Source: Bacteroidia bacterium
Lineage (GTDB): Bacteria > Bacteroidota > Bacteroidia > UKL13-3
Reading direction: 5' to 3'
DNA: 64,000 nt
Assembly (NCBI GenBank): GCA_014376805.1
Contig: JACMQU010000183.1
Span: 1-64,000, forward strand
Shown here: piece by piece, positions 1 through 64,000 of the stretch
Position numbering within the stretch: position 1 is the stretch's first letter
How the letters are laid out: each line of letters starts with the position of its first letter
The notes under the pieces: generated by a model
What the model was told of the DNA's origin: nothing
What the model saw: only the letters and a program-made list of their open reading frames with translations
The model's database searches: none
Translations under genes and position numbers: made by a program

Positions 1-108
1 AAATACAATATAACCATGTTCATAATAAAAATGAACACCTTCTGCCAATTCATTTTTTGATGGGGTAATATCTACTGACTTATTATTTTCTTTTTTTTTG
101 GTGTGCAT
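1..108 (-). CDS. DUF5522 family protein, N-terminal part (cut by window edge)
   Basis: The minus strand reads ATG at 108-106 and stays open for 36 codons to the window edge. The visible protein is a Lys/Asn-rich head followed by a segment reading EGVHFYYEHGYIVF. This matches the start of the small Bacteroidota DUF5522 family, whose members usually continue into a Cys-rich tail that is not visible here. The start codon shares one base with the stop of the preceding gene (TAATG), so the two are probably cotranscribed as the end of the B12 operon. Function is unknown; the Cys-rich tail of the family hints at metal binding. Confidence 0.7.
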   Translation of the reverse strand, partial: MHTKKKENNKSVDITPSKNELAEGVHFYYEHGYIVF

Positions 109-1154
109 TATTTTGTTAAAAAATATGTTGCGTTAATACCGGCCGCATAGCTACCTAAAAGGTTACCTGAACTATCATACCGTAGTATCTCACTTTGCTG
201 TACAAAATCTTTGGCATCAGCAGCTAGTATTTCATTTTTTATTTTATCAAAGCCTAAAGCATAAATATTGCGGTTAGTTGTTTGAACCCACGGCGATACA
301 GGTAAGGTTAAAGCATCCACTTTCATTTTATAAATTTGCCCGTTAATCCAGTATAAATGGGTGCCTGAAGGATCTGTTATAAGTTTTAAAGGTTTTGCAT
401 CGGTAGCAAAATTAAATGAAGAAATTATACGTAATGTTAATGGATTTAAGCGATGAAGCTGAGGCTTTATTGATAATAAAATATTGCCTGAAGTTAAGAT
501 CCATAAATTGTTTTGTGCATCACGTGTAATACTTCCTGAACCATACCCTACAAACACACTGTCTGTAAGCTGATCACTGATAGCGTTTATTATATAAAGA
601 TACCGGCTGTATTTATTAGTAACAAACACCCACGATCCAAATAACAACATTTCTTCTGTCCAGCCGTAGCAGGGAATTTTATTTTTGATTTTGTTTTGTT
701 GCAAATCAACAATTGCAATATGGTTATCATATAAATCACTTACGTAGGCTTTATTCTCATTTATACCTAAAAAAAATCTTGGTGAACGAAAGCCAGTAAC
801 AGTACCCCTCCCTTCAAAAGTTTTTGGGCTCATAATTTCTATTTTGCCAGAGTTATTAAGAACAAGATAAGCCGTATTATTAAAGATAGAAATGGATTGT
901 AAAATGTCGCCTAATGGTTTTTTATTGATTGTTTTATAAACGTCTTCATACAGCACATTTTTTTTTATGTTAAAAAAACTTAAGGTAGCATTGCCCCATT
1001 GAAAATTACCTTCATTGCAGATGAAATACCCGCTTGAAAGACTATCGCCCGCATCTGGCGTATTTGCAGTACGCGCGGGGATTTTATCACAGGCCTCTGA
1101 TGCCAGTAAAAACAATGCAAAAGTGATATAAGAAATATTTATTAGTAACCGCAT
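108..1154 (-). CDS. YncE/DUF5074-like surface lipoprotein, probable B12-binding BtuG-type beta-propeller
   Basis: A 348-aa protein with a signal peptide ending in a lipobox-like LLASEAC (Cys22), so probably an outer-membrane lipoprotein. The body consists of repeated short beta-strand units (for example NKAYVSDLYDNHIAIVDL and SWVFVTNKYSRYLYIIN) typical of YncE-like seven-bladed propellers. In Bacteroides, surface propeller lipoproteins of the BtuG type capture cobalamin and sit on the BtuB receptor. Here the gene is third behind a B12 riboswitch and a BtuB-like receptor, which supports the same role by inference. An 18-bp stem-loop ends 6 nt before its start codon. Confidence 0.75.
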   Translation of the reverse strand: MRLLINISYITFALFLLASEACDKIPARTANTPDAGDSLSSGYFICNEGNFQWGNATLSFFNIKKNVLYEDVYKTINKKPLGDILQSISIFNNTAYLVLNNSGKIEIMSPKTFEGRGTVTGFRSPRFFLGINENKAYVSDLYDNHIAIVDLQQNKIKNKIPCYGWTEEMLLFGSWVFVTNKYSRYLYIINAISDQLTDSVFVGYGSGSITRDAQNNLWILTSGNILLSIKPQLHRLNPLTLRIISSFNFATDAKPLKLITDPSGTHLYWINGQIYKMKVDALTLPVSPWVQTTNRNIYALGFDKIKNEILAADAKDFVQQSEILRYDSSGNLLGSYAAGINATYFLTK

Positions 1155-1160
1155 ATTTAT

Positions 1161-1215
1161 AAGTTTTCCATAAGCACAAATGTTAGATTTACATGAATGT
1201 GCTCATGGAAAACTT
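1161..1215 (-). promoter_or_regulatory. Long stem-loop just upstream of the propeller gene start
   Basis: Arms 1161-1178 and 1198-1215 are inverted repeats of 18 bp. On the minus-strand transcript they form 17 Watson-Crick pairs and one G-U pair around a 19-nt loop. The stem begins 6 nt after the DUF4465 stop codon and ends 6 nt before the next ATG. No U-run follows, so it is not a classical terminator. It may set differential expression or mRNA stability within the B12 operon. Confidence 0.7.
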
Positions 1216-1221
1216 TGCTCT

Positions 1222-2187
1222 TTATTGTTTAATAAACTTTTGAACCGCTATCGCTTCTTCTGTTCTAACTTCAACACAATATATACCAGGTTTAAGACTA
1301 CTGATATTCACGTCGTGATTTGAATCACTGATCAATAATTCACCCTGCAGATTAAATATTTTTACGGTTCCATTTATTTGGTTCAGGGAAAGGTGCAGGA
1401 TATCATTTGCAGGGTTGGGATATAAGCTAAAAATTATTTTGTTATCAGTATTTGACAAACCACTTTTAATATCTCTTGTAGTAAAATTATCCATACAGAA
1501 ATATTGTGGGTTGTTGATCCCATACATACCGGTATCTGATGAATGGTAATTAAAAGATAAACTATCCATGTTTCCAAGTTTACTAAGGTCTAACCATTGC
1601 CAGTTTTTTACAATATAATCCTTACTGTTATCACTAAAGCGATAATCGGCAAGGTAAAATTCTACAGTATCGGTAGGGGTTCCGGCATCTTTCCAGCCAC
1701 TAATTACTATCTTAAAAAAATCGGGATAGTTTCCTGTAGAATCACCAAATTTTTTGGAAATTGAAGTTCCGTTTTTCATTCCATAATAAGAATAAGTGCT
1801 GTTGGTTATATAAAAACCCATAACAACTTTACCTTGCGCTGCACCTTTTAAAAGAATTTTACCTCCACCATAATTTACTGCGTAAGTATTAGAGTTATTG
1901 TAACCTTTACCTGTTACGGCACTGTATTGATTTGTATAACTTTTAGTTGTGTCATTAGTGGTTGTAGATGCTGCAAAGCCTTCCCAGTAATCTCCAAATG
2001 AAGTGTCGAAATGATTTACGAAAAAAGCATTCCCGTTATTAAATCCTCCACTAAAATCCTTGCCGTTCCAATAGTTATTTGTGCCCAGGTTAAGGCTTTC
2101 AAAGGTTGAAATAGTTTGTGTTTGGGCTGTACCCAAAATGATAAAAACAGATACAATAATTTTTACTTTAAGTAAAATGGTTTTCAT
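1222..2187 (-). CDS. DUF4465 family secreted protein with T9SS C-terminal sorting domain
   Basis: A 321-aa protein with an N-terminal signal peptide (cleavage near AQTQ, residue 24). The body from about 25 to 240 opens with FESLNLGTNNYWNGKDFSGGF and continues with NQYSAVTG and YAVNYGG, which I recognise as DUF4465. The last about 70 residues form a type-A T9SS sorting domain (FSLYPNPANDILHLS, ending in GIYCVEVRT and a basic tail), so it is exported by T9SS and anchored or released at the cell surface. It lies 6 nt downstream of the BtuB-like receptor and under the same riboswitch. DUF4465 genes are often found in Bacteroidota cobalamin loci; a surface B12-binding role is inferred. Confidence 0.82.
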   Translation of the reverse strand: MKTILLKVKIIVSVFIILGTAQTQTISTFESLNLGTNNYWNGKDFSGGFNNGNAFFVNHFDTSFGDYWEGFAASTTTNDTTKSYTNQYSAVTGKGYNNSNTYAVNYGGGKILLKGAAQGKVVMGFYITNSTYSYYGMKNGTSISKKFGDSTGNYPDFFKIVISGWKDAGTPTDTVEFYLADYRFSDNSKDYIVKNWQWLDLSKLGNMDSLSFNYHSSDTGMYGINNPQYFCMDNFTTRDIKSGLSNTDNKIIFSLYPNPANDILHLSLNQINGTVKIFNLQGELLISDSNHDVNISSLKPGIYCVEVRTEEAIAVQKFIKQ

Positions 2188-2193
2188 GGTTTA

Positions 2194-4176
2194 TTAAAAT
2201 TTAAAATTGATGGATAATTGGTAATTTCTTAGTGGCATTGGTCTGTTAACGATTGCCTGATAAGTTTCATTAAACAAATTGTTTACCTGTGCCTGAATTA
2301 ATAAGTTTGTCTTTTTTACCTGAATGCTTTTTGACAGGCTTATTTTTGCTGTCTGATACGGGAGGAGCCAGGATTTGTTATCGGTTGAAACAAAACGAAC
2401 ACCGGTGTAATGATGTGAATAGGTGAGCGTATAACCTTTATAATTTATACCTGCAGACAGAATATGTTTAATTCGGGGTGTATAAATTAATTGTTTGTAT
2501 AAGGAAGAATCACTTACTGATTTTTCTTCCTGGTTGGTGGCAATAGTTAAATCGTGCAAACCCGAGGCAAATAAGGTCCATTTTCCTGCAAGATTACTTA
2601 TTTTCCAGTCTGCTTCAAGGCCTCTGCTCCATACTTGCGTTATGTTCTGTGGTCGGGCATTACCGTTTTGATCGGGCACCCATATAATCCAGTTATGAAT
2701 GTTTTTATTATAGCCGGTAAAGGTTGTATAAACACGAATAGTTTTTGCAATTACAGTTTTATATTTTATACTTAGCTCTTCATTCCAGCCGGCTTCAGGC
2801 AAAAGAGTTGGATTGCCTGATACTGCCCAATACAGGTCGTTAAAAGTAGGTAAACGGTAACTCCGTGATACGTTACCTGAAATAGCAAGGCATCTGTTTA
2901 AATCAAGCTGAAAACCGTAAGAAGGCATTACTGGAATTGGGTTTCCATCTACCCATTCTTGCCTTAGGCTTAACTGTTGCTGAAACTTTTGGTTCAGCCT
3001 GAATATTTTAAATGAAGCAAATATTGCAAACCTGTGTTGTTGCGCTAAACCATTATAGGATGCATTTGTAGCTACATTATACTGGTTCATCAAACTCACT
3101 TGTATTTGCCCGCAGGAGAATTTATAAAACTGATCAAGGTAAGTAATATTACTTTGCGATCTGCTAATTGCTTCTCCAATATTTTTATCGGAATACCTTA
3201 AATAATCATCAAAAAAACCATGACGAAAATTTAATTCATAAGCAGCTTTTATATATTTGTACTCTCCATTTATACGGATTACCTTATCTGTTTGATGTGC
3301 TTGCAAATCATTAAGATTTAATGCGGGCGGTAAACCTCTTTCATTTTTTTGTATCCAACTTCTTAATATAAATGTGTGTTTAAGTGTAGGGTTAAAAGTA
3401 TATTCCTGCATCCATGCCAGTGTTTGGAAACCGGCATTTACAGCATGTTCTGTAGGTGCTTCGTTTATTTTTATAAAATCTGTACTGTTTGAGTTTTGAA
3501 GTAAGCTAATATTTTTATAAGCAAATTGATTGCCCGCCTGTTGGGTAAATATTTTTTGGCTAAGCTGCCATTTATCTGTTCTGTAAAACAGTTTGATCCC
3601 ATTGCTATAAGACTGATAACTTGACATGCCAGTTAATATTTCTCCTTTTAACCCATTTTGTTGAGGGCTTATAGATTGCAAATGAATTGCGCCACCCATT
3701 GCGCCAGAACCAAACAAGGCAGCAGGACTGCCATATTGAATAGCTATGCCTTCCGATAAAAATGCCGGGAATAAAGAAAGATCAACCTGCCCGTTCATAG
3801 CACTTTGCAGGTTGAACCCATTCCACAATACAGGAGTGTGGTTAGCATTGCTACCTCTGAAACCCGGCGATGCAAGGTTGGATGGGCCGTAAGATTTAAC
3901 AAACAACTGACTGTGGTCTGATAGCAGTTGGGCAAGGCTGTTCTGGTTATTTTGATCCAAAAGTTGCTGATTGATAAATTCTAATTTGCTACCTGTTAAA
4001 AAGGAAGTGTACCGTATAGCCGGAACAATTACAGCGGGTAAAGTTTTAATTGAATCTGGAGGATTGATTAGAGAAACAGGATCTTGTGGAGCTGCATTAA
4101 TACGCATATTTGCAGTAAGGGTATTTACACCATATAACACCAATAACAAAATACATTCAGCAAACCTTTTCAACAT
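2194..4176 (-). CDS. btuB: TonB-dependent outer-membrane receptor, BtuB-like (cobalamin)
   Basis: A 660-aa TonB-dependent receptor with signal peptide, plug domain (about residues 50-170, with SPGFRGSNANHTPVLWNGF and GSGAMGGAIHLQS) and a 22-strand-type barrel ending in the short aromatic strand YQLSINFKF. It has no CarboxypepD-like N-terminal extension and is short for a SusC protein, which fits the BtuB subgroup. It is the first gene downstream of a cobalamin riboswitch. Substrate assignment rests on that riboswitch and on the downstream surface proteins rather than on residues that I can identify. Confidence 0.88.
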   Translation of the reverse strand: MLKRFAECILLLVLYGVNTLTANMRINAAPQDPVSLINPPDSIKTLPAVIVPAIRYTSFLTGSKLEFINQQLLDQNNQNSLAQLLSDHSQLFVKSYGPSNLASPGFRGSNANHTPVLWNGFNLQSAMNGQVDLSLFPAFLSEGIAIQYGSPAALFGSGAMGGAIHLQSISPQQNGLKGEILTGMSSYQSYSNGIKLFYRTDKWQLSQKIFTQQAGNQFAYKNISLLQNSNSTDFIKINEAPTEHAVNAGFQTLAWMQEYTFNPTLKHTFILRSWIQKNERGLPPALNLNDLQAHQTDKVIRINGEYKYIKAAYELNFRHGFFDDYLRYSDKNIGEAISRSQSNITYLDQFYKFSCGQIQVSLMNQYNVATNASYNGLAQQHRFAIFASFKIFRLNQKFQQQLSLRQEWVDGNPIPVMPSYGFQLDLNRCLAISGNVSRSYRLPTFNDLYWAVSGNPTLLPEAGWNEELSIKYKTVIAKTIRVYTTFTGYNKNIHNWIIWVPDQNGNARPQNITQVWSRGLEADWKISNLAGKWTLFASGLHDLTIATNQEEKSVSDSSLYKQLIYTPRIKHILSAGINYKGYTLTYSHHYTGVRFVSTDNKSWLLPYQTAKISLSKSIQVKKTNLLIQAQVNNLFNETYQAIVNRPMPLRNYQLSINFKF

Positions 4177-4302
4177 AAAATTAAATGTTGTGGCAACAGG
4201 TTAAAAGAATGAAACGAGAGATAAAGTCAATAAGGTACTTTAAACCGCAAACCGCATCATTCAGCCTTTTTTCCCGAAAGCCACATTGATTTTTTAAATT
4301 AC

Positions 4303-4502
4303 TTAAGGCAGGTCTTCTGACTTACACCATTTTTATCAGTCTTCCCATTTCATTTTAAATGAAACAGTGACAAAGAGCAGAGATAAAAACTAATGGGTTA
4401 AAATAATAAAATAACCTCATTTGGTGCTTACAGCAGCGGGTACTGTCCGGGATTTTCACCCTTGTTCCCTTTTCATTGCACACATGAATGCGCAAACCTA
4501 AA
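4303..4502 (-). promoter_or_regulatory. Cobalamin (B12) riboswitch
   Basis: Read on the minus strand, the element contains the conserved core: GGGAA followed by GGTGAAAATCCCGGACAGT, then CCCGCTGCTGTAAGC, and after a variable arm the B12 box GTCAGAAGACCTGCC (4307-4321). This is the AdoCbl-class consensus. It lies about 130 nt upstream of the BtuB-like receptor start, in the 5' UTR. B12 binding is expected to repress the whole uptake operon. Outer boundaries are approximate because P1 was not folded. The rest of the 4204-4590 gap shows no gene. Confidence 0.95.
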
Positions 4503-4590
4503 GCAATGCGAAAATAGTTTTAGTTAATGATTTAACAAGATAAAACTCTTTTGTCTTAAAAAAAAGCAGCTGTTAAATTAACGAATAAAT

Positions 4591-6012
4591 TTATTGAACT
4601 TCATAAGCTCCGATAGATGGAACGGAAGTATTCCTGTTTCTGTTTTTAAGATCTCTCTGAACTCCGGTATTAGTTCCGGCATTTCTGCATGGAGAATTAC
4701 TTTCAAGGTCGTAATCCCCGTTTTGAATGTTTTTAAAACGAGGCTCTTTATTTAAAAGATTACCATTCATATTAAGGGTATTATCTTTAGTTTTTATTAA
4801 GTTATTTCCCAATACTGTTGTTCCCAAAGGCTTCCCTTCCGGGTCAACATAAATATAAAATTCATCATCCAGACTTCCGTAAATAATATTGTTTCTTATG
4901 TTAAAATTTAAAGTAACATTACTGGTAATATTTCCATTTTCATCTTTAACAGGTTTATTATTTAAATAAAACCCGGGATCTTTTCTTCCAGCATTAAAAC
5001 TCTGGGCTGCAAACGTATTATGCAACAAATCATAGTTGCCACCTATTTGCCCTATAAAGCTAAAAAGACCGCAATTGGCAATTAAATTATTTTCAGCATA
5101 TAATTTCGCAGAAGAAGTATAAAAGCCAACTGCACTCATATTTTTTATAATACTTTGTCTTATTTCTAATCCATAAGTTCCACTGGCGGGCATGGAGTCA
5201 ATTCGTATTCCGATAAAGCCATTTTTAATTATGGCGCCATTTATTTTATTGCCATTGCTGCCACTTAAAAAGTAGATTCCAATCCATTGGCCTGCTACTT
5301 CTTTATAGGCATCATCCAATCTTGATCCTTCAAAGATTACCGGTTTATCTACCGTGCCATTTATAATTAAAGTACCCTGAACCAAAAAAGCAGATTTATT
5401 AAAATTATAAACATGTGTGCCTGCTTCAATAGTTAGCGTGCAGCCTTTTGGGATCAATATAGAATCATATATTACATATGGTTTATCATTTGTCCATAAC
5501 AAACTACTGGATGTACAGTTAAGTACTTCGTTGCTAAAATAATTGGCATCCTGTGTCCAGGCAATCAGATCAACATCTTGCTTGGTGCCGTTGGTTTCAA
5601 ATAAGATCTGGTCGGCCACAATAAACGGGGTATTACTCCCTACCTGATTAATATAGGCCTGAACAAAAATATAGATACTGTCATTCCCTCTAATTTCTAT
5701 ATCTTTAAAAAAGTTACCGCTTCTGCCATCTACATTTAGTTTAAAGAGGCCATATAAATTTCCGGCAATACTAATATTTGTTTTTACAGCATTTATGTTT
5801 GGATTTGTTACCCTTACCTGTAATGTTATACTTCGTGGAGTACCCGGATTAGAGCCTAATTTTGAGAAGATGGTATCAAAAAACACAGTATCGGTAGAAA
5901 ACTGAAGTGTTACTGCATTATTGGTAAACAGGTCGTTTTTACGACAACTATTTATGATAAGCAGGCAAATAAGTAAAATTAACCAATGAAAATATTTTAT
6001 TAAAAAATTCAA
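4591..6012 (-). CDS. Surface lipoprotein with right-handed beta-helix
   Basis: A 473-aa protein with a TTG start (no in-frame ATG gives a better signal peptide), a hydrophobic leader and lipobox LLIINSC (Cys23). After a N-terminal beta-sandwich-like part (residues 30-160), residues about 180-440 show repeated short N-rich strands (NKINGAIIKNGFIGIRID, NNIIYGS) typical of a parallel beta-helix. The C-terminus SPCRNAGTNTG...IGAYE matches the ending of 'choice-of-anchor Q' polysaccharide-binding proteins. Probably surface exposed and carbohydrate interacting; no catalytic residues recognised. Confidence 0.75.
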   Translation of the reverse strand: MNFLIKYFHWLILLICLLIINSCRKNDLFTNNAVTLQFSTDTVFFDTIFSKLGSNPGTPRSITLQVRVTNPNINAVKTNISIAGNLYGLFKLNVDGRSGNFFKDIEIRGNDSIYIFVQAYINQVGSNTPFIVADQILFETNGTKQDVDLIAWTQDANYFSNEVLNCTSSSLLWTNDKPYVIYDSILIPKGCTLTIEAGTHVYNFNKSAFLVQGTLIINGTVDKPVIFEGSRLDDAYKEVAGQWIGIYFLSGSNGNKINGAIIKNGFIGIRIDSMPASGTYGLEIRQSIIKNMSAVGFYTSSAKLYAENNLIANCGLFSFIGQIGGNYDLLHNTFAAQSFNAGRKDPGFYLNNKPVKDENGNITSNVTLNFNIRNNIIYGSLDDEFYIYVDPEGKPLGTTVLGNNLIKTKDNTLNMNGNLLNKEPRFKNIQNGDYDLESNSPCRNAGTNTGVQRDLKNRNRNTSVPSIGAYEVQ

Positions 6013-6069
6013 GTTTACAAGTATAAGATTAAGAATTTTATTTTAGCAGTAATCTGTTGTTATAAATAA

Positions 6070-6489
6070 TTAAATGGCATAACGTTCGATAATCCACTCT
6101 GGTATAATTGCAGCGCGGCCCGTATTAACATGCACCATCGTATAATTAAAATATCCGGTACAGGCAGTTTTGTTATTCTCTGTTTTAATGATTTCAAAAT
6201 TTACTGTTACTCCATCTTTTTGCATAGATTCAATATAAGTTATAACATGCATTTCGTCGCCAAGATTTAACGGTCTTTTAAATTCCATAAAAGTGTTTTT
6301 AATTACCCATCCATATCCATGGTTTAAAAATTCCTTCATGGGCATTTTATATCCTGTTTCCATCTGCTCAAACCGGGCCGCTAAAACATAATCTATATAC
6401 CTGCTGCTGTGCACATGCCGGTTCATATCAATATCATCAGGCCTTACTTTAAGTAAAGTAGTAAACCGAGTTTTGTTTACTTTTATCAT
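6070..6489 (-). CDS. Acyl-CoA thioesterase, 4HBT (hotdog) family
   Basis: A 139-aa single hotdog domain. The helix motif DDIDMNRHVHSSRYIDYVL (residues 18-36) is the 4HBT active-site region, and FMEFKRPLNLGDEMHV follows in the expected place. Length fits YbgC/FadM-type cytoplasmic thioesterases, which hydrolyse acyl-CoA. The DxDxNxHV form resembles the plant FatA-like/YbgC-like group. Substrate cannot be assigned. It lies 57 nt upstream of the beta-helix lipoprotein on the same strand; no functional link is apparent. Confidence 0.85.
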   Translation of the reverse strand: MIKVNKTRFTTLLKVRPDDIDMNRHVHSSRYIDYVLAARFEQMETGYKMPMKEFLNHGYGWVIKNTFMEFKRPLNLGDEMHVITYIESMQKDGVTVNFEIIKTENNKTACTGYFNYTMVHVNTGRAAIIPEWIIERYAI

Positions 6490-6679
6490 TTAGTTTATAA
6501 TTACAATAATAATCATCTGAAATGATTTTTGATCAATTTAACTCCTCTATATCAAAAATTTAAACCATTATATTACGGGCACTTTAGATTTAATAAACTA
6601 AAACAGGTTTTATTGAAAAAATTTGTAAAAGGAGCGTAAAATAATTTACCTTAGCACTTACTTATATATTTTTATCTGA

Positions 6680-6687
6680 TAAGTTTG
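6680..6687 (+). promoter_or_regulatory. Candidate Bacteroidota -7 promoter element (TAAGTTTG)
   Basis: An exact match to TAnnTTTG ending 5 nt before the GTG start at 6693. No TTG at the usual -33 distance was found. If used, transcription would begin at or next to the start codon. Confidence 0.4.
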
Positions 6688-6692
6688 AAAAT

Positions 6693-9068
6693 GTGAAAAA
6701 AGCTTTCTTTATATTGGTATTTCTTTTTCCCTTATTATTAAATGCAACACATTTAGTAGGTGGTTGCTTTGAGCTTAAATGGCTTGGAGGGGATAATTAT
6801 AATCTAATTGTTAGAATTTTGCGGGATTGTCAGAATGGAAGTCCACAGGCCTTCTTTGATAACACCATTACAGTAGGTTTTTTTGATAAGAATACAAATA
6901 TTAAAAAGCTTGAAGTTTTACTAAATTTTGATCCTCTAAAAAATGATACTTTAAAGTTTACAGGACCCAATTGTGCAAATATAGTTACTGGTTGTACACA
7001 TATTGCTACCTACTCCAAAAATATAATATTAACACCGGCACAGTTTGCCGGCAGCAATGGTTATTATCTTTCCTGGCAGCGTTGTTGCAGAAATAATATC
7101 ATTAATAATATAGTAAATCCCAAAGATGCAGCAATGACTTTATATGCTGAAATTCCTTCCCCAAAATTCTTAAAAAATTCTACACCTCATTACAAAAACA
7201 GTCCCCATACTTTACTTTGCATAAATAACTTATTTAAATATAATATGAATTTTGTTGATGTTGATGGTGATGAATTAAAATATTCTCTGATCAAACCAAT
7301 CAATGGCAATTTAGTCCCAACTAATTCGCAAAGCAATGTTGCTTCAGCCGGTCCATATTCAAACATTGTATGGCTAAATGGTTATGATGATAATAATGTA
7401 ATTAAAGGCTTAATGCCATTAAGTATTGATGCGGCAAGTGGTGTATTAACCTGCTTTCCGGAGGCAAGTGGAATATATGTGGCAAGTATCAGAGTTCAGG
7501 AATATAGATTTGGGGTTTGCATTGGAGAAGTAAGGCTTGAGCTACAGTTTACGGTTACTAACTGCCCCAATATTCCACCGCTGGCTAGTGTTATTACACT
7601 TAATAACAAGTTAATTTCCGGCGATACAGTGGAAGTGCAGGTTCCTGACAATATTTGTTTGAAAATAAGAGGGGTAGACCAAACTGATTCAATTTATATG
7701 AGAATTGTTACTCCTTTTAGTGATTCTGTTTTTGCCAGTTTGCCGGTTTTTGATTCAATCTCTGCCGGAAAACTGATGGTTGAAACTAAATTTTGTTTTC
7801 AAACGGGTTGCGAACATGAAAGGGTTAAAAATAGTTTTCCTGTATATGTTGAACTGGTAGATAATGGATGTCCGATTTCAAGAAATGCCTTTACCACTTT
7901 CTGGGTCAAAATAAAACCAATGCCCCTCGTAAATTCAACAGATCTTTTATGTATGACTTTAGAAAATGACAAAGAAACTTATTTTTATTATGGTGATTCT
8001 ACCAAACCCTCTAATCCTTATTTTGAAAGGTATAATATTTACCGTGGAATTGATTATAAGAACAATAAACTAATAGATTCTGTTTATAATAAAACTTTAC
8101 ATTTATACCACGATCCAAACACACCAGGATACAGTAAAATAAATTACACCTATTTTATGGTTGGAGTTAATAAATGTTTTAAAAGTGGTCCTACTTCCGA
8201 TACCCTGGGTACTTTTGAACAACTTGTATTTATTCCGGCTCAACAATATCTGAAATATGTTACTGTAACGGATAATAAAAAACTGGAATTAATATGGCCC
8301 GCTACATGGGAAAGAGATTTTGCTAAATATTTCCTCTATAAATCAATACGGGGTAAAACAAATTTTGAACTAATTCAAACATTCGAAAATCTTTATGATA
8401 CCGTTTTTACAGATACCAGAGTAAATGTAATGGATACCTCCTATTGTTACCATTTGATAATGAAAGATACCTGCGATAATTTAGGTCCTGTGGGTAAAGT
8501 TGCCTGTTCCATTGTATTAAAAGGCAAATCGCAGGAGTTTATGAGTAAATTGTACTGGAATAACTATATGGGGTGGGAATCGGGGGTAGAGCAATACAAA
8601 ATTTTCAGAAGTGACCCGGCAACCCCTTTTGCACAGATTAGTAAAACGGATTCTGCATTATTGGTTACAGATGATAAGCTTAACCTTAATGAAGGCCTTT
8701 TTACATACTATGTTGAGGCTAAAGAAAACCTGAAAGGTGAAAATTTGTATTTTAATGCAGTAAGCAGATCAAATAACATTGAATTATTGCAGCCACCTGT
8801 GGTTTACCTGCCAAATGCATTTACGGCAAATGGCGACGGCTTAAATGATAAGTTTGGCTGGGTACCGGTGTTTGTAAAAGACTTTACCATACAAATTTAT
8901 AACCGCTGGGGCGAACAAATTTATACTACCTCTGACAAACATGCATACTGGGATGCTTTATATAAATCTCAACCATGCCAGGAGGATGTGTATTTTTACA
9001 GATTAAGCTATACAGGTTGGGAAGGTACCGAAAAATTTACTTCCGGTAATTTTACACTTCTCCGCTAA
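6693..9068 (+). CDS. Large secreted protein with CHU_C (type-B) T9SS sorting domain
   Basis: A 791-aa protein with a GTG start, since an ATG two bases earlier is followed at once by TGA. It has a signal peptide (ending near LLNATHLVGG) and many beta-sandwich segments with paired cysteines, then fibronectin-like domains in the second half. The last about 90 residues (VVYLPNAFTANGDGLNDKF...IYNRWGEQIY...) are the gliding-motility-associated CHU_C domain that directs T9SS export. The start THLVGGCFELKW and RDCQNG resemble a large family of Bacteroidota surface proteins of unknown function. Probably an adhesin or matrix component. Confidence 0.85.
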   Translation: MKKAFFILVFLFPLLLNATHLVGGCFELKWLGGDNYNLIVRILRDCQNGSPQAFFDNTITVGFFDKNTNIKKLEVLLNFDPLKNDTLKFTGPNCANIVTGCTHIATYSKNIILTPAQFAGSNGYYLSWQRCCRNNIINNIVNPKDAAMTLYAEIPSPKFLKNSTPHYKNSPHTLLCINNLFKYNMNFVDVDGDELKYSLIKPINGNLVPTNSQSNVASAGPYSNIVWLNGYDDNNVIKGLMPLSIDAASGVLTCFPEASGIYVASIRVQEYRFGVCIGEVRLELQFTVTNCPNIPPLASVITLNNKLISGDTVEVQVPDNICLKIRGVDQTDSIYMRIVTPFSDSVFASLPVFDSISAGKLMVETKFCFQTGCEHERVKNSFPVYVELVDNGCPISRNAFTTFWVKIKPMPLVNSTDLLCMTLENDKETYFYYGDSTKPSNPYFERYNIYRGIDYKNNKLIDSVYNKTLHLYHDPNTPGYSKINYTYFMVGVNKCFKSGPTSDTLGTFEQLVFIPAQQYLKYVTVTDNKKLELIWPATWERDFAKYFLYKSIRGKTNFELIQTFENLYDTVFTDTRVNVMDTSYCYHLIMKDTCDNLGPVGKVACSIVLKGKSQEFMSKLYWNNYMGWESGVEQYKIFRSDPATPFAQISKTDSALLVTDDKLNLNEGLFTYYVEAKENLKGENLYFNAVSRSNNIELLQPPVVYLPNAFTANGDGLNDKFGWVPVFVKDFTIQIYNRWGEQIYTTSDKHAYWDALYKSQPCQEDVYFYRLSYTGWEGTEKFTSGNFTLLR

Positions 9069-9261
9069 TTATCTGTTTAACAGAGTCATTTAATCTAATT
9101 CCAATTTGGGATTTTTTCTCATTACTGAAAAGACCTGATTAATTAATTCATCTTTAAATTTTATTGGCCTGATGTTGAAAAGCATGGATAATTTAATGTA
9201 TAATCTCATAAAATTCACCTCTATTTTGAGTAGGAATTTTGTAATTTTACACCTGAAAAAA

Positions 9262-9636
9262 ATGAATATCATGAATAAGATTGATGAGAAGCCGGTATTA
9301 TTAAGTAAGCGTAAAAATATTCAGACATTACTGGATTATTGTCTTGATCAGCGGATTATTTTTACCGTTACACCAAGAGCAATTTCAAATGAAGATTATG
9401 AAGTTGAAATTGGTATTGAAGGAATTAAACAGGCCATTGCATTAGGAATGTTTGTTAAAGAAAACAAATATGATGTAACAGGTATGGGAGAATTGGTTAA
9501 ACCCAAACCATTACCTGTTAAAAAGGGCACTGAAACCAAAGATGTTTTAGCCCCGGCTTTGATTGATTTACACCCCGAACCTGTAAAAGAAGAAGGTTCA
9601 TTATTAAGTTTTGACTTAAACGTTAACGGTAACTAA
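9262..9636 (+). CDS. Small conserved hypothetical cytoplasmic protein
   Basis: A 124-aa acidic protein starting at the ATG at 9262 (a second ATG at 9271 is equally possible). A longer in-frame extension upstream to 9172 looks non-coding and overlaps the likely promoter region. The first half has a compact alpha/beta pattern (NIQTLLDYCLDQRIIFTVTPR...YEVEIGIEGIKQAIALGMFVKENKYDV); the tail is Pro/Glu/Lys rich and probably disordered. No signal peptide or known motif. A strong hairpin terminator follows at 9710. Confidence 0.65.
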   Translation: MNIMNKIDEKPVLLSKRKNIQTLLDYCLDQRIIFTVTPRAISNEDYEVEIGIEGIKQAIALGMFVKENKYDVTGMGELVKPKPLPVKKGTETKDVLAPALIDLHPEPVKEEGSLLSFDLNVNGN

Positions 9637-9709
9637 TAAAGAAATTTATTGGTTGTTGCCATAATTTTAAGTTTCGTTGTTTGAAGCGGCGAAGGTTTGA
9701 TTGATTACG

Positions 9710-9743
9710 CAAGTATAGGAGCCCTGGCTCCTATACTTGTTTT
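9710..9743 (+). terminator. Rho-independent terminator
   Basis: A 12-14 bp perfect hairpin: CAAGTATAGGAGCC pairs with GGCTCCTATACTTG, followed directly by TTTT. It lies about 75 nt after the stop of the small protein ending at 9636 and isolates it from the pseudouridine synthase gene. Confidence 0.85.
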
Positions 9744-9836
9744 AAACGGCATGTAATACGCATTCAATATAATACGTAAAATACCGCTCCATAAAGATTC
9801 ATTCTCATAAATGGCTATCGCAACCAATTAACTTAT

Positions 9837-9844
9837 TACCTTTG
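9837..9844 (+). promoter_or_regulatory. Candidate -7 promoter element (TACCTTTG)
   Basis: An exact TAnnTTTG element ending 7 nt before the ATG at 9852, downstream of the terminator. No clear TTG at -33. A start site here would leave almost no 5' UTR. Confidence 0.45.
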
Positions 9845-9851
9845 TTAACTC

Positions 9852-10961
9852 ATGAAAGATAGATTACAGGAAGAAGAGGCAGATATACACGAAGAACAGG
9901 AACTCTTTGAGCATTTTCATTTAGTTGTTGATAGAGGCCAGCACATGCTGCGTATTGATAAGTTTCTGGTAAACCGCATAGAAAATGCAACGCGAACCAA
10001 AATTCAGGCAGCTGCTGAAGCCGGTTCTATACTTGTTAATGAAAAGCCTGTTAAATCAAGCTATAAAATTAAACCTTTAGATGTTATTTCTATAGTTCTT
10101 CCTACTCCACCAAAAAACACAGAAATTGTTGCGGAAGAAATACCACTCCATATTATCTATGAAGATGAGGATGTATTATTGGTAAACAAGGTAGCAGGTA
10201 TGGTTGTTCACCCTGGTTATAATAATGTAACCGGAACCCTTGTAAATGCACTCGCATGGCATTTGCGAAATGTTGCATTTGTTACCGAAAATAATATCAG
10301 ACCCGGTTTGGTTCACCGCATTGACAAAAATACTAGTGGTATTCTGGTTATAGCTAAAAATGAAATTGCCATGACCCATTTGGCTAAACAGTTTTTTGAT
10401 CATAGCATTGAACGCAGTTATCAGGCATTAGTATGGGGTAATATGGAAGAAGATGAAGGCACGATAACGGGGTTTATAGGAAGAAGTGCCAGAGACAGAA
10501 AAGTTTTTCAGTTATTTGAAGATGCGGAAAAAGGGAAATGGAGCATTACCCATTATAAAGTTCTTGAACGCCTTAACTATGTAACGTTAATTGAATGCCG
10601 CCTGGAGACGGGAAGAACGCATCAGATAAGAGTTCATCTTAAAAGTATCGGCCATCCCATATTTTCAGACAGCACGTATGGTGGAGATTATGCAGTTAAA
10701 GGTACAACTTTTACCAGGTACAAACAGTTTGTTGACAATTGCTTTAAGATAATGCCGCGGCAAGGCCTTCATGCCAAATCTTTAGGATTTATTCATCCGC
10801 GAACCAGAGAAAAAGTGTTTTTTAATAGTGAACTGCCTGAAGATTTTACATCTGTGCTTGAAAAGTGGAGGAACTATATATTTTATATGCCACTTGAAGA
10901 GGAAAAATTGGATCAACCTAAAGATAATGCAACCTTAAAATTGTTGAACACAAAAAAATAA
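9852..10961 (+). CDS. rluD: RluA/RluD-family 23S rRNA pseudouridine synthase
   Basis: A 369-aa protein. An S4 RNA-binding domain (about residues 32-90, RIDKFLVNRIENATRTKIQAAAEAGSI) is followed by the RluA catalytic domain. The signature HRIDKNTSG (residues 156-164) carries the catalytic Asp158, and ETGRTHQIRVH occurs further on. RluD-type enzymes isomerise uridines in helix 69 of 23S rRNA; the S4 plus RluA architecture fits RluD, but other RluA paralogues share it. The N-terminal 30 residues are acidic and the C-terminal 20 lysine-rich. Monocistronic by layout. Confidence 0.88.
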   Translation: MKDRLQEEEADIHEEQELFEHFHLVVDRGQHMLRIDKFLVNRIENATRTKIQAAAEAGSILVNEKPVKSSYKIKPLDVISIVLPTPPKNTEIVAEEIPLHIIYEDEDVLLVNKVAGMVVHPGYNNVTGTLVNALAWHLRNVAFVTENNIRPGLVHRIDKNTSGILVIAKNEIAMTHLAKQFFDHSIERSYQALVWGNMEEDEGTITGFIGRSARDRKVFQLFEDAEKGKWSITHYKVLERLNYVTLIECRLETGRTHQIRVHLKSIGHPIFSDSTYGGDYAVKGTTFTRYKQFVDNCFKIMPRQGLHAKSLGFIHPRTREKVFFNSELPEDFTSVLEKWRNYIFYMPLEEEKLDQPKDNATLKLLNTKK

Positions 10962-11062
10962 ACAAAGGTTTAAAAAACAACTTATTTTAAGTGCTCAAAG
11001 TTGATAATAATTAACAACTTCTTACACAGTTATGAGCGGATAAAAAATATTGTTTAGGGCCT

Positions 11063-11536
11063 TTAATAAAATAATGGAAAAGCAGACTCAATTATCCTTA
11101 AGAAATCTATTTTCAATAACAATTTAATCCCTAAAATTGCCAGCGTCCAGAAACAAAGGGAACAGAACATTATAAATTTGATACGCCATTTATCATGTTC
11201 TATGGAAGCGGCCAATACTGTACCTACAGGAATTGTAATAATAGGAGTGAGGATAGCAATACCCCATACTTCATACTTTTTAATAAAGGTAACCAGTTTT
11301 CTTTTGAAGCGGCTAAATTTAACAGGCTTAGGCTTGCGCGGAAAATATTTGTGATAAATTTTTAAGGAAGCTTCCCAGGCATATAAGGAAAAGATAACAC
11401 CCAGCATACCACCACCTACACAAAAAATAAGTATTTCAATCTGATTAAATCCTGAACCCATGGCGAGCCCAATTCCGAATAAGAACTTGAAGCTACTTAA
11501 AAAAATTACAGTAATTATTTTGAGTATAAGTTCCAT
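11063..11536 (-). CDS. Small multi-pass inner-membrane protein of unknown function
   Basis: A 157-aa protein with about four hydrophobic segments (residues 5-25, 33-55, 90-112, 120-150) separated by a basic loop KYFPRKPKPVKFSRFKRK. The segment ILTPIITIPVGTVLAASI resembles the paired Pro/Gly loops of small DedA- or 'small multidrug export'-like proteins, but similarity is weak. It faces the pseudouridine synthase gene convergently and lies 42 nt downstream of murQ, so it may be cotranscribed with murQ. Confidence 0.6.
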   Translation of the reverse strand: MELILKIITVIFLSSFKFLFGIGLAMGSGFNQIEILIFCVGGGMLGVIFSLYAWEASLKIYHKYFPRKPKPVKFSRFKRKLVTFIKKYEVWGIAILTPIITIPVGTVLAASIEHDKWRIKFIMFCSLCFWTLAILGIKLLLKIDFLRIIESAFPLFY

Positions 11537-11578
11537 TTTTATAAACTGCTAACTGAATGATCAGGAACGCAAGTTAAG

Positions 11579-12400
11579 TTATTTTGTTTGGGCTTGTATA
11601 GCTTTCCTAATATTACCATGAATTTTAAGTAATTCGCCTGCACTTTTTTCATTTATATCCAATTCATCCATAAGCATTTGAATACCCCGTTGTACCAATT
11701 TATTATTGCTCATTCTCATATCTACCATTTTATTTCCTTTAACCTTGCCCAATTTTATCATTAAGGAAGTACTAATCATATTAAGAACCAGTTTTTGAGC
11801 GGTTCCCGACTTCATCCTTGTGCTTCCGGTTACAAATTCAGGGCCAACAATTACTTCAACAGCAAATTTTGCAACTTTTGAAAGAGGTGAATTTTTATTA
11901 CAGGTAATACTACCGGTTTCAATGCAATTAAGTTTTGCTTTTTCTAAGGCACTGATAACATACGGAGTAGAACCACTGGCGGCTATACCAATAAGAAAAT
12001 CTTTACTATTAATTTTATGTTTTAACAAATCAATCCATCCTTGTTCTACATTATCTTCGGCAAATTCTACCGCCTTCCGGATAGCTTTATCGCCTCCCGC
12101 AATAATGCCTGTAACAAGGTTATACGGAACACCAAAAGTAGGAGGGCATTCACTTGCATCAACAATTGCTAAACGCCCACTTGTGCCGGCGCCTATGTAG
12201 AATAAACGGCCTCCCTGCTGCATTTTTTTAAGTGCGGCCTCCACAAGTTTTTCTATTTTGGGCAATACTTTTTGTATGGCAAAAGGTACCGTTTGATCTT
12301 CCTTATTTATATTTTGTAGTAAGGACTTAACATTCATTTTGTCAAGATCCTGGTAGATTGAACCGGCCTCGGTTATGCGAATATTTTTTTTAGCTGACAT
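11579..12400 (-). CDS. murQ: N-acetylmuramic acid 6-phosphate etherase MurQ
   Basis: A 273-aa SIS-domain protein. It cleaves the D-lactyl ether of MurNAc-6-P to GlcNAc-6-P in cell-wall recycling. Visible motifs: GRLFYIGAGTSGRLAIVDASECPPTFG (sugar-phosphate binding and the catalytic Glu), AEDNVEQG, GIAASGSTPYV and GSTRMKSGTAQKLVLNM. Length is slightly short of the usual about 300 because the C-terminal UBA-like helix region is reduced. Cytoplasmic. The usual neighbours for MurNAc uptake are not in the window, but an LD-carboxypeptidase at 55772 belongs to the same recycling pathway. Confidence 0.95.
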   Translation of the reverse strand: MSAKKNIRITEAGSIYQDLDKMNVKSLLQNINKEDQTVPFAIQKVLPKIEKLVEAALKKMQQGGRLFYIGAGTSGRLAIVDASECPPTFGVPYNLVTGIIAGGDKAIRKAVEFAEDNVEQGWIDLLKHKINSKDFLIGIAASGSTPYVISALEKAKLNCIETGSITCNKNSPLSKVAKFAVEVIVGPEFVTGSTRMKSGTAQKLVLNMISTSLMIKLGKVKGNKMVDMRMSNNKLVQRGIQMLMDELDINEKSAGELLKIHGNIRKAIQAQTK

Positions 12401-12409
12401 GGGTTAGGT

Positions 12410-12443
12410 TTGAATTATTTTGGGGGCTATTCTATTATATTTG
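12410..12443 (+). promoter_or_regulatory. Candidate Bacteroidota promoter (TTG-N23-TATATTTG)
   Basis: TTG at 12410-12412 and an exact TAnnTTTG (TATATTTG) at 12436-12443 are separated by 23 nt, within the range reported for Bacteroidota housekeeping promoters. The element ends 19 nt before the protease start codon. Confidence 0.5.
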
Positions 12444-12462
12444 CCAACCCAGTTTCAAAAAT

Positions 12463-14082
12463 ATGTCAAATAATAACAATAAATGGCAACCTTTAATATA
12501 TGCAGCGCTTATTTCATTGGGATTAGCATTGGGTATTTATCTAAAGCCGGCAAGTAATATTCATAACTTAATCAGTGGTAAAAATAAACTGTCAGAGTTG
12601 CTTTCTATCATAGATCAATCTTATGTTGACACTGTTAATCTAAAAGATTTGGAAGAAAAGACTATTAATGAGTTATTAACCAGTCTCGATCCGCATTCGG
12701 TTTACATTCCCGCATCCGATTTAAAAGTAGCAAATGAGCAATTAGAAGGCAATTTTGAAGGAATAGGCGTGGAGTTTAATATTATAAATGATACCATAAT
12801 GGTAGTTTCTGCCATCAATGGCGGACCCGCTCAGGAGTTAGGCATTCAGCCCGGAGACCGCATTGTGAAAGTTGATAACAATCAGGTTGCGGGTAATGGA
12901 ATAACAAGTGACAAAGTTTTTAAGTTATTAAGAGGTAAAGGGGGAACCAAAGTAATAGTTACTGTTTACAGGCCTACCGGTAAATTAAAGATTCCTTACA
13001 CAATTACCAGAGGAAAAATTCCCATTTTTAGTGTAGATGCCTGGATGATGTTAAATAGTGAAACAGGGTATATAAAAGTAAGCCGGTTTGCAGAAAATAC
13101 ACATGAAGAATTTTTAAAGGCTTTTGCTGAACTCAAAGAACAAGGAATTAAAAATCTTGTTTTGGATCTTCGGGGTAATCCGGGTGGTTATTTAAGTACT
13201 GCCATTCAGTTAGTTGATGAATTGCTGGATGATAAGAAATTGATAGTATATACCGAAGGGCGCAGTAAACCACGCGCTGAATATGATGCTGAACAAAAAG
13301 GTGTTTTTGAAAAAGGTAAGCTAATCGTGCTTATTGATGAAGGTTCTGCATCTGCCAGTGAAATAGTTAGCGGAGCTGTGCAGGATTGGGACAGAGGTAT
13401 TATATTAGGCAGGAGAAGTTTTGGTAAAGGACTGGTTCAGGAACCTTATGAATTGAGAGATGGTTCTGCACTGCGCTTAACGGTTTCACGTTATTATACT
13501 CCCAGTGGCCGTTGCATACAAAAAGATTATTCGGATCATGCCAGTTATGAAAATGATTTATTATTAAGATATGAAAGCGGAGAACTGGAAGGTGGCAGTA
13601 AAGAAGCTATACTGGATTCGACCCCATTTCATACCAAAGAGTTAAAACGTATTGTTTATGGTGGAGGGGGCATTTATCCTGATTTTTTTGTACCACTGGA
13701 TACCAACTTTAATTCGCCTTATCTTACGCGTGTGGTATCCAATGGATTAATAGGAAAATTTGCCTATTTTTATTTAGACCGGAACAGAAAAGTAATTACC
13801 GCCATACCCGGACTAATTACTTATGCTAATACTTACCAGATTACTGAGCAAACCTATAATGAATTTATTTCCTTCTCCACTGCACAGGGAATTAAACCTC
13901 CGTTACCCGAAGAAAATATGCGTTCCGAAGCGTTTATTAAACTACAGGTGAAAGCACTAATTGCAAAACAGATTTGGCGCGATCAGGGCTATTACACCGT
14001 TATACTAAAAGAAGATAAAGCAATAAATGCAGCACTTAAAGCAATTCAAAACTATCATACTTTGCTTTCACCAAATAAATGA
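12463..14082 (+). CDS. C-terminal processing peptidase, S41 family (CtpA-like)
   Basis: A 539-aa periplasmic protease. One N-terminal transmembrane/signal segment (residues 11-27), a PDZ domain (about 95-180, GNFEGIGVEFNI, GDRIVKVDN) and the S41 core with the motif IDEGSASASE (nucleophile Ser297) and GRRSFGKG (general base Lys322). CtpA enzymes trim or degrade periplasmic and membrane proteins from the C-terminus. It ends with a 28-bp convergent overlap with trmB. An independent promoter candidate lies immediately upstream. Confidence 0.92.
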   Translation: MSNNNNKWQPLIYAALISLGLALGIYLKPASNIHNLISGKNKLSELLSIIDQSYVDTVNLKDLEEKTINELLTSLDPHSVYIPASDLKVANEQLEGNFEGIGVEFNIINDTIMVVSAINGGPAQELGIQPGDRIVKVDNNQVAGNGITSDKVFKLLRGKGGTKVIVTVYRPTGKLKIPYTITRGKIPIFSVDAWMMLNSETGYIKVSRFAENTHEEFLKAFAELKEQGIKNLVLDLRGNPGGYLSTAIQLVDELLDDKKLIVYTEGRSKPRAEYDAEQKGVFEKGKLIVLIDEGSASASEIVSGAVQDWDRGIILGRRSFGKGLVQEPYELRDGSALRLTVSRYYTPSGRCIQKDYSDHASYENDLLLRYESGELEGGSKEAILDSTPFHTKELKRIVYGGGGIYPDFFVPLDTNFNSPYLTRVVSNGLIGKFAYFYLDRNRKVITAIPGLITYANTYQITEQTYNEFISFSTAQGIKPPLPEENMRSEAFIKLQVKALIAKQIWRDQGYYTVILKEDKAINAALKAIQNYHTLLSPNK

Positions 14083-14729
14083 TCAGGCAAGGAGAATTTA
14101 ATAAATTTTATAGTTCTTCCTTTTGCACTGAATAGTTTTTCATAATGCGTCTGAATGTCTCTTACAAATGGATCGGCTTGGTTTGAACCATGAACATTTT
14201 TAACAACCTGTAAGGGATCAATTTTTAATACATTCAATAGTTCACAGGTATAGTTAAACAAACCATCATCATCGGTTTTAAAATTTATGATGCCATTTGA
14301 TTTGAGAACGGTTTTATAAATTTTTAAAAAAAGCGGATTTGTTAAACGGTGTTTTTCATGTCTGTCTTTAGAAAAAGGGTCAGGAAAAGTAATCCAGATC
14401 TCATCTGCTTCTCCCTGCTCAAAATGCTCAGAAAGTTTCTCAATTACCATACGAATAAAAGCAACATTAGGCCGTTTATATTCAAGTGCCATTTTTGCCC
14501 CTACCCACATTCTGTTAGATTTGAGATCGATACCAATGAAATTTTTTTGCGGAAAGGCTTCCGATAAAGCAACAGTGTACTCTCCCTTACCACAGCCCAG
14601 TTCTAATACAATTGGATTGTTATTTTTAAAATAATCACGATGCCATTTTCCTTTCATGTGATAGGGAAAATCAAAGCAATTTTTAAACGACTGGAACTCT
14701 GCAAATCTTCTTAGTTTATCTTTTGCCAT
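14055..14729 (-). CDS. trmB: tRNA (guanine-N7-)-methyltransferase TrmB
   Basis: A 224-aa SAM-dependent methyltransferase making m7G46 in tRNA variable loops. Visible: VLELGCGKGEYTVALS (SAM site), FIGIDLKSNRMW, and WITFPDPFSKDRHEKHRLT, the TrmB signature. I chose ATG at 14729 (MAKDKLRRFAE...) over a start 18 nt upstream because the family begins this way and an exact promoter element lies only 6 nt upstream of this ATG. The gene's 3' end overlaps the protease gene's 3' end by 28 bp. Confidence 0.95.
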   Translation of the reverse strand: MAKDKLRRFAEFQSFKNCFDFPYHMKGKWHRDYFKNNNPIVLELGCGKGEYTVALSEAFPQKNFIGIDLKSNRMWVGAKMALEYKRPNVAFIRMVIEKLSEHFEQGEADEIWITFPDPFSKDRHEKHRLTNPLFLKIYKTVLKSNGIINFKTDDDGLFNYTCELLNVLKIDPLQVVKNVHGSNQADPFVRDIQTHYEKLFSAKGRTIKFIKFSLPDHLFGESKV

Positions 14730-14735
14730 TATGTG

Positions 14736-14743
14736 CAAAAGTA
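14736..14743 (-). promoter_or_regulatory. Candidate -7 promoter element (TACTTTTG)
   Basis: An exact TAnnTTTG on the minus strand, 6 nt upstream of the trmB ATG and just past the stop of the antiporter gene. It supports trmB having its own near-leaderless transcript rather than being only the third gene of the Usp-antiporter operon. Confidence 0.4.
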
Positions 14744-14752
14744 ACATAAGAT

Positions 14753-16006
14753 TTATGATTTTTCCGGATCAACCATTACTTTGGTTTTAAGCAGCCATTG
14801 CAACATAGGGCCTGCCATTACACTTGTTACAACAGCCATAATAATTATAGCAACAAATAACTCTTCGCCTATTAATTTCGCCTGTAAGGCAAGTATGGCT
14901 AAAATAATTTCCATTGCGCCTCTTGCGTTCATTCCAAAACCAACAGCAAAACTTTCTTTGTTATTCAGGCCACCTAACCTTGCGCCTAAGGTAGACCCGG
15001 AAACTTTGCCAATAATGGCAATACTGATAACAAGTAGCGTTATTTGCAAATCGAAGTTAACTATAAAATTTACTTTGAACCCAATAGCAACGAAAAAAAG
15101 GGGCGCAAAAATATTGGTTACAAACTGAGTTACAATGTCCTTGGTTTTTTCTGTTACATGCACCGAATCTCCAAAAGCGATACCAACAATAAAAGCTCCA
15201 AAAATAGCATGCAGTCCAATATACTCTGTTAATGCCGCACCTAAAAAAGCCATACCCAAAGAAAGGCTTAAAAAGCCTCCAGGCCAGCTAAAGTTTTTTG
15301 CGGCCCAGGGAAGAGATTTATTTATAAGAATTCTGCCCACTGTTAACATTAATACAGCATAAGAAACAGTGTAAAGTAAAGTAAAAAACACGTTATGACT
15401 TGTACTACCTTTTAACATTCCCATCGTCATAGAAAAAAGTATCCAGCCAATCAGGTCATCCAGCATGGCAGAGGCAATTATAATAGAACCAACACGGGTT
15501 CTGAATAAACCAAGATCCATTAGCGTGCGCGCTATAACAGGTAAGGCAGATATAGACATGGCAGTACCCATAAATAAAGAAAATGCAAGCAGATCTGAAC
15601 TATTATTTCCAAAATAACCGGAGAAAAAATAGGCAGCTACAAAACCAAGTCCTAATGGAATAATAAGCCCCAGCGAACTAGTGGTGAATGCCGCTTTACC
15701 TTGTTGCCTTATTAAAGACAGATCCAGTTCCATACCCGCTACAAATAATAACATAATGGCCGAAATGTTAACAATGCCGCTAAGTGCCACCGAAGCATTC
15801 ATGTTTTTTGTGAAAATAAGATCACTAAATTCAGGGTAAAAATTGCCAAGCAAGGTTGGCCCCAGCACAACACCTGCTACTAATTCTCCCACTACCAAAG
15901 GCATTTTTAGTTTCCTGAAAAACTCGCCAAAAAGGCGTGCCACAATAAGCATTAAGCCCAAACTTAATACGAGGCTGATATTTTCGCTATGGGTAAGTAT
16001 TTTCAA
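14753..16006 (-). CDS. Cation:proton antiporter, CPA2 family
   Basis: A 417-aa integral membrane protein with about 12 hydrophobic segments and the CPA2 Na+(K+)/H+ exchanger pattern: MPLVVGELVAGVVLGPTLLG, ALPVIARTLMDLGL, ASAMLDDLIGWILF (conserved Asp pair) and GFGMNARGAMEIILA. No C-terminal TrkA-N or Usp domain is attached; a separate Usp protein is encoded 7 nt upstream and may take the regulatory role. The start codon is TTG at 16006, chosen because it gives a full first membrane segment and no ATG lies nearby. Ion specificity cannot be told from sequence. Confidence 0.9.
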   Translation of the reverse strand: MKILTHSENISLVLSLGLMLIVARLFGEFFRKLKMPLVVGELVAGVVLGPTLLGNFYPEFSDLIFTKNMNASVALSGIVNISAIMLLFVAGMELDLSLIRQQGKAAFTTSSLGLIIPLGLGFVAAYFFSGYFGNNSSDLLAFSLFMGTAMSISALPVIARTLMDLGLFRTRVGSIIIASAMLDDLIGWILFSMTMGMLKGSTSHNVFFTLLYTVSYAVLMLTVGRILINKSLPWAAKNFSWPGGFLSLSLGMAFLGAALTEYIGLHAIFGAFIVGIAFGDSVHVTEKTKDIVTQFVTNIFAPLFFVAIGFKVNFIVNFDLQITLLVISIAIIGKVSGSTLGARLGGLNNKESFAVGFGMNARGAMEIILAILALQAKLIGEELFVAIIIMAVVTSVMAGPMLQWLLKTKVMVDPEKS

Positions 16007-16013
16007 TGTTGTA

Positions 16014-16877
16014 TTAATCGAGATCTTTTGGGTGAACTATTAACAGGTTGCAAGGCAGGTCTGAGAGTGCATACTCTATATCATGTGGAAATACCCTGTC
16101 TAGCAAATTCATTTGTTTATCTGGAGAGCTTACCACTAGCAAGTCAGCACCGCAATCTCTGGCAAATTTGCTGATTACGTAACCTGGCTTTCCTTCAATT
16201 CTTTCGACAGCTAATTTAAGGTCGCCACAATCGGTACATCTCAATATTTTTTCCAGTTTCTCGTCTTCTTCTTTTAACAGTTGCTGTTTTCTAAAATCTG
16301 CTTCATTTTCTTTCAGTTCTTCGCTTCTTATTAACGCCAGTTTGCTCAAATCAGTTTCCTGTATTATATGAACTTTACCGGAATGATATGATTTAGCAAC
16401 TGCAACTGCAACCGCAATGGTATTTTCGGTTTTGTGATGATCTGTACCCTCAACCACTATTTGTTTAAAGCCGGTTGGGTGAATATTGGGTTCAGTAAGC
16501 ATAAGCATACTGCATTTAACCTTACGGCTTAACTGCCTTGAAATTCCACCAAGAAAATATTTTAGAAGACTTTCTTTTTCCAACGCACCGGTAACTAACA
16601 AGTCAATTTTTTCTGTTTGACAAATTTCAAGTATGGTTTCTACCGGATCACCTTCCCTCCAGATAATTTTGTTTAGTGTGTGGTCAAGTCCAAAACGATG
16701 TAACAGGTGTTTTAAATATTGCTCTTCCTGCAAACTCTTTTTCCCCACATGTATAAATACCAGTTTTGAACCAAATGTTTGCTGCAACAAACGCGCTTCT
16801 GCTAATATGGCTTCACATCGAGGTGAAAACGCTACTGCAATTGCAATTTTTTCAAATATTACAGTTTCATTATTCAT
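16014..16877 (-). CDS. Tandem universal stress protein (UspA family)
   Basis: A 287-aa cytoplasmic protein with two Usp folds: residues about 5-140 (KIAIAVAFSPRCEAILAEA..., LLVTGALEKESLLKYFLGGISRQL) and about 145-285 (KQIVVEGTDHHKTENTIAVAVAVA..., LLVVSSPDKQMNLLDRVFPHDIEYALSDLPCNLLIVHP). The second half shows an unusual repeat of VAVAVA. The gene precedes the antiporter by 7 nt, so the two form an operon; stand-alone Usp partners of CPA2 antiporters are common in bacteria. Confidence 0.9.
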   Translation of the reverse strand: MNNETVIFEKIAIAVAFSPRCEAILAEARLLQQTFGSKLVFIHVGKKSLQEEQYLKHLLHRFGLDHTLNKIIWREGDPVETILEICQTEKIDLLVTGALEKESLLKYFLGGISRQLSRKVKCSMLMLTEPNIHPTGFKQIVVEGTDHHKTENTIAVAVAVAKSYHSGKVHIIQETDLSKLALIRSEELKENEADFRKQQLLKEEDEKLEKILRCTDCGDLKLAVERIEGKPGYVISKFARDCGADLLVVSSPDKQMNLLDRVFPHDIEYALSDLPCNLLIVHPKDLD

Positions 16878-16891
16878 GGCGCAATAATACT

Positions 16892-16899
16892 CAAAAATA
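16892..16899 (-). promoter_or_regulatory. Candidate -7 promoter element (TATTTTTG)
   Basis: An exact TAnnTTTG on the minus strand ending 14 nt before the Usp start codon. It would drive the Usp-antiporter operon. No good TTG at -33. Confidence 0.35.
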
Positions 16900-17032
16900 T
16901 TTTATATAATCACCGGGTTTTTTAAAACAACGTACTGTTGGATCAAGTTTTACCTGATTTATTTGAATATATAATTTGCAATAAATGTAGTAAGCGTTTT
17001 GCATTTTATTCACTAAACTTGCACGCATTAGT

Positions 17033-19081
17033 ATGGATAAAGAAATTTTATTGGAAGCCTGGTCGCACATGTGTACTGCACGCTCAATGGCTGATATTTA
17101 TGATGCCAACAGGCCCATTGCCAAATATGTACATTCTACAAGCAGAGGCCATGAAGCAATTCAGTTAGCCGTTGGAATGCAATTAACCGGATCGGATTAC
17201 GCATCTCCATATTACCGGGATGAAAGTATGTTATTAGCAATGGGTATGAGCCCGTATGAGTTAATGCTTCAATTACTTGCTAAGGCAGAAGATCCATTTT
17301 CCGGGGGCAGAACTTATTATTCACATCCAAATTTAAAACGCGAAGGGTTTTGCAAAATGCCCCACCAAAGTAGCGCAACAGGCATGCAGGCTATACCTGC
17401 CACCGGTATGGCACATGGCATTGCTTATTTGGAAAGCCAAGGCCTACTCAATGCTCATGAAGCACCGGTTGTACTTTGCAGTTTAGGTGATGGTTCTGTT
17501 ACTGAAGGTGAAGTTGCCGAAGCATTACAGATGGCGGTACTTAAGCGATTGCCCATATTCTACCTCATACAGGATAACGACTGGGGCATTAGTGCAAGTG
17601 GTTCGGAAATGCGGGCAATGGATGCCTATGAATATGCGGGAGGTTTTAAAGGACTGCAACGCATGCGGGTTGATGGAAGTGATTTCATAAAATCGTGGAC
17701 GGCTGCCCTGCAGTGTATGGCTTATGTTAGGGAACAGCGTGCTCCTATTTTATTGCATGCCAAGGTGCCTTTACTCGGACATCATACTTCCGGAGTTCGT
17801 AAAGAGTGGTACAGGAGTGAAGAGGATATGAATAAGCATTTAAAAGATGATCCACTCCCCAAACTTTATCAGCAACTTATAAATATGGGCGTAAGTGCCG
17901 AAGAATTAAAAGAAATTGATGAAATTGAAACGGATAAAGTTGCCCAACAATTTAAACAAGCCATTGCGGCGCAAGATCCGGCAGTAGAAACCGTAATGGA
18001 TCATATTTTTGCGCCTAGTGGTGCTACCGAAGAAACAGGAATTCGTAAACCCGAAGGAAAAGAGCCTGTGGTTATGGTTGATGCTGCTTTACATGCGGTA
18101 GATGAACTGATGAAAAGACATCCGGAATGTATCTTTTATGGACAGGATGTTGGTGCACGCCTTGGCGGGGTATTTCGTGAAGCGGCTACACTTGCCGGAA
18201 AATATGGCGATGACAGGGTTTTTAATACACCTATACAAGAAGCATATATTGTTGGTTCAACTGCAGGTATGAGTGCTGTGGGTGTAAAACCTATTGTTGA
18301 AATTCAGTTTGCAGATTATGTTTGGACAGGGATTAATCAGCTGGTATGTGAAATTACCAAATCGTGTTATTTAACTATGGGCAAATTTCCTGTTAGTGCA
18401 GTTATAAGAATACCTATTGGTGCTTATGGTGGCGGTGGACCTTATCATTCGGGAAGTATTGAATCTACACTGCTTACACTTAAGGGAATTAAAATAGCCT
18501 ATCCAAGTAATGCTGCTGATATGAAGGGTTTAATGAAAGCGGCTTATTATGATGGTAATCCCTGTATTATGCTTGAACACAAAGGCCTTTACTGGAGTAA
18601 AAATCCGGGTACAGAGCTGGCACGGTGTATTGAACCGGATGAAGATTATGTATTGCCGTTTGGTAGGGCAAATATTGTTTTAAAGGCTAGTGATGAATGT
18701 GTAAACAATGGGGAATCTTGTGTGGTGATTGCATACGGAATGGGAGTTTACTGGGCTCTTGCAGCTGCAAAAAATTTTTCGGGAATGATTGAGATTATTG
18801 ATTTAAGAAGTTTGCAGCCATTGGATGAAAACACCATCATGAATACCGTTAAAAAGCATGGTAAATGCCTTGTACTAACAGAAGAATCTTTATTAAACTC
18901 TTTTGCAGAAAGTTTGGCAGCACGCATTATGCAGCAATGTTTTACAAGCCTTGATGCCCCCGTTGCTACTTTAGGTGCATTAAATGTGCCTGCTATACCG
19001 CTAAACACTGCACTTGAGGCCGAAATTTTACCTAATGCTGATAAGTTAACTGTAAAATTAATGGAACTATTAAAATACTGA
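17033..19081 (+). CDS. 2-oxoacid dehydrogenase E1, alpha and beta subunits fused (branched-chain type)
   Basis: A 682-aa TPP-dependent enzyme. Residues 1 to about 325 are the E1-alpha part with the thiamine diphosphate motif GDGSVTEGE (152-160) closing on NDWGIS (Asn182). Residues about 340-682 are the E1-beta part (VDAALHAVDELMKRHPECIFYGQDVG, QFADYVWTGINQL, GAYGGGGPYHSGSIE). It decarboxylates branched-chain (or related) 2-oxoacids and passes the acyl group to a lipoyl E2. Fused E1 proteins are common in Bacteroidota. E2 and E3 are not in the window, so the complex is encoded in pieces. Confidence 0.9.
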   Translation: MDKEILLEAWSHMCTARSMADIYDANRPIAKYVHSTSRGHEAIQLAVGMQLTGSDYASPYYRDESMLLAMGMSPYELMLQLLAKAEDPFSGGRTYYSHPNLKREGFCKMPHQSSATGMQAIPATGMAHGIAYLESQGLLNAHEAPVVLCSLGDGSVTEGEVAEALQMAVLKRLPIFYLIQDNDWGISASGSEMRAMDAYEYAGGFKGLQRMRVDGSDFIKSWTAALQCMAYVREQRAPILLHAKVPLLGHHTSGVRKEWYRSEEDMNKHLKDDPLPKLYQQLINMGVSAEELKEIDEIETDKVAQQFKQAIAAQDPAVETVMDHIFAPSGATEETGIRKPEGKEPVVMVDAALHAVDELMKRHPECIFYGQDVGARLGGVFREAATLAGKYGDDRVFNTPIQEAYIVGSTAGMSAVGVKPIVEIQFADYVWTGINQLVCEITKSCYLTMGKFPVSAVIRIPIGAYGGGGPYHSGSIESTLLTLKGIKIAYPSNAADMKGLMKAAYYDGNPCIMLEHKGLYWSKNPGTELARCIEPDEDYVLPFGRANIVLKASDECVNNGESCVVIAYGMGVYWALAAAKNFSGMIEIIDLRSLQPLDENTIMNTVKKHGKCLVLTEESLLNSFAESLAARIMQQCFTSLDAPVATLGALNVPAIPLNTALEAEILPNADKLTVKLMELLKY

Positions 19082-19208
19082 TAAATGATCCTGATTATAC
19101 TATTACTATAGTTATTTATGCTATTATTTAGCCTGCCTGCAAAAATTTGCAACGGATAAATAGAGCGTTAACTTAGGTTCAACTAGTAAATAGAAAATTA
19201 GGTTTACC

Positions 19209-19292
19209 ATGCCCTTGGCCACAAATATTACCCGCATTGGATTGTTGCATAGCGAAAGCTGGTTTTATTATTTAATTTTACCAGTACAATGA
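19209..19292 (+). CDS. Possible 27-aa leader ORF coupled to the next gene
   Basis: ATG at 19209 opens a 27-codon frame whose TGA overlaps the downstream ATG as ATGA (19289-19292). The peptide is mostly hydrophobic with aromatic residues near the end (SWFYYLILPVQ). The overlap is the classical arrangement for translational coupling. The ORF is short and may be chance; I have no homology evidence. Confidence 0.25.
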   Translation: MPLATNITRIGLLHSESWFYYLILPVQ

Positions 19293-20971
19293 AAGTTACT
19301 CTTCCTAAAAACGCCAGTCTTAAATTTATTAATCTGTGTAAAATATTTTTTACAGAACAGGTAAAATTTGATAACGAAAGTATTGTTGTAAAGCAGCAAG
19401 TTTTAAATCAATTATTGGAAGTTGAATTTGCCAGTAAAAAATTTAACATTCAATTACACAATGCCTTATTGTTCTCGCTTGTTTATCCTGTTAATGAAGA
19501 GATTTATAAACTCACAGATCAGGTTATGCAAAAATTGGTTCAGACAGTTAGCAGAAAAGTAGTGGAAAATGCGGATGAATACTATAACTCCGGCATTTCG
19601 GGATCGATGGTATGTGCGCGGTTTGGGTTGTTATTAAACCAATGGTTACTTATTCAAAACACGGATATGTTGCAACTTTCATCTATTGAAGGTGAAAATT
19701 CTGATCTGGTAAGTAAACTCACATTTACACTTAATCCGGTTGAGCAGGAACTTATGCCTGATGATGCATGTTATTATAATGAATGGAAGGAAATGTATCT
19801 TGGTTCAATAAGTGACAATACTAAATTACTTACCTATTATGTGAATGCATGTTTGCAAATGACGGGCTCCATTTCTTACAAGGAAAGCATTTTTTCGGGT
19901 TTTGATTTCTATACTCAGTTTTTGTTAGATAAAAAGTTACAAGGCCTAAGTTTAGGTAGACAAACCAAAGGAGAAATTCATTTTCACCCAAATGGAATTC
20001 AGAAAAAAACAGATTTAGAATTGGTAATAAAACAAGGTAAGCCAAAAGCCTTTGTACTTACAACTGCAGAAAAAATAAACTTAGTAAATTTAGCAAGAGG
20101 AACGATGGCTTCCTTGTTACGCGAAACGGATACCTTTTCTTATGCACAAATACCGGAAACAGAGTTGTTTGACATGCACAATGGAATAAGTGTTGCGCTG
20201 TATTATATGATACCTGAACAAAAATTTGCTTTACAATCATACGTTGGGTATTTGTTGTTTAAAAATGGTGTTCCCATGGCTTATGGGGGTTGTTGGTTAT
20301 TTGCCCGCCAGGCTGCATTTGGGGTAAATGTATTACCTCCCTACCGAGGTGGTGAATCAGCGAATGTAGTTTGTCAGTTATTGAGATTATATTTTCACCG
20401 TTTTCAATTACAGCAATTTACGGTTGATCCCTATCAGATTGGTCAGGGAAATGAAGACGGAATTTCATCGGGAGCATTCTGGTTTTATTATAAACTTGGG
20501 TTCAGACCCATGCAAAAACAATATGCTGAACTGGCTGATGCAGAAATGCTAAAAATGGCTATTGATAAAAGCTATAAAACGCCTTTAAACACTTTAATAA
20601 TATTAGCTAATTCTGAATTGTACTGGAAGCAAAAAGACAGCCCTGCAGTTTATTACCCCTTACTTAAAGTGAGTGAAGTTATAAGCCGTTATGTTTGTGA
20701 TTATTATGCCGGCAATCGCAGGTTAGCTTTAAATGCTGCTAAATTAAAGTATATGAAACAGGTTAAAAAAACACTTTCAAAAAACTCTTTTCTTAATAAT
20801 TTATTGTTGACTTTAGAAGCCATTGGAGCATTTGAAAAATTATCAGCCTATGCGTTACAAAAAGTATGTGAGGCATATACCTTAAAAGGTAAAAATGAAG
20901 CAAACGCCTTTATAGAAATTCAAAAAGTGAAAAAATATTGTGAATTGTTTGAAAGTAAAATTTTTACGTAA
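19289..20971 (+). CDS. Uncharacterised 560-aa protein with GNAT-like domain
   Basis: No named family is recognised. Residues 1-250 are mainly helical and lack a signal peptide. Residues about 310-410 look like a GNAT acyltransferase fold: VGYLLFKNGVPMAYGGCWLF (strands), VLPPYRGGESA (349-358, in place of the acyl-CoA pyrophosphate loop), and SGAFWFYYKLGFRP (394-407), the GNAT ending. An unusual segment VDPYQIGQGNEDG (379-391) lies between. The C-terminal 130 residues are helical and lysine-rich. It lies 207 nt downstream of the E1 dehydrogenase gene. Function unknown; an N-acyltransferase is the best guess from sequence alone. Confidence 0.7.
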   Translation: MKVTLPKNASLKFINLCKIFFTEQVKFDNESIVVKQQVLNQLLEVEFASKKFNIQLHNALLFSLVYPVNEEIYKLTDQVMQKLVQTVSRKVVENADEYYNSGISGSMVCARFGLLLNQWLLIQNTDMLQLSSIEGENSDLVSKLTFTLNPVEQELMPDDACYYNEWKEMYLGSISDNTKLLTYYVNACLQMTGSISYKESIFSGFDFYTQFLLDKKLQGLSLGRQTKGEIHFHPNGIQKKTDLELVIKQGKPKAFVLTTAEKINLVNLARGTMASLLRETDTFSYAQIPETELFDMHNGISVALYYMIPEQKFALQSYVGYLLFKNGVPMAYGGCWLFARQAAFGVNVLPPYRGGESANVVCQLLRLYFHRFQLQQFTVDPYQIGQGNEDGISSGAFWFYYKLGFRPMQKQYAELADAEMLKMAIDKSYKTPLNTLIILANSELYWKQKDSPAVYYPLLKVSEVISRYVCDYYAGNRRLALNAAKLKYMKQVKKTLSKNSFLNNLLLTLEAIGAFEKLSAYALQKVCEAYTLKGKNEANAFIEIQKVKKYCELFESKIFT

Positions 20972-21124
20972 ATTTATTTGTGATCTGTAACTTTTACAAG
21001 AAATCCAACAGGAGTAGCCTTCTAATGCATTTACGCCAATTTCCTTTTCTTGTTGAATTAAAAACGCAACATTGTTTGGCTTTCGAATGAATTATGCGCA
21101 AATTTGCGGTATTCAAAAAAAATC

Positions 21125-23362
21125 ATGACCGAAGCACAACCAACAGGCGATCTGGCCACGGCTGAACAAGCCGGGCAACTCGGACTCAGACCTGAGGAGT
21201 TTGAAAAAATAAAAGAGATCCTGGGACGCACACCTAACTTTACAGAATTAAGTATTTATAGCGTAATGTGGAGCGAGCATTGTTCCTACAAGAATTCTAT
21301 TGTTTGGCTTAAAACATTACCTAAAGAAGGAGAAAAAATGTTAGCGATGGCCGGTGAAGAAAATGCCGGATTGATAGATATCGGAGATGGCCTGGCCTGT
21401 TGTTTTAAAATTGAAAGTCATAACCACCCCAGTGCAATAGAACCTTATCAGGGTGCTGCAACCGGTGTGGGAGGTATTAACAGAGATATATTTAGTATGG
21501 GAGCCAGACCCATTGCACAATTAAACTCATTGCGCTTTGGTAATATTGAGAATGAGCGCACCAAATGGTTAGTACGCGGTATTGTAAAAGGTATAGGCAA
21601 TTATGGAAATGCATTTGGCATTCCAACAGTTGGTGGCGAGGTATATTTTGATGACTGTTACCAGATTAATCCATTGGTAAATGCAATGAGTGTAGGGATT
21701 GCCAAAGTTGGTAAAACGGTTTCCGCTATTTCTGAAGGTATAGGCAATCCGGTATATATTTTTGGTTCAGCAACAGGTAAAGATGGTATTCATGGGGCAG
21801 CATTTGCTTCAAAAGATATTACGGAAGATTCTGCTAAAGACCTTCCATCGGTTCAGGTGGGAGATCCTTTTTGGGAGAAACTTATTTTAGAAGCCAGTTT
21901 GGAATTACTTGAAACGGATGCTGTTGTTGGAATGCAGGACATGGGTGCAGCTGGCATTACCTGTTCTACCAGTGAGATGAGTGCTAAAAGCGGTACAGGA
22001 ATGAAAGTTTGGCTTGATAAGGTACCTATGCGCCAGGATGGTATGAAGGACTGGGAAATTTTGCTTTCTGAAAGCCAGGAACGAATGTTGGTAATTGTGC
22101 ATAAAGGGCAAGAGAAAGTAGTTGAAAAGATTTTTGAAAAATGGGATCTTACCTTTGCTATTATTGGTGAAGTTACAGATACTGCGCGGGTGCAATACTA
22201 TATGAATGGGATACTTTGTGCAGATATACCGGGCGAAAGTCTGGTTTTGGGTGGTGGGGCTCCTGTTTATCACCGCGAGTATTCTGAACCAAAATATTTT
22301 AGAGAAATAGAAAAATTTAAAATGGATGAGGTATCTGATTGCACCATGGAAGAAGTAAAAGCAATTTTAAAATACCTGATCGGACACCCTAATATTGCAA
22401 GTAAACGTTGGGTGTATAATCAATTCGACAGCATGGTTGGAACCGTTAACCAAAGCACAAATGCGCCTAGTGATGCGGCCGTTGTAAAAGTTAAAGGCAC
22501 CGGTAAATCTATTGCAATGACTGTAGATTGTAACAGCCGGTATGTTTATGCAAACCCTTATGTGGGTGCACAGATTGCTGTAGCGGAAGCCGCCAGAAAT
22601 CTGGTTTGTTCTGGTGCTGAACCCGCTGCTATTACCAACTGTTTAAATTTCGGAAATCCTTATAATCCTGAAGTTTATTATCAGTTTGTTTATGCCATTA
22701 AAGGGATGGGTGATGCCTGCCGAAAATTTAATACCCCGGTTACAGGTGGAAATGTAAGTTTTTATAATCAAAGCAATGATGAAAATGCTGTTTTTCCAAC
22801 TCCTACTATTGGCATGGTTGGGCTAATTGAATCAGGCAAGAAACATATGACTTTAGACTTTAAACTTCAGGGAGATGTAATTTATTTGCTTGGGGATTCG
22901 AAGAATGATCTTGGCTGCTCTCATTACCTTGCCCATTACCTTAAGGTTAGCCATTCGCCTGCACCCTATTTTAATCTGGAGGAAGAGTATAATTTACATA
23001 AAATTCTTTTATTGCTTATTAGTAAAGAACTGATCCAAAGTGCACATGATGTGAGTGAGGGTGGCCTGATGGTTACCCTTATGGAAAGTGCCATGATAAG
23101 AGATCTTGGTTTTGATATTACAAGAGAAATAAGAGACAGAACAGATGCATTTTTATTTGGTGAAGCTCAGGGGAGAGTAGTAGTTTCTGTGAGAAGTACT
23201 TTAGCCAGAGCATTTGATGAATTTATGAATACTACTGCAGTTAAATTTGAAAAAATAGGGGAAGTGAACACGGGTAAAATTTCTTTTAATGGTAATAATT
23301 TGGGTTCAATAAAAGATTACAAGCATACGTATGATACTGCTTTGGAAGAAGCTTTAAAGTAA
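21125..23362 (+). CDS. purL: Phosphoribosylformylglycinamidine synthase subunit PurL
   Basis: A 745-aa protein, the small (PurS/PurL/PurQ-type) PurL that uses ATP and ammonia to make FGAM in purine synthesis. Visible: [70 protein letters not shown] and [17 protein letters not shown] placed the start at ATG 21125, because the upstream in-frame TTG at 21104 lies inside a likely promoter (TTG-N20-CAAATTTG, one mismatch). PurQ and PurS are not nearby. Confidence 0.96.
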
Positions 23363-23434
23363 TTTAGTGATTAAAACGTATATAAAAACCAACTTGTGAT
23401 GTTTAATTGTTTAATTTGCTTCTTAATATAAATA

Positions 23435-24265
23435 ATGGCTTTAGATCAATTTGAAGAAGACCCTGCAAGCCCAAAGGAAATGGGCTTTTTTGAGCATATA
23501 GACGAACTGAGAAAACATATCATCAGATCTGTTCTGGCAATTCTTATTTGTGCGGTTATTGTGTTTTTAAATAAAAGCCTTCTATTCGATACTATACTTT
23601 TTGGTCCGATGCACACTGATTTCTGGACCTATGTGCAAATGTGCAAACTCTCGCATTCACTAACAGGAACTGATGTGTATTGCTTAAAAGAAATGGGCTT
23701 TGTATTATCAAACATTGATATAACCGGACAATTCTCACAACATCTTTTTATAGCCTTTATTGGTGGCGTTATTATTTCATTTCCATTTGTGCTCTGGCAA
23801 TTCTGGATTTTTATTAAGCCGGCTTTAGGAAGCAGAGAGATAAAATACGCAAGAGGGCTTGTGTTCTATAGTTCAGGCTTATTTTTTATTGGTATTTTAT
23901 TTGGCTATTTTGTGTTATCACCGCTATCCATAAGTTTTCTAGGTTCATACCGCGTAAGTGAATTAGTAAGTAATGAGATAAATTTAGAATCTTATGTTTC
24001 CTTTCTCTCCACACTAACTTTTGCAACAGGAATAATTTTTGAGATGCCCATATTGGTATATTTTCTTGCTAAAATAGGGATATTAGGAAGCGGAATAATG
24101 CGAAAGTATCGCCGTTATGCGTTGGTAGTTATTCTTATTTTAGCAGGTATTTTAACCCCTTCGCCTGATATGGCCAGCCAGATAATGATGGCTTTACCTT
24201 TATACGGGTTATACGAGTTAAGTATTATTGTAGCCAGAAGGGTAGAAAAAAACAAAATGAAGTAA
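23435..24265 (+). CDS. tatC: Twin-arginine translocase subunit TatC
   Basis: A 276-aa inner-membrane protein with six predicted helices. Starts with MGFFEHIDELRKHIIRSV, the conserved TatC entry motif, and contains PFVLWQFWIFIKPALGSREIKYARG, the family's Phe/Trp/Pro-rich loop, and ILTPSPDMASQIMMALPLYGLYE near the end. TatC recognises twin-arginine signal peptides. TatA/TatB genes are not adjacent. Confidence 0.96.
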   Translation: MALDQFEEDPASPKEMGFFEHIDELRKHIIRSVLAILICAVIVFLNKSLLFDTILFGPMHTDFWTYVQMCKLSHSLTGTDVYCLKEMGFVLSNIDITGQFSQHLFIAFIGGVIISFPFVLWQFWIFIKPALGSREIKYARGLVFYSSGLFFIGILFGYFVLSPLSISFLGSYRVSELVSNEINLESYVSFLSTLTFATGIIFEMPILVYFLAKIGILGSGIMRKYRRYALVVILILAGILTPSPDMASQIMMALPLYGLYELSIIVARRVEKNKMK

Positions 24266-24378
24266 TTTGCAGTTATTAAAAAAAAATTAGATTTTCATTA
24301 GTAAATTCTACTTTGATTTAATTTTTTTTTTCTACTTTCGCAATATTAAAAAACATTAATCCCCTAATTTAAAAAATT

Positions 24379-24831
24379 ATGAAAATTATTAAACCGCTAA
24401 TCCTTGGATTTGCTCTTACTGCACTGGTTTTTAACGCATGTAAAAAGGATGAAGTAAAAACAACTTCAAAAACAGATTTGCTTACCGCTAAAGATTGGAA
24501 AATTACTGCTGCTACTATGACATCCTCTTCAGGTACTGTTGATATTTATGCACTGCTGCCTGCCTGCAATAAAGATGATTTATCAAAATATAATACCGAT
24601 CATACCATAACTGATAAAGCAGGTGCAACCAAATGTGATCAAAGTGAACCTTCCACTTCACCAGGAGGTAACTGGTCATTTATAAATAATGAATCTGGTT
24701 TAAGGATTATAGACAAAGATACTACAGATGCTAGCATTATTACCCTAACGTCTTCTACCTTAAAAATTTCAACTGTTGAGAACAGTTCAGGAACTGCACA
24801 AACAATTAACGTTACTTTTACTGCACAATAA
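24379..24831 (+). CDS. Small secreted lipoprotein, lipocalin-like
   Basis: A 150-aa protein with a signal peptide and lipobox LVFNAC (Cys20). The mature part, TDLLTAKDWKITAATMTSSSG..., ending in a strand-rich tail, resembles the short 'lipocalin-like' lipoproteins of Bacteroidota in which LTxxxWK follows the anchor. A possible promoter (TTG-N17-TACTTTCG, one mismatch) lies at 24313-24340, and a terminator follows at 24851, so it is monocistronic. Function unknown. Confidence 0.75.
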   Translation: MKIIKPLILGFALTALVFNACKKDEVKTTSKTDLLTAKDWKITAATMTSSSGTVDIYALLPACNKDDLSKYNTDHTITDKAGATKCDQSEPSTSPGGNWSFINNESGLRIIDKDTTDASIITLTSSTLKISTVENSSGTAQTINVTFTAQ

Positions 24832-24850
24832 TTAATATATAAAAAATAAA

Positions 24851-24880
24851 AAAGGCCACTCTAACCTAGTGGCTTTTTTT
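24851..24880 (+). terminator. Rho-independent terminator
   Basis: GGCCACT, a 7-nt loop, then AGTGGC and seven T, preceded by an A-run. It lies 20 nt after the lipoprotein stop codon and may work in both directions. Confidence 0.85.
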
Positions 24881-24910
24881 ATTTGTACCTCTACCAGTAA
24901 CTTTAAAAAT

Positions 24911-25339
24911 ATGAAAATAGCAATAGGTTGTGATCACGCCGGTTTTGAGTATAAAGAAGCCATTAAAAAAACCTTGACCGAACAAGGGCATGAAGTAAAA
25001 GATTTTGGAACAAATAGTAACCAGCCTATCGATTATCCTGACATCTCGCATCCGGTGGCTTTAAGTGTGGAGAATAAAGAGTGTGAATTTGGCATTCTCA
25101 TTTGCGGCAGTGCTAACGGAGTAGCTATGGCTGCTAACAAGCACAAAGGTGTAAGAGCTGCAATTTGCTGGGAAAATGAACTAAGCAAGCTTGCGCGAAC
25201 CCACAACGATGCGAATATTGTTTGTTTACCTGCGCGCTTTATTTCATTGACATTAGCGCAGCAAATTGTTCAAACTTTTATTGTCACACAATTTGAAAAC
25301 GGAAGACATTTAGTTAGGGTTAATAAAATAGACTGTTAG
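24911..25339 (+). CDS. rpiB: Ribose-5-phosphate isomerase B
   Basis: A 142-aa protein interconverting ribose-5-P and ribulose-5-P. Visible: MKIAIGCDHAGFEYKEAI at the N-terminus and CGSANGVAMAANKHKGVRAAICWE, with the RpiB catalytic Cys. The start is ATG 24911; the upstream in-frame extension falls in the terminator of the previous gene. It lies 16 nt before meaB. Confidence 0.95.
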   Translation: MKIAIGCDHAGFEYKEAIKKTLTEQGHEVKDFGTNSNQPIDYPDISHPVALSVENKECEFGILICGSANGVAMAANKHKGVRAAICWENELSKLARTHNDANIVCLPARFISLTLAQQIVQTFIVTQFENGRHLVRVNKIDC

Positions 25340-25355
25340 GTTTTAGTTTAATATT

Positions 25356-26258
25356 GTGCAGCAGGATTTCATAAAAAAAATACCATATGGAGAAACACGC
25401 GCATTAGCCCGGTTTTTATCTTTGGTTGAAAATGAAACTGTAGGTTACAAAGAAATATTAGCCTCACTTACTTTTCGAACTACCCCTGTAATTGGTATTA
25501 CAGGCCCACCGGGTGCAGGTAAAAGCACATTAATTAACCAACTTGCCAACCATTTACTAACCAACCATAAAAAAGTTGCTATAGTTGCCGTTGATCCAAG
25601 TTCTCCGTTTACACATGGGGCTTTAATGGGTGATCGGTTAAGGATGAGTGAACATTTTTTAAACCCATCTCTTTTTATTAGAAGTATGGCCACACGGGGA
25701 AGCCTGGGTGGACTGGCGCCTAAGATATTTGAAGTATGTGATGTACTTAGGGCTGCGCCATTTGATTATATAATTATTGAAACTGTTGGGGTAGGGCAGA
25801 GTGAAGTTGAAATTGCCGGACTGGCAGACACGACTGTTTTGGTGGTGGTTCCCGAAGCAGGAGATGAGATTCAAACTATCAAAAGTGGAATAATGGAGGT
25901 TGCAGACATTTTTGTTATTAATAAAGCTGACCGGGATGGTTCAGACATTTTTTATAAAAACATGCTCAGTTTATCTCATACAAATGCAAATGAATTTTGG
26001 GAGATTCCGGTTATTAAAACTATTGCTACACAGCAGAAAGGTATAGAAGCATTAATAGAAGCCATTCATCAACATGCAGCCATTCCGCCAAATTCCGGCA
26101 AAAAACTACACTTGTTGGCTCAAAGAGCTTTGGTAATGATTAAGGCTTTAAGAACACAAGATATAAGTCTTAATTCGTTAGAAAAGGAATTAAAAGAAAA
26201 CCTGGATAAAACTAATTTTAATCTGTATGGTTTTATAGAGAAATTCGAACTGAAATAG
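25356..26258 (+). CDS. meaB: MeaB/ArgK-type GTPase (methylmalonyl-CoA mutase chaperone)
   Basis: A 300-aa G3E GTPase starting at GTG. Walker A GPPGAGKST, switch segment DPSSPFTHGALMGDRLRM, and IETVGVGQSEVEI, all MeaB hallmarks; NKAD is the G4 box. MeaB loads and protects adenosylcobalamin-dependent methylmalonyl-CoA mutase. No mutase is in this window, but B12 uptake genes are at the left end, so the enzyme uses an imported cofactor by inference. It sits in a run rpiB-meaB-FMN reductase with 14-16 nt gaps. Confidence 0.92.
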   Translation: MQQDFIKKIPYGETRALARFLSLVENETVGYKEILASLTFRTTPVIGITGPPGAGKSTLINQLANHLLTNHKKVAIVAVDPSSPFTHGALMGDRLRMSEHFLNPSLFIRSMATRGSLGGLAPKIFEVCDVLRAAPFDYIIIETVGVGQSEVEIAGLADTTVLVVVPEAGDEIQTIKSGIMEVADIFVINKADRDGSDIFYKNMLSLSHTNANEFWEIPVIKTIATQQKGIEALIEAIHQHAAIPPNSGKKLHLLAQRALVMIKALRTQDISLNSLEKELKENLDKTNFNLYGFIEKFELK

Positions 26259-26272
26259 AAAGATTATTTATA

Positions 26273-26845
26273 ATGACCGTAACGATTATATCCGGCTCAT
26301 CAAGGGCCGACAATAACAGTTTAAGAGTAACCAAAGCAATTTCAGAATTACTGGAGCCTGCACACACTGTTAATATAATAGACTTTATTGGTTACGATAT
26401 TCCGTTAACAGCGCAGGGCGGTTTGAACCCATCTTTATTAACACCTTTTCAAGATAATTTAATTAAAAAAATTGACGAAGCACACGTAATAATTTTAATT
26501 TCTCCTGAATATAACTGGAGCACTACTCCCGAGATTTTAAATATGCTGCATTTATTGCCTTACAGGCCTTTTAATAATTTATTTAACAATAAAGTATTCG
26601 CATTAGTTGGTGTCTCAACAGGCAGAGGAGGCAAAGCACCAGCCATACATTTAATGCAGATTCTTAACAAACTCATAAGTTTTAGTAATCATGAATCAAT
26701 TGTTTCACCACGCATCTTTGAGGCACACGATACCAAAGAATCAGTAGATAATGAAGGCAAAAGTTTAGGTAATGCAATCTTTGATAAAGGACTATTGGAT
26801 TTTTGTAACTATACTATTAAAATGGGCGAAAGATGGTTTAGGTAA
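26273..26845 (+). CDS. NADPH-dependent FMN reductase-like flavoprotein
   Basis: A 190-aa flavodoxin-like protein. ISGSSRADNNSLRVTKAI (residues 5-22) is the FMN phosphate loop and SPEYNWSTTPEILNMLHLL matches the SPEYN-motif of the FMN_red family. Cytoplasmic oxidoreductase, substrate unknown. It starts 14 nt after meaB and converges with gldH with only 16 nt between stop codons. Confidence 0.88.
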   Translation: MTVTIISGSSRADNNSLRVTKAISELLEPAHTVNIIDFIGYDIPLTAQGGLNPSLLTPFQDNLIKKIDEAHVIILISPEYNWSTTPEILNMLHLLPYRPFNNLFNNKVFALVGVSTGRGGKAPAIHLMQILNKLISFSNHESIVSPRIFEAHDTKESVDNEGKSLGNAIFDKGLLDFCNYTIKMGERWFR

Positions 26846-26861
26846 AGTAAGTTTTTTGCAA

Positions 26862-27335
26862 TTATTCAGAAACAACTTCTTCAATTCTGATACCAGCAGA
26901 TTTAATATAAAGCAAAGTATCATTACGCATATTTTGTTCGAGTTCAAAACGATAAATACCTTTTTCATAAAAGCGGGTGTTTTTGTAAACAGGAATCTGA
27001 TAATCATACATGTCACCTAATCCTTTGCCCAGCCAGCGTCCGTTTTCATCAGCCAGTGTAAATTCTTTGCGTTCTTTTTGAAGTTGTTTATCCGGGTTTA
27101 TCTGCAAAACCATCATAAATAAATTGCAATATTTATAATCATTACTAACTCTCAGGTTTACATAAATATTATAAAGCCTGGAAGTGTCTTCAATATTTAC
27201 ATCAAAAAGTAAATGGTTTTTATAATACCATTGCTCATTTGCAATTTCCTTGTTTTCATCAAATACCCGGGTTTTATCGCATGCCTGAAAAGATAAAAGT
27301 AACCAGGATACAATTATTAATAAATTCCTATTCAT
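26862..27335 (-). CDS. gldH: Gliding motility lipoprotein GldH
   Basis: A 157-aa lipoprotein with lipobox LSFQAC (Cys19). The body (NEQWYYKNHLLFDVNIEDTSRLYNIYVNLRVSNDYKYCNLFMMV) and ending match GldH, a protein required for gliding/T9SS function in Flavobacterium. Its ATG directly abuts the stop codon of ricT (TAAATG), so the two are translated from one transcript. The window's T9SS-sorted proteins show that the system is active here. Confidence 0.9.
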   Translation of the reverse strand: MNRNLLIIVSWLLLSFQACDKTRVFDENKEIANEQWYYKNHLLFDVNIEDTSRLYNIYVNLRVSNDYKYCNLFMMVLQINPDKQLQKERKEFTLADENGRWLGKGLGDMYDYQIPVYKNTRFYEKGIYRFELEQNMRNDTLLYIKSAGIRIEEVVSE

Positions 27336-28664
27336 TTAAGGATTAGGCTTTCTGTTAGGATTATTTCTGTTTCTGTTAGCCGGGTTGGGTGTGCGGTTTT
27401 GAATTTGCTTGTTCGGATTAGGTTTTCCAACATTTCTTTGTGCATCGGCGGGTTTATCTGATGCAGGCAAAGGTGCTGTTTTTAATGGTGCTTGAGTATT
27501 TTGTACGTTTCCTTTCTGTTGAGGATTTCTGGCCCGGCCTTTATTCCGGTCATTTCCGCTTCTTTTAGATTTGTCTCTTTCATCTAATCGGGTCAGACTA
27601 TCAACACCCATATCATTTTTAAATTCCAACTCCACTTTTTCGGGTTTCAGTGATTTCTTTTCATATAAAACCAAAGCAGGTTTTTCACCTTTTTTATTAA
27701 ATTCCTGATATTCCCGCACCTGTTTTACAGGAAAACTTATCCATTCTCCACCCATTTCAGTTTGAGGGGCAAACCACATCATCCGTTTTAAAATATCTGT
27801 TTTAACGGAGCGGTAAACTTTGTCTTCTGCAAACTGTAACGTAACCGTATTTTCAGGTGGAAATTCACCTAAAGCCTCCATATAACTATCGAGTTCATAA
27901 TTGAGGCAACACTTAAGTTTACCGCATTGCCCACTTAATTTTAATGGATTTAAAGACAGGTTTTGATAGCGGGCAGCATTTGTATGAACCAGTTTAAAAT
28001 CGGTTAACCAGGTGCTGCAGCATAATTCTCTTCCGCAACTTCCTATACCGCCCAGGCGTGCCGCTTCCTGCCGGTAACCAACCTGTCTCATTTCAATTCT
28101 TACCTTAAAAGAATCTGCCAGTCGTTTTATGAGTTCACGAAAATCTACCCTATCTTCTGCGGTATAAAAAAAAGTTGCTTTTCGCCTGTCTCCCTGGTAT
28201 TCCACGTCGCTAAGTTTCATACTCAGCCCTAATTCCATGGCAATACTACGTGCCTTGTACATGGTAGGTACTTCAAGTTCCTGATTTTCCTTTAACTTGG
28301 CTCTGTCTGCCTCTGTAGCTTTACGTGTTACTTTTTTGTAGTCTTTGTCATGCTCATTTCGGTTATATTTTTTTAGTTGCAATTTAACCAATTCTCCTTT
28401 TAAGGCAACCTTCCCTATATCATAACCATTTTCGGTTTCAACCACAACATGTTCATTAATATAAAAATCTATGTTATTAGCGTTTTTATAAAATTCTTTC
28501 CGGGTACCTTTAAAACGTACTTCTACAATATCAAAAGGCTTCATGTGAGGCGGCAGATCCATTTCACTTAACCAATTAAACGTATTCAATTTGTTGCAGC
28601 CTCCTGTACTGCAGCCTCCACTGCATCCTCCACCTGTACTGCATCCGCCTGATCCACATCCCAT
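27336..28664 (-). CDS. ricT: PSP1-domain regulatory protein, RicT/YaaT family
   Basis: A 442-aa protein. The first 23 residues are a Gly/Cys repeat with several GGC units. The PSP1 core (about 40-290) carries VEVRFKGTRKEFY, GIGSCGRELCCSTWL and SGQCGKLKCCLNYE, the paired Cys clusters that bind iron-sulfur clusters in RicT (YaaT). The last about 90 residues are a low-complexity Asn/Pro/Arg/Lys tail. RicT helps RNA processing and DNA-replication control in Bacillus; in Bacteroidota it regularly sits between holB and gldH, as here. The role in this phylum is unproven. Confidence 0.88.
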   Translation of the reverse strand: MGCGSGGCSTGGGCSGGCSTGGCNKLNTFNWLSEMDLPPHMKPFDIVEVRFKGTRKEFYKNANNIDFYINEHVVVETENGYDIGKVALKGELVKLQLKKYNRNEHDKDYKKVTRKATEADRAKLKENQELEVPTMYKARSIAMELGLSMKLSDVEYQGDRRKATFFYTAEDRVDFRELIKRLADSFKVRIEMRQVGYRQEAARLGGIGSCGRELCCSTWLTDFKLVHTNAARYQNLSLNPLKLSGQCGKLKCCLNYELDSYMEALGEFPPENTVTLQFAEDKVYRSVKTDILKRMMWFAPQTEMGGEWISFPVKQVREYQEFNKKGEKPALVLYEKKSLKPEKVELEFKNDMGVDSLTRLDERDKSKRSGNDRNKGRARNPQQKGNVQNTQAPLKTAPLPASDKPADAQRNVGKPNPNKQIQNRTPNPANRNRNNPNRKPNP

Positions 28665-28740
28665 TTTATATACTTTCTGTTTTTAAAAATAGTTTAACTT
28701 AACTGTTGTCTTAAAAGACAAACTACAAAATATTAAATTG

Positions 28741-29862
28741 TCAGGAAGTTTGGTTTCCACTTTTCAATTGCCTGCCAATATACAAAGAAAGATTTAAAAA
28801 CATTATTTTGAGATTTGCATTCCTTTCCGTAAAAATTATAGCATCATCAAGTGAACGGGTTATTTCTGATAAATTTCCCGAATGAATGAAGGCGGTAAAT
28901 TTTTCAAGAAACTTTAATTCTTTATCATTTATACGTAATAGTTTTTGATCGCCATAGCGGTATAAAAAAGCGGCTCGTGTCATTTGCGAAGTATAGCTGA
29001 TAAAGTTTTTTATGTATTCTCTTCCTGTACCACTTATCTCATCTACCCATTTTTGTAACTCATCAACTTTACCACTGAAGCAAGAACGCATCCAGTCCCG
29101 GTAACGTTCAAAGTAACCATCATGATCCACAGTAACCAGCGAAATAGCCATGTTATAGTCTCCATCTGCTAAACGGGAAATATCTGTAGCTTTTTGGGCA
29201 TTACAGGCATGCAAATCAACCATTGCTTTTTCAATGTCTGTATCTTTCAGTTTTGGAATTTTAATAGTTTGTGCCCTTGATAAGATAGTTGGTAAAACCT
29301 TTTCTGTATGGTTTGCCACTAAAATAATAAGTGTACCGTAAGGTGGTTCTTCCAATAGCTTTAGTAAAATATTTCCCTCTGTTTTTAAATGTTCAGGTTG
29401 CCATATTATTTGTGTTTTAAATTTTGCCTCATACGCAGTAAGTGCTAAACGATGCAGAATATCCCTACATTCTTCAGAAGTTATATTGCCTTGTTTATTC
29501 GCTCCATTTTCAATCGTGTTCAACCAATCAAAATTACTCAGATACGGATTAGCAATAAAAGCCTCTCTCCAGTCTTGAGCCAATTCTCTGGTTTGTTTAT
29601 AGGGTGAAATAGTTGGAATGGTAAAATGAAGGTCGGGGTGAATTAGTTTTTCAAACTTTATACAGGAGGTACAGGTTCCGCAACTATCAGCTATACCCGG
29701 CTTTAAACAATTAACGTATTGCGCAAACGCTATTGCGAGTGCTAAATTTCCGCTGCCTTCTGGCCCAACAAAGAGCTGCGTGTGACTCACTCTTCCATCA
29801 TTAGCCATTTTTAGAAGATGGTTTTTAATAGAGCTCTGACCAATAATATTTTTAAATAACAA
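28741..29862 (-). CDS. holB: DNA polymerase III delta-prime subunit
   Basis: A 373-aa clamp-loader subunit. FKNIIGQSSIKNHL starts the protein, followed by LFVGPEGSGN (a degenerate Walker A without the usual Lys, as in many delta-prime subunits), a four-Cys zinc module (residues 53-69, CGTCTSCIKFEKLIHPD) and the sensor segment LLKLLEEPPYGTLIILVANH. The start codon is TTG. It heads the holB-ricT-gldH run; the gap to ricT is 76 nt. Confidence 0.92.
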   Translation of the reverse strand: MLFKNIIGQSSIKNHLLKMANDGRVSHTQLFVGPEGSGNLALAIAFAQYVNCLKPGIADSCGTCTSCIKFEKLIHPDLHFTIPTISPYKQTRELAQDWREAFIANPYLSNFDWLNTIENGANKQGNITSEECRDILHRLALTAYEAKFKTQIIWQPEHLKTEGNILLKLLEEPPYGTLIILVANHTEKVLPTILSRAQTIKIPKLKDTDIEKAMVDLHACNAQKATDISRLADGDYNMAISLVTVDHDGYFERYRDWMRSCFSGKVDELQKWVDEISGTGREYIKNFISYTSQMTRAAFLYRYGDQKLLRINDKELKFLEKFTAFIHSGNLSEITRSLDDAIIFTERNANLKIMFLNLSLYIGRQLKSGNQTS

Positions 29863-29945
29863 ATTATTTTTTTTGGTGGCAATTTAGCAAAAACTTAAAT
29901 TTATCCTTAAGTGTTTAATTTTTTTACCATCTCTAAATAATCTAT

Positions 29946-29953
29946 TATTTTTG
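29946..29953 (+). promoter_or_regulatory. Candidate -7 promoter element (TATTTTTG)
   Basis: An exact TAnnTTTG ending 7 nt before the ATG at 29961, in the divergent gap with holB. No TTG at -33; AT-rich context raises the chance of a random match. Confidence 0.35.
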
Positions 29954-29960
29954 TAAGGCA

Positions 29961-30146
29961 ATGGGTAAGCATATAATAAAGTATAAATTAGGTGAGAATT
30001 GCCCCAATTGCGGCTCCTGGGACCTTGAGCGAATAAAACGGCCATTTTATGCCAGGTATTTATTGTTTTTTTTAAGCCTGAAAAGCTATTGGTGTCGTAA
30101 ATGTTTTTTAATTATTTCCTGTGTAAAAAAATCTGATCCTATTTAA
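29961..30146 (+). CDS. Small zinc-ribbon membrane-like protein
   Basis: A 61-aa protein with two Cys pairs, CPNC (residues 14-17) and CRKC (residues 45-48), separated by a hydrophobic segment YLLFFLSL. Arrangement is that of a small zinc ribbon preceding or flanking a membrane stretch. A promoter-like element lies 7 nt upstream. It is the first item of a gene-poor patch; no function can be given. Confidence 0.5.
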   Translation: MGKHIIKYKLGENCPNCGSWDLERIKRPFYARYLLFFLSLKSYWCRKCFLIISCVKKSDPI

Positions 30147-30651
30147 TTTAAGGGCATAATGCCAATTTAAGGTTAAAAAGCAGGGTACTATTTCAGGTTT
30201 CAGCTGTTACCGAATTAATAGCAACTAAATCAGCTAAAACAATGCTAATTAAAAATGAAAGTGTAAATAAATTGGCATTGCCTGCTTTATTATCGCCACT
30301 ACCATTAATGCTAATGGTATAAAACTTCATTACCACGATACGGCCTAAAATATATTACCAAAGGGTTAGCTAAATGTTAGTTAATAGTCCATAAAGTTTG
30401 GGTGGCTGATACTAAAAAAGCGATTTACTTTTACTTTTCTGATACGTTAGCTTTCTCATGCTTTTTACAATATAAATTTCATGTTTTTTAGTATGCTAAT
30501 TATTAAATTATTACGGGTATATGCTTTACATTTTTGATACTTGTTTATAAGTGGGGGATATCGAAAACCGTTTAAGGTCGATTGTTATTAAATTCATTTT
30601 TAAAGGAAAATGTTCATTGCAACTATCGTTTGTTTTTACTTATTTGTTTGA
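30147..30651. other. Long non-coding stretch, possibly decayed
   Basis: About 500 nt without a supported gene. I noted a 9-bp direct repeat AATTTAAGG flanking GCATAATGCC (30147-30177 region) and a palindrome TACCATTA-ATGC-TAATGGTA at 30300-30319. A 45-codon minus-strand frame at 30193-30330 has no family resemblance. The sequence is AT-rich and resembles degraded DNA. Confidence 0.4.
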
Positions 30652-31967
30652 TTGACAGTCATCAAACCACTAACTTTAAATTTGCCTCCAGATTACGCTA
30701 CTAGAGGCATACTGATTCTACCACCAACAGTTGATCCAAATGCTACTCTTAACATGTGGACAGTAGTTAACAATTCTACGTGTTCTTTGAGAATATGCCT
30801 ATTCATTACCATTGACGGAAGTGATTATAATATTTGCAAGAATGTAGGAGCTCGAATTCCGTTTACTATAGTACAGATGCTGGTAAGAATTTTGTTATTA
30901 AAAACACAACGAAAACAATAAACATGGGGTTCCAAATCTTAAATGATACCTCATATTATAATTTAAGAACTGATGGGTTATATATTTCGAAAGATCAAGG
31001 TGATAATTGGAATAAGCTCCATATTGTGAATGTTTCGGGAGATACACTTAGTAAGAGCTCATTTTCCACTTTTTATGTTTATCCTAATGGGTTTGGTTTT
31101 ATCAACTGTTTGCCAAATTATAACACCTCAATTTATGTAACGAAGGATTTCTGTAAAACTTGGAGTAAGGTCGATTCTAATAAAACATCGATACGGCTTG
31201 CTGATAATAATGGAGTAATTAATTTTCCAAAAGTATTTGCATTTAATTCAACAGCCTATTCAATTAAATTGCTTACCCCAAATAGTCTGATTTGCTACAA
31301 AAATTATGGTGATTCTGCATACGATATTGATTTAAGCACTATGATAGGAGGAGGCTCAGTTAGAGATATTGCATTTAAAGATGAATTAAATGCAATGCTA
31401 TTAACATCAACAAATGATATTTACACTTCAAACGATGGTTGCAAAACATTTACTAAAAAATCTTCACCCCCGGTTAATTCATCGAATCTTGAATTTGCCA
31501 AGCCATCTCCTAATAAACAATCATTTTATATAGTATCAGGAAGAGGCGGAAGTTCTGGATTGTATTACACTAGAGATGATGGGAATAAATGGAATCAGAT
31601 TGAAGATTTTTATCATTATTATACAATTGACTTTTACAATTCCGAAATAGGTGTTGCAAGTGTAACTGAAAGTGACCGTCTTCTTTATTTTTCTGGGATT
31701 ACTGGAATTAAAGAAGAGTATAATTCACTTTTCAAATTCAGTATATATCCAAACCCTTGTTTCGATTACTTGTATATCCAAGGTGAATTTAAAAATACTG
31801 AATACAAGATTTTTAATATGGTTGGACAAATAATATCAAATGGATTTCTTGACGGGCGACAAGCTACTATAAACTTAAGCAGTTTTAATTTAACAAATGG
31901 AATTTACATGATTTCTATAAAAGATTTAAATGGGGCATGGATTAATAAACTGTTTTATAAGGGGTAA
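30652..31967 (+). pseudogene. Broken BNR/Ycf48-like T9SS protein, N-terminus damaged
   Basis: The good part is 30834-31967: repeated BNR-type units (SVYYSTDAGKNF, GLYISKDQGDNWNKLH, SIYVTKDFCKTWSKV, GLYYTRDDGNKWNQI) and a type-A T9SS sorting domain (FSIYPNPCFDYLYIQG ... INKLFYKG). It has no ATG, no signal peptide, and opens just after a TAA at 30828. Another frame (30652-30921) is open upstream but does not read like a signal peptide or propeller. A T9SS cargo cannot be exported without its Sec signal, so the gene is probably 5'-truncated or frameshifted. It could still be a sequencing error. Confidence 0.55.
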
Positions 31968-32039
31968 CAGGCAAATAAATATGTCGTAAAATCGGCAAAT
32001 AGAAATGCATCATTTTCGGCAAATAAGAATGTATGATTC
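31968..32039 (+). repeat. Three imperfect 24-bp tandem repeats
   Basis: Units begin at 31968, 31992 and 32016 and share the core GGCAAATA followed by AATG or ATATG. Units 2 and 3 match at 19 of 23 aligned positions; unit 1 is more diverged. They start immediately after the stop codon of the broken T9SS gene. Multiple short repeats of this size occur at ends of IS21-family elements, but no istA/istB is present; an end remnant is one possible explanation. Confidence 0.6.
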
Positions 32040-32040
32040 A

Positions 32041-32089
32041 TCTCTTTCCACAACATTTTGACCCCACGTCAAAATGTTGTGGAAAGAGA
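32041..32089. repeat. Perfect 22-bp inverted repeat with 5-nt loop
   Basis: Arms 32041-32062 and 32068-32089 are exact reverse complements; the left arm begins TCTCTTTCCACAACATTTTG and the loop is CCCAC. No T-run follows on either strand, so it is not a standard intrinsic terminator. It follows the 24-bp repeats by one base. Possible remnant of a mobile-element end, miniature element or strong RNA hairpin. Confidence 0.85.
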
Positions 32090-32452
32090 ATTAAATTAAA
32101 ATTTCACATCGGTTGGAAATTATAACCCAATTGATATGATAAAAAAAGATTTAACCATTGGTTAAGGACAATCACTTTACCTATTTAAATGAATGGAAAA
32201 TTTATTACACTAATTTAAACAATCTAATTAATAGGATAGGATTGCCCTTGATAATAAATTAAATTATTAATTAGGAGACGACTATTAATTTTTTGCAACG
32301 ATTTTTATTCAATTTTCTGCAATATCTCAAAGTTAAATAAATCTTTTACCAAACCATAGTTTCGAAAATGTAACTGCAAATAATTTTTATTATTGTATGA
32401 TAGAATACCAGGGAACGAGTTATATTAAAGCTTATAAGTTAATTCTAGTAAA
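32090..32452. other. Non-coding gap
   Basis: About 360 nt, very AT-rich, with no supported ORF. It holds a small near-palindrome TTAACCATTGGTTAA near 32152. No terminator or promoter that I would defend; the YifB gene ends here on the minus strand. Confidence 0.4.
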
Positions 32453-34003
32453 TTAGACCCCACTCCACGTCTCTCTATCCAAACTTCTATACTGTATAGC
32501 TTCTGCCAGGTGTTCAATCTTTATTTCTTCCGTTCCAGCCAAATCGCTTATGGTTCGCGCAACTTTTAAAATTCTATCGTAAGCCCTGGCCGATAACTGC
32601 ATTTTATTCATCGCAGTTTTCAGTAAATTTTGAGAAACATTGTTTAACTGGCAATATTCCCTTGCCATGGTGCTGCTCATTTGCGCATTGCTGTAAACGC
32701 CTTCTTTGCCTTCATACCTGCGGCTTTGCGCTTCTCTGGCAAATACCACCCGGTTCCTTATCAGTTCACTTTTTTCTGATTTTCTTGTATCGGTTAACTG
32801 ATCAAAATTAACGGGCGTAACTTCTATGTGAATATCAATACGGTCTAATAACGGCCCCGAAATTTTACTGAGGTATCGCTGCACAACCTGCTGCCCGCAA
32901 ACACATTCCTTTTCGGGATGATTGAAATAGCCGCAGGGGCATGGGTTCATACTTGCCACCAACATAAAGCTTGCAGGAAATTCAATAGAAAACTTAGCTC
33001 GTGAAATGGTTACTTTTCGTTCTTCAAGAGGCTGGCGCATAACTTCTAAAACGGCGCGTTTAAACTCGGGCAATTCATCTAAAAACAAAACGCCATTATG
33101 AGCCAGTGATATTTCTCCAGGTTGTGGATTATTACCTCCCCCAACTAATGCAACATCACTTATGGTATGGTGTGGAGAACGGAATGGTCTTAAATATAAT
33201 AAAGAAGCATTTTTGCCCAGTTTACCTGCAACAGAGTGAATCTTTGTTGTTTCAAGTGCTTCCTGCAAAGTTAATGGAGGTAAAATACTGGGCAGTCGTT
33301 TTGCAAGCATAGTTTTACCTGCTCCGGGAGGGCCTATTAGAATTGCGTTATGTCCGCCTGCGGCAGCAATTTCTAATGCTCTTTTTATATTTTCCTGCCC
33401 CCGAACATCCGCAAAATCATCGATGATCGTGGCCTGACTATCCTCAAATTCTTTTCTGGTATCAACTTCAAATTGTTTAAGGCGGCTTTCATCACCATTA
33501 AAAAAATCAACAACCTCACTTAAATGTTCTGCCCCATATACTTTTAAATTATTGACGATGGCTGCTTCCCTGGCATTTTCTTTTGGCAAAATAAACCCGT
33601 CAAAATTTTCTTTTCGAGCCTGTATAGCAATTGGCAATGCACCTTTTATAGCTTTAAGTGTTCCGTCAAGAGCCAACTCTCCCATAATTATGTATCGTCC
33701 GGTTTTTTCATTGTTTATCTGATCTGTTGCAGCCATATAACCTATTGCTAAAGGCAGATCGTAAGCACTTCCTTCCTTTCTGATATCTGCCGGAGCCATG
33801 TTTACTATAATTTTTTGACGGGGAAGTTTGTAGTTATTATATTTGATGGCACTTTCAATCCTTTGCTGACTTTCCTTAACAGCATTATCCGGCAGTCCAA
33901 CTAAATAATATCCTATGCCATTTCCGGGAATTGCATTTACTTCAATTGTAATGGTAACTGCACTAACACCATAAACTGCACTTCCAAAAGTTCTTATTAA
34001 CAT
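32453..34003 (-). CDS. YifB/ComM family Mg-chelatase-like AAA+ ATPase
   Basis: A 516-aa protein. The N-terminal Lon-protease-like (S16) domain (residues 1-170, [36 protein letters not shown]) precedes a AAA+ module with [42 protein letters not shown] and a zinc-type cluster [15 protein letters not shown]. ComM is a hexameric helicase that drives branch migration in natural transformation; the family is widespread and called YifB elsewhere. Confidence 0.93.
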
Positions 34004-34216
34004 AATTGCATTGTGCTTTTATTTAAGATATTTGTGAGTTCAAAAGTTTCTTTTTTTTAATACACACGGCAAGTAACGTTTTCTCTAAATAAAATGAACG
34101 CTTTGTAGTGTGTTTTGCAAAAGATAAATCCTATAAACAGGATTTTGAAAATTATTTTTAAGTAAAACTTTTCAAAAAAACAGACTCTAAATCAGCTAAA
34201 CAGATAAAAATATTAA

Positions 34217-36037
34217 ATGAAGGATTTTATTAAAATTTTGCGCTTTGCTCAGCCATATAAATCATTGGCGGTATCTAATGTGTTGTTTAATATAATTTCT
34301 ATAATCACAGGTTTGTTTTCGGTTGCTCTTGTTATTCCCTTATTAAATGTTTTGTTCGATCAGAAAAATCAGGAAATGCTTAAACCTGAATTCTCACTCC
34401 GGAATATAAAAGAGTCTTTCAATTATATTTTTTCAGATATCATACATACAAATGGCCCTCAAATGGCTTTGTTATTTATTATAGGGGCGGTTATGATAAG
34501 TATTCTGTTTAAAAACCTTTTTAGATATCTTGGTTTGTATGTGATGGTATCCCTGCGAAATTATATTATCAGAGATCTGCGTGAAAAAATGTATAACAGA
34601 ATTCTTGTCCTGCCGTTATCCTATTTTTCATCTGAACGTAAAGGAGATTTGATCAGCAGAATGAGCAGTGATATCCAGGATGTGGAGGTTTCTATTATGA
34701 GTTCACTGGAAGCTTTGTTTAAAGAACCACTCACCATATTAATAACAGTTATGGTATTGGTTTGGATGAGCCCTTTCTTAACTTTACTTGTTTTCTTTAC
34801 CTTACCTGTAGGTGCTTTGGTAATTGCCTGGATCAGCAAATTGATTAAGAAACAATCTGCCAGGGGGCAATCAAAAATGGGGCAGTTAATTGCTTTGTTT
34901 GAAGAGACCCTGGGTGGTGTAAGAATTATAAAAGCATTTAGTGCACAGGCTTTTTTTAACAGAAAATTCAGGCAGGAAAATGAATTGTTTACCAGGCTAA
35001 ATATTTATTCAAACAGATTAAGTGATGCCAATTCGCCCATTTCTGAAGTTTTAAGTGTTGTAATTCTTTGTATGTTACTTTGGATTGGAGGTAATATGGC
35101 ACTAAAAAACAATGGATCCATCTCTCCTCAGGAATTTATAGGGTTTATAATTGTTTTTGCCACCATTATTGCACCTGCCAAACAATTTTCACTTTCCTAC
35201 AGCCGCATGCAAAAGGGCCTTGCTTCGCTGGATAGGATTGAAGAAGTAATAAACAGCAAAGAAATAATTGAACAGGTTCCTGACGCATTGTCTATTAAAC
35301 AATTAAATCATGAAATAGAATTCAGAAATGTAAGTTTTAGTTACCAGGGAGAAAGGGTTTTAAATAATATTAACCTTAAAATTGAAAAAGGCAAAACAGT
35401 TGCTTTGGTGGGTCCGAGTGGTAGTGGTAAATCTACATTGGTAGACCTTGTACCCAGGTTTTACGACCCACAGGAAGGAGAGGTATTAATTGATGGAATC
35501 AATATCAGACAATATGTAATACTTGAGTTACGCAAGCTTATGGGAATTGTAACCCAGGAATCGATTTTATTTAATGATACAATCTTCAATAATATTGCAT
35601 TTGGACAGCAGTCAGTTTCTACAGGTGCAGTTGAAAAAGCCGCGCAAATAGCCCATGCGCATGATTTTGTTCTGGAAACGGATAACGGTTACCAAACCAA
35701 TATAGGAGACCGTGGTAATAAATTAAGCGGAGGGCAACGACAGCGGATTAGTATAGCCCGGGCAATTCTTACTGATCCCGATGTGATGATTATGGATGAA
35801 GCCACATCTGCGTTAGATACCACTAGTGAACGGTTGGTTCAGGAAGCACTTTCTGATGCAATGAAAGGCAGAACAACCATTGTAATAGCACATCGCTTAA
35901 GCACCATTCAAAATGCAGATAAAATAGTAGTACTTGAAAAAGGTTATATAGTGCAAACGGGTACCCACTCTGAACTTATTAAGCAAGAGGGCTTGTATCG
36001 TGATCTGCATAATATGCAAAAACTTATCGAATCTTAA
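34217..36037 (+). CDS. ABC exporter, fused permease-ATPase (MsbA-like)
   Basis: A 606-aa half-transporter. Six hydrophobic segments in residues 15-320, then an ATPase with GPSGSGKSTLVDLVPRFYDP (Walker A, about 395), LSGGQRQR signature, VMIMDEATSALD (Walker B) and the H-loop IAHRLST. The fold and length match MsbA-type lipid/drug exporters, probably a homodimer. It ends 68 nt before feoA; no functional link is visible. Confidence 0.92.
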   Translation: MKDFIKILRFAQPYKSLAVSNVLFNIISIITGLFSVALVIPLLNVLFDQKNQEMLKPEFSLRNIKESFNYIFSDIIHTNGPQMALLFIIGAVMISILFKNLFRYLGLYVMVSLRNYIIRDLREKMYNRILVLPLSYFSSERKGDLISRMSSDIQDVEVSIMSSLEALFKEPLTILITVMVLVWMSPFLTLLVFFTLPVGALVIAWISKLIKKQSARGQSKMGQLIALFEETLGGVRIIKAFSAQAFFNRKFRQENELFTRLNIYSNRLSDANSPISEVLSVVILCMLLWIGGNMALKNNGSISPQEFIGFIIVFATIIAPAKQFSLSYSRMQKGLASLDRIEEVINSKEIIEQVPDALSIKQLNHEIEFRNVSFSYQGERVLNNINLKIEKGKTVALVGPSGSGKSTLVDLVPRFYDPQEGEVLIDGINIRQYVILELRKLMGIVTQESILFNDTIFNNIAFGQQSVSTGAVEKAAQIAHAHDFVLETDNGYQTNIGDRGNKLSGGQRQRISIARAILTDPDVMIMDEATSALDTTSERLVQEALSDAMKGRTTIVIAHRLSTIQNADKIVVLEKGYIVQTGTHSELIKQEGLYRDLHNMQKLIES

Positions 36038-36105
36038 AGTTTATGCTGCATTTCTCACCGTATCATTTGTTAGCTATTTAGAAAAAGTCTAAATTGCCGG
36101 TCAAT

Positions 36106-36327
36106 ATGAATCTATCTGAATTACATTTAGGTGAACACGCATGCATCACGCACGTTAAAGATGGCGATTTAATGCTTAAACTTTTTGAAATGGGTGTATT
36201 GCCCGGAGAGAATGTAATCCTCGAAAATATAGCACCCTTTGGAGATCCTATTGCGGTTATGGTAGGAGAGTATAAGTTATGCCTGAGAGTGCGGGACGCA
36301 GCAAATATTGAAATTGAACTGATTTAG
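36106..36327 (+). CDS. feoA: Ferrous iron transport protein FeoA
   Basis: A 73-aa SH3-like protein (LSELHLGEHACITHVKDGDLMLKLFEMGVLPGENVILENIAPFGDPIAV). Start chosen at ATG 36106 rather than an in-frame TTG 12 nt earlier. Its TAG shares the final G with the GTG start of feoB (TAGTG), so the two are translationally coupled. FeoA modulates FeoB GTPase activity. Confidence 0.93.
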   Translation: MNLSELHLGEHACITHVKDGDLMLKLFEMGVLPGENVILENIAPFGDPIAVMVGEYKLCLRVRDAANIEIELI

Positions 36328-38447
36328 TGGAAAGACTGATAACTATTGCACTTGTAGGTAACCCCAATTGCGGCAAAACTTCTTTGTTTAATGCCTTAAC
36401 GGGTATGAACCAAAAAGTAAGCAATTTTCCGGGAACTACGGTAGAAAAAAAAATGGGTGTTAGCCGCATTGGGGCAAACGTAAAATTACAAATAATTGAT
36501 CTGCCCGGAACTTATAGCTTATACCCTAAATCGGCCGATGAACTGGTTACCTATGAAATTTTAAGGAATAAATCAGAAACTAATTTTCCTGATCTGGTAA
36601 TTTTTATAGCAGATGCCTCTAACCTAAAACGGAATCTGTTATTGTTTACACAGGTTTGTGATTTGGGGGTGCCGGCAATTTTAGCACTCAATATGCTTGA
36701 TGTAGCGGAAAGGCGCGGCATTAAATATAATATAGAAGAATTGTCATCTACTTTAGGAGTTCCTGTTATACCTATAAACGCACGCAAGCGTACCGGCATT
36801 ATACAGTTAAAACAATTGTTACTGAGTGAGCAGCCCCGCATGAATGCTGACTTTATAAGCCTTGAGAACGTAGAACCACAATTACTTGCAGAAATAAGCA
36901 GGTTAACAGATAAAAGAAACCATTATGCCGCCTTACAGTATGCTATTAATGCCGCAGATCTCTTAAGTGAAAAATCTAAGCGGATAATTGATATTTTTGA
37001 GCGTTATAAATTTAATGTTAGAAAATTTCAGGAAGAAGAAATATTTTCAAGATATCATTTAATTGACAATGCCGTAAAAAAGTCTAGAATTATTACAACA
37101 CACAATTTAAAAGCATCTCTTACTAAAAAAATAGATGCGGTACTTACGCATCGTTTCTTTGGCTTATCCATTTTTTTAGGTCTTATGTTTCTTATTTTTC
37201 AGGCGGTATTTAGCTGGTCGGCGTATCCAATGGATTTGGTAGAAAAGGGTTTTGCCTGGCTAAGTAATTATGTTAAAAACACTTTACCGGCCGGTGTACT
37301 TAATGATTTGTTAACGCAAGGGATTCTGGCAGGCTTAAGTGGCGTGTTGGTGTTTTTACCGCAAATTATTGTATTGTTTTTGTTTATTGCCATTCTGGAA
37401 GATATTGGCTATATGGCCAGGGTAGGATTTATAATGGACAGGATTATGCGGCCATTTGGGATGAATGGCAAATCAATTGTTCCGTTAATTAGTGGAATGG
37501 CTTGTGCGGTGCCTAGTATTATGGCGAGCAGAAGCATAGAAAATAAAAAGGAAAGGCTTATTACCATTTTGGTTATTCCGTTAATGAGTTGTTCGGCAAG
37601 GTTACCGGTATATACACTGCTCATCTCTATGTTTATTCCGGATTCAGCCACCTGGGGGCCGTTTAACGTGCATGGACTTGTTTTAATGTTAATGTATATA
37701 ATAGGTTTTGCTGCTGCGTTAGTTAGTGCATGGATCTTTAAACAATTTATAAAATCGGTTCAGAAAAACTATTTTTTAATGGAATTGCCTGGTTATAAAA
37801 TGCCGGTAGCCGCCAATATTTTAAGCACACTTTATGAAAAAGCTGGTGCTTTTGTTTTTGGTGCAGGAAAAATTATTATAGCTGTTTCTGTAATTCTATG
37901 GGTTATGGCTTCAACAGGTCCGAGAGAAAAAATGAATGCAGTTTCTTCTGCTTATCAACAACAACTTATATTTATAAAAGACTCCGGTAACAAGGAAGTA
38001 TTACTAAAACAACTCACCTTTAAAAAAAATGCCCAAATGTTGGAAGCCAGTTATGCAGGCCAGTTTGGTAAGTTTATAGAGCCTGCTATAAGGCCATTGG
38101 GCTTTGACTGGAAAATTGGAATCGCCCTTTTAACATCTTTAGCTGCACGAGAGGTTTTTGTGGGCACCATGAGTACAATTTACAGTGTAAGTGGTACGGA
38201 AGATAATTTAGATTCCATTAGAAGTGCTATGTTGCAGGAAACTAATTCACAAACAGGTAAGCCCTCTTACTCTATTGCTACGGTTTTTTCCTTACTTATT
38301 TTTTATGCTTTCGCATTGCAATGTATGAGCACAGTTGCTATTGTAAAAAAAGAAACCGGTGCTGCAAAATGGGCGTTAATTCAGTTTGTGTATATGACAG
38401 TGTTGGCGTATGGCAGTAGTTTGTTGGTTTATCAGTTATTAAGTTAA
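36327..38447 (+). CDS. feoB: Ferrous iron transporter FeoB
   Basis: A 706-aa inner-membrane Fe2+ importer with a GTG start. The G domain (ALVGNPNCGKTSLFN, G1; LPGTYSL, G3; NMLD, G4) fills residues 1-170, followed by a helical spacer and two Gate membrane domains with the conserved Cys of ISGMACAVPSIMASR. A separate FeoC is not present. The length is at the short end of the family. A weak hairpin (TTGGCA-TATTG-TGCCAA, 38454-38470) follows the stop. Confidence 0.95.
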   Translation: MERLITIALVGNPNCGKTSLFNALTGMNQKVSNFPGTTVEKKMGVSRIGANVKLQIIDLPGTYSLYPKSADELVTYEILRNKSETNFPDLVIFIADASNLKRNLLLFTQVCDLGVPAILALNMLDVAERRGIKYNIEELSSTLGVPVIPINARKRTGIIQLKQLLLSEQPRMNADFISLENVEPQLLAEISRLTDKRNHYAALQYAINAADLLSEKSKRIIDIFERYKFNVRKFQEEEIFSRYHLIDNAVKKSRIITTHNLKASLTKKIDAVLTHRFFGLSIFLGLMFLIFQAVFSWSAYPMDLVEKGFAWLSNYVKNTLPAGVLNDLLTQGILAGLSGVLVFLPQIIVLFLFIAILEDIGYMARVGFIMDRIMRPFGMNGKSIVPLISGMACAVPSIMASRSIENKKERLITILVIPLMSCSARLPVYTLLISMFIPDSATWGPFNVHGLVLMLMYIIGFAAALVSAWIFKQFIKSVQKNYFLMELPGYKMPVAANILSTLYEKAGAFVFGAGKIIIAVSVILWVMASTGPREKMNAVSSAYQQQLIFIKDSGNKEVLLKQLTFKKNAQMLEASYAGQFGKFIEPAIRPLGFDWKIGIALLTSLAAREVFVGTMSTIYSVSGTEDNLDSIRSAMLQETNSQTGKPSYSIATVFSLLIFYAFALQCMSTVAIVKKETGAAKWALIQFVYMTVLAYGSSLLVYQLLS

Positions 38448-38608
38448 CCTCTTTTGGCATATTGTGCCAATATCAAAAATTTATGCATATTGCATTTAAG
38501 TGTTTGTTTAACAATGTATTATGAAAATTTGATTGTTTTTTTAACAGATAAACATAACTTTTCACGAAATTTGCAGATTCTACAAAAATCAAAAGGGATT
38601 AAGATAAT

Positions 38609-39472
38609 ATGAGGCAGCTTAAAATAAGCAAACAGTTTACTAATCGGGAAAGTAAGTCTTTAGATAAATACCTGAACGAAATTAGTAAGGTACCAATGAT
38701 AGATGCGCAGGAGGAGGTTGAACTTGCACGCAGGATAAGGGAAGGTGATCAGGTAGCATTAGAACGTTTGGTAAATGCCAATTTACGTTTCGTTGTGTCG
38801 GTTTCAAAACAATACCAAAACCAGGGATTAACTTTAGGAGACCTTATTAATGAAGGTAATTTAGGATTAATAAAAGCAGCTAAGCGTTTTGATGAAACAC
38901 GCGGTTTTAAATTTATTTCTTATGCTGTTTGGTGGATTCGTCAATCTATTTTACAAGCATTGGCAGACCAGAGTAGGATTGTAAGACTACCATTAAACAA
39001 AGTAGGTTCAATTGGCCGTATTGGTAATACCAGTGCCAGATTAGAACAAGAACTTGAACGTGAACCAACAGTTGAAGAAATAGCAGAAGCCATGGATATT
39101 CCCATTCAGGAAGTGGAAAATGCCTTGCGTTCTACCGGTCGTCACCTAAGCATTGATGCACCTCTTACGGATGGTGAAGACAATACACTCTTAGGAATAC
39201 TGGATACCAATGATGAGCCAAGACCGGATGTACAGTTGATAAATGAGTCTTTGCAAAAAGAAATTAACAGGGTAATTTCAACATTGAGCGAAAAAGAACG
39301 GGATGTGTTAAAATTTTATTATGGCCTCGATGGAGGTCCTGCTCATACACTTGAAGACATTTCAGAGAAAATTGGTTTAACACGCGAACGTGTTCGCCAG
39401 ATTAAAGAAAAAGCTTTGAGAAGATTACGTAAATCGAGCAAAAGCAAAATACTAAAAGCCTATTTAGGTTAA
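38609..39472 (+). CDS. Primary RNA polymerase sigma factor (sigma-70, short Bacteroidota type)
   Basis: A 287-aa sigma-70 protein without region 1.1, the form of the Bacteroidota housekeeping sigma. Region 1.2/2 contains [27 protein letters not shown] and [36 protein letters not shown]; region 4 has the helix-turn-helix [28 protein letters not shown]. It recognises the TTG/TAnnTTTG promoters noted here. A strong terminator follows at once. Confidence 0.95.
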
Positions 39473-39502
39473 AAAAAACCCGGTTTAAAGCCGGGTTTTT
39501 TT
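39471..39502 (+). terminator. Rho-independent terminator
   Basis: ACCCGG-TTTAAAG-CCGGGT flanked by an A-run and eight T, overlapping the end of the sigma factor gene. GC-rich stem in an AT-rich background; may work in both directions. Confidence 0.95.
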
Positions 39503-39674
39503 TGCTGTTTCAGGTGTTAAAAAGTACCCCAAATTAAATAACTATCCCTACTAATATTTATCAACTAAAACGTATTAATTGGAGACTTATGGGTTTCTTT
39601 TAATGTTAAATTCATGTTAGTTCAGCTCACAATAATTAAGCAAAATATTCTTTTATACTGAACCTGTAATTTCA

Positions 39675-39682
39675 TAAATTTG
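39675..39682 (+). promoter_or_regulatory. Candidate -7 promoter element (TAAATTTG)
   Basis: An exact TAnnTTTG ending 18 nt before the ATG at 39701. No TTG at the expected -33. A start codon upstream at the in-frame TTG 39680 would lie inside this element and is therefore rejected. Confidence 0.35.
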
Positions 39683-39700
39683 ATAGGTAAAGATGAACAG

Positions 39701-41599
39701 ATGAGAAAGAAATTAGTGAGGTCACTATTTGTTATACTGTTATTGTTGTGTTCAGCTATTAATACGCTTAAGGCACAGTACAGAAGCGGCTATGATTATT
39801 ATTATGCAGGTCTTGATATGTTGAACCTACATAATTATGCCGCCACAATTTTAATGATGGATAGTGCCGAAGCCGGTGGCGTTGATCTTTTTGATCTCTA
39901 TAACCATAGAGGTATGAGTTACTATAACCTGGGGCAGTATCAACTTGCATTAGACAATTATAACGCTATACTTAAAAAAACAGCACGCTATAAAAGTGCC
40001 TCTGTAAATGCAGCCAATGCCTATTACAAATTAAGTAATTTAATTATGGCCGAAAAAATTGCAATGGATCTTATCTATCAAAAAGTACTGGATGAATATG
40101 CTTATAATATTATCGGGAATATTAACTATAGCAAGAAGCAATATAAATTGGCAATAGATAATTATAGTATAGCCATGCAACTGGATAGTCAACTCTCCTC
40201 ACCATATTATAATTGTGGTATAACCTATTATGAACTTAAGCAATACGACTCTTCCATTTATTATCATCAAATTGCCAGAATTTTAACTCCGGATGATACA
40301 GAAAACTTATATGGTCTGGCACTTGCATTAAGCAGTGTAAAACGAACAGACGAAAGCCTGAAGATCTGCTATGAGATACTTTCACGAGACTCGTTGCATT
40401 ACAAGTCTTATGCGGAGATTGGTTATAACCTGATGCAGGAACCTAATTACAACCCGGATATTGTATCTCCATTTTTGCAGAAAGCTATAACTATGCAACC
40501 ACAGAATACAGGGTATGCATTTAATAATTTAGGGGATGTTTATTTGCGTAAAGGGCTTTATGAACAGGCTCTTATCAGCTACAACAAAGCAATTCAATCT
40601 AATGCCAATAACCCTGAGGCTTATAGCGGAAGAGGCGATGTTTACCGCGATAGTGCTAAATATGAAAATGCAATTCATGATTATATGATTGCGCTATACC
40701 TTGATCCGGAAAATAGTAATGCAAGTCTGGCACTTGGTGGGATGATGTTGCGGATGAACCGGTCTGCTGAGTCTGATAACTATTATAACAGGTACAAAGA
40801 ACTTACACCGAACAAAGAATATGCTTCAAAAATGATGAATAACGCAAGAGGCTATAACGAACTTTTAACCGGACAATATGAGAAGGCGCTGCAAAGCACT
40901 TCCCTTGCGCTCTCCATAGATCCGGATTATGCATTTGCGCTCAACAATAAAGGTATGGCATTTGCAAGGCTTAAGTTTTATGATAGTGCTTTTTATTATT
41001 TAAACAGGTCTGTATTTATTGATCCATATAACTCTTTTGTGTACCATAACCGCGCTTATGTGTATGCTAAAACGGGTAATACAGATATGGCGTGTAAGGA
41101 TCTTAAACGGTTATCTGAAATGAATTATCCGCTAAGAATAGATGCTGCACTGTTTGTTTTGAACCAAAAAAAATGCAAGTATAATTTTAGCAACAGAACT
41201 GATACAATGCTGGTAAAATTTGATGATGTATTGATAGCTGTAAAACGTGATATAGTTATAATAGAAGAGGGTAGAAAAAATAATGGATTTGCAACCTCTA
41301 CTAAAAACTTAGCAGCTTCAGCAAACGTTAATTTTGAAAAGCTGGATGTGATCCAACTTATTGCACCCAACCCGGCAACAGATGAGTTTACTTTGCAGTT
41401 AAAAGGCCGGTTTGGCAAACCATTTATGGTAAACATTGTGGGGATGAACGGGCAGTCTTACAGGCAGTATAATTTTTCTGAATTACAAAAAAGTTCCTTT
41501 AACATATCATGCCGAGAGTGGCCTGTAGGTACTTATGTGATTTTATTAACTGCCGAAAATAAGGAAATTGGCAGAAGCAGAATTGCGGTAATTCGTTAA
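39701..41599 (+). CDS. TPR-repeat protein with T9SS sorting domain
   Basis: A 632-aa secreted protein. Signal peptide (LFVILLLLCSAINTLKAQ), about ten tetratricopeptide repeats from residue 30 to 475 (for example AFNNLGDVYLRKGLYEQALISYNKAI), and a type-A T9SS sorting domain in the last about 75 residues (IAPNPATDEFTLQL ... YVILLTAEN). TPR proteins at the surface usually act as scaffolds. A TPR protein with a T9SS anchor is uncommon outside Bacteroidota. The ATG at 39701 gives the best signal peptide. Confidence 0.85.
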   Translation: MRKKLVRSLFVILLLLCSAINTLKAQYRSGYDYYYAGLDMLNLHNYAATILMMDSAEAGGVDLFDLYNHRGMSYYNLGQYQLALDNYNAILKKTARYKSASVNAANAYYKLSNLIMAEKIAMDLIYQKVLDEYAYNIIGNINYSKKQYKLAIDNYSIAMQLDSQLSSPYYNCGITYYELKQYDSSIYYHQIARILTPDDTENLYGLALALSSVKRTDESLKICYEILSRDSLHYKSYAEIGYNLMQEPNYNPDIVSPFLQKAITMQPQNTGYAFNNLGDVYLRKGLYEQALISYNKAIQSNANNPEAYSGRGDVYRDSAKYENAIHDYMIALYLDPENSNASLALGGMMLRMNRSAESDNYYNRYKELTPNKEYASKMMNNARGYNELLTGQYEKALQSTSLALSIDPDYAFALNNKGMAFARLKFYDSAFYYLNRSVFIDPYNSFVYHNRAYVYAKTGNTDMACKDLKRLSEMNYPLRIDAALFVLNQKKCKYNFSNRTDTMLVKFDDVLIAVKRDIVIIEEGRKNNGFATSTKNLAASANVNFEKLDVIQLIAPNPATDEFTLQLKGRFGKPFMVNIVGMNGQSYRQYNFSELQKSSFNISCREWPVGTYVILLTAENKEIGRSRIAVIR

Positions 41600-41758
41600 G
41601 TAATTTAGTAAGCTAAACTAATAAAATGTAATGTTGGCTGAACCAAAAGGTTGCCTCATCATACACCTTATTTAGTGTTATAAGAGGCTATAGTTCAATA
41701 ACTGCAACAGCCTATTTAAGTACATAGAAAATAAATTTCTGATGCTTACAATTTAATT

Positions 41759-42583
41759 CTATTGTGTATTAAAACTGCCTTTGGTTTTAAAGGTGGTAGA
41801 AGTAGGTGTATAGCTCAGATCACAAAATGAAATTTTATATTTTCCAGAACCTTTTTCAATTTGTTCTATATAAATTTTGCCCCCGTCTTTAATACGATAT
41901 CTCTCAAAACTGTACCTTATAAACATAGAAATACTTCTTTTGTTATGTTGCTCAAAATTATATGCATTTACGGTATAAATACCATTTACCGGCTGTTCAT
42001 TAAAATCAAAACTATAATCACATTGGCCACTAATAGTGGCAAGACTTGCTATAATACCATAACTGCCCAAATAGGCATATACAGAGCCGCTATAGGTTGT
42101 TCCAACGGTGTAAGAAAATCCATTATCTGTTATCTTTCCGGCAGGTAAAACACACGGTGCTACTGGTGGTTTGGAAGATGGAACGGTGAATGAAATAATA
42201 TTCCCTTTTACACTTCCAAAACTATTGGCGGCAAAAGTTTTAAAATAATAAGTGCTATCTTCATCAAGCCCGGTTACAATAGTGGCAAAGTTATTTTGGC
42301 TACTGTTAAAAAGTAACTGATTACTAATTTCAGATGGGTTTGGTTGGTTGTCGAAACATAAACCCGCTATTTCAATGTCACTGCCTCCTTTTGATACAAT
42401 ATGGCTGAATACTACTACACTATCGAATGATAACAGGTAAATGCTATCGGTTGAAATAACCGGTGTTTTGCCTTTAAAATCATCGAACAGGTCGAAAGGA
42501 TCTTTATCACATCCCGAAAAAAGGATAATGCCTATTGATAATATAATCAGCAGGTATTTTATTTCAAAATATTTTTTCATCAT
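41759..42583 (-). CDS. Lipoprotein with fibronectin type III-like domain
   Basis: A 274-aa protein with a signal peptide and lipobox LFSGC (Cys25). Residues 40-135 form a fibronectin-III-like unit ending GLDEDSTYYFKTFAANSFGSVKGNIISFTVP. The C-terminal half is another beta domain of unknown type. It lies 13 nt downstream of an outer-membrane barrel gene, so the two form an operon and may work together at the surface. Confidence 0.75.
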   Translation of the reverse strand: MMKKYFEIKYLLIILSIGIILFSGCDKDPFDLFDDFKGKTPVISTDSIYLLSFDSVVVFSHIVSKGGSDIEIAGLCFDNQPNPSEISNQLLFNSSQNNFATIVTGLDEDSTYYFKTFAANSFGSVKGNIISFTVPSSKPPVAPCVLPAGKITDNGFSYTVGTTYSGSVYAYLGSYGIIASLATISGQCDYSFDFNEQPVNGIYTVNAYNFEQHNKRSISMFIRYSFERYRIKDGGKIYIEQIEKGSGKYKISFCDLSYTPTSTTFKTKGSFNTQ

Positions 42584-42596
42584 ACAGCTTAATTAA

Positions 42597-43217
42597 TTAA
42601 TCAATATAATACATTACCCCTAATTGAAATTTCCATAATTGCACGGGTTTAAAACTTACAAGATCTAAATTGTAACTTTTACCCATACCAAATGAAAGAA
42701 GAACATTATCTCCAATTTGGGTTGAAGCACCAATGTTGGGGAACAAACCGATAAATAAAGAGCTCCGGGTAACATCGGCACTTCTAACGGTTTCAAAATA
42801 AGTGTACTGGTGATAATTAACTATATTCATCCCCGCATCTAAACCAATTGTGGGAGAAAAATTTCTGTCAAGAATTTTATAAGCGAAGGTAGCTGTTAAT
42901 GGAATTACACGGTATGCGTACCAGATATCATAGGCCGGTAGGTATTGCGCAGAACTGCTTCCTGATTGTGTTCCGTAACTAAAAAAAGTATCCTGCCGGG
43001 GTGAAAAAGAATAATATCCAAGGCTAATTCCCCATCTGAACTTGTCATCAATTTCGGCATTATTGGTAATAAATTCAAAACCAACCGTGGGTTTAAACAC
43101 ATAACCCAGGTCTTTAACCGGTTTTATATAAGATACCTGCACGCCTATTTGAGAAAAAGCACTTGATGATATACATAACATGATAACAAATAGGGTTAAG
43201 TTATAGAATTGTTTCAT
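42597..43217 (-). CDS. Outer-membrane beta-barrel protein
   Basis: A 206-aa protein with a signal peptide (cleavage near AFSQ) and alternating hydrophobic strands ending in WKFQLGVMYYID, the aromatic last strand of an 8-strand barrel. No specific family recognised beyond generic OM beta-barrel. It leads a two-gene operon with the fibronectin-like lipoprotein. Confidence 0.75.
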   Translation of the reverse strand: MKQFYNLTLFVIMLCISSSAFSQIGVQVSYIKPVKDLGYVFKPTVGFEFITNNAEIDDKFRWGISLGYYSFSPRQDTFFSYGTQSGSSSAQYLPAYDIWYAYRVIPLTATFAYKILDRNFSPTIGLDAGMNIVNYHQYTYFETVRSADVTRSSLFIGLFPNIGASTQIGDNVLLSFGMGKSYNLDLVSFKPVQLWKFQLGVMYYID

Positions 43218-43316
43218 TGCTTATTTTTTATATTGTACAAATAAAAGGTTTTAATAATTAAATTTTATTTTAAAAGGATCTCGTTGCTATTTATTTTTAT
43301 CATCAATAAAATAAAT

Positions 43317-43345
43317 TTTTTATTGAATGTTGCGCTCAATAAAAA
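43317..43345 (-). terminator. Weak AT-rich terminator after the kdp operon
   Basis: TTTTTATTGA pairs with TCAATAAAAA around a 9-nt loop, 25 nt after the histidine kinase stop codon. The stem is nearly all A/T and followed on the minus strand by an A/T run, so it is a plausible but weak intrinsic terminator. Confidence 0.4.
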
Positions 43346-43369
43346 CAACAATTGGGGCATTCAGTTATT

Positions 43370-45097
43370 TTAGATATTAAGTGAAAAGCTGAATTTGCTC
43401 CCTTCACCTATTATACTTTCTACCATAATTTCACCGCCTTGCGCTTCAATAAATTCTTTACTTATTGAAAGGCCTAAACCAGTTCCCGCTTTGCTGCTAC
43501 CCGGAATCTGAAAGTATCGGGTGAAGATCTTATCTTTATATTTTGCCTCTATTCCTTTTCCATAATCTTTTACTGAAAAAAGCACCGTATCATTAATCTT
43601 ACTTACCTCAATTAGTATTTCACTATGCTCTTTTGAATAACGAATGGCATTGGTTAACAGATTAATCAATACCCAAGCAGTTTTCTCTGTGTCTGCTTTC
43701 ACGGATGGTAATTGGTCATCAGCCGTAACATTTAATTTAATGCTTTTTTGATCCGCCTCCATTTTAACAGCTTCAAGGGCATAATGTAAAATTTTGTTTG
43801 GATCACCCGATTGAATGTTTAAATGAATATTACCGGTTTCAACTTGCGATAAATTAAGAAGTTCACCAATAATTTTTAACAGCCTGTTGCTATCTTCTTT
43901 AATGCTCGTGATCAGTTCTTTTTGATCATCGTTTATAACTCCCGTATTTTTGTTTTCGAGTAATTGTAAACTTGCCTTAATAGCTGAAATGGGAGTCTTT
44001 AATTCATGCGAAATCGTGGCAATAAAATTGGTTTTAGCAAAGTCTAATTCTTTAAAGGGTGTGATGTTATTTAATACAATGAATAGACCAATATGTTGAG
44101 CTTCTTTTTCGCCCGTGGGTATAATCGAAATATTTACTATTTCCTTTTCAAAATAGCTTTCTTTATTATCAGCATAGATTTTTAAAGGTTTATTATTTTG
44201 TATTTCAATATTGCGTTCGTTAATCAAACTTTGTAAGAGCGATCGCATCAAATCATTTGTTAAGGCAATGTCCTGTGCGGGTTTATCAATTAAGTCTTCT
44301 GCTTTAAGGCCTAAAATTTTAAGCGCCTCATCATTAACAAATAAAATTATTTTATTTTCATCAAACCCAATTACCGGATCATGCATGTTGTTAATGAGCA
44401 TTTCTATTCTCTTCTTTTCAAACATAAGTTTGGCAAGGTTGCTACTATTATATTCCTGAAGTTTTTCAGCCATAATATTAAAAGAAGTAGCAAGTTCTCC
44501 AAATTCATCATCCCTTTCAAAATTAATACGTTCCTTGTAATTCATGGAAGCAATTTGTTTAATGCTTTGCGTAAGTTCTTTAATAGGATTTGCAATATTA
44601 CCGGGTAAATTAAAAATAAGAATGAGCGAAATTACAAAACAAAAAGTTCCTGTGAGGGCAATTAACAGAGTGGAATCAGTTGCCTGTTGTTTGGCAACAT
44701 TACTTTTGCGTTCTATAGCCTGCATATTAAGAAGCATAATATCGGTAAGATCTTTTCTGATAAACAGGAGTAGCGATTCATCTTTTCGATAGACTTTCAG
44801 TTTTTCAAAATCCTGTGCTAATTTTTCTGTCAGTTCTTTTTCACCAATTTCGGTTATGTTATAATTTTGTTTTGCCAGATTACTTTCAAACTTATTTAAA
44901 GCATTTTTATTTGTTTCAACTTCGTCTAAAGCGATTAACATATTTCTTGTATAATCAAGGGTATTGTAATTGGCCACGAGAATATTATTTGTAGCAGCCG
45001 ATAGGGCATTTATTTCTCTTGCTCCTAAGGCTGCAAGCAATATGATAAGGATAAAAAGAGATCCTATTCCCAAAAGTAATTTCGCCTTTATTTTCAT
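43370..45097 (-). CDS. PAS/HAMP sensor histidine kinase of the kdp locus
   Basis: A 575-aa membrane kinase. Two hydrophobic segments (residues 6-24 and 143-165) enclose a periplasmic helical domain; then HAMP (about 165-220), PAS (about 230-345), HisKA with SHELKTP (phospho-His364) and a HATPase with NLLTNAIRYSK and GTGLGLSIS. It overlaps the truncated KdpD gene by one base (TAATG), so both are made together. It probably replaces the kinase half of classical KdpD and phosphorylates the NtrC-type regulator at 52758; that pairing is inferred from locus order. Confidence 0.88.
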   Translation of the reverse strand: MKIKAKLLLGIGSLFILIILLAALGAREINALSAATNNILVANYNTLDYTRNMLIALDEVETNKNALNKFESNLAKQNYNITEIGEKELTEKLAQDFEKLKVYRKDESLLLFIRKDLTDIMLLNMQAIERKSNVAKQQATDSTLLIALTGTFCFVISLILIFNLPGNIANPIKELTQSIKQIASMNYKERINFERDDEFGELATSFNIMAEKLQEYNSSNLAKLMFEKKRIEMLINNMHDPVIGFDENKIILFVNDEALKILGLKAEDLIDKPAQDIALTNDLMRSLLQSLINERNIEIQNNKPLKIYADNKESYFEKEIVNISIIPTGEKEAQHIGLFIVLNNITPFKELDFAKTNFIATISHELKTPISAIKASLQLLENKNTGVINDDQKELITSIKEDSNRLLKIIGELLNLSQVETGNIHLNIQSGDPNKILHYALEAVKMEADQKSIKLNVTADDQLPSVKADTEKTAWVLINLLTNAIRYSKEHSEILIEVSKINDTVLFSVKDYGKGIEAKYKDKIFTRYFQIPGSSKAGTGLGLSISKEFIEAQGGEIMVESIIGEGSKFSFSLNI

Positions 45098-46233
45098 TAT
45101 GATAGAATTACAATATCAACATCTGTTCCCGTTAGTTTTTTAAGTAACTGGTCAAACAGCGTATTGTTTAAAATAGATTTTAAAAGATTAGACTCAGGTT
45201 TGCCAATGCAGATGGTCGTAATCTTATTCTTTACAACAACTTCCAACATAATTTGTGGTATGTTGTTGCTTTCAATTTTTATTACCTCTGCTCCAAGCTC
45301 ATTAGCCAGCTTATAGTTATTTATAAGATATCGTTGTTTAACCAATGAAATCTTAGTAGAACTTTCTGATGGTGTTTGTACATAAAGCATAAGCCACTTA
45401 CTATTGTAATAATGCGCAAGCCTTGCTGTTTTACGGATAATTGTTTTTGCAGCTATTTCATTACTGCTGATGCAAGCTAAAAATCGTTCCTGCCTAAGTA
45501 TAATATTTTTTGGAATTTCTGTTTCAACTTTCCTGAGTACCTGAGTAGCCACTTCTTTTAATGCCAATTCGCGGAGTTGAAGAATATGTTCCGGCTTAAA
45601 AAAATTTTGCAGGGCTGTTGCTATTTTTTCTGCCTGATAAATTTTCCCTTCTTTTAAGCGCATTATCAATTCATCGGCAGTTAAATCTATGTTTACTACT
45701 TCATCTGCCAATCCAATTACTTTATCGGGAACGCGCTCTCTTACTTCTATTCCGGTTATTTCTTTTACATGTTCATTGAGGCTTTCAATATGTTGAATGT
45801 TTACAGCGCTGATCACATTAATTCCTGCCTCTAATATCTCAAGTACATCCTGCCAGCGTTTTTCATTTTTACTTCCTTCAATATTGGTATGAGGCAGTTC
45901 ATCTATTATTACCACTTCAGGTCGTAAATTAATTACTGCCTGCATGTCTAACTCTTCAAGTTCTTTACCTTTATAAAATAATTTGCGTCTCGGTATAACA
46001 GGTAGCCCGGCTAACAGATCGTGCGTCTCTTTGCGGTTATGTGTTTCTATAAATCCAATTTTTACATCAATACCATTTCTTAACAAAGCATGAGCCTCTT
46101 GTAACATCCTGTATGTTTTGCCCACACCGGCACTCATACCAATATAAATCTTAAACTTACCTCGCCTCGACTTTTTAATTAAGTTTAGGAAGTGTTGTAC
46201 GTTTTGTTCTTTAGTTTCTGCTTCTTCCGGCAT
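45097..46233 (-). CDS. kdpD: Truncated KdpD: sensor and Usp domains only
   Basis: A 378-aa protein. Residues 20-220 are the KdpD N-terminal domain with GMSAGVGKT (Walker A, 32-40), ELPHTN and RWQDVLEILEAGINVISAVNIQHIESL. Residues about 240-378 are a Usp-like domain. The membrane DUF4118 and kinase parts of classical KdpD are absent; a separate kinase follows with one base overlap. I chose ATG 46233 because the longer frame opens with a TTG at 46278. Expected role: cytosolic K+/ATP sensing that tunes the adjacent kinase. Confidence 0.9.
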   Translation of the reverse strand: MPEEAETKEQNVQHFLNLIKKSRRGKFKIYIGMSAGVGKTYRMLQEAHALLRNGIDVKIGFIETHNRKETHDLLAGLPVIPRRKLFYKGKELEELDMQAVINLRPEVVIIDELPHTNIEGSKNEKRWQDVLEILEAGINVISAVNIQHIESLNEHVKEITGIEVRERVPDKVIGLADEVVNIDLTADELIMRLKEGKIYQAEKIATALQNFFKPEHILQLRELALKEVATQVLRKVETEIPKNIILRQERFLACISSNEIAAKTIIRKTARLAHYYNSKWLMLYVQTPSESSTKISLVKQRYLINNYKLANELGAEVIKIESNNIPQIMLEVVVKNKITTICIGKPESNLLKSILNNTLFDQLLKKLTGTDVDIVILS

Positions 46234-46355
46234 GTGTTGTTTTTTGTTGACAAACCTTTTAACTTTGCTGCTTATCAAATGTAAATCTTACCAGTTTTTA
46301 ATTCTATACACAACCAGTTTGCAATTAAGCATAGTTTAATTACTCAAATTATTTT

Positions 46356-47432
46356 TTAAAAATGCAGGCACAATGAAGTTGTAATAAAGTAATTTTGGGT
46401 AGACGGCTTATTTTCTAAGCTAAAAATTTTATCCTTACTGCTTAGCGCTCTTCCTTCAATACGAAACATAATATTATTTGCAGGTAGATAATCATAATTT
46501 AGCGAATAGCCAATAGTCTGAAATCCATTTGGTGTTCTTGTGGCAATAATAACACCTTTCTCATCAGAATAGTATTCAGCCCTTGCACCAATACGAATTT
46601 TTGAGTTTGGTTTATACAGCAATATAATGATAGGTGAATACAAGGTATTATAGCTATTTGTATCCTTGGTTTTTTGTTGAATTCCTATGTCAAAACCAGC
46701 AGTTACTCCAAACTTTTCAGTTATTTGAAATTGACCATAAAAGTTATTATAATACCTCATCAATTTTAAACTGTCGGGCTGCTCATTGCCAGCATAAGTA
46801 CTCCAGTTTAGTGTTATAGTTGAGGTAGGTTTATAGGTAAGTTGTGTGCCAAAAGCCGGGGTTTGATTTGCCGGAACCCGTTGTATGCGTTGCCACCCGT
46901 TTAGGTACATAACGGCTAAATATAACTTGTCGTTTTTGGTTGTGTAGCCAAGCTTAACACCGGCTTCAAAATAGGGTGTGTTGTCTGCTAACAAACTTCG
47001 CGTTAAATTCCAACAATCTTTACCAATAGAACTTTCAAATCCAATGTGTGATGGCATTATCCCAGCATCAACCCACAGGTTATTATTTTTCGAAATTTTA
47101 AAACCAGCATTTGCTTCAAAAATATTTCGCAATAAACCCTGTTCACCTGCAAGATTGTATTGCGCGTATGTTCCACCCATCAAAGCGAAATTGCCTCTCA
47201 CATTATCCAATGAATAATTTGCTTTTACAAAACCAATATTCAGGTTTGCTTCATTATGCCGGTTAAAACTATAAAAAAATGAAGGTCTCTCGTGATTAAC
47301 GGGATTTCCTAAATCGTAACTGTAATAAAGTTCAACGTATCCTGAAAAAGTTAAGGCTTTTGTTTTTAAGGTATCTTGTGCATATACTTTTGTTAAAACT
47401 AAAGCCAATGCAATGAGAATTGTTTTTTTCAT
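46356..47432 (-). CDS. Outer-membrane porin in the kdp operon
   Basis: A 358-aa beta-barrel protein with signal peptide (ending VYAQ) and strands such as TFSGYVELYYSYDLGNP, NYSLDNVRGNFALMGGTYAQYN and a final FITTSLCLHF. It resembles the putative OmpL-like/BBP2 porins of Bacteroidota. It sits between kdpC and the sensor genes, so it is presumably induced at low K+. A porin that lets K+ through the outer membrane as part of the Kdp response is a reasonable inference, without direct evidence. Confidence 0.75.
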   Translation of the reverse strand: MKKTILIALALVLTKVYAQDTLKTKALTFSGYVELYYSYDLGNPVNHERPSFFYSFNRHNEANLNIGFVKANYSLDNVRGNFALMGGTYAQYNLAGEQGLLRNIFEANAGFKISKNNNLWVDAGIMPSHIGFESSIGKDCWNLTRSLLADNTPYFEAGVKLGYTTKNDKLYLAVMYLNGWQRIQRVPANQTPAFGTQLTYKPTSTITLNWSTYAGNEQPDSLKLMRYYNNFYGQFQITEKFGVTAGFDIGIQQKTKDTNSYNTLYSPIIILLYKPNSKIRIGARAEYYSDEKGVIIATRTPNGFQTIGYSLNYDYLPANNIMFRIEGRALSSKDKIFSLENKPSTQNYFITTSLCLHF

Positions 47433-47453
47433 TTATCTTTAAATTTATGATTA

Positions 47454-48017
47454 TTAATTAAGATTATCCAAAGCAATATTTAATTTCAAAACGTTTATTT
47501 TTTCTGGTCCAAAGAAACCTAATAACGACTTCTCTTTTTGTTCAATGATAAGTGACTTAAGTTTATCTTCATTCATACCTCTTATTTTCGCAATTCGTTT
47601 TACCTGTATAAGTGCAGCAGAACTGGAAATATCTGGATCTAGCCCACTGCCTGATGCCGTTACCATTTCAACTGGAATTTCACTTTTACTTATTCCGGGA
47701 TTACGAACTAAAAACGAATCAATTCGTTCTTTAACAAGTATAAGATATTCTGCGTTAGATGGACCTTTATTACTTGCTCCGCTTCCATCTGCGTTGTAGT
47801 TCACTGCAGAAGGGCGAGAGTTGAAATACCGGTCGGCGGTAAATTTTTGACCAATATTTTCGTAACCTACCGTTATCCCGTGTTGCGTTAATTTTTTCCC
47901 CTTACCACCCCCGGGAGTTGCTTGCGCAATGAATAATATAACAAGCGTGTATATTCCTGAAAAAAGCAGGAGTGTAAGAAGTGTTAATTTGAGTGTTTGA
48001 AATAGAATATTTTTCAT
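47454..48017 (-). CDS. kdpC: K+-transporting ATPase subunit KdpC
   Basis: A 187-aa protein with one N-terminal membrane helix (residues 9-32) and a periplasmic domain: RYFNSRPSAVNYNADGSGASNKGPSN and VTASGSGLDPDISSSAALIQVKRIAK, both KdpC signatures. It stabilises the KdpA-KdpB complex. The gap to kdpB is 19 nt and to the porin gene 21 nt. Confidence 0.95.
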   Translation of the reverse strand: MKNILFQTLKLTLLTLLLFSGIYTLVILFIAQATPGGGKGKKLTQHGITVGYENIGQKFTADRYFNSRPSAVNYNADGSGASNKGPSNAEYLILVKERIDSFLVRNPGISKSEIPVEMVTASGSGLDPDISSSAALIQVKRIAKIRGMNEDKLKSLIIEQKEKSLLGFFGPEKINVLKLNIALDNLN

Positions 48018-48036
48018 TTTAAAATTGTTTAGATAT

Positions 48037-50076
48037 TTAGATGAATACTGAAACGAAAAGGTCGATAATCTTTATCCCTGCAAAGGGTATGATGATTCCG
48101 CCTAAACCATAAATAAGCAGGTTTCTGCGCAGTAAAGCACTTGCACCAATAGGTTTATAAGCTACACCTTTTAGAGCCAGTGGAATCAATAGTGGAATAA
48201 TGATCGCATTAAAAATAATTGCGGCTAAGATTGCACTTTCGGGACTATGCAGGTTCATAATATTTAACGGCCGCAAAGCAGGGATTGAAGCAATAAATAA
48301 AGCCGGAATGATTGCAAAATATTTTGCCACATCATTTGCAATTGAAAATGTTGTAAGTGTGCCTCTGGTCATCAATAACTGTTTCCCTATTTCAACGATC
48401 TCAATAAGTTTGGTTGGATCATTGTCAAGGTCAACCATATTACCGGCTTCCTTAGCAGCCTGTGTTCCACTGTTCATGGCCACGCCTACATCTGCTTGAG
48501 CCAAAGCCGGCGCATCGTTTGTTCCATCACCCATCATTGCTACCAACCTGCCTTCACTTTGTTCCTTTTTGATGTAGTTCATTTTGTCTTCCGGTCTTGC
48601 TTCGGCAATAAAATCATCAACGCCTGCCGCTTCAGCAATAAATTTTGCGGTGAGGGGGTTATCACCTGTTACCATTACTGTTTTAATTCCCATTTTGCGT
48701 AAACGTTGAAAACGTTCCTGAATACCTGGCTTAATTATATCCTGCAATTCAATAACACCAATAACCTTTTCGTTTTCACAAACAACAAGAGGCGTTCCAC
48801 CATTACTGGATATTATGTTTACTTTTTGTTCCACTTCAACAGGAAAGATATTACCAGCCCTTTCAGTAAGTTTTCTAATTGCATCAGTTGCACCTTTTCT
48901 GATCCGCGTATTTTCAAAATCGATGCCCGAACTTCTTGTTTCTGCGGTGAATTTTATGAAGGTTGGCGTTGCTATAATAAAATCGGAAATTTTAAGATGC
49001 GACAGTTCGATAATAGATTTTCCTTCCGGGGTTTCATCGGCCATGGAAGCAAGTGCGGCAGATTTAATAAATGCTTTTTCATTCACATCTGTGGCGGGGT
49101 AAAAATGCGTTGCTTTCCTATTACCAATTGTTATTGTTCCGGTTTTATCTAATAACAGTACATCTATATCTCCTGCTGTTTCAACTGCTTTGCCCGATTT
49201 AGTAATTACATTAGCACGCAATGCCCTGTCCATACCTGCAATACCAATAGCAGATAATAAGCCCCCAATTGTTGTTGGGATCAAACAAACAAATAGTGAA
49301 ATAAAAGCGGCAATGGTAATAGGTGTATTGGCATAATCGGCAAAAGGTTTTAAAGTTACACATACAATAATAAACACCAAAGTAAACCCTGCAAGTAAAA
49401 TTGTTAAGGCAATTTCGTTGGGTGTTTTTTGCCTGCTTGCGCCTTCTACTAAAGCAATCATTTTATCAAGAAACGACTCACCCGGCTCAGTAGTAACCTG
49501 CACTTTTATTTTATCTGAAAGAACTTTTGTACCGCCGGTAACACTTGATTTATCCCCACCTGCTTCTCTGATGACGGGAGCAGACTCACCAGTGATAGCA
49601 GATTCGTCAATGGTTGCAAGTCCTTCTATAATTTCTCCATCGGTTGGGATAATATCTCCTTCTTCGCAAATAAAAATATCGCCTTTTATTAAACTAGAAG
49701 AGGGAACAACTTTTATTTCGTTTACATACATTTCTCCAACAGAAAATATTTTTTTGGCTGGTGTTTCTTCCCGGGTTTTTCTTAATGATTCTGCTTGCGC
49801 TTTTCCTCGGGCTTCTGCAATCGCTTCCGCAAAATTTGCAAATAGTAATGTGAGTAATAATACAATGAAAACAACAAAGTTATAGCCAAAACTGCCTTGG
49901 TTATTTTCACCGGAAAGAATCCACAAACAAACGATCAACATGATAGCTGTTCCAATTTCAACGGCAAACATAACGGGGTTGCGAAACATCATTCTTGGAT
50001 CAAGCTTGATAAAAGATTGCCTTAAAGCCTCATTTAACAATTGCTTTTCGAACAAGGTTGTATTTTTATTTTTCAT
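48037..50076 (-). CDS. kdpB: K+-transporting P-type ATPase subunit KdpB
   Basis: A 679-aa P-type ATPase. Visible: TGES (162-165, A-domain), DKTGT (phospho-Asp310), [31 protein letters not shown] and [24 protein letters not shown]. It hydrolyses ATP to drive K+ through KdpA. The inhibitory Ser of E. coli KdpB TGES (Ser162) is conserved as the final Ser of TGES here. 13 nt separate it from kdpA. Confidence 0.97.
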
Positions 50077-50089
50077 TAGAATTTTTTAA

Positions 50090-51778
50090 TTATAACATGG
50101 AGAAATACTCGGCAATTGGACCTAATGTTAAAGCAGGGAAAAACGCTAATGCTGCAACAAGAAGAATTACCGCAAGCACCATTAAACCAAATGTACTTGT
50201 ATCTGTTTTTAAAGTTCCACCGCCTTCTGGAATATATTTTTTATTCGCTAATAATCCTGCAATTGCAATTGGACCGATGATGGGTAAGAAGCGGGACAGG
50301 ATCAATACAAAACCGGTGCTTATATTCCACCATGGAGTATTATCGGCTAAGCCTTCAAAGCCGCTTCCGTTATTTGCTGCTGATGACGTAAACTCATATA
50401 GCATTTCGCTAAAACCGTGAAATCCGGGATTATTAAGTGTAGCCGAAGTATAAGCTGGCAATGCAGTTGAAAGAGCGGTTCCAACAAGAATCAGGAAAGG
50501 GTGAAGCAAGGCAATGATCATCGCTATTTTCATTTCCCTCGCCTCTATTTTTTTACCCATAAACTCAGGGGTTCTTCCTACCATTAATCCACTGATAAAT
50601 ACAGCCAGGATAACGAAGATGAAATAATTGAGGATTCCTACACCGCATCCTCCATAAAAACAATTGATCATCATGGCCAGTAATTGATTCATGCCTGAAA
50701 GGGGCATAAAACTATCATGAAATGAATTCACTGATCCTGTAGAAATTACAGTTGTAACAATACTCCAGAACGCAGATGTTATTGCTCCGAATCTTACTTC
50801 TTTGCCTTCCATTGCCCCACTGCTCATATCTATACCCATGGCTGCAATTGCCGGATTTCCGTTGGCTTCCATAAAAATATTTGGTATAACGAGCGCAAGA
50901 AATCCTATAGTCATAACACCGAAGGTTATCCATGCAAATTTTCTGCGTTTCAGAAAAAAACCAAGAGCAAAAATAATCGCAAAAGGAATGATTAACTGAG
51001 CAATCATTTCTGTTATGTTTGTTAAGTAATTTGGATTTTCGAATGGGTGTGCAGCGTTAGCTCCAAAAAATCCACCCCCATTTGTACCAACGTGCTTTAT
51101 TGCCACAAATGCCGCAGCAGGCCCAGTTGATACCTGCACGGTGTCACCCTGTAAGGAGATGATGGTATCTTTACCGTGTAGGGTCATTGGAGTGCCGTTA
51201 AACACAAGAATAACAGCAACCACTAATGATATAGGTAACAAGATTCTGGTGCATGATTTCAGAAAGAAATTGTAAAAATTTCCAAGCTTATCTGTTGTAC
51301 GTTCTTTTAATGCAGTAAACAAAACCGCCGCCGCTGCCATACCAATACCTGCCGAAACAAATTGCAGAAACATCAGAAAAAGTTGGGATAGATAACTTAC
51401 GCCACTTTCGCCTGAGTAATGTTGTAAATTACAATTTACTACAAATGAAATTGATGTATTAAATGCCAGGTGAGCTGACTGACCCGGATTTCCATCTGGG
51501 TTTAGTGGCAACCAATGTTGGTTCATTAGCACAAACATTCCTAATAAAAACCAAACCATGTTTAGCGTGAGCATCACAACTAAATGTTGTTTCCAGTTCA
51601 TTTCTGTCGTAGGATCAATACCGCTGATGCGGTAAAAGAGTTTTTCAACAGGCCCGAAGATCCCGTCGAGCCAGGTTTTATCCTGCGTATAAACTTTAGC
51701 AATATACTTACCCAGTGGAATTGCCAACGCAAGCGCTGCAACAAACATGAGTATGATTCCAGGTATTTCTGTATTCAT
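50090..51778 (-). CDS. kdpA: K+-transporting ATPase subunit KdpA
   Basis: A 562-aa channel-like subunit with about ten membrane helices and four selectivity-filter-like P-loops, including HVGTNGGGFFGANAAHPFENP and NCNLQHYSGESGVSYLSQ. KdpA is the K+-selective pore of the KdpFABC complex. It is preceded by the small kdpF and other peptide genes, and followed 13 nt later by kdpB. Confidence 0.97.
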   Translation of the reverse strand: MNTEIPGIILMFVAALALAIPLGKYIAKVYTQDKTWLDGIFGPVEKLFYRISGIDPTTEMNWKQHLVVMLTLNMVWFLLGMFVLMNQHWLPLNPDGNPGQSAHLAFNTSISFVVNCNLQHYSGESGVSYLSQLFLMFLQFVSAGIGMAAAAVLFTALKERTTDKLGNFYNFFLKSCTRILLPISLVVAVILVFNGTPMTLHGKDTIISLQGDTVQVSTGPAAAFVAIKHVGTNGGGFFGANAAHPFENPNYLTNITEMIAQLIIPFAIIFALGFFLKRRKFAWITFGVMTIGFLALVIPNIFMEANGNPAIAAMGIDMSSGAMEGKEVRFGAITSAFWSIVTTVISTGSVNSFHDSFMPLSGMNQLLAMMINCFYGGCGVGILNYFIFVILAVFISGLMVGRTPEFMGKKIEAREMKIAMIIALLHPFLILVGTALSTALPAYTSATLNNPGFHGFSEMLYEFTSSAANNGSGFEGLADNTPWWNISTGFVLILSRFLPIIGPIAIAGLLANKKYIPEGGGTLKTDTSTFGLMVLAVILLVAALAFFPALTLGPIAEYFSML

Positions 51779-51799
51779 TTTTTTTAAATAATTAAGTAT

Positions 51800-51912
51800 T
51801 CATATTTTTTTGATAAAAATGATAAGCATAGAAAAAATCATACTCACTAATAGTAGAATAATTTCTCTAAGAGGATAATAATGAGTTGATTTTTGTCTGT
51901 ATTTATTTTCAT
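51800..51912 (-). pseudogene. Probable frameshifted small membrane-peptide ORF between kdpF and kdpA
   Basis: The frame ending with TGA at 51800-51802 encodes a basic head, KYRQKSTHYYPLREIILLLVS, then a hydrophobic helix and IKKI. This looks like a real single-pass peptide. It lacks an ATG in frame; the ATG at 51912 is in another frame that stops early. Adding one A in the A/T run after that ATG would restore MKNKYRQKS... So the gene is either frameshifted here, translated from ATT/by slippage, or a base is missing in the sequence. Confidence 0.45.
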
Positions 51913-51918
51913 TTTTAA

Positions 51919-51996
51919 TTAAAATTTTTCAGGTTTTATAAGCACATAACACATGTACAAAAACACTGCGATTGCAATGATGAATAATACTATCAT
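51919..51996 (-). CDS. kdpF: KdpF, 25-aa membrane peptide
   Basis: ATG at 51996 opens a 25-codon frame on the minus strand: one hydrophobic helix (MIVLFIIAIAVFLYMCYVL) and the ending IKPEKF. This matches KdpF, the small stabilising subunit of the K+ ATPase, in length and C-terminal motif (E. coli KdpF ends ...LINAEAF). It lies 140 nt before kdpA. Confidence 0.85.
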   Translation of the reverse strand: MIVLFIIAIAVFLYMCYVLIKPEKF

Positions 51997-52043
51997 AGTT
52001 TTTAGTTTTTATATTTTTCGGATCCAAAGTGGACCAATCAGTG

Positions 52044-52130
52044 TTAAATGTTTTCGAAATAATTAACTGCTTTATAAAAAAGAACGAAGCATAAAACACC
52101 TCCAAGAACCAATAAAATTGTTGTTATCAT
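52044..52130 (-). CDS. 28-aa single-pass membrane peptide, KdpF-like
   Basis: ATG at 52130 opens 28 codons ending at TAA 52044: a hydrophobic run (ITTILLVLGGVLCFVLF) followed by YKAVNYFENI. It sits directly before kdpF, between the 138-aa gene and kdpA. It does not end with the KdpF motif but has the same plan. It could be a second regulatory or assembly peptide for the Kdp complex; this role is inferred from position. Confidence 0.6.
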   Translation of the reverse strand: MITTILLVLGGVLCFVLFYKAVNYFENI

Positions 52131-52167
52131 AATTTCTGTATTTTAATATAGGTCATCACTAAATAAT

Positions 52168-52584
52168 TTAAAGGCCGCTTGCGTTAACCTGCAGATCATT
52201 CTCTTTATGCAAAGGTGCAGGCAACATGTTTTTTAATACTGCATTTGTTGGTTCGCTTACATCTAAGCGCGTAGATAGAGAAAACAGGTACACTTTTCCG
52301 ATGGCATTTTTTACAATGTTATTTCCTTCTTTTAATAGCTTACCGGCAAACATAAAACAATGTTTCACTTCAGTTAAATTACTTGTTGAGGCTAATTGCT
52401 TGGTAAAATCTGCAAAACAATACATTGCTGCATATACATTATTAGCGATAGGTGTTTTTTTCAATATAGATTTAATTGCAGGTAATTCATTTCCTGGCAA
52501 AAAACCGATTTCATCTTCTTTAATTTTCTTTGAATTAATTAAAATTTCCGTGCTTTCATTTAATAGTTCGAATGTCTTGTTCAT
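52168..52584 (-). CDS. Uncharacterised 138-aa protein, first gene of the kdp operon
   Basis: A 138-aa, mainly helical protein without a signal peptide (ELLNESTEILINSKKIKEDEIGFLPGNELPAIKSILKKTPIANNVYAAMYCFADFTKQL...). Two Cys occur at about 56 and 75. I do not recognise the family. It lies between the sigma-54-type promoter (52625-52639) and the kdp peptide genes, so it should be transcribed with them and probably concerns K+ response. Confidence 0.7.
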   Translation of the reverse strand: MNKTFELLNESTEILINSKKIKEDEIGFLPGNELPAIKSILKKTPIANNVYAAMYCFADFTKQLASTSNLTEVKHCFMFAGKLLKEGNNIVKNAIGKVYLFSLSTRLDVSEPTNAVLKNMLPAPLHKENDLQVNASGL

Positions 52585-52624
52585 AGTTAATGTAAGTGTT
52601 ATATACGTTAGGCTTACACTATGG

Positions 52625-52639
52625 GCAAACTATGAACCA
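52625..52639 (-). promoter_or_regulatory. Candidate sigma-54 (-24/-12) promoter of the kdp operon
   Basis: The minus strand reads TGG-TTCATAGT-TTGC, with exact GG-N10-GC spacing of -24/-12 promoters (consensus TGGCACG-N4-TTGC; GG and GC kept, CACG partly lost). It lies 41 nt upstream of the start of the 138-aa gene and just downstream of the gene for an NtrC-type activator, which requires such a promoter. RpoN itself is not in the window. Confidence 0.6.
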
Positions 52640-52716
52640 TTAGCAACATGAATGATATAGGGCCTGTGAATAAGGCATATATATTCATTTTTATATAATT
52701 TTTGGATAAATAAAGT

Positions 52717-52731
52717 CTATCAATATGATAG
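52717..52731. promoter_or_regulatory. Palindrome upstream of the sigma-54 promoter, possible activator site
   Basis: CTATCA-ATA-TGATAG, a perfect 6-bp dyad, centred about 90 bp upstream of the -24/-12 element in the short gap after the regulator gene. NtrC-type activators bind dyads at such distances. Only one site is evident; a second partial GATAGG/GGATAGG lies next to it. Confidence 0.4.
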
Positions 52732-52757
52732 GCTTTTCTCATTTTGGATAGGAGATA

Positions 52758-54104
52758 TTAATTTAGCCCATACTCTTCAAGTTTGCGATATAAGGTTGCA
52801 ACTCCTATTTCTAATAGCCTTGCAGTTTCGGCTTTATTACCTTTAGCATACTTTAATACTTTTTGGATATGTTGCTTTTCTACACCAGTCATTGCAAAAG
52901 CAGAAAATGCACCGTTAGTTTTTACCGGTTGATTTTGGAGTTCGTAAGGCAGGAGCGATATAGTAAGATTATTTGTGGTTGATAGTATTACACTGCGTTC
53001 AATTATATTTTTTAATTCTCTGATATTGCCCGGCCAGGTATATTTTTCCAATATTTCAACATATTCCTGCGAAACAGATAATGATTTTTTATTTGTTTTG
53101 GCCGAATACTCTAAGACGAAAAATTTTATTAAGGATTCAATGTCTTTTACTCTTTCTCTTAAAGGCGGTAAATGAATTTGAAAAACATTAAGCCTGTAGT
53201 AAAGGTCTGAACGAAAATGTTTTTCCTCACTTTCTTTTTTTAAGTCGCGGTTCGTCGCAGCAATAAGTCTGAAACTTACTTTTGTGATTTTAGTATCTCC
53301 GAGTTTTATAAATTCATTTGTTTCCAAAACACGGAGTAACTTGGCTTGTAATTCAACAGGCATTTCACCAATTTCATCTAAGAATAAGGTTCCTCCATTA
53401 GCTTCTTCAAGCAACCCTTTCTTATCTTTCACAGCACCCGTAAATGCACCTTGTTTGTAACCGAATAATTCACTTTCAATAATCTCTTTACTAAAAGTAC
53501 TGCAGTTAAGGGCAACGAAAGTTTTGTTTGCTCTGCTGCTAGCATTGTGTATGGCATGTGCAAATACTTCTTTCCCTGTTCCGGTTTCACCGGTTAATAA
53601 AACAGTTGTGTCATTAGGGGCAACTTTTTTCGCTAGTTCAATAGCTTCCAGTATATTATTTGACCGTCCTATAACTGTTAAAAATGAAAATTTATCGTTC
53701 ACTTTTTTCTCGAGTTCATTTACTCTTTTCTGTAACTGCGCTTTCTCTACTGCACGGCTTAGTAATGGTATAATTCTTTCATGATCATCGCCCTTGGTTA
53801 TATAATCAAAAGCACCGTTCTTAATTGCCTGCACCCCATCAGGTATATTGCCATAAGCAGTAAGCAAAATAATCTCGGTAAACGGGCAGAGGTTCTTTAT
53901 GTTATTTATTAAATCCAGCCCGTTCCCATCAGGCAATTTAACATCGCAAAGAACAGCATCAATTTCGTGTTGCTCTAGTTTTTTTAAAGCAGTTTTACAA
54001 TCAGGCGCTTCAAATACTTCATACCCTTCCGAACTGATAATTCGCCCAAAAAGATTCCGGAGTTTTTCATGATCATCAACGATAAGAATATTCCCTTTTT
54101 TCAT
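52758..54104 (-). CDS. NtrC-family sigma-54-dependent response regulator of the kdp locus
   Basis: A 448-aa regulator. Receiver domain (1-120) with phospho-acceptor Asp54 in VLCDVKLPDGNG; AAA+ domain with GETGTGKE (172-179), GAFTGA (219-224, contacts sigma-54) and GGTLFLDE (237-244); and a C-terminal Fis-type helix-turn-helix (GNKAETARLLEIGVATLYRKL). Start chosen at ATG 54104 (MKKGNILIVDD...) since a promoter element lies 5 nt upstream. In E. coli the kdp regulator KdpE is an OmpR-type protein, so an NtrC type here is notable. Confidence 0.93.
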   Translation of the reverse strand: MKKGNILIVDDHEKLRNLFGRIISSEGYEVFEAPDCKTALKKLEQHEIDAVLCDVKLPDGNGLDLINNIKNLCPFTEIILLTAYGNIPDGVQAIKNGAFDYITKGDDHERIIPLLSRAVEKAQLQKRVNELEKKVNDKFSFLTVIGRSNNILEAIELAKKVAPNDTTVLLTGETGTGKEVFAHAIHNASSRANKTFVALNCSTFSKEIIESELFGYKQGAFTGAVKDKKGLLEEANGGTLFLDEIGEMPVELQAKLLRVLETNEFIKLGDTKITKVSFRLIAATNRDLKKESEEKHFRSDLYYRLNVFQIHLPPLRERVKDIESLIKFFVLEYSAKTNKKSLSVSQEYVEILEKYTWPGNIRELKNIIERSVILSTTNNLTISLLPYELQNQPVKTNGAFSAFAMTGVEKQHIQKVLKYAKGNKAETARLLEIGVATLYRKLEEYGLN

Positions 54105-54109
54105 TGGAT

Positions 54110-54117
54110 CAAAGTTA
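54110..54117 (-). promoter_or_regulatory. Candidate -7 promoter element (TAACTTTG)
   Basis: An exact TAnnTTTG on the minus strand ending 5 nt before the ATG at 54104. It would give the NtrC-type regulator a separate, near-leaderless transcript and so allow constitutive supply of the activator. Confidence 0.4.
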
Positions 54118-54253
54118 CAATATTCCAATTGGAACTAATTAAAAGTATGTTTGAATATTGTATTAGGCTATTTCAGATATCAACAAATACTCAAAACTTC
54201 CGTTTCACATTCCCCCTCAAATTCCTTACAATTGATGCGTTAATATTAATAAC

Positions 54254-55687
54254 ATGGCATTAAGCAGATTTTGGTCCTATATTATTGTTTGCAGTATTGT
54301 TTATATTTTTTATATGCTGTTAACAGGTGGCATGTATAGTTTAGGAAGTCTGGTAAATGGTAAACAAAATGATCCGCTTGTGGTGGCTGAATTTACAACA
54401 GCCGCACTCAAACAACACGACTCAGTTTTGTTTAGCGGAATAGCTGCAAATAAGGGTTCAGGCCTGCAACATGGAGATACTTTATATCGCTTGCTCGATA
54501 ACGGCATCATAGAAGCCAGCGTTGGTAAACAGGCAGCAGATGGAATTTTTGCTACGTGTAAAAATACAATCATGGATATATGGTTGCCGCTTATAGGTTA
54601 TCTTACTTTTTTTTGCGGTCTGCTTAATTTATTAAATGATTCAAATGCCATCCGCAAATTAGCAGGATTATTGGCTCCTTTTTTTATACGTATTTTCCCT
54701 GATCTGCCTAAGGGGCATTCTGCTTATGGTTATATGACGATGAATTTTGCTGCAAACTTTTTGGGTCTTGATAATGCTGCAACACCCTTTGGCTTAAAAG
54801 CCATGGAAAGTATGCAGGACGTTAATGAAGAAAAAGACAAAGCTTCCAATAGTCAGATTATGTTTCTGTGTTTGCATGCTGCAGGTTTAACGTTAATTCC
54901 AACTTCCATTATTGGTTACAGGGCTGCACAAAATGCGGCTAATCCTGCAGATATTATGTTGCCTTGTATTATCACCTCTTTTATTGGAACGCTGGCCGCT
55001 TTAATCTTTGTAAGCATTAAACAACGCATCAATTTAATTAACCTGGTGGTGTTAGGTTTTGTATGCGGGGTGAGTGCAGTTGTTGGTTTTCTGTTATTTT
55101 ACGTAAACAAATTAAATGGCATCGAAAAATTTCATTTTACAGGAAACCTAAGCAATGGGGTGTTACTTTTTATCATCTTATTGATAGTAGCTTATTGCAT
55201 TTTTCATGAAAAAATATTTAAGCTGAACCAAACAAATATTTTCGATTCTTTTGTTAATGGCGCAAAAGATGGATTTACAACTGGTGTGCGTGTTTTGCCT
55301 TATATGATTGCCATGTTAGTTGCCTTATGTATCTTTCGTAACTCAACTCTTATGACCATCGTAATGAATGGCATTGCATCCATGTTAAATGTATTCAGGG
55401 TTGATCCCGAAGTTATCAATGCGATACCTGTTGCCATTATGCGTCCGTTTAGCGCAGGAGGTTCACGCGGCTTTATGTTAGATGCCATGAAAACCTACGG
55501 GCCGGATAGTTTAACCGGGCAATTATCTTGTCTTTTTCAGGGTGCTGCTGAAACAACTTTTTATGTAGTGGCTTTATATTTTGGTTCAGTAGGGGTAAAA
55601 AACACACGCTATACTTTAGGCATTATGTTGCTGGTAGATCTGGTGTGTGTACTAAGTGGAATCTTTGTATGTAAATTGTATTTTTAA
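54254..55687 (+). CDS. Nucleoside-recognition (Gate) membrane protein, SpmA/SpmB-fusion type
   Basis: A 477-aa protein with about ten hydrophobic segments. Two Gate domains: residues about 100-260 (IMDIWLPLIGYLTFFCGLLNLL, GYMTMNFAANFLGLDNAATPFGLKAM) and 330-477 (GFTTGVRVLPYMIAML, MRPFSAGGSRGFMLDAMKTYGPDSL, AAETTFYVVALYFGSVG). These are the SpmA and SpmB signatures fused in one chain, a common Bacteroidota form. Function in non-sporulating bacteria is unknown. It is transcribed divergently from the kdp regulator. Confidence 0.85.
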   Translation: MALSRFWSYIIVCSIVYIFYMLLTGGMYSLGSLVNGKQNDPLVVAEFTTAALKQHDSVLFSGIAANKGSGLQHGDTLYRLLDNGIIEASVGKQAADGIFATCKNTIMDIWLPLIGYLTFFCGLLNLLNDSNAIRKLAGLLAPFFIRIFPDLPKGHSAYGYMTMNFAANFLGLDNAATPFGLKAMESMQDVNEEKDKASNSQIMFLCLHAAGLTLIPTSIIGYRAAQNAANPADIMLPCIITSFIGTLAALIFVSIKQRINLINLVVLGFVCGVSAVVGFLLFYVNKLNGIEKFHFTGNLSNGVLLFIILLIVAYCIFHEKIFKLNQTNIFDSFVNGAKDGFTTGVRVLPYMIAMLVALCIFRNSTLMTIVMNGIASMLNVFRVDPEVINAIPVAIMRPFSAGGSRGFMLDAMKTYGPDSLTGQLSCLFQGAAETTFYVVALYFGSVGVKNTRYTLGIMLLVDLVCVLSGIFVCKLYF

Positions 55688-55771
55688 CAGCGGTATCAAT
55701 TAGATGTAAAATATAAAAAGTTGCAGCTAAAAAAACAACTTATTCAACTAAGCTTAATATATAATTTTGAA

Positions 55772-56779
55772 TTAAGCAGGCTGTCCCGCCTGCTGCATTA
55801 TTATTCCTTCAACACTACTAATCAAGTTATATTCTACACCAAACATCAGCGCTAAATTTCTGCGTTCATGCCCGCAAGGTGCGCCAAAAAACACCGGATA
55901 ATTATAGGTTGAAATACTTTCCGCAATAATCTCATAAGCACTTTTACCAAATGGAATGATATTGTCTTTCATATCGCTCATATCGCCTACCACCAATGCT
56001 TTCAGGTGTTTAAGTTTACCTGAGCGTTTAAGGCCCTGCATCATCCGGTCTATATGATAAAGGTATTCATCAAGGTCTTCCAAAAACAAAATTTTATCTG
56101 TTAAATCTGTTTCACTTTTTGAACCAAGAATAGAATATAATACAGATAAATTACCACCGGTTAATATGCCGGAAACATTTTTTTCATGTTGGTTCAGGCT
56201 GTGTTTTAAAAATGTAATTTCATTTGGTTCAGCAAAAATAACTTTGCGTAAGCTTTCTATGCTTTCGTTATGAGCACGTTCTGTTTGCATATTAAAAGCC
56301 ATAATTGCATGAATGGAGGGCAGCTTAAAATTTGTAAAAATATGCGCGTGTAACACTGTTATATCACTATAACCTATAATCCATTTAGGAGTGTCATTAA
56401 ATGCGGTAAAATCTAAGGCATCTATTATTCTCACGGTACCATATCCACCTCTTGCGCAAAAAATTGCCTTTATAGAAGGATCATCTAATACCAGTTGTAA
56501 ACTTTTCGATCTAATGTTATCGTTACCCGCATATTGGTTTTCCTCTTCAAAAAGATAAGGTGCGAAAACTACCTCCAAACCCCAGCCTTTTAAAATTGAA
56601 ACGGCATTGGTTATTTCTGTCTCATTAATTTTACGGGCAGTTGCTACTATGGCTATTTTATCTCCTTTCTCAAGTGGTTTGCGAAGTAAATTTACCTTCA
56701 CAGCTTGCGCTTGTTTTGCCGGAAGCTTATCTTCTGCCGTTTGCTGCACCGGAATATGTGTTATAGCAACTTGCCGCAT
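55772..56779 (-). CDS. LD-carboxypeptidase, S66 family (LdcA-like)
   Basis: A 335-aa cytoplasmic serine peptidase. CARGGYGTVRIIDAL and WIIGYSDITVLH (nucleophile Ser), then FLEDLDEYLYHIDRMMQGLKRSG (catalytic Glu) and GAPCGHERRNLALMFG (catalytic His) mark S66. It removes D-Ala from recycled muropeptide tetrapeptides. The first about 28 residues are an unconserved extension, so initiation could be later. It belongs to the same wall-recycling pathway as MurQ (11579). Confidence 0.92.
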   Translation of the reverse strand: MRQVAITHIPVQQTAEDKLPAKQAQAVKVNLLRKPLEKGDKIAIVATARKINETEITNAVSILKGWGLEVVFAPYLFEEENQYAGNDNIRSKSLQLVLDDPSIKAIFCARGGYGTVRIIDALDFTAFNDTPKWIIGYSDITVLHAHIFTNFKLPSIHAIMAFNMQTERAHNESIESLRKVIFAEPNEITFLKHSLNQHEKNVSGILTGGNLSVLYSILGSKSETDLTDKILFLEDLDEYLYHIDRMMQGLKRSGKLKHLKALVVGDMSDMKDNIIPFGKSAYEIIAESISTYNYPVFFGAPCGHERRNLALMFGVEYNLISSVEGIIMQQAGQPA

Positions 56780-56899
56780 TTTTTATTGCAATATATATAC
56801 AGTTGTATGCTTAACCCCGGATGTGCTTAAAAGTATCATTTATTTTGTGAAAAATTAGCGCTTCACTTTGCTTTTTTAAGGTCATTTTGAAGTCAGTGT

Positions 56900-57994
56900 T
56901 TAAGAGTATTTTTCATTAAATTTAATTTTGATGTCGGTGGCTACCTCTTTCACTTCCTGTTCTTTATTTTTATCACAAATCAGCAGCACATCGGGGGTAT
57001 CAATTACAATCAGATCTCTCACACTATTTAAAACTACTATTTTGTTTTGAGACACTTGTCCGTTGTTTACCATGCAACCGGTAGTATCATAAAATAAAAT
57101 GTTCTTTCCTTTGGCTACATTTTCTTTCGGGTCTTTATCAGATATTTCATAAAGGGATGTCCATGTACCCAAATCGCTCCAGCCAAATTCGCTGGGTATA
57201 ACAAAAACATTATTTGCTTTTTCCATTATTCCGTAATCGATAGAAATATTGCGGGTTTGTTCATAAATTTGCTGCATAGTTTCGGTTTCCATGGGTGTAA
57301 AATAACTTTCCAGTGCATCTTTAAACATTACAAACTGTTCGGGTAAATGCTCTTTAAAAGCACTTTTAATACTTGAAATACTCCATACAAAAATACCTGC
57401 ATTCCATAAAAAATCTCCACTTTCTACAAAAGTTTTAGCCAGTTCCAAACTAGGTTTCTCGGTAAATGTTTTAACCTTAAACATGTTTTTATCTTTGTGT
57501 TCATCCAGATACTGAATATAGCCATAGCCTGTATCGGGCCGGCTTGGGCGAATACCTAAGGTAACAAGGGCAGGATTTTTTTTCGCAAACTCCATTGCCA
57601 GTTCCACTTTTTCCATAAAGGCAGGTTCTTCTAAAATTAAATGGTCGCTTGGTGCTATAAGGCAAACGGCATGGGTATTAATCTTACTTATTTTACCACA
57701 GGCATAAGCAATGCATGCAGCGGTGTTTTTACCCATTGGTTCACCCAAAATTTGTTGCCCCTCTATACCCGGAAGCTGCTCTTTTACCAGGCTAATATAG
57801 GCAGCATTGGTAACTATATAAATATTTTCGGGAAGGAAATTCCTTAAAAAACGTTGATATGTTTGTTGCAACAATGACTTCCCTACTCCCAGAATATCTA
57901 AAAACTGTTTCGGATAATTGCTCCTGCTACTTGGCCAAAAGCGGCTTCCAACGCCACCCGCCATTATTATAGCATAGTTATTTTTATTCTGCAT
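56900..57994 (-). CDS. manC: Mannose-1-phosphate guanylyltransferase
   Basis: A 364-aa nucleotidyltransferase making GDP-mannose. N-terminal AIIMAGGVGSRFWPSSRSNYPKQFLD is the GTP/Mg loop, IAPSDHLI the active-site strand, and FTEKPSLELAKTFVESGDFLWNAGIFVW the sugar-phosphate part. It lacks the C-terminal isomerase domain of bifunctional enzymes, as is usual in Bacteroidota. GDP-mannose feeds polysaccharide and fucose synthesis. Single gene here. Confidence 0.94.
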   Translation of the reverse strand: MQNKNNYAIIMAGGVGSRFWPSSRSNYPKQFLDILGVGKSLLQQTYQRFLRNFLPENIYIVTNAAYISLVKEQLPGIEGQQILGEPMGKNTAACIAYACGKISKINTHAVCLIAPSDHLILEEPAFMEKVELAMEFAKKNPALVTLGIRPSRPDTGYGYIQYLDEHKDKNMFKVKTFTEKPSLELAKTFVESGDFLWNAGIFVWSISSIKSAFKEHLPEQFVMFKDALESYFTPMETETMQQIYEQTRNISIDYGIMEKANNVFVIPSEFGWSDLGTWTSLYEISDKDPKENVAKGKNILFYDTTGCMVNNGQVSQNKIVVLNSVRDLIVIDTPDVLLICDKNKEQEVKEVATDIKIKFNEKYS

Positions 57995-58217
57995 ATCTGG
58001 TAAATCTTAAAATTGTTTTTCTTACGGTAACATTTGAAAAAACTGGCGCGAATATAATTAAAGTATATAGCTTTCCGAATGGAATGAAAAATGCTTCAAA
58101 CGCTTCTGCACGATTAAAGTTTTACTTGTACAAATAAATATAGTTTTTGTAATTATTATTTTATTAAACCAGTTATTAATATTAACTTTCCTAACTTTTT
58201 TATAAAGCAACAGATAT

Positions 58218-60437
58218 ATGGCGATAGCGAAACGTGTAAAGGAAAAATCTACTTTAGAGAAGATAGATTTGAAGGAAGCACTTAGAAATTATTTTGGGTT
58301 TGATAGTTTTAAAGGTGAACAGGAAGAAATCATTCAGAATTTATTAAGCGGCAAGGATACTTTTGTAATTATGCCTACCGGAGGCGGAAAATCGGTTTGT
58401 TACCAGTTACCTGCACTAATTATGCCCGGAACGGCAATTATTATTTCTCCTCTCATTGCCCTGATGAAGAATCAGGTTGATGCTATCCGCTCTCTTTCTC
58501 ATGAGAGTGTGGCCCATTTTTTAAACTCTTCACTCAATAAGGGGGAGATTACGCTGGTTAAAAAGGATATTAATGAGGGTAATACCAAAATGTTATATAT
58601 AGCGCCAGAAACGCTGAAAAAGGATGAAACGATTGAATTTTTGAAGAATATTGACATCTCTTTTGTTGCTATTGATGAAGCACATTGTATCTCGGAATGG
58701 GGCCATGATTTCAGACCTGAATACCGACGGATCAAAGCAATGGTAAAAGAGATAAAAGACGTGCCTATGATTGCTCTAACGGCTACAGCCACTCCAAAGG
58801 TGCAAAGTGATATTATCAAAAACCTTCAAATGACGGATGCTACAGTTTTCAAATCCTCATTTAACAGAAACAATTTGTATTATGAAGTACGGTCGAAGGG
58901 CAAAAAAGGCGAGGCAATAAAGGAAATTGTATCGTATATTAAAACAAAACCGGGCAAAACGGGTATAATTTATTGCCTGAGCCGCAAACGAGTAGATGAA
59001 ATTGCCGGGATTCTGCAAGCTAACGGAATTAAAGCGTTACCCTACCATGCCGGCCTTGATGCTAAGGTACGCGCGGATCATCAGGACCGCTTTTTGATGG
59101 AAGATGCAGATGTTATTGTGGCTACTATAGCTTTTGGTATGGGCATTGATAAGCCGGATGTGCGTTTTGTAATTCATTATGATATTCCAAAAAGTATTGA
59201 GGGTTATTATCAGGAAACCGGAAGGGGTGGAAGAGATGGTTTGGAAGGGGAATGTATTTTGTTTTATAATCCTGCGGATATAGAAAAGCTGGAAAAGTTT
59301 TTGAAAGATAAACCTGTTGCTGAACGCGAAATTGGTGAGTTGCTGATTTTTGAAACTGAAGCTTTTGCCGAATCCGCCGCATGCAGAAGAAAGTTTTTAC
59401 TACATTATTTTGGAGAAGAATATGACGATAAATGTTGTAACAAAATGTGCGATAACTGTCGCCATCCTAAAGAAAAAGTTGAAGGTAAAGATGCCGCAGT
59501 TATTGGCCTTAAACTGATTAAAGAAATCAAAGGAAAATACAATCTAAAGCATATTGTTGATATTATAACCGGTAACAAAACCCATGAAGTGGTTATGAGC
59601 GGCCATCATGAACTAAAAAACTTCGGAATTGGCAAAGACAAGGACGAAAATTACTGGAAATCAGTAATCAGACAACTGTTGTTGAGGGGAATGGTTACTA
59701 AAAACATTGAAAATTATGGCCTCATCAGCATTAATGAAGTAGGTGAATCTTACCTTAAAAAACCTCTTGCTTTTGAAATGGCCATTGACCGTAAATTTGA
59801 ACGCCATACCGATGCAGAGGAAGACGATAGCCAGGTGGAAGCCGTTTATGATGAAGTAATGTTTAGCATCTTGAAAGATTTATGTAAAAAGGTGGCAAAG
59901 GTTAAAAATCTTCCCCCTTATATCGTATTTCAGGATCCCTCATTACAGGAAATGGCTTTTAAGTATCCTATTACCATGGAGGAACTTTCTAAAATTACGG
60001 GTGTAAGTACCGGTAAGGCTGCTAAGTTTGGCAAAGAATTTTTAGAAGTAATCAGCAAATATGTAACAGAAAACAATATTGAGCGCACTGAAGATGTAAC
60101 CATTAAATCGGTAGTGAACAAATCTGCACGCAAAATTGCCATTATCACTAATATAGATAAGCGCGTTTCGCTTGATGATATTGCGCGCGGTCAAGGTATA
60201 AAAAAAGAAGAACTCCTCGAAGAAATTGAAAATATTGTGAATAGTGGTACCAAATTAAACCTCAAAAAATATGTAAATGAGGTAACTGAGGAAGAGGTTG
60301 TTGATGAAGTTATGGACTTCTTCAGAAAAACTAATGATGATGTAATGAATAAAGCAGGTAAAGAATATGGCGAGGAATTTAGTAAAGATGACTTGCAGTT
60401 AATGCATATTCATTTTGTTAGTGAAATGGCTAACTAA
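58218..60437 (+). CDS. recQ: ATP-dependent DNA helicase RecQ
   Basis: A 739-aa helicase. Walker [21 protein letters not shown] box [34 protein letters not shown], and the RecQ-Ct zinc module with [14 protein letters not shown] and CCNKMCDNC (about residues 393-420). A winged-helix and HRDC region follow. The length and a C-terminal acidic extension ([14 protein letters not shown]...) exceed E. coli RecQ (609 aa), as in many Bacteroidota. Acts in recombination and fork repair. Confidence 0.95.
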
Positions 60438-60559
60438 TTAGATGCTGAAAACCTGATAGCCCGTTTAAACATTATTATTTTATAATAAAAATTTACCTTT
60501 TGTTTTTAAATGGTATTGATACATTTGTAATCGGATTTTTTATACTTTGATAAGTAAAA

Positions 60560-62560
60560 GTGACTAACCAAAATAATAACGCACACCATAGAAGCCTCAA
60601 TACCCTCACCGTTGGCGGATTAGTAATTGCCCTGGGAATCATTTATGGCGATATAGGTACTTCTCCACTTTATGTAATGAAGGCCATAATTGGCGACAAA
60701 ATTATAACTAAAGAGTTAATTTATGGCGGTCTTTCATGCATATTCTGGACATTAACCCTGCAAACTACTATTAAGTATGTAATTATTACCTTACGTGCAG
60801 ATAACAATGGTGAAGGAGGAATTTTTTCATTGTACGCTCTTGTTCGCAGGCGAAGGCCTCATTTAATTTTACCAGCCATAATTGGTGGCTGTGCACTATT
60901 AGCTGATGGTGTTATAACCCCTCCCATATCAGTGGCATCTGCTGTAGAAGGATTGCGAATTATCAGGCCCGACATTCATACAGTGCCAATTGTTCTAGCA
61001 ATTATTACCTTGTTATTTCTCATTCAGCGTGTGGGAAGCAGCTTAGTAGGTAAAGCTTTTGGTCCGGTAATGTTTGTATGGTTTGCTATGTTGGGCTTCC
61101 TCGGTATCACAAATATCGGTCAGCATCCCGATGTGTTAAATTGCCTCAACCCCTATTATGCATATAATTTATTGGTAAATTATCCTGAAGGATTCTGGAT
61201 CTTAGGTGCAGTGTTTTTATGCACAACTGGAGCTGAAGCTTTATATTCCGATCTAGGTCATTGTGGCCGTCAGAATATTCGAATCAGTTGGATTTTTGTG
61301 AAGTCAACCTTACTGCTCAATTATTTCGGACAAGGGGCAAAACTTCTTACAATTGAAGGACAACCTTTGGGTGATATGAATCCATTTTATTCATTGATGC
61401 CCGATAGTTTTCTGCCTTATGGTATTGCAATTGCAACACTGGCAGCCATTATTGCCAGTCAGGCTTTAATAAGTGGATCCTTCACCTTAATTTCTGAAGC
61501 TATCAGGTTAAATTTATGGCCAAAAGTAAGTATTAAATATCCATCAGATTTAAAAGGACAGTTATATGTACCCAGTGCAAATTGGTTGCTTTGGGCCGGT
61601 TGTATGTGGGTTGTTATTTACTTCAGAGAATCATCTAATATGGAGGCGGCTTATGGTTTAGCCATCACTATTGCCATGCTGTCTACTACTTTTTTATTAG
61701 CCAATTATTTAAGAGCTAAAAAATTTAACAGGTTCCTGGTTGCAGGTTTATTGCTTGTTTATGTTTCCATAGAAGGTTCATTTCTGATCGCAAATTTAAT
61801 TAAGTTTAAACATGGTGGCTGGTTCAGTTTATTGTTAAGTAGCTTATTTATTGCAGTTATGTGGATCTGGTTTAAAGGAAGAAAAATTAAAAACAGGCTT
61901 ACCGAATTTGTTACCCTTAAAAATTATATTCCTGTACTTAAAGAGCTAAGTAAAGATGAATCAATCGCAAAATATTCAACCCACTTGGTTTATTTAACAA
62001 GTGCCGACACCTTACTCGAGGTGGAGTCTAAGGTAATGTATTCTATCTTACAAAAACAGCCAAAACGGGCAGATATTTATTGGTTTGTACATATCAATGT
62101 TGATGAAAAGCCATATACCATGGAATACAAAGTTGATCACATTGTATCTAACGATATTATCAAAATTGATTTTAGGTTAGGCTTCAGGATTGAGCAAAAA
62201 ATAAATTTTTATTTTAGGAAAGTGGTTGAAGAGTTGGTAAAAAATGGGGAAGTTGATGTTACTTCACGCTACAATTCTTTGCGCGAACAAAACATAACCG
62301 GAGATTTTAGATTTGTTGTATTAAAACGTCATCTCTCTCACGAAAACGAATTAAACGGGTTTGAAAGATGGATAATGGATGCCTATTTTACATTAGATCA
62401 CTTTAGCCTAAGTGAAGAGAAAGCATTCGGATTAGATACTTCATCAGTTACGGTAGAAAAGGTGCCATTAGTTATTACTCCGGTAAGGGAGTTTAAACTG
62501 AAACGCGTTTATGATAAAACACCTAATTTTAGGCAAGATATACCTCCCCCAAAAATTTAA
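60560..62560 (+). CDS. kup: KUP/HAK-family potassium uptake permease
   Basis: A 666-aa protein with a GTG start. About 12 hydrophobic segments in residues 15-440 and a cytoplasmic C-terminal domain. Motifs: GGLVIALGIIYGDIGTSPLYVMKAI at the N-terminus, ADNNGEGGIFSLYALVRRR and TTGAEALYSDLGHCGR, all KUP hallmarks. K+:H+ symport. It adds a second K+ system to the Kdp locus in the same window. A near-consensus element TACTTTG lies 10 nt upstream. Confidence 0.95.
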   Translation: MTNQNNNAHHRSLNTLTVGGLVIALGIIYGDIGTSPLYVMKAIIGDKIITKELIYGGLSCIFWTLTLQTTIKYVIITLRADNNGEGGIFSLYALVRRRRPHLILPAIIGGCALLADGVITPPISVASAVEGLRIIRPDIHTVPIVLAIITLLFLIQRVGSSLVGKAFGPVMFVWFAMLGFLGITNIGQHPDVLNCLNPYYAYNLLVNYPEGFWILGAVFLCTTGAEALYSDLGHCGRQNIRISWIFVKSTLLLNYFGQGAKLLTIEGQPLGDMNPFYSLMPDSFLPYGIAIATLAAIIASQALISGSFTLISEAIRLNLWPKVSIKYPSDLKGQLYVPSANWLLWAGCMWVVIYFRESSNMEAAYGLAITIAMLSTTFLLANYLRAKKFNRFLVAGLLLVYVSIEGSFLIANLIKFKHGGWFSLLLSSLFIAVMWIWFKGRKIKNRLTEFVTLKNYIPVLKELSKDESIAKYSTHLVYLTSADTLLEVESKVMYSILQKQPKRADIYWFVHINVDEKPYTMEYKVDHIVSNDIIKIDFRLGFRIEQKINFYFRKVVEELVKNGEVDVTSRYNSLREQNITGDFRFVVLKRHLSHENELNGFERWIMDAYFTLDHFSLSEEKAFGLDTSSVTVEKVPLVITPVREFKLKRVYDKTPNFRQDIPPPKI

Positions 62561-62674
62561 TTAGTGGCTGTTCGAAATGCAAGTTTTTTTACAACCTTTT
62601 CCGCTTTTAGTCAAGATTTTGATGAATGTATTGTTAAGTCCTCAGGGTAGTTTTCAGACACTAATAACGATCAA

Positions 62675-64000
62675 TTAAAAATTATTTCTGATAATAATTA
62701 CGTCCTGCCAACCATTAAGAGTATATCTGAAACTATAAATTTGCGTGCAATCAATTCCTAAATCCTGGTTATTATTTTGAATTGGGCTTAGCCCAAAACC
62801 CGATCCAATAACTATGTTAACGAATTTAACTTCTAAGAGGGATTTTAATACGGTTAAAATAGCGGGATAATTGGCTTGAAAAAGATAGAAACTGTTTGAC
62901 ATGTCAATATTGGCGTAACCCGCAGGTGTATAAGGGGTGCCTAAAAGTGTTTCAAATGTAACTCTTGCATAAGAACTCCTTAGGCCAAATAAAGTTACAT
63001 TTACTAGCATAACTTGAGGGGTAGATACAGGTAAGTTACAAAATATGTCCACATTTCTGAAACACAAATTAACATTCCCTACCAGTTCAATTTGCCCAAC
63101 CTGATAACCAAATACGCTTCCGGTGAAAAAAATCCTGCCTCTTGGATGCAACTCATCGCTCCCATATGTTGTAATCATTACATCACAATTTTCTATGGGT
63201 ATAATCTCAAGGTTTTTAAGTGCAGCACCCGCACTAGATGGAATGCCTTGCCCAATAATGGGTGCCGCTTTTAAATAAACAACTTTTACCGGATTTTTTG
63301 TGCTTTGGTTCTGAATCCTTATCAACGCAGCATCAAAAGTTTGCAAGGCATCATTTTCATTAAAGCCATAATTGTTATCATCACCAAGTGTGGGATTAAC
63401 ATAAACTGCTCCGTAATTTTGGCCATTTACTCCTTCATCTGTAAATATTATGTCTTTTATATAACTTCGTTTAAAATATTTTGTTTCTGAAAAAGTAATT
63501 GTTCTACCAGTTGCTGTATTTAATTCAAATAATTGACCGATATATGCATATACAACAATAGAACCAAACATAATATTAATGCAAAAATGACTAATGCCAT
63601 TTATTGATGTTATAGAGTTATTACCAAAAAGAAAACCGTAATCAGAGGAATACAATATAAGCCCATTTACATTTAAATTGGTAAACATTCCTGTCACAAC
63701 TCCATAAAACAGATTTGATTCTGAATAAGAACCGATTATTGTCGAGCATGAACAATTCAGTAATGTAAAAGCTATAGTCATTTGTTCCACACCGGTGTTT
63801 GCAATATTCATTTGGGTGTTATGTGCATAAACTCCTGTTTTCCCATACTTAACATTATCATTTAAACCTAAAGATGCATAACTACCTTGATAAATGAAAT
63901 CAGGAAGTTCTTCTGAATTAATTAATGGGACATAATGCAATATGCCTTCTTCTTTTCCATCATCATCTAAAGTACCTCTGAAATTGCAATTTATAATACT
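62675..64000 (-). CDS. Beta-helix-like surface or phage-tail-type protein, partial
   Basis: The frame is open to the right window edge, so the true start is outside (reading S-I-I-N-C-N-F-R-G at 64000). The visible about 440 residues contain many short beta strands with N/G/S turns (IANTGVEQMTIAFTLLNCSCSTIIG) and the phrase YVNPTLGDDNNYGFNENDALQTFDAALIRIQ, which resembles the start of DUF1565/pectate-lyase-like beta-helix repeats. No catalytic residues recognised. It could be a prophage or a surface adhesin; without neighbours this stays open. Confidence 0.6.
   Translation of the reverse strand, partial: SIINCNFRGTLDDDGKEEGILHYVPLINSEELPDFIYQGSYASLGLNDNVKYGKTGVYAHNTQMNIANTGVEQMTIAFTLLNCSCSTIIGSYSESNLFYGVVTGMFTNLNVNGLILYSSDYGFLFGNNSITSINGISHFCINIMFGSIVVYAYIGQLFELNTATGRTITFSETKYFKRSYIKDIIFTDEGVNGQNYGAVYVNPTLGDDNNYGFNENDALQTFDAALIRIQNQSTKNPVKVVYLKAAPIIGQGIPSSAGAALKNLEIIPIENCDVMITTYGSDELHPRGRIFFTGSVFGYQVGQIELVGNVNLCFRNVDIFCNLPVSTPQVMLVNVTLFGLRSSYARVTFETLLGTPYTPAGYANIDMSNSFYLFQANYPAILTVLKSLLEVKFVNIVIGSGFGLSPIQNNNQDLGIDCTQIYSFRYTLNGWQDVIIIRNNF

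Follow-up and report, generated by a model that had tools for sequence, protein, structure and literature searches.

Control of a kdp potassium-uptake operon by an NtrC-family regulator has a precedent in Desulfovibrio vulgaris Hildenborough, where the GAFTGA-containing regulator DVU3334 is encoded within the kdp operon and regulates it (PMC3333781, PMC4641369). In the accessible portions of these reports, KdpD is divided between two reading frames, the operon is a target of two further regulators, and the reported DVU3334 orthologs are confined to D. vulgaris Miyazaki and S. fumaroxidans. A short KdpD, comprising the KdpD and Usp halves only and carrying Walker A and Walker B motifs, is described as an atypical serine kinase that occurs mostly in species without KdpE; the available text gives the TGES serine of KdpB as the inhibitory phosphorylation site and names Bacteroidota among the phyla with mainly short KdpD (Nat Commun 2024, PMC11018627). 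In Deinococcus radiodurans, a truncated KdpD is accompanied by a separate kinase and a response regulator, deletion of which stops kdp induction; this regulator is reported to be 23.9% identical to E. coli KdpE, and the word "NtrC" is absent from that paper's main text (PMC5716572).

The locus examined here occupies positions 43370–54104 of a 64,000-nucleotide stretch of DNA from a Bacteroidia bacterium (the window), with all of its parts on the minus strand and each part named in the original prediction found where it had been placed (Table 1). With D. vulgaris it shares an NtrC-family GAFTGA regulator, potassium uptake and KdpD in two reading frames; with D. radiodurans a truncated KdpD along with a separate kinase and response regulator; and with E. 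coli K-12 the pump and the N-terminal domain of KdpD. In contrast to E. coli K-12, with its full-length sensor kinase and OmpR-type KdpE, no KdpD with transmembrane and kinase halves is found at the locus, and KdpE is absent from its open reading frames and domain matches, in agreement, for the locus, with the original prediction. The proposed NtrC-type activator is present by its domain matches (Response_reg, E 2e-27; Sigma54_activat, E 1.3e-70; HTH_8) and by the GAFTGA motif as read, as are a truncated KdpD whose kinase half is missing and a separate PAS kinase. Compared with Desulfovibrio kdp, as described in the accessible text, the regulator gene precedes the predicted kdp promoter rather than lying inside the operon, the kinase is of HAMP-PAS type rather than one read as a split-off half of KdpD, and a porin and a DUF7674 gene are present.

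Table 1. Features of the kdp locus in the window, listed in the direction of transcription
Feature	Position	Strand	Evidence and remarks
NtrC-type response regulator	52758..54104 (ATG); 52758-54128 (first TTG)	-	Receiver, AAA+ with GAFTGA, Fis-type HTH
Inverted repeat AAAAGCCTATCATATTGATAGACTTT	52712..52737	-	Predicted enhancer for the NtrC-type regulator
Sigma-54 -24/-12 element TGGTTCATAGTTTGC	52625..52639	-	Predicted from sequence pattern and spacing from the repeat
DUF7674 gene	52168..52584	-	Predicted operon gene 1; model all-helical
Membrane peptide, 28 aa, MITTILLVLGGVLCFVLFYKAVNYFENI	52044..52130	-	Real reading frame, window sequence
KdpF-like peptide, 25 aa, MIVLFIIAIAVFLYMCYVLIKPEKF	51919..51996	-	Real reading frame
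KdpA	50090..51778	-	E 2e-228
KdpB	48037..50076	-	Above TIGR01497 cut-off; TGES motif present
KdpC	47454..48017	-	E 1e-62
BBP2 outer-membrane porin	46356..47432	-	E 2e-105
Short KdpD, 393 aa (KdpD and Usp halves)	45097..46278	-	KdpD domain E 1e-91; predicted KdpB serine kinase
Membrane histidine kinase	43370..45097	-	Last gene; sensor helical at the N-terminus, with HAMP, PAS, HisKA and HATPase_c; predicted partner of the NtrC-type regulator

KdpA, KdpB and KdpC all score above Pfam or NCBIfam cut-offs, and the porin assigned to the operon is a BBP2 protein. Of the small membrane peptides, described as "several", there are two, both encoded by genuine reading frames. The name KdpF-like reflects position and size, with no model behind it; in 57 related regions, ATGT-N8-AACC and adjoining DNA words from the C-terminal half of this peptide rank among those with the strongest over-representation. 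The original gene limit at 54104 corresponds to the ATG start of the regulator, and the DUF7674 gene, the −24/−12 site and the inverted repeat were not listed in that prediction. A fold search with DUF7674 gave no PDB match at E≤0.001, and a check for riboswitch control gave no Rfam match of any kind at E≤1 in 43000–54600.

The same gene set is also found in related loci. Among 51 kdp loci surveyed across the Bacteroidota and picked regardless of their regulators, 21 combine an NtrC-type regulator with a short KdpD and no KdpE, and 11 carry full KdpD and KdpE; the two forms never occur together in the 51 stretches. This recurrence in related and surveyed loci indicates that the gene set is not a chance assembly. 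Of 80 related loci, 59 carry an ortholog of the regulator (at least 50% identity over at least 90% coverage), and a number of the remainder are truncated by the end of a contig; the next best matches within its own genome reach 38–40% over the full length, or 47% over a partial match. The kdp-linked regulators (n = 80) carry GAFTGA in 70 cases and GSFTGA in 6, with the motif not found in 4, one of which reads GAFTSA. BBP2 lies between kdpC and kdpD at 41% identity or more in 13 of the 21 NtrC-type loci, and at 23–26% in 3 more.

In the interval from the regulator to kdpA, the inverted repeat is recognised in 55/57 regions when agreement with 12 or more of its 14 degenerate consensus bases is required (20 shuffles: mean 3.1, maximum 7). 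In the window, the GG of the −24/−12 element lies 77 nt after the repeat core, and the element ends 40 nt before the DUF7674 ATG. A GG-N8-[TA]TG lies 75–79 nt after the repeat in 47 of the 55 regions, against 13/2083 background windows, and on a second count 74–78 nt after it in 48 of the 55. Five regions with a spacing of 97–101 nt include L051, in which the wrong repeat copy was taken and the other copy has the usual spacing. TGG-N8-TTG is found in 35/57 regions (200 shuffles: mean 9.2, maximum 19), and positions outside the search pattern are also conserved (+14 C in 43, +15 A in 46 and +16 T in 43, of 53). The textbook TGG-N8-TTGC alone was rejected as a marker, being no more frequent than chance either in the window (15 versus 11.8 expected; 21/100 shuffles gave as many) or in the regions (6/57; shuffle mean 2.6, maximum 10); TGG-N10-TTGC is also frequent, in 15/57. 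It is the less strict TGG-N8-TTG that stands out, chiefly through the constant distance that separates it from the repeat. Most relatives have TTGGCA at −12, one base longer than the textbook TTGC, with G at this base in 38/53 and C, as in the textbook form of the window, in 8/53. When 36 genomes were searched for the long form, 7 matches appeared (reversed control, 0); since none lies at kdp and 5 fall within reading frames of at least 100 aa, the search lends this form no independent support as a sigma-54 promoter. From the sequence, the kdp genes are predicted to have a −24/−12 promoter with an upstream enhancer, and the enhancer-dependent sigma-54 control originally proposed appears well supported by these conserved sites. 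The genome carries rpoN (G000:C51, E 4e-52), a presence that does not discriminate because all 51 other kdp genomes carry it as well.

Across 198 genomes the strict form of the repeat turns up 3 times, in each case upstream of kdpA (reversed control, 0). A looser form is present in 10/21 NtrC-type survey loci versus 0/30 others; the 11 NtrC-type loci that lack it comprise 5 with variant repeats and 6 with weak or no repeats. Elsewhere in this genome, one more site resembling the repeat (G000:C121) was discarded, having no GG-N8-[AT]TG within 150 nt. Searching 247 genomes for repeat and promoter together produced 14 sites, of which 5 fall at mapped kdp loci and 9 do not, and among the genomes of these 9 only G064 was searched for kdpA, with no match; as the reversed control gave 10 sites, no additional regulator targets are supported. 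The recognition-helix type of the regulator fits the repeat type in 66/69 loci, a count that reflects few independent events, leaves out 11 of 80 rows in which the arms were unclear or did not agree, and retains at least one row (L136) with a doubtful repeat. Helix type changes 4 times on the KdpB tree, and in 4 independent pairs differing in a repeat base it differs in about one; independent events are too few for the link to be significant on the tree. What the sequence itself establishes is the genes, a conserved repeat and a conserved promoter-like element at their characteristic spacing, and how nearly the repeat is confined to kdp.

The repeat could instead be merely the terminator of the regulator gene, with kdp read from another promoter. 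It folds as a stem followed by a T-run directly behind that gene, had been marked in the window as resembling a terminator and lies 20–70 nt past the regulator stop in most loci. However, in 9/55 regions it lies 226–1701 nt from the stop, the distance to the element still being maintained in the great majority of the regions, and it still precedes kdp in two loci whose fetched stretch showed no upstream regulator gene, as such in L017 and as a near copy in L009. Its sequence, beyond pairing alone, is conserved and tracks the HTH type. We therefore regard the terminator reading as very unlikely, although the repeat may possibly serve as terminator and enhancer at once. Least probable of all is that kdp is under housekeeping control with an unlinked regulator, the NtrC-type gene being a neighbour that acts elsewhere: other response regulators do exist in the genome, but the regulator is linked to kdp in most of the 80 related loci and in 21/51 survey loci, the strict repeat in 198 genomes stands only before kdpA, and the strict housekeeping promoter TTTG-N17-21-TANNTTTG is found in 0/57 regions (relaxed form, 1/57).

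A further alternative concerns the short KdpD, which might, as part of a split KdpD, be the cytoplasmic K+- or c-di-AMP-sensing subunit of the adjacent kinase, acting in transcription. The two genes adjoin and, in the window, share one base, and the accessible text of the D. vulgaris study reads a similar arrangement in this way (PMC3333781). Against this, the kinase is unlike the C-terminal half of KdpD, matching HAMP and PAS but not GAF, and the short KdpD retains the motifs for catalysis described for the serine kinase: Walker A G-x5-GK[TS] (GMSAGVGKT), Walker B DE and R190, with Y replacing W39. The target serine is likewise retained, with TGES present in KdpB from 70/70 related loci read and 50/51 survey loci. 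We consider the split-KdpD reading rather unlikely; by homology to the protein described in PMC11018627, as far as its text is available, the truncated KdpD is probably a serine kinase that inactivates the pump at KdpB, and not a broken K+ sensor for transcription. The best-scoring model is NCBIfam NF038185 (KdpD_non_kinase), at 355 bits below its 550 cut-off. No separate Usp model matched, and the Usp half is assigned by alignment to full-length KdpD (residues 4–372 of PRK10490). The Firmicutes-derived Usp motif is missing in the window, in all 21 NtrC-type KdpDs and in D. radiodurans; for D. geothermalis, two plasmid searches gave no record among the matches listed. A DAC-family cyclase was not found in this genome (88.5% complete), nor in 10/21 NtrC-type survey genomes; in these 10, c-di-AMP control as proposed in the available text of PMC11018627 is hard to hold. 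For this genome itself, a real loss is not favoured: the cyclase is present in 48/58 genomes of a family sample, including all 12 others of the genus, which makes an assembly gap more likely.

With the short KdpD as a probable serine kinase, the locus is, in our judgement, likely to be an operon for K+ stress whose control has two separate arms, one for transcription and one for pump activity. For the former we infer a single transcript, regulator binding, sigma-54 dependence, kinase–regulator pairing and the signal: the membrane kinase would sense K+ or turgor and phosphorylate the NtrC-type regulator, which would then bind the inverted repeat and remodel RNA polymerase–sigma-54 at the −24/−12 element, turning on DUF7674, the two peptides, kdpABC, the porin, the short KdpD and the kinase. 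Because the kinase gene sits in the operon that the kinase would switch on, positive feedback is expected. In the activity arm, the short KdpD, without a transcription role, would phosphorylate the KdpB TGES serine at plentiful K+ and stop the pump, an activity predicted from homology to the published kinase (PMC11018627, accessible portion).

Since NtrC-type kdp control with a split KdpD (DVU3334; PMC3333781, PMC4641369) and the short KdpD of Bacteroidota (PMC11018627) are already published, at least in the portions available, "undescribed system" was too strong a term; no description of this Bacteroidota sigma-54 kdp circuit was found in the literature searched. More speculatively, the two jobs of KdpD may be fully uncoupled in much of the Bacteroidota, with a sigma-54 pair and a kdp-only enhancer as the on-switch, enhancer and recognition helix changing together, and a stand-alone KdpD serine kinase as the off-switch; in Flavobacterium-type members without a diadenylate cyclase, this kinase might answer a signal other than c-di-AMP, perhaps via the neighbouring kinase or DUF7674. 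The available text of PMC11018627 does not state how kdp transcription is controlled in Bacteroidota; the NtrC-type regulator and its kinase, acting at their control site, would provide that control. The locus gives a concrete predicted circuit of kinase, activator, enhancer and promoter, one that looks like a single-target sigma-54 circuit in which the activator–enhancer pair differs among species.

The window's kdp potassium pump locus occupies 54128–43370 on the minus strand, in a genome with a single rpoN (an assembly of 183 contigs, 88.5% complete). Its open reading frames and domains show that the gene-by-gene description in the original prediction was right, with every gene it named present, but DUF7674 and the control sites were missing from that account. 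The KdpD and histidine kinase genes overlap by 1 base. All functional statements on the locus are predictions from sequence.

Features of the kdp locus and its surroundings, in transcription order for the locus
Feature	Window position	Description
NtrC-type response regulator		first gene of the locus
Inverted repeat	52737–52712	predicted enhancer of the regulator
−24/−12-like element	52639–52625	candidate sigma-54 promoter
DUF7674	52168–52584	after the regulator
28-aa membrane peptide		after DUF7674
25-aa membrane peptide, KdpF-like		between the 28-aa peptide and KdpA
KdpA, KdpB, KdpC		in this order, after both peptides
BBP2 porin		after KdpC
Short KdpD		393 aa, after the porin
Membrane histidine kinase		last gene, 3′ of KdpD
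Divergent neighbor of the regulator gene	54254–55687	membrane protein, two Gate (nucleoside recognition) domain matches
TPR-like protein	39680–41599	C-terminal end resembling a type IX secretion sorting domain

The short KdpD, used as query against one genome per species (84,980 species), retrieves at least 571 relatives. Among the best 80, which were kept, 59 loci carry an ortholog of the NtrC-type regulator (≥50% identity, ≥90% coverage), and some of the others stop at a contig end. A blind count of gapped words between the regulator stop and the kdpA start in 57 regions (56 of these 80 loci plus the window) recovers an inverted repeat, AGCCTATCA-N3-TGATAGGCT or ACCCTWTC-N5-GAWAGGGT, along with the coding sequence of the KdpF-like peptide. 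At least 12 of the 14 degenerate consensus bases are matched in 55/57 regions, at least 13 in 52/57 and all 14 in 38/57, versus means of 3.1, 0.25 and 0, respectively, over 20 shuffles. A search of both strands of the 80 loci (1.46 Mb) with a looser pattern finds 56 loci with a single match and none with two; the match lies within 1.2 kb upstream of kdpA in 54 of the 56, and 1.4 kb upstream in L076. The match in L006, at about 2437, is located before the regulator gene, where it might indicate autoregulation. The strict form, CCTATCA-N3-TGATAGG, from which the window's copy differs by one base, has three matches in 198 whole genomes, all ∼0.4–0.7 kb upstream of kdpA; the reversed control has no match in the same genomes.

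The repeat is followed at a fixed distance by a −24/−12-like element. GG-N8-[TA]TG begins 75–79 nt past the repeat end in 47/55 regions, versus 13/2083 for other five-base windows; at 74–78 nt, the count is 48/55. In five more regions it lies at 97–101 nt, about two helical turns further; one of these five, L051, is a wrongly picked copy. Bases outside the search pattern are also kept, giving TTGGAACA-N4-TTTGGCATAAG. The window has the textbook TGG-TTCATAGT-TTGC at this position, and seven other regions have GG-N8-TTGC. The base following TTG is G in 38/53, mostly as TTGGCA, one base longer than the textbook form. Because the same position holds textbook sites in other relatives, we infer that the TTGGCA-type element at kdp is a sigma-54 promoter. 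As a general sigma-54 promoter this long form is unsupported: its seven matches in 36 genomes (reversed control, none) include none at kdp, and five fall within reading frames.

The recognition helix of the activator covaries with the repeat, with exceptions. ARLLEIG[IV]A is paired mostly with AGCYTATCA, LL[NG]IALT with ACCCT[AT]TC, and LL[NG]IGLT with ACC[CT]TTCCA. Classing helices as E or non-E and repeats by their second base (G or C), with 11/80 rows left out for unclear or disagreeing arms (including L006, whose left arm also disagrees), gives agreement in 66/69 loci, versus at most 48 across 10,000 shuffles; the exceptions are L127, L139 and L076. On the KdpB tree there are four changes of helix type and six of repeat base. 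The repeat follows in a mean of 1.4 of the two independent pairs differing in helix type, and opposes in 0.1; the helix differs in one of the four pairs differing in repeat base. With so few changes and pairs, independent support for covariation is small.

The repeat could instead be the transcription terminator of the regulator gene, and it is able to fold as one. However, it lies 226–1701 nt away from that gene in 9/55 regions, and in L017 the repeat, like a near copy in L009, precedes kdp with no regulator gene found upstream within the stretch examined. The repeat may act as both terminator and enhancer.

Selection by KdpD was avoided by searching for KdpA in 198 genomes spread evenly over the phylum; it is found in 53, 52 of them above the cut-off, leaving one stretch from each of 51 genomes besides the window's own. 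This survey of Bacteroidota kdp loci, as proposed in the original prediction, recovers the window's type in 21/51: an NtrC-type regulator (≥50% identity), a KdpD of 372–426 aa and no KdpE. A further 11/51 have KdpE and a KdpD of 881–901 aa without such a regulator, and the two forms never co-occur in the 51 stretches. The looser repeat is present in 10/21 NtrC-type loci versus 0/30 others, and variants occur in five further NtrC-type loci (L125, L130, L132, L144 and L155). Another 17/51, all of family f17 (L146–L164, omitting L148 and L155), have a KdpD of 551–579 aa; a different, distant NtrC-type protein (35–40% identity) is nearby in 16/17, perhaps a second, separate sigma-54 solution. This protein and a kinase sit upstream of kdpA. 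L118 (two kdpA genes, NtrC-type protein at 42%) and L120 (stretch ending at the contig) were not classed.

Within the window's family KdpA is rare: of 58 genomes, only G425 and that of the window have it, and it is absent from 12/12 other sampled genomes of the genus. Given this rarity, the locus may be an acquired, self-contained module; alternatively, the contig may be misplaced. G+C is even along the window (0.33–0.38). A Parabacteroides distasonis plasmid (NZ_OY725790.1, L204) carries kdpABC, short KdpD and kinase, and the sole NtrC-like piece found in that stretch is the remnant of an HTH (61 aa, 4087–4272), which shares 58% identity with residues 413–455 of the window's NtrC-type protein.

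PMC11018627 shows that KdpB is inactivated by serine kinase activity of the N-terminal KdpD domain, lists Bacteroidota as one of the phyla in which the KdpD + Usp form predominates, and reports stimulation of a Deinococcus short KdpD by c-di-AMP. The window KdpD retains G-x5-GKT, DE and R190, with Y replacing W39, and KdpB retains TGES in the window, 70/70 related loci read and 50/51 survey loci. As to c-di-AMP, the Firmicutes-derived motif of PMC8214093 is absent from the window KdpD, from 21/21 NtrC-type KdpDs and also from D. radiodurans. A DAC-family cyclase is found in 10/21 NtrC-type genomes, with a weak partial match in one more (G142), and is not found in the other 10, each rated 100% complete. 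Nor is it found in the window's 88.5%-complete genome, probably through an assembly gap, because the enzyme is present in 12/12 other sampled genomes of the genus.

The histidine kinase is 50%–65% identical to 24 aligned orthologs, with an invariant histidine; the structural model places a helical sensor at the N terminus (pLDDT 79), and the pTM of 0.41 leaves domain placement uncertain. The BBP2 porin is encoded in 13/21 NtrC-type operons, with weak matches in three more. The small helical protein DUF7674 is associated with kdp operons, with 25 sequences aligned, the window's among them; it lies upstream of kdpA in 7/21 NtrC-type loci, all of genus g6. In L072 it sits between kdpC and kdpD (8990–9400).

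NtrC-type kdp control is already known, with at least one characterized precedent: the NtrC-family DVU3334 of Desulfovibrio vulgaris regulates its own kdp operon (PMC3333781), and PMC4641369 lists it with GAFTGA and “potassium uptake.” The short KdpD is also described, and D. radiodurans combines a truncated KdpD with a separate regulator required for kdp induction (PMC5716572). The main text of a comparison of sigma-54 regulons (PMC12316311) nowhere mentions kdp or potassium, and no description of sigma-54 or NtrC-type control of kdp in Bacteroidota was recognized among the papers listed by searches of open-access literature. The “undescribed system” of the original prediction is accordingly narrowed: what appears unpublished in the literature searchable is the widespread Bacteroidota circuit with its predicted enhancer, promoter and spacing. 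The arrangement itself is confirmed and is not confined to the window's genome.
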